A DNA stretch of 20,498 bases, from positions 1-20,498 of IMG/VR virus record IMGVR_UViG_3300009161_000295, one strand, 5' to 3'. A program made the translations under genes and the position numbers. Shown piece after piece: positions 1 to 20,498 of the stretch. The stretch is from a virus. Positions within the stretch are counted from its first letter, which is position 1, and each line of letters begins with the position of its first letter. Below the pieces are notes generated by a model, which was not told the origin of the DNA, did not search any database, and worked only from the letters and a program-made list of their open reading frames with translations.

Positions 1-2
1 GC

Positions 3-3000
3 TCATATGGTACATATGGGGTTATTGCTGAAGGCACCGACACATACGAGCAACCAGTTTATGCTGTACTAGATAACCATTCTGTTCAAGCAGTGGTTGG
101 TTTAGTGGTTGGTGACAGCGCAAATCAAATATATCGCGTAGAATATACAAACGCAGGTACTAACTATACTAACGTAGATATCGCGTTCTCAGGAGATGGA
201 TATAACGCATACGCAACCGGCGATGAATTCCGTGATGGTGCAGTATTTGAAACACGATTAATTGATTTAAACGACAGCAAAGGATACGGTGGAACCAACT
301 ATGGCGGCGCACAGAATGCAGCACAAACTGGAGATCTAACAAGTATTACTATTGCCAACTCTGATGTTGCCTTAAGTACAGCATATACCGGTATGAGGGT
401 ACAAATTAACGCTGGGTCAGGAGTAGGTCAATATGCAAATATATTAACATTCAATCAAGGTACTAAGATTGCACAAGTTACTAAAGACAGTTTTACTACG
501 TTAACAGTAACAACAACAACAGCATCTAGCGATTTATTAACTGTAGCTAGTACCAGTTCACTGTATGCAGGAATGCCAATTTACTTAACTGGTACAATGA
601 GTGGAACAGGTGGCGACACAGGACTATCTGCAAATACACTATATTATATTAAAACAGCTGGATTCACAAGTACACAATTTGCTGTTAGTACTACTAGCGC
701 AAGTGGAACATCAGTTGATATTCTTAACAACGTTACTGCATTAACTATTAGTCTGCTAGCAGCTGGTTGGGATCATGCAGTTCCAGGAACAACAATCGAT
801 AATGCATTAGACTTGACTTCTAGTTATATTATTGAACCAAGAATTGAGTACAGTCATCCAGGCTTTACTGCAACATCAAGAACTATTCAGACTGAAGCAT
901 ATAACACTGTACTATTTGGTTCTAATAGATATATTGCAATAGCTGCAACCGGAACCGCAAGTTCATATTCGTTGGATGGAAAAACTTGGACAGCTGGCGG
1001 TGCATTAGGTGCAAGTGCTAGTTGGATTAGTTCGACATTTGGCGGCGGATCAGGCGCACAAGCTACAGCAGTAGTTGGCGGCCTCGGCGGATCAGGTGCT
1101 GTACTAGAAGCAGTAATGGGTGTTCTTAACTATATCGGTGACCCGGGCGCTGATCAAGTAGTTAGTGTTAATATTGTTAATGCTGGATACAATTATTTAA
1201 CGCCACCTACTATTATATTCACCCCTGTATCAGGTGGTAGTGGAGCAGTTGCTACCTGTACAGTATTAAATGGAAAAATTGATACTGTAACAGTTACGGT
1301 GAATGGGTCAGGATATAATGTAACACCAACAATATCCATTGCTACCGATAGAGTAACAAAAATTACAGTATCATCATGGGGTACAGGATACAATTTAGCT
1401 GTTCCGCCAACAATTACATTATCAGGCGGTGGGTCAAGCAATCAAGCAACAGGCACTGCTGTACTAAGCAATACTGGTGTAAGCTCGATTACTATTGGTA
1501 ACACCGGAGGTAGTGGATATACATCTACCCCAACCGTGACTATTGTTGATCCAAGTGCTAAATTTGTAGCAATTGCAACAGGATCAACAAATTCATCGTA
1601 CTTACCAGTAACTGCTGCTGTCGGAGACGCATGGACTGCTGGCGGCACATTGCCAGCAAGTACTTTCGTATCACTTGCGTACGGAACTATTGGCGCAGGA
1701 GTTTATGTAGCAGTTGGTGGCGCTGCCGCAGGAGCAAAGAGTACTAATGGATCTAGTTGGATTTCTACTACATTGCCAACATTGGGGTCGGGAACGTATT
1801 CGGCACTGGCATTTGGTAACGGACGCTTTGTTGCAATATCTACCGGATCGTCATTGGCTACTGCAATTAGTACCAATGGTACTACATGGGTAGCAGGCGG
1901 CAACTTACCTGCAGGATTTACTACAGGTACTAGTGTAGCATACGGTAATGGACGATTTGTAGCAATTGCCAGTGGAGGCACAAAAACTGCATACAGTTTA
2001 AATAATGGAACTACGTGGACCAGCTATAGTGTAGGACTACCAAGTTCACAGCCGTGGACTAAAATTAAATACGGCCAGGGATTATTTGTAGCAATTGCTT
2101 CTGGAGATATTTGTGCTACAAGTCCCGACGGTATACATTGGACAAGTCGTACAATGCCAACCACAGAAGGATGGGCCGGCTTAGCATTTGGAAACGTAGA
2201 TCATAAACCTCTATGGGTAGTAGTTAGCGGAGCGTTTACAATGACTGCTGCTTCATTAAATACAGGCGTACAAGCACTTGGTCGAATGAAGCAACAAGCG
2301 GGAAATATATTAGAAGTTCGTATGGTAGAACCTGGTAGTGGGTATCCTCAAGGAACTGTTACAGCTACTACTGATACAACTAACTTTATCACAGTAGACA
2401 GTACTGAAAATCTAGTTGATAGTCAACCGGTGTTATTTGCAAGTTGTGATACCGGCGGCCTTGTAACAGAAAAATTATATTATGTAATATCATCTGGAAT
2501 GACTACAACGCAGTTTAAAGTAAGTCTAGTTGCTGGCAGCGGCACTCCAGTTGTGTTAACAACTGCTACAGGTCTAACCGGAACATATAAAGCAGGTCCT
2601 ATTATTACGCAATACGATCCTAATAAGATTAACACAGCACCACTAAACCCAAGAACTGGCAACGGTGCATTGGCTAATCCAAGCTACAGTGATAGAGGTA
2701 GCTCATATACTTCAGCAACCGCAGCAATTGGCGGCGATGGCCGGGCTGATTTGTACCAACCTAGTACGTTTGTTGCAGTAAGAAACTTATATCGAACACC
2801 TCAAGCTGGCGCAAACGTAGTATTTGGATCAATTCCTGATACATGGTATAAGCTAGTTGCAGTATCTAATTTGTTAGGTAATGATGGGGAACTAACAGCT
2901 ACATTGCAGATTAGCCCAGGACTAAGTGTACTGAACTCTCCAATCGATGCAGATACTGTAACAACTACTGTCAAGTACAGCCAAGTTCGACTAACAGGAC

Positions 3001-3545
3001 ATGACTTCTTGTACATCGGTACTGGTAATCAAGCAGACACTAACTATCCATACGTTGATCCCACAACATCTAGTATTGCTGCACAAACTACTTTCTCAGG
3101 TGGCGGCCGCGTGTTCTTTACAAGTACCGACCAAGACGGTAACTTTAACGTTGGTAACTTGTTCGGAGTTCAACAGTCGACTGGTACTGCTACACTAAAT
3201 GCTGATGCGTTTAACTTGTCAGGATTACAATCCTTGCAATTAGGTGCTCTAAATATTGGTGTTGGATCAGCAATTATTACACAGTTCTCAACCGATCCGT
3301 ATTTTACGGCTAACAGCGATAACATTGTACCTACACAGAGAGCAATTAAAGCATATATTACAGCCCAGATTGGTGGGGGACAAAGCTCGTTGAACGTAAA
3401 TACCCTTACTGCGGGTGTGGTGTACATTGCAAACGATACAATCCGAACTACTTCGGGAGATCAGTTAAATATAAAATCGAAGATGAATTTTACAGGCGGC
3501 ATTGACGGAGCACCCGTAGCCCTTGGATTCTTTTTAACACACTAA
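3..3545 (+). CDS. Large tail-fibre-like virion structural protein, 5' end outside window
   Basis: The frame is open from base 3, so the gene begins upstream; the GTG at 93 is only an internal codon. At least 1,180 residues are present. A propeller-like repeat with the pattern GNGRFVAIA...STNGTTW...LP occurs once near 912-1040 and several times across 1560-2250. Between them, about 1045-1560, lie repeats of the form GSGY..TPT.TI. A second module (DLLTV...TLYYI...STQF) occurs near 525-740 and again near 2350-2580. The last 150 residues (FTSTDQDGNFNVGNLF, then VPTQRAIKAYI, then NFTGGIDG) match my memory of a C-terminal region common in T4-like marine phage structural proteins. No catalytic motif is evident. 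It heads a plus-strand run of fibre genes, which supports a role in the distal tail or fibres, probably receptor contact. The exact position in the virion is inferred. Confidence 0.8.
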   Translation, partial: SYGTYGVIAEGTDTYEQPVYAVLDNHSVQAVVGLVVGDSANQIYRVEYTNAGTNYTNVDIAFSGDGYNAYATGDEFRDGAVFETRLIDLNDSKGYGGTNYGGAQNAAQTGDLTSITIANSDVALSTAYTGMRVQINAGSGVGQYANILTFNQGTKIAQVTKDSFTTLTVTTTTASSDLLTVASTSSLYAGMPIYLTGTMSGTGGDTGLSANTLYYIKTAGFTSTQFAVSTTSASGTSVDILNNVTALTISLLAAGWDHAVPGTTIDNALDLTSSYIIEPRIEYSHPGFTATSRTIQTEAYNTVLFGSNRYIAIAATGTASSYSLDGKTWTAGGALGASASWISSTFGGGSGAQATAVVGGLGGSGAVLEAVMGVLNYIGDPGADQVVSVNIVNAGYNYLTPPTIIFTPVSGGSGAVATCTVLNGKIDTVTVTVNGSGYNVTPTISIATDRVTKITVSSWGTGYNLAVPPTITLSGGGSSNQATGTAVLSNTGVSSITIGNTGGSGYTSTPTVTIVDPSAKFVAIATGSTNSSYLPVTAAVGDAWTAGGTLPASTFVSLAYGTIGAGVYVAVGGAAAGAKSTNGSSWISTTLPTLGSGTYSALAFGNGRFVAISTGSSLATAISTNGTTWVAGGNLPAGFTTGTSVAYGNGRFVAIASGGTKTAYSLNNGTTWTSYSVGLPSSQPWTKIKYGQGLFVAIASGDICATSPDGIHWTSRTMPTTEGWAGLAFGNVDHKPLWVVVSGAFTMTAASLNTGVQALGRMKQQAGNILEVRMVEPGSGYPQGTVTATTDTTNFITVDSTENLVDSQPVLFASCDTGGLVTEKLYYVISSGMTTTQFKVSLVAGSGTPVVLTTATGLTGTYKAGPIITQYDPNKINTAPLNPRTGNGALANPSYSDRGSSYTSATAAIGGDGRADLYQPSTFVAVRNLYRTPQAGANVVFGSIPDTWYKLVAVSNLLGNDGELTATLQISPGLSVLNSPIDADTVTTTVKYSQVRLTGHDFLYIGTGNQADTNYPYVDPTTSSIAAQTTFSGGGRVFFTSTDQDGNFNVGNLFGVQQSTGTATLNADAFNLSGLQSLQLGALNIGVGSAIITQFSTDPYFTANSDNIVPTQRAIKAYITAQIGGGQSSLNVNTLTAGVVYIANDTIRTTSGDQLNIKSKMNFTGGIDGAPVALGFFLTH

Positions 3546-3559
3546 TTTGGAGAAGAAAA

Positions 3560-3880
3560 ATGGCAACAGGAAGATTAAACGCAATTGTAATACCCGCAAC
3601 AACTGATACTGCGGTGTACACAGTACCTTCGGGATATTACACAGTATGCAACGTAAACATTGTTAACAGAAATGCAGCGGCAGTATCGATTAGAGTAGCT
3701 ATGGCATCATCTATAACTCCGGGAATTGAAGAATGGATTGAGTATGGTACAACTGTTATTCCAAACGGTGTGTTTGAAAGAACTGGACTGGTACTGTCAC
3801 AAAATCAAGTTATAGTCGTATATTCCGATACTGCAAACCTTAGTTGTGTAGTGTACGGCATTGAAACTTCTACTACTTAA
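3560..3880 (+). CDS. Small virion-type protein, single copy of a repeated beta-rich module
   Basis: This 106-residue protein has no signal peptide or membrane segment. It is almost entirely alternating hydrophobic residues, as in a beta-sandwich. It shares the pattern VN.VNRNAAAVSIRVA...EYGTTV.PNGVFERTGLVL...VYGIE with each half of the 220-residue protein at 4558-5220, so both are built from the same module. I recognise the module as frequent among small proteins next to fibre genes in marine T4-like phages, but I know no experimentally assigned function. A good ribosome binding site (GGAGAAG) lies 5 bases before the ATG, 14 bases after the preceding stop. A minor virion or fibre-associated protein is the best inference. 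Confidence 0.7.
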   Translation: MATGRLNAIVIPATTDTAVYTVPSGYYTVCNVNIVNRNAAAVSIRVAMASSITPGIEEWIEYGTTVIPNGVFERTGLVLSQNQVIVVYSDTANLSCVVYGIETSTT

Positions 3881-3893
3881 TTGAGAGAGAAAT

Positions 3894-4535
3894 ATGGCAC
3901 GTTATAATACAGTATCAAAAATAGTAACGATTAGTGGAGCCACTACTCTTACCTATGTGCTTAACGGTGGCACATTTCTTTTAACCGGCTCTTCGGGATA
4001 CACCGTAGGATTAGTTAATCCTGTGCTGTTTGCCGGAACTACACAGACATTTTATAATAAAACTAGCGGCAACGTAACGTTATCAACTGGCACTAACAAC
4101 ATTGTAGGTTTAGGATTTACCACTGCATCAACACAGCTTATTCCTACAGGCGCAACTTATACACTAACGTCAGATGGTACAAATTATGTTATAAGTAACA
4201 ACGAAGGTGGCCCTGTATATGGTACCACTGGGTGTTTTAGCGGTGCAGTTACAGCTTGCCCGGCAAGTGCAAGCATTACTTTATGCCCTACAGGCACTGG
4301 GATTATTACGCTGAGTCCGGCTACAACTGGAGCAATTGTTAATATGACTATTGGCGCAACTGGAACTGCACAGAATGGTACTTTTGCCACAATGACAGCC
4401 ACTACAGCTACAATTACAAACGGCACAGTTAGTACAGCACCTGCAAGCAACACTGACCTTGCTAATAAATTATATGTTGACACTAAAACTAGTAAAATTA
4501 ATGCAGCAGGTTACTATTACGGTAGTTTGAGTTAA
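3894..4535 (+). CDS. Short tail-fibre-like protein
   Basis: This 213-residue Thr/Gly/Ala-rich protein begins with a beta-rich head, about residues 1-105, of the type LFAGTTQTFYNKTSGNVTL. A linker with three cysteines follows (TGCFSGAVTACPASASITLC). Next come low-complexity repeats (TGT, TATTATI) and the motif NTDLANKLYVDTKTS near residue 185. That motif resembles the D..TK.YVD element recurring at the ends of trimeric phage fibre segments. Adjacent fibre genes and the repetitive composition support a fibre or fibre-tip role. The ATG follows GAGAGAG at close spacing, 13 bases after the upstream stop. The cysteines foreshadow the far more cysteine-rich protein two genes downstream. Precise position in the particle is not determinable. 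Confidence 0.65.
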   Translation: MARYNTVSKIVTISGATTLTYVLNGGTFLLTGSSGYTVGLVNPVLFAGTTQTFYNKTSGNVTLSTGTNNIVGLGFTTASTQLIPTGATYTLTSDGTNYVISNNEGGPVYGTTGCFSGAVTACPASASITLCPTGTGIITLSPATTGAIVNMTIGATGTAQNGTFATMTATTATITNGTVSTAPASNTDLANKLYVDTKTSKINAAGYYYGSLS

Positions 4536-4557
4536 TAGAACACAATAAGGAACCGAA

Positions 4558-5220
4558 ATGGCAACAGGAATTCAATCAAAAATAAGTTTAACCGCAAGCT
4601 CAGGAGCAAGTACCATACTGGCTGCTGGACCAGCAGCCACAAATGCACAAGTATTAACAGTGTCAATCTGTAATACAAATGCTACGTCAGTATTAATTCG
4701 ACTTGCAGTAACAGCAACTGCCAACGGCACCAGTCCAACATCAACTGATTATTTACTGTACGACTATTATTTGGCTGGATACGGTGTAATAGAATTTGGA
4801 GGTATTGTACTTAATAACGGGCAAACTATTGTAGCACGTAGCAATACTTCTAATGTGTCAGCAGTAACATACGGCATTGACGACGTAGCAAACAGTTCTA
4901 GTGGAATTCAAGGCAAGTATGATTTAAGTGCATCTACTTGGACACAAATTACTTCGGGACCCAGCGCCGGCAGGATTAGAACAGTTAGTGTATGTTTTGC
5001 CAACAGAAGCACGGCACCGTGTACATTGAGATTAGCAGCTTCTGCTACCCCAACATCACCTACAGGTACTGATTATTTAGAATACGGAGTTACATTGTCA
5101 GCTGGCTCTTACTTTGTGCGATCGGGTATTGTGTTAGATAACGGAAACGGAATCGGAGCATGGGCATCTACGTCCAGCATCAGCTGTGTTGCGTATGGAG
5201 TTGATGATGGCTCGACATAA
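4558..5220 (+). CDS. Virion-type protein with two copies of the small beta-rich module
   Basis: The 220 residues split into two similar halves. Residues 1-110 contain VSICNTNATSVLIRLAV and end in VTYGIDD; residues 115-220 contain VSVCFANRSTAPCTLRLA and end in VAYGVDD. Each half matches the 106-residue protein at 3560-3880, so the module exists three times in 1.7 kb, apparently by tandem duplication, fusion and divergence. There is no signal peptide or enzymatic motif. The start follows AAGGA. Position among the fibre genes suggests a fibre-associated or capsid-decoration protein; function is not known to me. Confidence 0.68.
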   Translation: MATGIQSKISLTASSGASTILAAGPAATNAQVLTVSICNTNATSVLIRLAVTATANGTSPTSTDYLLYDYYLAGYGVIEFGGIVLNNGQTIVARSNTSNVSAVTYGIDDVANSSSGIQGKYDLSASTWTQITSGPSAGRIRTVSVCFANRSTAPCTLRLAASATPTSPTGTDYLEYGVTLSAGSYFVRSGIVLDNGNGIGAWASTSSISCVAYGVDDGST

Positions 5221-5235
5221 TTTTAAATAAATATA
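5221..5235 (+). promoter_or_regulatory. Possible T4-type late promoter upstream of cysteine-rich fibre gene
   Basis: The gap 5221-5286 is the only AT-rich spacer inside the fibre block and starts with TTTTAAATAAATATA. TTTAAATA differs at one position from the T4 late -10 element TATAAATA, which needs no -35. About 50 bases of leader would precede the gene, with AAAGGAA as ribosome binding site. AT-rich sequence makes chance matches common, so this is tentative. Confidence 0.35.
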
Positions 5236-5286
5236 TGTACTTAATTATAAAATCGTATTTTAGTAATACAATAAAAGGAATTTAAA

Positions 5287-6801
5287 ATGGGAAGATTTGT
5301 TGCAACTAACGCTACTACTACTGCATACACACGAGCAGAAGTGTTTTCAACACCGGGTACAACTTCGTGGACTGTACCAGCCGGAGTTACCAAGGCAAAA
5401 GTTTTTGTTATTGGAGCAGGATCGTGTTATAGAACAACTCAATTTTGTTTCCAAGGTATTGGATGTTGCTCCGGAGTAGCAAGTCCAGTATGTAATTATT
5501 GTATGACATTCATGGGTCACTTGACCGGTGCAGGTGGCGGGTACGCTGAAAAAACCCTAACAGATGTTTACCCGAGTCAAACAATGACAATTAATGTGGG
5601 ATCCACAACTGGATTGTCTGCAAGTAGTGCAGCTATTGGATCAAACACTGTTACTGCTAGCAATGCTACAGAAACCGCAGTAAACTGGGCATGTACTAAT
5701 AACAGTACAGCAAGGTCAGCTACCTCAGATAATCCATTTACATTGGGATTCACATTCCCTGTGTGCGGTTACATTAACTGTATTTGCGGATATTGGAATG
5801 CAGGCGGCACTGCATCTGGGGGAGACATTAATCAAACTGGCGGTAAAGGTACTATTGCTCCATATTTTTGCTATAACTCATGCATGGATGTTGTTAATCT
5901 AACCTCCGCCGGCAGCACATGTTTAAGAGGCTGTACAACTTGGGCGTGCCAAAATTCCGGATATGATTATAGCTTTGGTGGAACACGTTATAACTGTAAC
6001 TGCTTCAACGGTCGACTGTGTGCATGTAACAACTGTAACTGTAACTGTGGTGGCTCGTTCTATGTTGATGCAAACTGTATTTGTTTGATTACATATCATA
6101 ATGTGTTTGGAGGGCAGTGTTACTACAACATGCCATGGTCTAGCTGTGTGTGTCAACAGGCATGTAACAACGGAATGACATTGTGCGTGTCCAATGCTGG
6201 TGGTGGTGGCGGTAGTGGCAACAAATATGTGTTTGCTGGTCAGGCACAACGGGCCTCAACAGGTAGCTACCCCGGAGATCCGTTGGCTGCACTATCTGAA
6301 CCATATGCATCAAACACCGAAGCTGTGCCAACCGGCATTGGTGCAGAATCTGGAAGAAGTGACGGCGCAGGCCTATGCGGTATGAGCGAGATTCAATCAA
6401 CTCAACTTTCTGGCAGTGTTACTGCCGGAGGTTCGGGGACATGTTACGGCACCAGCACCATTATGTGTTGTAAGAATTTTGGCCAAGACCACTTTATCTT
6501 CTACTTTGGCTCGGGCATAAGTCAATACCCGTGGGTGGGATTTATGGACATTGGTAATACTAGTACTACACCGGCATCATCTGTACGATGCTTTAATATT
6601 GGATTTAACAGAGATGCAACATTATATCGTCCGGCCAATGCTGCGGTTATACCACTGTCTCAATACAAGTCCAGTACCGGCGCTTCGGTTGCCGATGTTA
6701 AATATGGCTATGGCGCAACAGTTCAAGCTGCGGGCTACGGTGGTGGCGGCAACAGATTGAATACCGCTGGCGGAAGTGGTGTAGTTGTAGTGGTCTATTA
6801 A
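5287..6801 (+). CDS. Cysteine-rich, glycine-rich tail-fibre/adhesin-like protein
   Basis: This 504-residue protein opens with a fibre-type Gly-rich domain: SWTVPAGVTKAKVFVIGAG near residues 27-46, then GAGGGYAEKTL and TMTINVGS to about residue 106. It closes with GYGGGGNRL...GGSGVVVVVY, the usual end of such domains. Between them it carries about 34 cysteines, concentrated in residues 160-300, many as C-x-C or C-x-x-C (for example NCNCFNGRLCACNNCNCNC). The first and last blocks look like two halves of one beta domain, with the cysteine-rich segment inserted as a long loop. Such a density is extraordinary for a protein folded in a reducing cytoplasm; metal binding or disulphides formed outside the cell are both possible. 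The ATG follows AAAGGAA and the gene starts a new transcript-like spacing. A receptor-contacting fibre tip is inferred from context. Confidence 0.7.
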   Translation: MGRFVATNATTTAYTRAEVFSTPGTTSWTVPAGVTKAKVFVIGAGSCYRTTQFCFQGIGCCSGVASPVCNYCMTFMGHLTGAGGGYAEKTLTDVYPSQTMTINVGSTTGLSASSAAIGSNTVTASNATETAVNWACTNNSTARSATSDNPFTLGFTFPVCGYINCICGYWNAGGTASGGDINQTGGKGTIAPYFCYNSCMDVVNLTSAGSTCLRGCTTWACQNSGYDYSFGGTRYNCNCFNGRLCACNNCNCNCGGSFYVDANCICLITYHNVFGGQCYYNMPWSSCVCQQACNNGMTLCVSNAGGGGGSGNKYVFAGQAQRASTGSYPGDPLAALSEPYASNTEAVPTGIGAESGRSDGAGLCGMSEIQSTQLSGSVTAGGSGTCYGTSTIMCCKNFGQDHFIFYFGSGISQYPWVGFMDIGNTSTTPASSVRCFNIGFNRDATLYRPANAAVIPLSQYKSSTGASVADVKYGYGATVQAAGYGGGGNRLNTAGGSGVVVVVY

Positions 6802-6810
6802 GGAATAAAA

Positions 6811-7554
6811 ATGGCAACATATATAAGAACAATAACAGATCAATATGATTTTAATATTGTAATTGATGTAACTGATAACGAAGGGTTTGTTAATACTACC
6901 GGATTTAATTGGGTAAACATTGGCAATCTTACTGCAACAAATGGTGACTTCTTTTACAACAATAAAATAATCTCACCTCACAGTGAAGATTATAAACTAA
7001 TTGAAGAAATTTTGTTTGCAAAAATTGAAGTAGAGAATGTTGCAATACGAGAAGCAGATAATCTACGACAATTGCAAGAACAAAAAGAACTAGAGGCTGC
7101 TGCGGCTGAGGCCGAGGCTGAGGCTGAAGCTGTGGCCGCTAGCGAACGTGCAGAATCGTTGGCTGAAAAACCCAATTTGATTCCTGAGCCCGAAAGAAAT
7201 TTGCCCCCTAACTTTGAAGAAATGCTAGAAGCCCTTCCAGTACCTAAATTAATTAATTACCTTGAAGAATTTAAAGACCTTGAAATCACAATAGATGTAT
7301 TAAAAGAGTGGGTTGCTAAAAATAAAGAAATGCAAAAATTTGCAGCAGCATTACAAACTGCAACAATGGAGGGGAAGAAAATTATTTTTGATACACCGTA
7401 TGTAAGAAATCAAGGAACTGAATACGAAGAAACATTACCTTGGATGTACACACCTCATACTGACATTGAGCATTATCGATCACACATGCAACTTCAGCAA
7501 GCACAATTGGAGTTATTTTTAACCAAAATTAAATCGGATCTAGGGTTAATATAA
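6811..7554 (+). CDS. Coiled-coil protein of unknown function ending the fibre operon
   Basis: This 247-residue protein has a short beta-rich head (about residues 1-58, beginning MATYIRTITDQYDFNIV). A charged helical stretch follows (residues 60-120), including an Ala/Glu repeat (AAAAEAEAEAEAVAA). The C-terminal helical half contains LPVPKLINYLEEF and LQQAQLELFLTKIKSDLGL. I do not recognise a family. The stop of the upstream fibre gene is part of its leader (TAAGGAATAAAAATG), so translation is probably coupled. The position directly after the fibre genes suggests a fibre assembly chaperone or connector, as small coiled-coil proteins often follow phage fibre genes, but this is inference only. 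Confidence 0.6.
   Translation: MATYIRTITDQYDFNIVIDVTDNEGFVNTTGFNWVNIGNLTATNGDFFYNNKIISPHSEDYKLIEEILFAKIEVENVAIREADNLRQLQEQKELEAAAAEAEAEAEAVAASERAESLAEKPNLIPEPERNLPPNFEEMLEALPVPKLINYLEEFKDLEITIDVLKEWVAKNKEMQKFAAALQTATMEGKKIIFDTPYVRNQGTEYEETLPWMYTPHTDIEHYRSHMQLQQAQLELFLTKIKSDLGLI
7096..7140 (+). repeat. Hexanucleotide-like Ala-Glu coding repeat
   Basis: Within the coiled-coil gene, units of GCTGAG/GCCGAG/GCTGAA repeat about five times, encoding alternating Ala-Glu. Units are not identical and keep the frame, so protein length variation is more likely than on-off switching. Confidence 0.6.
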
Positions 7555-7581
7555 GTTTTAAGTTAACTTAGAAAAAATTTG

Positions 7582-7620
7582 CCCCTTAATAGTAAAGTGA
7601 TATATACTACTATTAAGGGG
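7582..7620 (+). promoter_or_regulatory. 13-bp perfect hairpin covering the ribosome binding site of the next gene
   Basis: CCCCTTAATAGTA (7582-7594) and TACTATTAAGGGG (7608-7620) are perfect inverted repeats around a 13-base loop. The right arm contains AAGGGG, the only Shine-Dalgarno-like sequence before the ATG at 7626, so pairing would hide it. The loop contains GATATATAC. On the plus strand no U-run follows. On the minus strand a run of six Ts follows, so it could also stop antisense transcripts. Translational control of the accessory operon is inferred. Confidence 0.6.
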
Positions 7621-7625
7621 TTCTC

Positions 7626-8546
7626 ATGAAGAAAGTGTTTAGTATTAGTGGTGGCGCAGGCCGTGTATTGTGTTCAATTCCAGCACTGGAAAAGTATTAC
7701 AAAAAAAACGGAAATAACTTTTATATCTATTCTGAAAGTGGCATGGAGTTTTTTGCAGGTAACAAGAAACTACAAGATCTCACATACACCCCAGATACAA
7801 AAGATGTATTTGAACACATTATTAGACCCAATAATCTAGTAACACCGGAACCTTACAGAGAGCACGGATACTACAATCAAAAAAGAAGTCTTGCAGAATC
7901 ATTTGATTTTCTAATCAACGAAACTGAAGATCATTCTGATTTAGGTAAGCCACAGATTTACCTTTCCAAGTTAGAAGAAATGCATGCCATTGATGCTATT
8001 GAAAATGCAAAAAAACATCACGGCAAAGCAAAAACTATTGTGATACAACCATTTGGTAAATCTGCACAGATTGTGCAATCTGAAGTAATTGACCCAATGA
8101 GCAGATCGCTTAATAAAGCAACGTATCTAGCAATTTTAGAATCACTAAAAAAAGATTATAATATCATCTACTTTGGCGAACAACTAGAAGTTGACGACTA
8201 TACTTTTAAAATACAAACTAACAGTAGAATGTGGGCAGCAATCATAGAAGCTGCTGATTATTTCATTGGATGCGACAGTGTTGGACAGCATATGGCCTAT
8301 GCATTTGGTACCCCGGGCACTGTGATTTTAGGCAGTACGTATGCAAAAAATATTTCATACCCTGACTATTTTCAAATTATACAAAAAACACCCATGGATA
8401 TTAAATATTTTCCTATCAGAATAAATGAACATCTTGACGGCGATTTAGCAAATAGATACAACGATACGTGTGTGGACTTCACCACTAAAGAAACCGCAGA
8501 TTTGATTGAAAAAATTAGAACAGATATTAAAAAGAAAACAAAATGA
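7626..8546 (+). CDS. GT9-like (heptosyltransferase-fold) glycosyltransferase
   Basis: This 306-residue protein looks like a GT-B fold enzyme of the GT9/ADP-heptose type. The N-terminal half opens with SISGGAGRVLCSIPALEKYY (residues 6-25), matching the family's Gly-rich first loop. The linker leads to TIVIQPFGKS (137-146), the usual first strand of the nucleotide-sugar-binding half. FIGCDSVGQHMAYAFGTPG (213-231) matches the D-S-x-x-x-H-x-A-x-A-x-G-x-P signature that holds the donor. The family transfers a sugar from an NDP-sugar, classically onto lipopolysaccharide core; donor and acceptor here are unknown. It is cytoplasmic, with no signal or membrane segment. It is the first gene of the accessory operon, its ribosome binding site lies in a hairpin, and its stop overlaps the next start as ATGA. 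Fibre glycosylation or host-surface alteration are both compatible. Confidence 0.72.
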   Translation: MKKVFSISGGAGRVLCSIPALEKYYKKNGNNFYIYSESGMEFFAGNKKLQDLTYTPDTKDVFEHIIRPNNLVTPEPYREHGYYNQKRSLAESFDFLINETEDHSDLGKPQIYLSKLEEMHAIDAIENAKKHHGKAKTIVIQPFGKSAQIVQSEVIDPMSRSLNKATYLAILESLKKDYNIIYFGEQLEVDDYTFKIQTNSRMWAAIIEAADYFIGCDSVGQHMAYAFGTPGTVILGSTYAKNISYPDYFQIIQKTPMDIKYFPIRINEHLDGDLANRYNDTCVDFTTKETADLIEKIRTDIKKKTK

Positions 8547-9202
8547 TACCGCTGACTGTGGTAGACAACTTTTACGATAACCCATTTGCAATTCGAGAAT
8601 TTGCATTAGCACAGGAATATTCTAGATCAGATTCTGACGCTTGGCCGGGATTGCGCACAAAGATGTTATTAGATATTGATAAAAAATTTTATAATAACTT
8701 TATAGTTAAGGTATTAAATTTATTTTTTACTATCCCGGGTGACGATGTAGGATGCAATTTTGATGTATATTTTCAAAGCGTGTCTAACAAATATAGAACT
8801 GGGTGGGTTCATAAAGATTTCGGAGTATCGTTTACCGGAATTATCTATTTAAATCCAGATGCTCCACTGGCCAGCGGCACTAGTATGTATAGTGAAAAAT
8901 ATATTAATACTCGGCATACCGATCATACAGAAAAGTTTAACTTTTACAATAACATCCTAACTGATATAGAAATTTTTGATAAAGCAACAGATCATAATAA
9001 TTCAAAATTTGTAAAAACTGCTGACATTTTAAATGTTTTTAACAGACTTACTATAATACCGGGAGATACATGGCATAACGGTGACGGATATTATGGTACA
9101 GATCTCAGTGATTCTCGATTGACGCAGGTATTTTTTGTTGAACTTAATGATAACGGAACTGCTAGAACTCCAGTTACTAGACTAAAAGAAATTAAAGTAT
9201 GA
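8543..9202 (+). CDS. 2OG/Fe(II)-oxygenase-like protein (DUF6445-like), copy 1
   Basis: The 219 residues begin IPLTVVDNFYDNPFAIREFA and include WPGLRT (34-39), a signature I associate with the DUF6445 group of double-stranded beta-helix proteins. Candidate metal ligands are H90 and D92 in GWVHKD, and H178 in PGDTWHNG. R192 in DSRLTQVFF is a candidate 2-oxoglutarate anchor. This is the H-x-D...H...R order of Fe(II)/2OG oxygenases. Substrate is unknown; small-molecule or protein hydroxylation is the class expectation. The start overlaps the glycosyltransferase stop by four bases (ATGA), implying coupled translation. The gene is followed by a clear paralogue. Catalytic activity is inferred from motif spacing, not proven. 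Confidence 0.68.
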   Translation: MIPLTVVDNFYDNPFAIREFALAQEYSRSDSDAWPGLRTKMLLDIDKKFYNNFIVKVLNLFFTIPGDDVGCNFDVYFQSVSNKYRTGWVHKDFGVSFTGIIYLNPDAPLASGTSMYSEKYINTRHTDHTEKFNFYNNILTDIEIFDKATDHNNSKFVKTADILNVFNRLTIIPGDTWHNGDGYYGTDLSDSRLTQVFFVELNDNGTARTPVTRLKEIKV

Positions 9203-9900
9203 TACCAATAACTGTGGTAGATAATTTTTATCACGATCCCTACACAATACGAGAGTATGCAATGTCACTTGATTATAGTCGAGAAGACAACTCACCATGG
9301 CCTGGATTTAGATCAGACTATTTAGAAGTAATTAATATAGATCTACACACGTTACTAAAGGCTAAACTAACAAAATTATTTTTTGAAGACGTTACAGATG
9401 TTGAATTTGAGTTGCAAGTTAATTTCCATTTAACTCCTGCATCTTTTGGAACCGGGTGGGTTCATACTGATATAGGTACTTCATTTGCTGGAGTAATATA
9501 TTTGACGCCTAATGCCCCATTAGAGTGCGGAACTACTATTTTTAATAATCTTCCTCGTGAACTTAAACTTAGTATAGATGCTAGATATAAAGAAACTAAT
9601 GGATATGAAAATCTTATAAAATCTGTGAAACAACATGCATTTAAAATAGCCGAGTTAAATGTTGGAAATTCCAAGCCCTACGATATTATTCGAGAAGACC
9701 ACAATAATAGATTCACTGAAAGTTGTAAAATATCTAATATGTTTAATAGATTAGTAATCTACCCTTCTAACTTATATCATACTGAATCTAAATTTTTTGG
9801 TACTTCACTAAATGACTCAAGGCTAACTCAAGTATTTTTTGCAACAATTAAAACAACAAAATTATTTCCTCTTGATAGAATGTGGAGTGCTGCACAATAA
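9199..9900 (+). CDS. 2OG/Fe(II)-oxygenase-like protein (DUF6445-like), copy 2
   Basis: This 233-residue tandem paralogue of the preceding gene has the same opening (IPITVVDNFYHDPYTIREYA), WPGFRS, H89 and D91 in GWVHTD, GVIYLTPNAPLECGT, H194 in YPSNLYHTES and R208 in DSRLTQVFF. The ligand set is therefore kept in both copies. The middle (about residues 115-175) differs strongly and carries an insertion of 10-15 residues relative to copy 1, so the substrate pocket is likely different. The ATGA overlap with copy 1 indicates one transcript and coupled translation. Two consecutive reactions on related substrates, or a heterodimer, are possible. Confidence 0.68.
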   Translation: MIPITVVDNFYHDPYTIREYAMSLDYSREDNSPWPGFRSDYLEVINIDLHTLLKAKLTKLFFEDVTDVEFELQVNFHLTPASFGTGWVHTDIGTSFAGVIYLTPNAPLECGTTIFNNLPRELKLSIDARYKETNGYENLIKSVKQHAFKIAELNVGNSKPYDIIREDHNNRFTESCKISNMFNRLVIYPSNLYHTESKFFGTSLNDSRLTQVFFATIKTTKLFPLDRMWSAAQ

Positions 9901-10764
9901 ATGTCACGGTTGTTTACATTTGGATGCTCGTTTACTGAATATGCGTGGCCAACTTGGGCTGATCTACTAAGTTTACATTTTGATTATTCTGAAAACTGGG
10001 GGTACCGAGGAATAGGTAATAGAGGAATTGCTGAACGAATTGCAGAGTGTAGCGTAAAGAATACTTTTACCAAAGATGATGTTATAATAGTACAATGGTC
10101 AACCCATTTACGTAATGATTGGTATCATACACACAATTTGCCAGATGGACGACCTGCTGGCTGGAAAACTTCCGGAAGTATCTTTACAAATAATAATGCA
10201 TTGCTGTATAATAAACAATGGATAAATTTATTTTTTCACGAACCTGCTTATATCATGCACACTCTTAATAATATTAAATTAGTGCAGGGATTATTAGAAT
10301 CTACAGGTGCAATTTGGTATATGACCAGTATAACTGATATTAGACACTTAGCAATTGATTTAACAAACGAAAGCTATACACCATCCGCAAACAACCTATT
10401 TGATTTACATCCAGAATTTATATGTTATAATAGTATATGGGAAGATTACAACTCACACTGGCTAACTCCATTTTATGATTTTGCCAACAACTACTCAGAT
10501 GATAATTGGTACTTTAAAGATGACAAAGATAATTTATGGAAAGAGACACATTTGTCTACACGACAGTATAAAAAATGGATTTTAAAAGAATTAGGTAATT
10601 GTTTGTCAATACCACATAACTTGATACAAGAATTAGATAAATTAGATACAACAGTTGAAACTATAAAAGATTTGTCCAACACTATGTTCGAGTTCACTGA
10701 TAAATTAAGGTTGTCAGAGTGTTTCAAAGAGATTAATTGGCCCAGTAAAATAAAAGGATTATGA
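9901..10764 (+). CDS. SGNH/GDSL-hydrolase-like protein
   Basis: This 287-residue protein opens with LFTFGCSFTE (residues 4-13), where S10 sits in the position of the SGNH nucleophile. GIGNRGIAERI (37-47) supplies a G-x-x-N block. DDVIIVQWSTHLRNDW (59-74) corresponds to the strand and loop normally carrying the oxyanion Asn. ETHLSTRQYKKW (215-226) places H217 where the catalytic His is expected, although the usual Asp three residues before it is Lys. The family hydrolyses esters, often acetyl groups on sugars; here the degenerate last block makes activity uncertain. Its start directly follows the preceding TAA. The context suggests removal or transfer of an acyl group on the same glycan handled by the glycosyltransferase and carbamoyltransferase. 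Confidence 0.6.
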   Translation: MSRLFTFGCSFTEYAWPTWADLLSLHFDYSENWGYRGIGNRGIAERIAECSVKNTFTKDDVIIVQWSTHLRNDWYHTHNLPDGRPAGWKTSGSIFTNNNALLYNKQWINLFFHEPAYIMHTLNNIKLVQGLLESTGAIWYMTSITDIRHLAIDLTNESYTPSANNLFDLHPEFICYNSIWEDYNSHWLTPFYDFANNYSDDNWYFKDDKDNLWKETHLSTRQYKKWILKELGNCLSIPHNLIQELDKLDTTVETIKDLSNTMFEFTDKLRLSECFKEINWPSKIKGL

Positions 10765-12564
10765 ATGACTCAAAAAAAAGATTTATGGATTGCAGGTATT
10801 GCTCGTGGACATAATGCTAGTGTATGTTTATTAAAAAACGGTAAGGTTGTTTTTAGTATTGAAGAAGAAAGGCTAAGCCGTCAAAAGTACGACGGCGGCC
10901 CGTATGCTGCAATGATCAAGATTAAAGAATACACTGACCAATTAGATTTTCTAGTCATTGCACACACACAACCATTAAGTGAAACTGCGGGGAAAGTTGA
11001 CTTTACCGGAGACGATGTATATACTGGACTAGCACGTAAATTAGGGTTAATTAGTAGGAAAGAGAATCTACGCCAACACCCACAAGTTGTTGATTTAAGC
11101 CACATTCATCATAAACTTCATGCTGCCTGCGCATTTTATAGATCAGGATTTGATCGTGCTGCTGCCTTAATTGTTGACGGCGCCGGCACATTTATTCCAT
11201 TGTCAATTCGAGAAGAACAACAAATTGGATGGGAAACAGAAAGTATTTACGACTGTGCATATCCTGTAACATTTACAACCAAATATAAACATATAGGATT
11301 ACGTGGTCCTGATCCTGGCACTATAATGTATGATTTTCCTAGCACTATGTATAGTGAGCCCGAAGGGTTAACACACGAGGCAGTTATTACAGACCGCGCA
11401 GGTATTGTTAAAGTCTATGAAGCAGTAACAGAATACTGCGGCTGGCCAAGTATTGAAGCTGGCAAAACTATGGGGCTATTTCCATATGGCACTGCTAATA
11501 CTAACATTCCTGACCTATTTGATAACACTTCGATTACTCCGTTGTCTAATAGAAACTTAATAGTTCCTACATATCCAAACGGTGCTAAAGTTAATTACGG
11601 ACTATTTACTGAACTAAACAATCATGATAACGAAGATATTACGCTATTACAAAACCGAAGAGACTTAGCATACAGTGTACAAACTCAAACACAGGCCCAA
11701 GTTGTTAGATTAATTCGAAAGGCTGCAGAAATTACTGGGCACAAGAAAGTTGTTATCAGTGGCGGATATGGTTTAAATTGCGTTGCTAATTATCATTACC
11801 TACAAGAACTTAAAGACGAAGGTATTGAGATTTATGTAGAACCCATTAGTAATGATGCTGGTACTGCAATCGGCGCAGCTCTATTGATCTACAAAGACCT
11901 CGAACCTGACAGTAACATTGACTACTCTAAGGACGGATTGTACTTAGGGTTTGAATACAATTATACTGTTGACGATCTCAACACAGAAGCACAAAAATTT
12001 GGGGCAGAGGTGTTAGATGCAACGGATGAAGATGTAGTAGATTTACTAACAAATAAAAATATTGTTTGCATATATCAGGGACGTAGTGAAAACGGCCCCC
12101 GAGCGTTGGGCAATCGTAGTATACTGTTTAACCCAACATACCAAGACGGTAAAGACTTTGTAAACGAAGTCAAACATCGAGAATATTTCCGACCATTTGC
12201 GGGATCTATCTTACAAGACTATGTGCATGATTGGTTTGATTTACGTGGTATGGAAGATAGTCCGCATATGATGTATGCTGTAAATTGTCAACCAGGTATT
12301 GAAGAAAAAATTCCTGCAATTATTCACGTTGACGGGACTTGTCGTATACAAACAGTCACCGAAGAACAAAATACGCATTATTATAATTTAATTAAAGCCT
12401 TTTATAATCGTACAGGTGTGCCAATTTTGTTTAACACTAGTTTTAACTTAGGTGGCGATCCTCTAGTAGAAACCTTAGAAGATGCTATAGAAACGTTAAG
12501 TAAAAGTGAGATCGAATACTTATATCTACCCGAACTAGGTAAATTAGTTAAAGTTAAGAACTAG
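10765..12564 (+). CDS. Carbamoyltransferase, NodU/CmcH (TobZ-type) family
   Basis: This 599-residue protein has full family length and both expected domains. The N-terminal Kae1-like domain has GHNASVCLL (15-23), HIHHKLHAACAFYRSGF (113-129) with the metal-binding histidines, DGAG (138-141), SGGYGLNCVANY (332-343) and NDAGTAIGAA (363-372). The C-terminal YrdC-like domain has GRSENGPRALGNRSILFNP (439-457), KHREYFRPFA (470-479) and ILFNTSFNLGGDPLV (554-568). These enzymes make carbamoyl-adenylate from carbamoyl phosphate and ATP and pass the carbamoyl group to a hydroxyl, on sugars of antibiotics and Nod factors. A related phage-associated enzyme acts on 5-hydroxymethylcytosine in DNA. The acceptor here is unknown. 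The upstream TGA directly abuts its ATG, with AAAGGA as ribosome binding site. It is the last plus-strand accessory gene and its 3' end overlaps the convergent methyltransferase by 11 bases. Confidence 0.93.
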   Translation: MTQKKDLWIAGIARGHNASVCLLKNGKVVFSIEEERLSRQKYDGGPYAAMIKIKEYTDQLDFLVIAHTQPLSETAGKVDFTGDDVYTGLARKLGLISRKENLRQHPQVVDLSHIHHKLHAACAFYRSGFDRAAALIVDGAGTFIPLSIREEQQIGWETESIYDCAYPVTFTTKYKHIGLRGPDPGTIMYDFPSTMYSEPEGLTHEAVITDRAGIVKVYEAVTEYCGWPSIEAGKTMGLFPYGTANTNIPDLFDNTSITPLSNRNLIVPTYPNGAKVNYGLFTELNNHDNEDITLLQNRRDLAYSVQTQTQAQVVRLIRKAAEITGHKKVVISGGYGLNCVANYHYLQELKDEGIEIYVEPISNDAGTAIGAALLIYKDLEPDSNIDYSKDGLYLGFEYNYTVDDLNTEAQKFGAEVLDATDEDVVDLLTNKNIVCIYQGRSENGPRALGNRSILFNPTYQDGKDFVNEVKHREYFRPFAGSILQDYVHDWFDLRGMEDSPHMMYAVNCQPGIEEKIPAIIHVDGTCRIQTVTEEQNTHYYNLIKAFYNRTGVPILFNTSFNLGGDPLVETLEDAIETLSKSEIEYLYLPELGKLVKVKN

Positions 12565-13393
12565 TTTTTTTAATAACCATTATGTAGTAATCTGCAACAT
12601 AATGGTTATTTCCTGGCCTGCGATGTGCATAGTATCGTTCTTCGTCCCACATCATTACATCTGCTAATATTCTAGAATGAGGTAACATTCTATACTTGTC
12701 AATTGCGCAGGCTGCTCTAACATTGGCAGTAATGTTTCTCTTCGATACAATCTTAAGACCGTGTTCTTCAAATGCGGTAGTTACTTCTTCCATTCGAATT
12801 TCATCAAAAGTGTCTGCATATAAAAACACACCATCTTGTTTTAGAGTTTTACTAACGCCATTTAGAAAATCATCATATAAAAAGTAATAATTTGCAGATT
12901 CTACATTTGTTATAATATCAAATTTTTCAGCCGTAAATGGCAAGTCCATTGCGCTACCTTGCACAAACTCTATACCACTATGAGTGTTTTTACAAAACTC
13001 AATTTGATTAGGATTTAAATCTAACCCCACTAATGTGTTAGTTTTGTAGTAGTCACGGAACACACTTAATCCTCCTCCCCTGCCGCATCCTATATCTAAT
13101 ATAGATCCTAAATCATTACTAAGAGATATGCCTGATTGTTTAAGTAATTCAATGTACAAGTAAGCCTGATGTTTCCAAATATGATGTAGTGAATTGAGTT
13201 CTGGATAACTGTCTAAAATTACAGGGTATCCATTTTTATCCAACGACATATATCCGTCATTCATAAAAATAAACCAATCTAAACCTATGGTTTGATTATG
13301 AATTTCGTTATATTTTTGAATTATTTGTTGGTGAAATAATTCTTTATCCATGTTTATTTGCGCCAATGCTATATCAGAATGCATATTATACAA
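12554..13393 (-). CDS. Class I SAM-dependent methyltransferase
   Basis: This 279-residue protein has a Rossmann-type methyltransferase core. Motif I is SILDIGCGRGGGLSVF (97-112). D125 in LVGLDLNPNQIEF ends strand 2 and would bind the SAM ribose. GSAMDLPF (146-153) marks the adenine-side loop, and KFDIITNVES (157-166) is motif IV. The layout matches the UbiE/Methyltransf_11 small-molecule C- or O-methyltransferases rather than DNA methyltransferases, since no DPPY or PC motif is seen. An extension of about 70 residues precedes the core and may cover the acceptor. It is the last gene of the minus-strand operon; its start overlaps the upstream oxygenase stop by 8 bases. ATGs at codons 4 and 15 are alternative starts and none has a clear ribosome binding site. 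Confidence 0.82.
   Translation of the reverse strand: MYNMHSDIALAQINMDKELFHQQIIQKYNEIHNQTIGLDWFIFMNDGYMSLDKNGYPVILDSYPELNSLHHIWKHQAYLYIELLKQSGISLSNDLGSILDIGCGRGGGLSVFRDYYKTNTLVGLDLNPNQIEFCKNTHSGIEFVQGSAMDLPFTAEKFDIITNVESANYYFLYDDFLNGVSKTLKQDGVFLYADTFDEIRMEEVTTAFEEHGLKIVSKRNITANVRAACAIDKYRMLPHSRILADVMMWDEERYYAHRRPGNNHYVADYYIMVIKKTSS
12572..12610. repeat. 14-bp perfect inverted repeat at the convergent gene junction
   Basis: AATAACCATTATGT (12572-12585) pairs perfectly with ACATAATGGTTATT (12597-12610) around an 11-base loop. It lies inside the last codons of the methyltransferase and just past the carbamoyltransferase stop. Neither strand has a U-run after the stem (a T-run precedes it on plus), so it is not a textbook terminator. 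It could stabilise or mark mRNA 3' ends. Confidence 0.65.
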
Positions 13394-14003
13394 AGTGAAA
13401 ATTTAACACGCATCGAGGTCCGATTGTGGGTTGTGTACTACTATGATAATGTCGACCGTTAAAAAATACTAATCTACCTTTTTTTGGACTAACTGACCGT
13501 GCAACAGTTAGTGTAGTAGAGTCAACTTCTGATATTGATTGAGTGTCGAGTAACGGAACGTTAGTTTCCCTATAGATAAGAGTATTTCCATCAGAATCAT
13601 TTACATAGTACAATCCAACTAGGTGAGGAAATGATTTATCGATATGCGGCTTATCGATTTTATTTTCTTTGTCAGCAGGAACAGGCATGGATAAAAATCC
13701 GCGGAGCAAATCAACTTGACTAATGTCAATATTTGCCTTTTCAGCTGCGCAATATAGAATTGGTGTTAAAAAATGATAAGGTGTTCCTCTTCCGGTATTA
13801 GGGTCAAACATCATACTACCAAAACCTGGCCTACGACTAGGTTTATTATCAGGATGTAATTTATCTAACGCCCGTAAATAAGTATCACTAAGGGTTATGT
13901 CTGATTGAAAGCACCAAGGGTGATCATTTACCAGTAGAAAATTTTCTATCTCGTCCTGATATTTAACGGGAATACAATTATCAATGATCAGTATGTCGTG
14001 CAT
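13386..14003 (-). CDS. 2OG/Fe(II)-oxygenase-like protein
   Basis: The 205 residues fit a compact 2OG-Fe(II) dioxygenase. H120 and D122 in KPHIDKS, H187 in NGRHYHSST and R197 in GPRCVLNF give the metal triad and co-substrate arginine. The stretch HLVGLYYVND and GRLVFFNG are the flanking jelly-roll strands typical of prolyl-4-hydroxylase-like members. The class couples 2-oxoglutarate decarboxylation to hydroxylation; the substrate is unknown. It begins MHDILIIDNCIP, a start style shared with other phage members. It overlaps the upstream oxygenase gene by 23 bases and the downstream methyltransferase by 8, so these three genes are probably translated together. Confidence 0.75.
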   Translation of the reverse strand: MHDILIIDNCIPVKYQDEIENFLLVNDHPWCFQSDITLSDTYLRALDKLHPDNKPSRRPGFGSMMFDPNTGRGTPYHFLTPILYCAAEKANIDISQVDLLRGFLSMPVPADKENKIDKPHIDKSFPHLVGLYYVNDSDGNTLIYRETNVPLLDTQSISEVDSTTLTVARSVSPKKGRLVFFNGRHYHSSTQPTIGPRCVLNFHFV

Positions 14004-14571
14004 TTATAAACCTAAAAGTTGAGGACCACCGCGGCAAAGCGTGAGGCGATGGTGGCCGCACAATGTGTGGAATATTTCCAGTACCGTATATTATTCTTCC
14101 CGGAATAAATTGTGAAACATATATTTGTTTTTCCCCGGTGTCGTCAAAAAACACAGTCTCACCGCCCCATGTTACATTCCAAGTTGGGTTTATATAATAA
14201 ACCATAAACTCAGTATCCGCATTAGGACCATCAGTATGCACTTTAAATTTTGAAAGCGCATTTACATAATTTAAATTTGGTTGATGAACTTGACGAGATT
14301 TTGCCCTTGCTTTTAAATCATCAGGTAAAAACTCTACCAACCCCATCCAGAAATTTAATAAATTTTGATCTTCTTTTAGATAACACGCCCATTGCAATGA
14401 ATCATAATTTTCAGGTAATGGTGACGAGTTTAAAGTATACTTATACGGACACATGATTGCAGTAGTGTAGTATATTGCTCGCTGTGTATAGGGTACTGCA
14501 CCGTCTATAATCCATAGTTTACCATTGTCAAACTCTAATTTTTCTACCTTCATTTCAACATCCTTAGTCAT
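13981..14571 (-). CDS. 2OG/Fe(II)-oxygenase-like protein
   Basis: The 196 residues include the order H112-x-D114 (KVHTDGPN), GGETVFFDD (136-144), PGRIIYGTGNIPHIVRPP with H169, and R181 in PRWSSTFRF. This is the complete Fe(II) triad plus 2OG-binding arginine of the prolyl-hydroxylase-like dioxygenases. It is not closely similar to the neighbouring oxygenase or to the tandem pair on the plus strand. The start ATG overlaps the upstream stop as ATGA. An internal ATG at codon 7 has AAGGA seven bases before it and is a credible alternative start. Substrate is unknown; a step in the same modification route is inferred from the gene order. Confidence 0.75.
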   Translation of the reverse strand: MTKDVEMKVEKLEFDNGKLWIIDGAVPYTQRAIYYTTAIMCPYKYTLNSSPLPENYDSLQWACYLKEDQNLLNFWMGLVEFLPDDLKARAKSRQVHQPNLNYVNALSKFKVHTDGPNADTEFMVYYINPTWNVTWGGETVFFDDTGEKQIYVSQFIPGRIIYGTGNIPHIVRPPSPHALPRWSSTFRFINARHTDH

Positions 14572-15290
14572 AGTAAATTATTCTTTATTTCTTTTAGTAT
14601 ACGACTACGTATTTTAGACGCTTTAAAAATATCATACAATTTAAATAAATTCTTTTCTCGTCTGTAGTTTTTTAATCTAACACAGCTCATTGATAGCTTA
14701 TAAAGTTCTTCTGAAAGATAAAACTTTTTAAGAATAATAGGTTCGTCTGTTAAAAAATTAACATATATCAATGGATCATCTTGTACCGTTTTAAATTGCG
14801 TGTGCCCTTCCCACATTTGAAAAGCAAATTCAAAAGGCCTAAACCAAGATGAAATATCAAAGGTACCCGGTACATAAAATCCGCAATCAGATACTAGCGA
14901 GTTATGCAAATATGCAGGAGTTGTATGAATATAGGTTGATTCTTCGGCAAACATAATCCAGTTTGCATTATATCGAATAGTGATAGCATTCTGCATTGAT
15001 TCTTGCTTTGGAACAACAGTATTGCGATCGTAATGCTGATCGGGATTTAAATTATTAAGTATTCGATTACCTGCAAACGTAACATTTGCATCAGTGGGAC
15101 TAGTAAACATATAAGTATTTTTAATGCTGTTAACAAATGCTGGACAATTAAAAAAATTGTCAATTTTATTTTGAGGATTTTTAGCAGATTTTAAATTGTC
15201 TAATACTTTAACCGGTTCTTGATAGGATAAAAACTGTTTAGAATATTCAGTAGGCTCAGTAAATGGCGCCCAATATACAGTTATAGCCAT
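14568..15290 (-). CDS. Phage protein of unknown function, paralogue of next gene upstream
   Basis: This 240-residue protein has no signal peptide, membrane segment or enzymatic motif that I recognise. It shares an order of features with the protein encoded at 15292-16002. These are a CPA motif near residue 49, an F/W-rich strand with SP, an NWIMFAEESTYIH segment, a VPGTFDIS.W segment, and a late ILKKFY strand (EPIILKKFYLSE). The two are probably ancient tandem duplicates. The C-terminus is very basic and helical (RREKNLFKLYDIFKASKIRSR). It starts two bases after the upstream gene's stop and overlaps the next gene's start as ATGA. Proteins of this look occur in accessory regions of marine T4-like phages, but I can give no function. 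Confidence 0.55.
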   Translation of the reverse strand: MAITVYWAPFTEPTEYSKQFLSYQEPVKVLDNLKSAKNPQNKIDNFFNCPAFVNSIKNTYMFTSPTDANVTFAGNRILNNLNPDQHYDRNTVVPKQESMQNAITIRYNANWIMFAEESTYIHTTPAYLHNSLVSDCGFYVPGTFDISSWFRPFEFAFQMWEGHTQFKTVQDDPLIYVNFLTDEPIILKKFYLSEELYKLSMSCVRLKNYRREKNLFKLYDIFKASKIRSRILKEIKNNLL

Positions 15291-15291
15291 A

Positions 15292-16002
15292 TTATTTTTT
15301 ATCCGGTTGTTTAAAATATCTTCCTATAAACATTTGAGGCATTTTTTGATTTATCTGCTGCCATTCATCAAATGATACTTGTTTAACTTCAAAATTAACT
15401 TTTCTCTCAGTGATAGGAAACATTGATATTAATGGAGTGCCATGTTTTAAGTGTACGACATACGGTTCTGATTTTATAGGGAACGATAAGTGAATATTTG
15501 TAGAATGCTGGAACGAATAGTCAATAATTCCCGGTGGAATTACAATATCTTGATCTCTAAAAAATGAAGTACTATAATGCGATTCTATAAATGTAAATTT
15601 AATTTCTTGATCTGACACAAAGTACCAGGGCGAGTTTAATTTTAATGCTATTCTATTGTTATATGCTTCGCCGTATTGAGTTTTACGATGTTCAACTACT
15701 TGAACTTGCCAATCAGGCCTTGAATAATGTGTCCATGAACCATCTGGGAATATCTTAATGTCAATATCTGCCCACATCTTTAATTGAATCGGGAGATGCA
15801 GGAAATCTTTAATAGCAGGACATACTGCCGCGGTTGGATTTTTTACAATGATAGTTGACCTTTCATCACGCTCGAGGAAGAAAGTTTTTAATTTTTTAAG
15901 CCAATCAGGCTTCTCAGTTGACTGATATTCTGGTTTTGCACTGTTAAAATAACTTGGATTAAACGTATAAGCAGTTACATTAATCGATTTTTTAGAAAAC
16001 AT
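15292..16002 (-). CDS. Phage protein of unknown function, paralogue of next gene downstream
   Basis: I chose the ATG at 16002, giving 236 residues from MFSKKSINVTAYTF, because AGGGGA lies four bases upstream. The frame extends to a TTG at 16050 overlapping the Nudix stop, which would add 16 residues. The protein has CPAIKDFLHLPIQLKMW, then FPDGSWTHYSRPDW, then NSPWYFVSDQEIKFTFIESH, then a VIPPGIIDYSF segment. It parallels the downstream neighbour's CPA, SP, NWIMF and VPGTFDIS blocks. The recurring aromatic strands suggest a beta-rich fold. No catalytic residues can be argued and the function is unknown. Confidence 0.55.
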   Translation of the reverse strand: MFSKKSINVTAYTFNPSYFNSAKPEYQSTEKPDWLKKLKTFFLERDERSTIIVKNPTAAVCPAIKDFLHLPIQLKMWADIDIKIFPDGSWTHYSRPDWQVQVVEHRKTQYGEAYNNRIALKLNSPWYFVSDQEIKFTFIESHYSTSFFRDQDIVIPPGIIDYSFQHSTNIHLSFPIKSEPYVVHLKHGTPLISMFPITERKVNFEVKQVSFDEWQQINQKMPQMFIGRYFKQPDKK

Positions 16003-16025
16003 AAATTCCCCTGATTCTTCACGGG

Positions 16026-16032
16026 TATTTAG
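16026..16032 (-). promoter_or_regulatory. CTAAATA late-promoter-like motif
   Basis: On the minus strand CTAAATA lies 23 bases before the ATG at 16002, in the only sizeable gap (about 44 bases) of the minus-strand accessory operon. The same heptamer occurs before gp14. It resembles the TAAATA core of T4-type late promoters. Tentative. Confidence 0.3.
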
Positions 16033-16046
16033 TTGGTAAAATTTTG

Positions 16047-16505
16047 TCAAAGGAGATTTATGATATCAAATACTGTTTGTAATTTGATGTGGATTGTTTT
16101 ATTTCTTAAACTGAGATCTAATCCTTTGTGTACCGGCTTTGGCAAATTATCTAAATCAAACCATCCCCATGCAATATGTTCATCACTTAGTACCGGTATA
16201 AATTCAGATTCTACAACACAAAAGTATGTATGAAAGTTAAACATACTATCGTTGCTGACAAATCGTTCAAGTGGAATAGTCTTTTTAATATCGGGCATTG
16301 CACCCAATTCTTCTTCAATTTCTCTTTGTAAGCCCTGCCATGCTGACTCATTAGAGTGATTAGTACCGCCCACTAATCCCCAACGACCTGCATGTTTGCC
16401 CTCAGCTTTTTGCAATAATAAAAATCGTTTTGTTGATCGAGCACAAATTAATGCCCCTGAGCAATCGATTATGTCTGAGTTAGAAGTTATAATTCTAACC
16501 TCCAA
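16047..16505 (-). CDS. Nudix hydrolase
   Basis: This 152-residue protein contains a complete Nudix box from G47 to A69: GTNHSNESAWQGLQREIEEE followed by LGA. This fits GX5EX7REUXEEXGU with R61, E62, E65 and E66 present. The family hydrolyses nucleoside diphosphates linked to another moiety X, such as NDP-sugars, dinucleoside polyphosphates or damaged nucleotides. Next to a glycosyltransferase an NDP-sugar substrate is attractive but unproven. There is no ATG near the start. The frame opens with TTG at 16505, inside the last codons of gp15, and a GGAGG overlaps codons 1-3. An ATT start five bases after that GGAGG is possible. Its stop overlaps a TTG of the next frame. Confidence 0.85.
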   Translation of the reverse strand: MEVRIITSNSDIIDCSGALICARSTKRFLLLQKAEGKHAGRWGLVGGTNHSNESAWQGLQREIEEELGAMPDIKKTIPLERFVSNDSMFNFHTYFCVVESEFIPVLSDEHIAWGWFDLDNLPKPVHKGLDLSLRNKTIHIKLQTVFDIINLL

Positions 16506-18082
16506 TCGCCACGTCTATAATCACCGTCAAAACTCTTCACCCAGTTAACTCCATTCCACTTGTATTGTACTAATGTATAGATATTTGTCTGATAAATCAA
16601 GTTTTCTGAGTTTTCATCCGCTGAGAATATTACCCACCATTTGCTGCCATCCCATTCAATGATGTCATTGGCTTCTGCAATAAAGTCAGTACTGTCAGTG
16701 TTTTTCCAAGCATCGGGACCGTCTTCATTCAAGTTTAACACATAAGTAACTGTACTTCCTACAGGTGCAAAGGCTGCAAGAATAATAACATAATTGCCAT
16801 CTCGTTCTATCGGAGTTCCTTGTCCAACTTCAGTACCATTAACAAACACGTGACAATCGTTTACTTTGTCAAACTCAACTGCTGTACTAATCCTTTGTAT
16901 TTTTAATCCAGTAACAAACGTGTCACGAACTCCGCCACCAATATTGTCAATAATTAAGTATCTAGTACCAAGTACTAAATTACTTGGCCCAGTAGTTGTA
17001 GGATCAATCACAGCGTCAAAACTTCCCCACGATTCTGACAATCTAGCGGGCCCTGCAATCATATTGTTTGTTGGATGAGTATCGGTATCCCAATTAACAA
17101 CCATTTCAGATTCATCTAACGGATTTAAACTTAGATAGCCCACAACTTCGCTACCGTCTGGCTGTAACAAATAAATTTTAGCTAACCCAGCAGTATACGA
17201 GCCCGGATTTTGTTGTAATATTACTTGCCAGTTTAACCAAACTCCGGGTTGCGTACTACTTACTAGTTTAATTTTACCTTCGGATACAACAATATCAAAA
17301 TTGCCAAGTGTTGCTTTTGCACTTGCCATAGAATTTCCGGGATATGATTGCCCCGCATCTACATACACCCCTAACCCGTCAACATATGAGTCGCTCATAG
17401 ACGAACTGTCAAATGCGCTTGAAATAATATTAGTAACAACACCTAATTTCTTAACCTTGGCAGGCGGTGTAATCCATATAGGAGTAGTTAGTGTAAGAGT
17501 AGCAATATCAATTTGTGTAGCAGTGCCCATTGGAACCGTACGACTAGTAAATGTTACATCACCGAGATCTACAACAGTTAATGATGTCCAGTCTACAAAG
17601 TTGTCAGTTGTTTGTATTTCTAAACTTGGATTAAACAATACTAAAATCTGTTCTAGTATTTGTAATTTTTGTTCTGTACTAGTTGACCATATATCTGCTT
17701 TAACTGACAACTTAAATGGAGTTGGCATCAACCGTTCAACCGTATAATTTTGTCCTTGAGTACTAGTATAGTTTCCATCGTCATCGATGTCTCGTTCACG
17801 AAAATGCATTTTACTAACCAACGTAGCATCACCTAATCGAGTATTATCCAAATCAAGATCAGTAATATATATTGCAATTCGAGGAGCACTTTGAAGTGTA
17901 TTTTCTGAATTTTGATTCACAACAGTTGCTGCTTGGCGATCTTGATCTCCGTACATAACCGGCACACGTACTAGCGTACCGTCTCCGTATCGAACTACAA
18001 AGTTACTTAGGAGTCTAACTATTTGTAATAAGTATCGGCGTATTTGGCCGTCATAAAAATATTGCGAGATATTGCGACGGCG
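16487..18082 (-). CDS. gp15: gp15-like proximal tail sheath stabiliser; start codon missing or interrupted
   Basis: The protein matches T4 gp15, which caps the tail sheath and joins it to the neck. The stretch TPFKLSVKADIWSTSTEQKL, then ILEQILVLFNPSLEIQTTD, then TLTLTTPIWITPPAKVKK follows the order of T4 gp15 (SPIKMIYELSIF, VEQILPYFQPHF, GWMYPP). The first normal start is a GTG at 17965, but the frame is open 39 codons further to 18082. Those codons read RRRNISQYFYDGQIRRYLLQ...VRYGDGTLVR, matching T4's N-terminal YFYNSSFRRY...FIRVPITY. No ATG, GTG or TTG lies in them, and TAA (18085-18083) precedes. T4 gp15 is 272 residues; here about 530, with a 300-residue C-terminal extension ending WKNTDST...YKWNGVNW. 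Its end overlaps the Nudix gene by 19 bases. Confidence 0.85.
   Translation of the reverse strand, partial: RRRNISQYFYDGQIRRYLLQIVRLLSNFVVRYGDGTLVRVPVMYGDQDRQAATVVNQNSENTLQSAPRIAIYITDLDLDNTRLGDATLVSKMHFRERDIDDDGNYTSTQGQNYTVERLMPTPFKLSVKADIWSTSTEQKLQILEQILVLFNPSLEIQTTDNFVDWTSLTVVDLGDVTFTSRTVPMGTATQIDIATLTLTTPIWITPPAKVKKLGVVTNIISSAFDSSSMSDSYVDGLGVYVDAGQSYPGNSMASAKATLGNFDIVVSEGKIKLVSSTQPGVWLNWQVILQQNPGSYTAGLAKIYLLQPDGSEVVGYLSLNPLDESEMVVNWDTDTHPTNNMIAGPARLSESWGSFDAVIDPTTTGPSNLVLGTRYLIIDNIGGGVRDTFVTGLKIQRISTAVEFDKVNDCHVFVNGTEVGQGTPIERDGNYVIILAAFAPVGSTVTYVLNLNEDGPDAWKNTDSTDFIAEANDIIEWDGSKWWVIFSADENSENLIYQTNIYTLVQYKWNGVNWVKSFDGDYRRGDWRLEL
18059..18078 (-). repeat. gp15: Imperfect 10-base tandem duplication at the gp15 N-terminus
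   Basis: Minus-strand GTCGCAATAT is followed at once by CTCGCAATAT, nine of ten bases alike. Ten bases is not a multiple of three, so gain or loss of a unit shifts the frame just after the expected start of gp15. Confidence 0.55.
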
Positions 18083-18118
18083 TTAAACCGAAGCCTCCTG
18101 TTTATTGTAGATATGCAT
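18083..18118 (-). pseudogene. 12-codon leader ORF (11 residues plus TAA) in frame with gp15
   Basis: ATG at 18118-18116 overlaps the gp14 stop (TAATG) and is in frame with gp15, but reads only MHIYNKQEASV before TAA at 18085-18083. A perfect AGGAGG (18099-18094) ends 8 bases before that TAA, the ideal distance for a start codon at the TAA position. It may be the interrupted start of gp15, or a coupling leader. Not claimed as a functional peptide. Confidence 0.5.
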
Positions 18119-19419
18119 TATAAGTCTGCCTTAGGTTTAAGTGCCTTGCTTAATGCTTGACGTTGTGCAACAGTCTCACCGGCAATATTATCAGTTTCTG
18201 TATTATTAATAAATCCAGTTCTAAAAGTTTGTCGAGTATCAGTATTAGTCATTGACATACGAATATCATCTTCACGCTTGACCCAACGTTTACTATCGTA
18301 TCTAAACAATCTGTTGGGCAAGAAATCTGTTCGTAGAAAGAAATCACCTTCAATGGCGCCTGCTGGAAAACCTATCCCATGCCCAAAATCAACACCGTTA
18401 AGTGGTATACCATCCCCTAGTAAGTATCCACTATATCCTGTTCTATTTGGTCTAGCACCAATTCTACTTGCATCCATGTGCATACTAGAAGCATCTGGTG
18501 GCGTTGTAGCATCATCTACAGTAATAAGTGCTGGATTACCAAACTCGTCAGCAGTTAATGAGTAAAACTGTTGAGTTTCATATCCACTCTTAGGAGCATT
18601 GGCTTCGGCTTGGGCAAGGATAGCATCATTAATTTCAAGACTTTTTGCCTGTGTACTTAAGATACTCTGTATCGTGGCTCCGGAGTATACGCTAAAATAA
18701 CCAGCATTAGGCGGTGCTATGCCTGTAGTAGCTGCGGTAACTTGATACAGGGTGCCCTGATAGCGAATAATTTCTCCAACGGCATATGTTACAGTTGGGC
18801 TGTAATCTCCTGTAAAGTTTGCATCTTTATCTGTGGGAGTTTTAAGAATGTCTGAATATTGTTGTTGATCAGCAATCTTACCTAATTTTAATCTGTATAA
18901 ATGTGGATACCATGTACGGCTAAATCCTTCAGCAGCACGACCAACTTCACTGATAACAAAGAATCTTGGCAGTGCTTGGTCAGCATCATTAAGTGCAAAC
19001 TCATCTCGCAAGTGCGGTAACTCCACTACATCGCCAGCTAATGGTTTACGGCCAACTAGCTTGATAAAATCATTAATGTGTACAGTCATAAAAACTGTAT
19101 CGTTATCGATAAACAGACCAAACTGACTTAGGTTAAAGTCAATGTCAGATACATTATAAACACCACGTACTGTGTATACTGAACTGTCATATTTTCTATC
19201 ACGATTTTCAAGGAATAGCAAATCTTGTATGTTGGTTTCTTTTACAGCATCGTACATAGGTATATCTGCAGTACTTTCGCCTGTTAGAGGATTCTTGGGT
19301 CCTAGGTATTTGTGTAGATATAAGTCGGTGCCGCCCACCTGAAACATCTCAGATATGCTGCGATCGTGAAATTTGTAATCGTTGCCTTTCTCGGGCGAAT
19401 AGAGGGATAAACGTGGCAT
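18118..19419 (-). CDS. gp14: gp14-like neck protein with C-terminal extension
   Basis: I place the start at the ATG at 19419 (MPRLSLYSPEKGNDYKFHDR), giving 433 residues. Longer starts at 19446 and 19473 run into gp13 and lack the expected opening. Residues 25-185 (MFQVGGTDLYLHKYLG, then DLLFLENRDRKYD, FGLFIDNDTVFMTVH, AGDVVELPHL, WYPHLYRLKLGKI) follow the layout of the T4 gp14 neck protein, which with gp13 seals the filled head and receives the tail. T4 gp14 is 256 residues; here a further 190 or so follow. Residues 203-245 (TGDYSPTVTYAVGEIIRYQG, then TLYQVTAATTGIAPP) resemble carbohydrate-binding modules of the CBM5/12 type. No ribosome binding site is evident. It overlaps the downstream leader ORF as TAATG, and is divergent from gp13, unlike T4. 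Confidence 0.8.
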   Translation of the reverse strand: MPRLSLYSPEKGNDYKFHDRSISEMFQVGGTDLYLHKYLGPKNPLTGESTADIPMYDAVKETNIQDLLFLENRDRKYDSSVYTVRGVYNVSDIDFNLSQFGLFIDNDTVFMTVHINDFIKLVGRKPLAGDVVELPHLRDEFALNDADQALPRFFVISEVGRAAEGFSRTWYPHLYRLKLGKIADQQQYSDILKTPTDKDANFTGDYSPTVTYAVGEIIRYQGTLYQVTAATTGIAPPNAGYFSVYSGATIQSILSTQAKSLEINDAILAQAEANAPKSGYETQQFYSLTADEFGNPALITVDDATTPPDASSMHMDASRIGARPNRTGYSGYLLGDGIPLNGVDFGHGIGFPAGAIEGDFFLRTDFLPNRLFRYDSKRWVKREDDIRMSMTNTDTRQTFRTGFINNTETDNIAGETVAQRQALSKALKPKADL

Positions 19420-19426
19420 AGTACAA

Positions 19427-19442
19427 TATTTAGCGATAAATA
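19427..19442. promoter_or_regulatory. Back-to-back late-promoter-like motifs between gp14 and gp13
   Basis: The 16 bases TATTTAGCGATAAATA hold GATAAATA on plus (one mismatch to T4 late TATAAATA) and CTAAATA on minus. TATTTA and TAAATA form an inverted repeat separated by four bases. The plus element would give gp13 a leader of roughly ten bases containing GGGAGA. The minus element lies so near the gp14 ATG (19419) that its mRNA would be almost leaderless. Confidence 0.45.
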
Positions 19443-19457
19443 ACATGGGAGATACAA

Positions 19458-20219
19458 ATGTCAGACAATCCACAACAAGTTAAACAACAAGTTTTTGATT
19501 ATTGTCGCGCCATGTTGGGCGACGGTATGATTGACGTTGAGCTTGACCCTATACATTATGAAACAGCATTGGATCGTGCTCTAACTAGATTCCGTCAACG
19601 CAGCCCAAATGCTGTGGAAGAAAGCTACAGTTTTTTAACCCTTGAAAAGGACAAAAATGATTACATTTTGCCTAAAGAAATTATTAACGTGCAGTCTGTT
19701 TTTAGAAGAACATTGGGATCAAGAACTGGCGGCGGAACTGGAACAAACTTTGAGCCTTTCAATCTTGCGTATACTAACACGTACCTTTTAAACAGTACAA
19801 TGATGGGCGGCATTGCTACGTATTTTATGTTTGCAAGCTATCAAGAAATGATAGGTAAAATGTTTGGGGCATATATCGAGTTCCAGTGGATTCCGTCAAG
19901 TCGTACTATTAGAATACTACAGCGTCCGTTTAGTGAAGGTGAAGTAATTGGAATGCGTACTCAGAATTTTAGGCCAGATTATCTTATCATAGAAGATATA
20001 TATGCTAAACAATGGATACGTGATTATACGCTAGCCAACTGTAAAATGATGTTAGGTGAAGCACGCTCTAAGTTTGCATCAATTGCAGGACCACAGGGCG
20101 GCGGAGCATTAAACGGCAATGATTTAAAGTCGGCAGGCAAAGAAGAACTAGCTGCCTTAGATAAAGAATTAGAAACATTAGTTAGTGGCGGCACTGGCTA
20201 TACATTTGTCATTGGTTAA
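19458..20219 (+). CDS. gp13: gp13-like neck (head completion) protein
   Basis: This 253-residue protein matches T4 gp13 in outline. The N-terminal segment [20 protein letters not shown], then [18 protein letters not shown], parallels T4 [48 protein letters not shown] and [20 protein letters not shown] with [11 protein letters not shown] follow in the second half as in related phages. In T4, gp13 joins the portal after DNA packaging and, with gp14, closes the head for tail attachment. The ATG at 19458 has GGGAGA upstream. T4 gp13 is 309 residues, so this form is somewhat shorter. It stands divergent to gp14. Confidence 0.82.
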   Translation: [253 protein letters not shown]

Positions 20220-20221
20220 CT

Positions 20222-20498
20222 ATGAAAGTACATGAAATTATATCTGAATCTGCTGCATGGCGCCGCAAAGAAGGCAAGAGTAAAGCTGGCGGACTTAATG
20301 CCAAGGGTGTAGCTAGTTATCGTAGAGAAAACCCAGGTAGTAAATTGCAGACAGCGGTTACTACTAAACCTAGTAAATTAAAAGCAGGCAGCAAGGATGC
20401 TAAACGTCGTAAATCATTCTGTGCAAGAATGGGTGGAGTTGATGGTCCGATGAAAAAGCCCAATGGTGATCCTACTCGCAAAGCACTGGCCCTTAAAA
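20222..20498 (+). CDS. Small basic phage protein (DUF6321-like), 3' end outside window
   Basis: The frame opens with ATG at 20222, two bases after the gp13 stop, and runs past the end of the window; 92 codons are visible. It begins MKVHEIISESAAWRRKEGKS and continues GGLNAKGVASYRRENPGSKL, then KRRKSFCARMGGVDGPMKKP, then NGDPTRKALAL. The order (K-x-GGL-x-x-KG, RRKSFCARM, GPM, PTRKALAL) is that of a small family I know as DUF6321-like. It is widespread in phages and without a firm function. The strong positive charge suggests nucleic-acid contact. The first ten residues resemble capsid-targeting peptides of T4 internal proteins, ending in I-S-E before Ser. Function is unproven. Confidence 0.7.
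   Translation, partial: MKVHEIISESAAWRRKEGKSKAGGLNAKGVASYRRENPGSKLQTAVTTKPSKLKAGSKDAKRRKSFCARMGGVDGPMKKPNGDPTRKALALK

Follow-up and report, generated by a model that had tools for sequence, protein, structure and literature searches.

The tail fiber protein gp24 of cyanophage Pam3 is part of the virion, resembles S16 gp38 and has a chaperone gene next door; its distal loops form a domain with 39% Gly, and the tips of these loops have been proposed to bind the receptor (PMC9608196). In gp38 adhesins (S16, and Syn9 gp38/gp39 as annotated) the gene for a glycine-rich tip adhesin lies beside a large fiber gene. HxH iron-binding fibers, among them T4 gp37 and that of Alteromonas phage R22Y, are associated with the Ferrojan/Trojan horse hypothesis (PMC11705849). 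The proteins with which marine T4-like cyanophages touch their hosts are poorly settled, and we found no description of Cys-rich cyanophage tips in the open-licence literature.

The DNA analyzed here, called the window throughout, is a whole 20.5-kb virus record (20,498 nucleotides; Table 1). One of its ORFs encodes a protein with exactly the 34 Cys that a sequence-only reading of this DNA had counted, corresponding to 6.7% of its residues (34/504), compared with 0–2% in the 19 other large ORFs. Most of them (23/34) are located between residues 130 and 310, with six more in a loop at residues 47–72 and five at residues 364–435. The C-x-C runs that had been reported for residues 160–300 were found as well, and the protein contains seven CxC motifs versus 2.2 expected from composition shuffles (p 0.004, and 0.009 within the Cys region), although such permutation figures overstate the certainty because related sequences are not independent. 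The ORF at position 3894, which had been credited with a three-cysteine stretch, does encode three Cys (residues 114, 122 and 131), but these are widely spaced. Composition bias or a misread frame has a practically negligible chance of explaining the pattern: nothing was found in favor of such an artefact, the ORF is intact and uses both Cys codons (24 TGT and 10 TGC), and its conservation at the protein level across independent contigs, together with Cys-rich counterparts in cultured phages, already refutes it.

Table 1. Positions of the Cys-rich protein, its parts and the neighboring genes in the window
Feature	Position	Strand	Residues, evidence and remarks
Large tail fiber protein, 5′ end incomplete	3..3545	+	Part is 46–54% identical to cultured-cyanophage tail fibers
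106-aa cassette-conserved protein	3560..3880	+	40–47% to P-SSM2, S-CAM1, S-CAM3
220-aa relative of the 106-aa protein (apparent duplication)	4558..5220	+	
Window protein (candidate Cys-rich fiber-tip protein)	5287..6801	+	504 aa, 34 Cys; ORF and composition, family of 18
TNF-like β-sandwich part 1 (SWTVPAGVTKAKVFVIGAG), no Cys	5320..5424	+	aa 12–46; AlphaFold2 pLDDT ~80–90 over aa 11–40; Gly_rich_2 match
Loop L1, first Cys cluster (C47, 54, 60, 61, 69, 72) and conserved GHL(T/V)GAGG	5425..5529	+	aa 47–81; alignment; low pLDDT
TNF-like β-sandwich part 2, no Cys	5530..5667	+	aa 82–127; AlphaFold2
Variable loops replacing the glycine-rich domain, 28 Cys	5668..6639	+	aa 128–451; pLDDT ~30
CxC run	5995..6048	+	aa 237–254, CNCFNGRLCACNNCNCNC; NCNCFNGRLCACNNCNCNC at aa 236–254
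Conserved module CxC-x3-YHxxFG-...-CxC-x3-C-x6-C, invariant H271	6076..6186	+	aa 264–300; conservation in family alignment
Last sandwich strands and GGGGNR...GGSGVVVVVY end, no Cys	6640..6798	+	aa 452–504; AlphaFold2, alignment
247-aa chaperone-position protein, no Cys	6811..7554	+	β-like N-terminus, charged/coiled middle; named by position only
Glycosyltransferase-9 (GT9)-like protein	7626..8546	+	Named by inspection, no Pfam match
Carbamoyltransferase	10765..12564	+	62.6% identical to that of cyanophage S-SSM7

According to the AlphaFold2 model computed on its family, the window protein is a TNF-like β-sandwich that is interrupted by loops holding all 34 Cys. The predicted sandwich comprises residues 12–46, 82–127, 452–475 and 495–504 (core pLDDT ~80–90), and the Cys-rich insert has no confident fold (pLDDT ~30). 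None of the 34 Cys falls inside the sandwich (P ~1e-4 for random placement), which is also Cys-free in 17 of the 18 family members; the loops contain 14.5% Gly, 9.5% Cys and 44 aromatic residues. Comparison of the sandwich model with solved structures gave Z values of 8.1 for the Bxb1 tail tip, 7.8 for the ALK glycine-rich domain and 6.7 for Pam3 gp24 (PDB 7YPX). These values are middling when taken alone, but the three matches share one architecture, and Gly_rich_2 was the sole recurrent Pfam match. The N-terminal part of the protein matched Gly_rich_2 (PF21722) with an E-value of 1.6e-4 (22.2 bits, cut-off 24.3); the Pfam search with the whole protein returned no match to this family, and PDB profile searches with alignment A4 of the window family and with alignment A7 returned no match. 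The earlier description of Cys inserted into a Gly-rich domain therefore holds in outline, as the N-terminal part resembles Gly_rich_2 and a Cys-free sandwich is split by Cys loops.

When the window protein is compared with Pam3 gp24 (PDB 7YPX, 7YFW), a TNF-like sandwich with projecting distal loops is common to both; gp24 is followed by a chaperone gene in Pam3, and the window protein by a conserved gene that may encode a chaperone. However, the Pam3 domain has 39% Gly, and the loops of the window protein are far poorer in Gly and far longer. Without a glycine lattice, the window protein is a variant rather than a classical member of the Pam3 gp24-type tips. The gp38 adhesins share the position of the gene beside a large fiber gene but differ in composition, with 28–34% Gly and 0–1.1% Cys in the Syn9 domains through which this comparison was made (in place of S16 gp38). 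The ALK/LTK glycine-rich domain is also a sandwich with an inserted glycine-rich region; it belongs to animal receptors, and the likeness concerns the fold alone.

Three scans of IMG/VR viral contigs identified 17 further distinct relatives of the window protein, all with 24–36 Cys and with 33–52% identity in tblastn comparisons. Twelve Cys are nearly or fully invariant in the alignment (C54, C60, C61, C136, C160, C216, C264, C266, C287, C289, C293 and C300), as are H78 and H271, which are fully invariant, and the conservation in the loops is 0.62 for Cys versus 0.36 for other residues. The search of genome contigs for relatives of the window protein yielded none, and tblastn searches of cultured phages with the window protein, L009 and L021 remained empty even at E 1–10. 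A DNA pattern designed for Gly_rich_2 domains in general matched only members of the same family. The family splits into class A, which includes the window protein, and class B. A Cys module with the motif GYDYxFGG (5956–6003 in the window) is central in class A and near the C-terminus in class B (e.g. L009), as if it had been shifted between loops. The class B virus G007 encodes a plant-type ferredoxin (L053:9860-10150) that is 76–82% identical to its best cyanophage matches, from which class B phages probably infect picocyanobacteria; psbA, the photosystem gene used as a host marker, was absent from the 12 records examined.

The window protein belongs to a conserved cassette in which the large fiber gene is followed by the Cys-rich tip gene, a chaperone-position gene of ~240 codons, the GT9-like gene and the carbamoyltransferase gene. 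The same order was observed in the cultured cyanophages S-SSM7, S-CAM1, S-CAM3, P-SSM2 and Sf-FS3 and in IMG/VR loci. The GT9-like protein is 35–53% identical to its counterparts in cultured and single-cell phages. In all window-family loci examined, the chaperone-position gene (221–252 aa) is conserved directly downstream of the tip gene; its product gave no family, chaperone-family or PDB match.

The cultured counterparts were located through the neighboring carbamoyltransferase gene, which led to T4-like cyanophages. At the tip position, S-CAM1, P-SSM2, S-SSM7, S-CAM3 and Sf-FS3 each encode two or three 'hypothetical proteins', which we refer to as sister proteins (S-SSM7 114–116, S-CAM1 224–226, P-SSM2 304 and 306). 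Those that were counted contain 7.6–11.6% Cys, and the matches in S-CAM3 and Sf-FS3 contain 10–11%. The rule that Cys is rare in phage fibers, from which the sequence-only reading had started, is thus valid in general but not in this marine tail-fiber cassette, where 5–12% Cys is usual. Gly_rich_2 was matched by eight of the 16 cultured sister proteins (E up to 0.1, best E 4e-10, at least one above the cut-off), a Gly_rich_2 search of genomes gave several matches above the cut-off, and the cultured sister proteins also match each other. With the window protein they share the cassette position, the Gly_rich_2 domain and the high Cys content, but they are shorter (260–357 aa), richer in Cys and mostly present in three tandem copies, and direct similarity is weak: the profiles of the two families align over the Gly_rich_2 start with an hhalign P of 0.003 and a probability of 11%. 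Among the matches listed in a scan of IMG/VR with the cultured sister family, 79 loci were kept, which contained 215 distinct complete sister proteins with 8.3–12.7% Cys; exactly three tandem copies were present in 70 of the 74 of these listed loci that had complete sister genes (L103–L181), and the chaperone-position gene in 76 of the 79. In contrast to these three tandem genes, a single, longer tip gene is present in the window phage and in each of the 17 relatives. It is conceivable that the three sister copies form a heterotrimer.

The sister proteins could be modeled with higher confidence (pLDDT 83, pTM 0.79, from an alignment of 91 sister proteins). The model superimposes on Pam3 gp24 with a Z value of 15.5 and 3.3 Å over 194 of 262 residues, compared with Z values of ~4 for unrelated entries (Foldseek E 5e-6), so that by predicted fold the Cys-rich cyanophage sister proteins are Pam3-type fiber tips. 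No residue type in the sister family is conserved more strongly than Cys (in the loops, 0.84 versus 0.42 for other residues), and a CHC motif (C192-H193-C194) is near-invariant, with H193 conserved in 91%. Gly_rich_2 domains outside the cassette, in Bellamy, ACG-2014g, S-SM1, S-RSM4, Syn9 and P-SSM4, have 28–42% Gly and 0–1.2% Cys, as does a separate Gly_rich_2 domain within P-SSM2 itself. The enrichment in Cys is therefore a property of the tip of this cassette and not of the composition of these phages. At the same cassette position, the marine virus AG-345-P14 encodes a 282-aa protein (L068:5117-5962) with 9.2% Cys and only 11% Gly, whose N-terminus (MARFKGDSSGR) resembles that of class B (MARFLGTAAGR); judged from its sequence, Cys-richness may be kept there even though the tip domain differs.

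We consider it reasonably probable, though far from assured, that the window protein is a receptor-binding fiber tip in which a Cys framework holds variable loops, probably through disulfides formed outside the cell. The assignment as a tip draws on the predicted sandwich, the place in the cassette and the weak similarity of the profiles, and the general claim of a fiber or adhesin protein is supported by fold, synteny and relatives. The protein would sit at the distal end of the tail fiber, presumably as a trimer, with the sandwich as a base and the loops projecting from one end, as in Pam3 gp24. In ordinary members of this group the loops are a lattice of poly-glycine strands; in the window protein and the sister family a conserved framework of Cys takes the place of much of the Gly, and the residues between these Cys vary freely. 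The conservation data agree with this arrangement: in the loops Cys is conserved to a much higher degree than the remaining residues, as expected where a structural framework encloses positions that are free to vary. The same fold could also belong to a tail-fiber assembly factor or another non-virion protein, in line with a weak phrog_863 match and with the annotation of related T4-type gp38 genes as 'tail fiber assembly' (Syn9 gp38, gp39). We give little credence to such a role, because the chaperone position is occupied by the next gene, the closest confident fold (Pam3 gp24) is found in the virion, and loops that vary around a constant framework are in keeping with a binding tip.

The state of the Cys bears on the three roles that had been proposed for them, namely a metal-loaded tip, an adhesin hardened by disulfides after lysis, and a receptor decoy, for the last of which nothing was found in support. 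Exposed free thiols, which might act in attachment, for example by disulfide exchange with host surface proteins, would be compatible with the odd number of Cys in 104 of the 215 sister proteins among the matches listed. For these 104 chains complete intramolecular pairing is excluded, and at least one Cys in each must be free, intermolecular or bound to something. However, free thiols are expected to oxidize in oxic seawater, and Cys as the most conserved residue type of the sister family is unlike an adaptive contact surface, which makes this explanation quite improbable and leaves disulfides and metal sites as the two serious states. In the latter case the same adhesin would bind Zn, Cu, Fe or an Fe-S cluster through Cys and a few conserved His, and the metal would serve to stabilize the protein or to engage a receptor for metal uptake. 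This reading is kept alive by the chains with an odd Cys count, about half of the sister proteins listed, and by the conserved His (H78 and H271 in the window family, H193 within the CHC motif of the sister family), and is also consistent with a 3.3-fold enrichment of CxC over the window family and with the near-invariance of C264-x-C266...H271...C287-x-C289-x3-C293-x6-C300. Nevertheless, we rate it as rather unlikely: no metal-site family was matched above the cut-off (one FLYWCH match had an E-value of 0.017), the 44 loop aromatic residues are ill-suited to a metallothionein, the sister-family fold is that of an ordinary adhesin, and HxH is absent from all 18 members of the window family (it occurs in 34 of the 91 sister proteins). 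The window family may share with the HxH iron fibers the setting of a marine phage fiber with a possible metal-binding tip, but it differs in fold and ligands; of the proposed metal-loaded tip, the T4/Ferrojan-type site is thus missing, and binding by Cys and His still fits. The bolder proposal of a widespread marine tip class with metal-thiolate sites in its Cys framework, with virions that carry trace metal and a cyanophage form that is a heterotrimer of three paralogues, appears improbable to us.

We favor disulfides, since the analysis revealed no metal-specific feature and no HxH motif occurs in the window family. The protein would fold in the reducing cytoplasm, probably aided by the product of the next gene, and after lysis, in oxic seawater, most Cys would form disulfides within or between neighboring loops and perhaps across subunits. 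The outcome would be a tip that is both rigid and variable and that attaches to the host surface. Among the three proposed roles, the disulfide-hardened adhesin is the best fit to Cys that are conserved and confined to loops, with the qualification that pairing cannot be fully intramolecular in the odd-Cys sister proteins. Covariation among the Cys was dominated by two clades and carried no information on pairing. If disulfides are formed, maturation of these phage tips would have to wait until the host has lysed; if the Cys carry metal, trace-metal chemistry would be affected. In either state, a Cys framework with variable residues between would be an adhesin design that differs from the glycine lattice. 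Such tips seem abundant in the ocean (the IMG/VR scan with the cultured sister family yielded at least 244 related stretches), and the unannotated genes of cultured S-SSM7, P-SSM2 and S-CAM1 are probable tips that can now be tested.

Metallothioneins are small proteins with ~20–30% Cys and few or no aromatic residues. Metallothionein was rejected as an identity for the window protein, which has 504 residues, 6.7% Cys (9.5% in the loops) and 44 loop aromatics.

Downstream of the tip, the stretch 7626–16050 of the window encodes the GT9-like protein, two DUF6445 proteins, the carbamoyltransferase, a methyltransferase and two 2OG-Fe(II) oxygenase-like proteins. Of these, the genes for the GT9-like protein and the carbamoyltransferase accompany the tip gene across different marine myoviruses, and their products perhaps modify the fiber or the host surface. 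Two proteins of 240 and 252 aa (14568–16050), which have no Pfam match, are kept beside the tip in nearly all window-family IMG/VR loci. The protein encoded at 16487–17965 has a sheath-stabilizer-like N-terminal domain (aa 1–187), followed by ~300 aa that gave no significant PHROG match. For the neck protein of the window, the nearest counterparts are found in jumbo phages (e.g. Phosso, Atu_ph07 and PA5oct). With this jumbo-type neck protein in the window and a cyanophage-like ferredoxin in G007, the cassette seems, as far as these gene sequences indicate, to have moved between virus groups.
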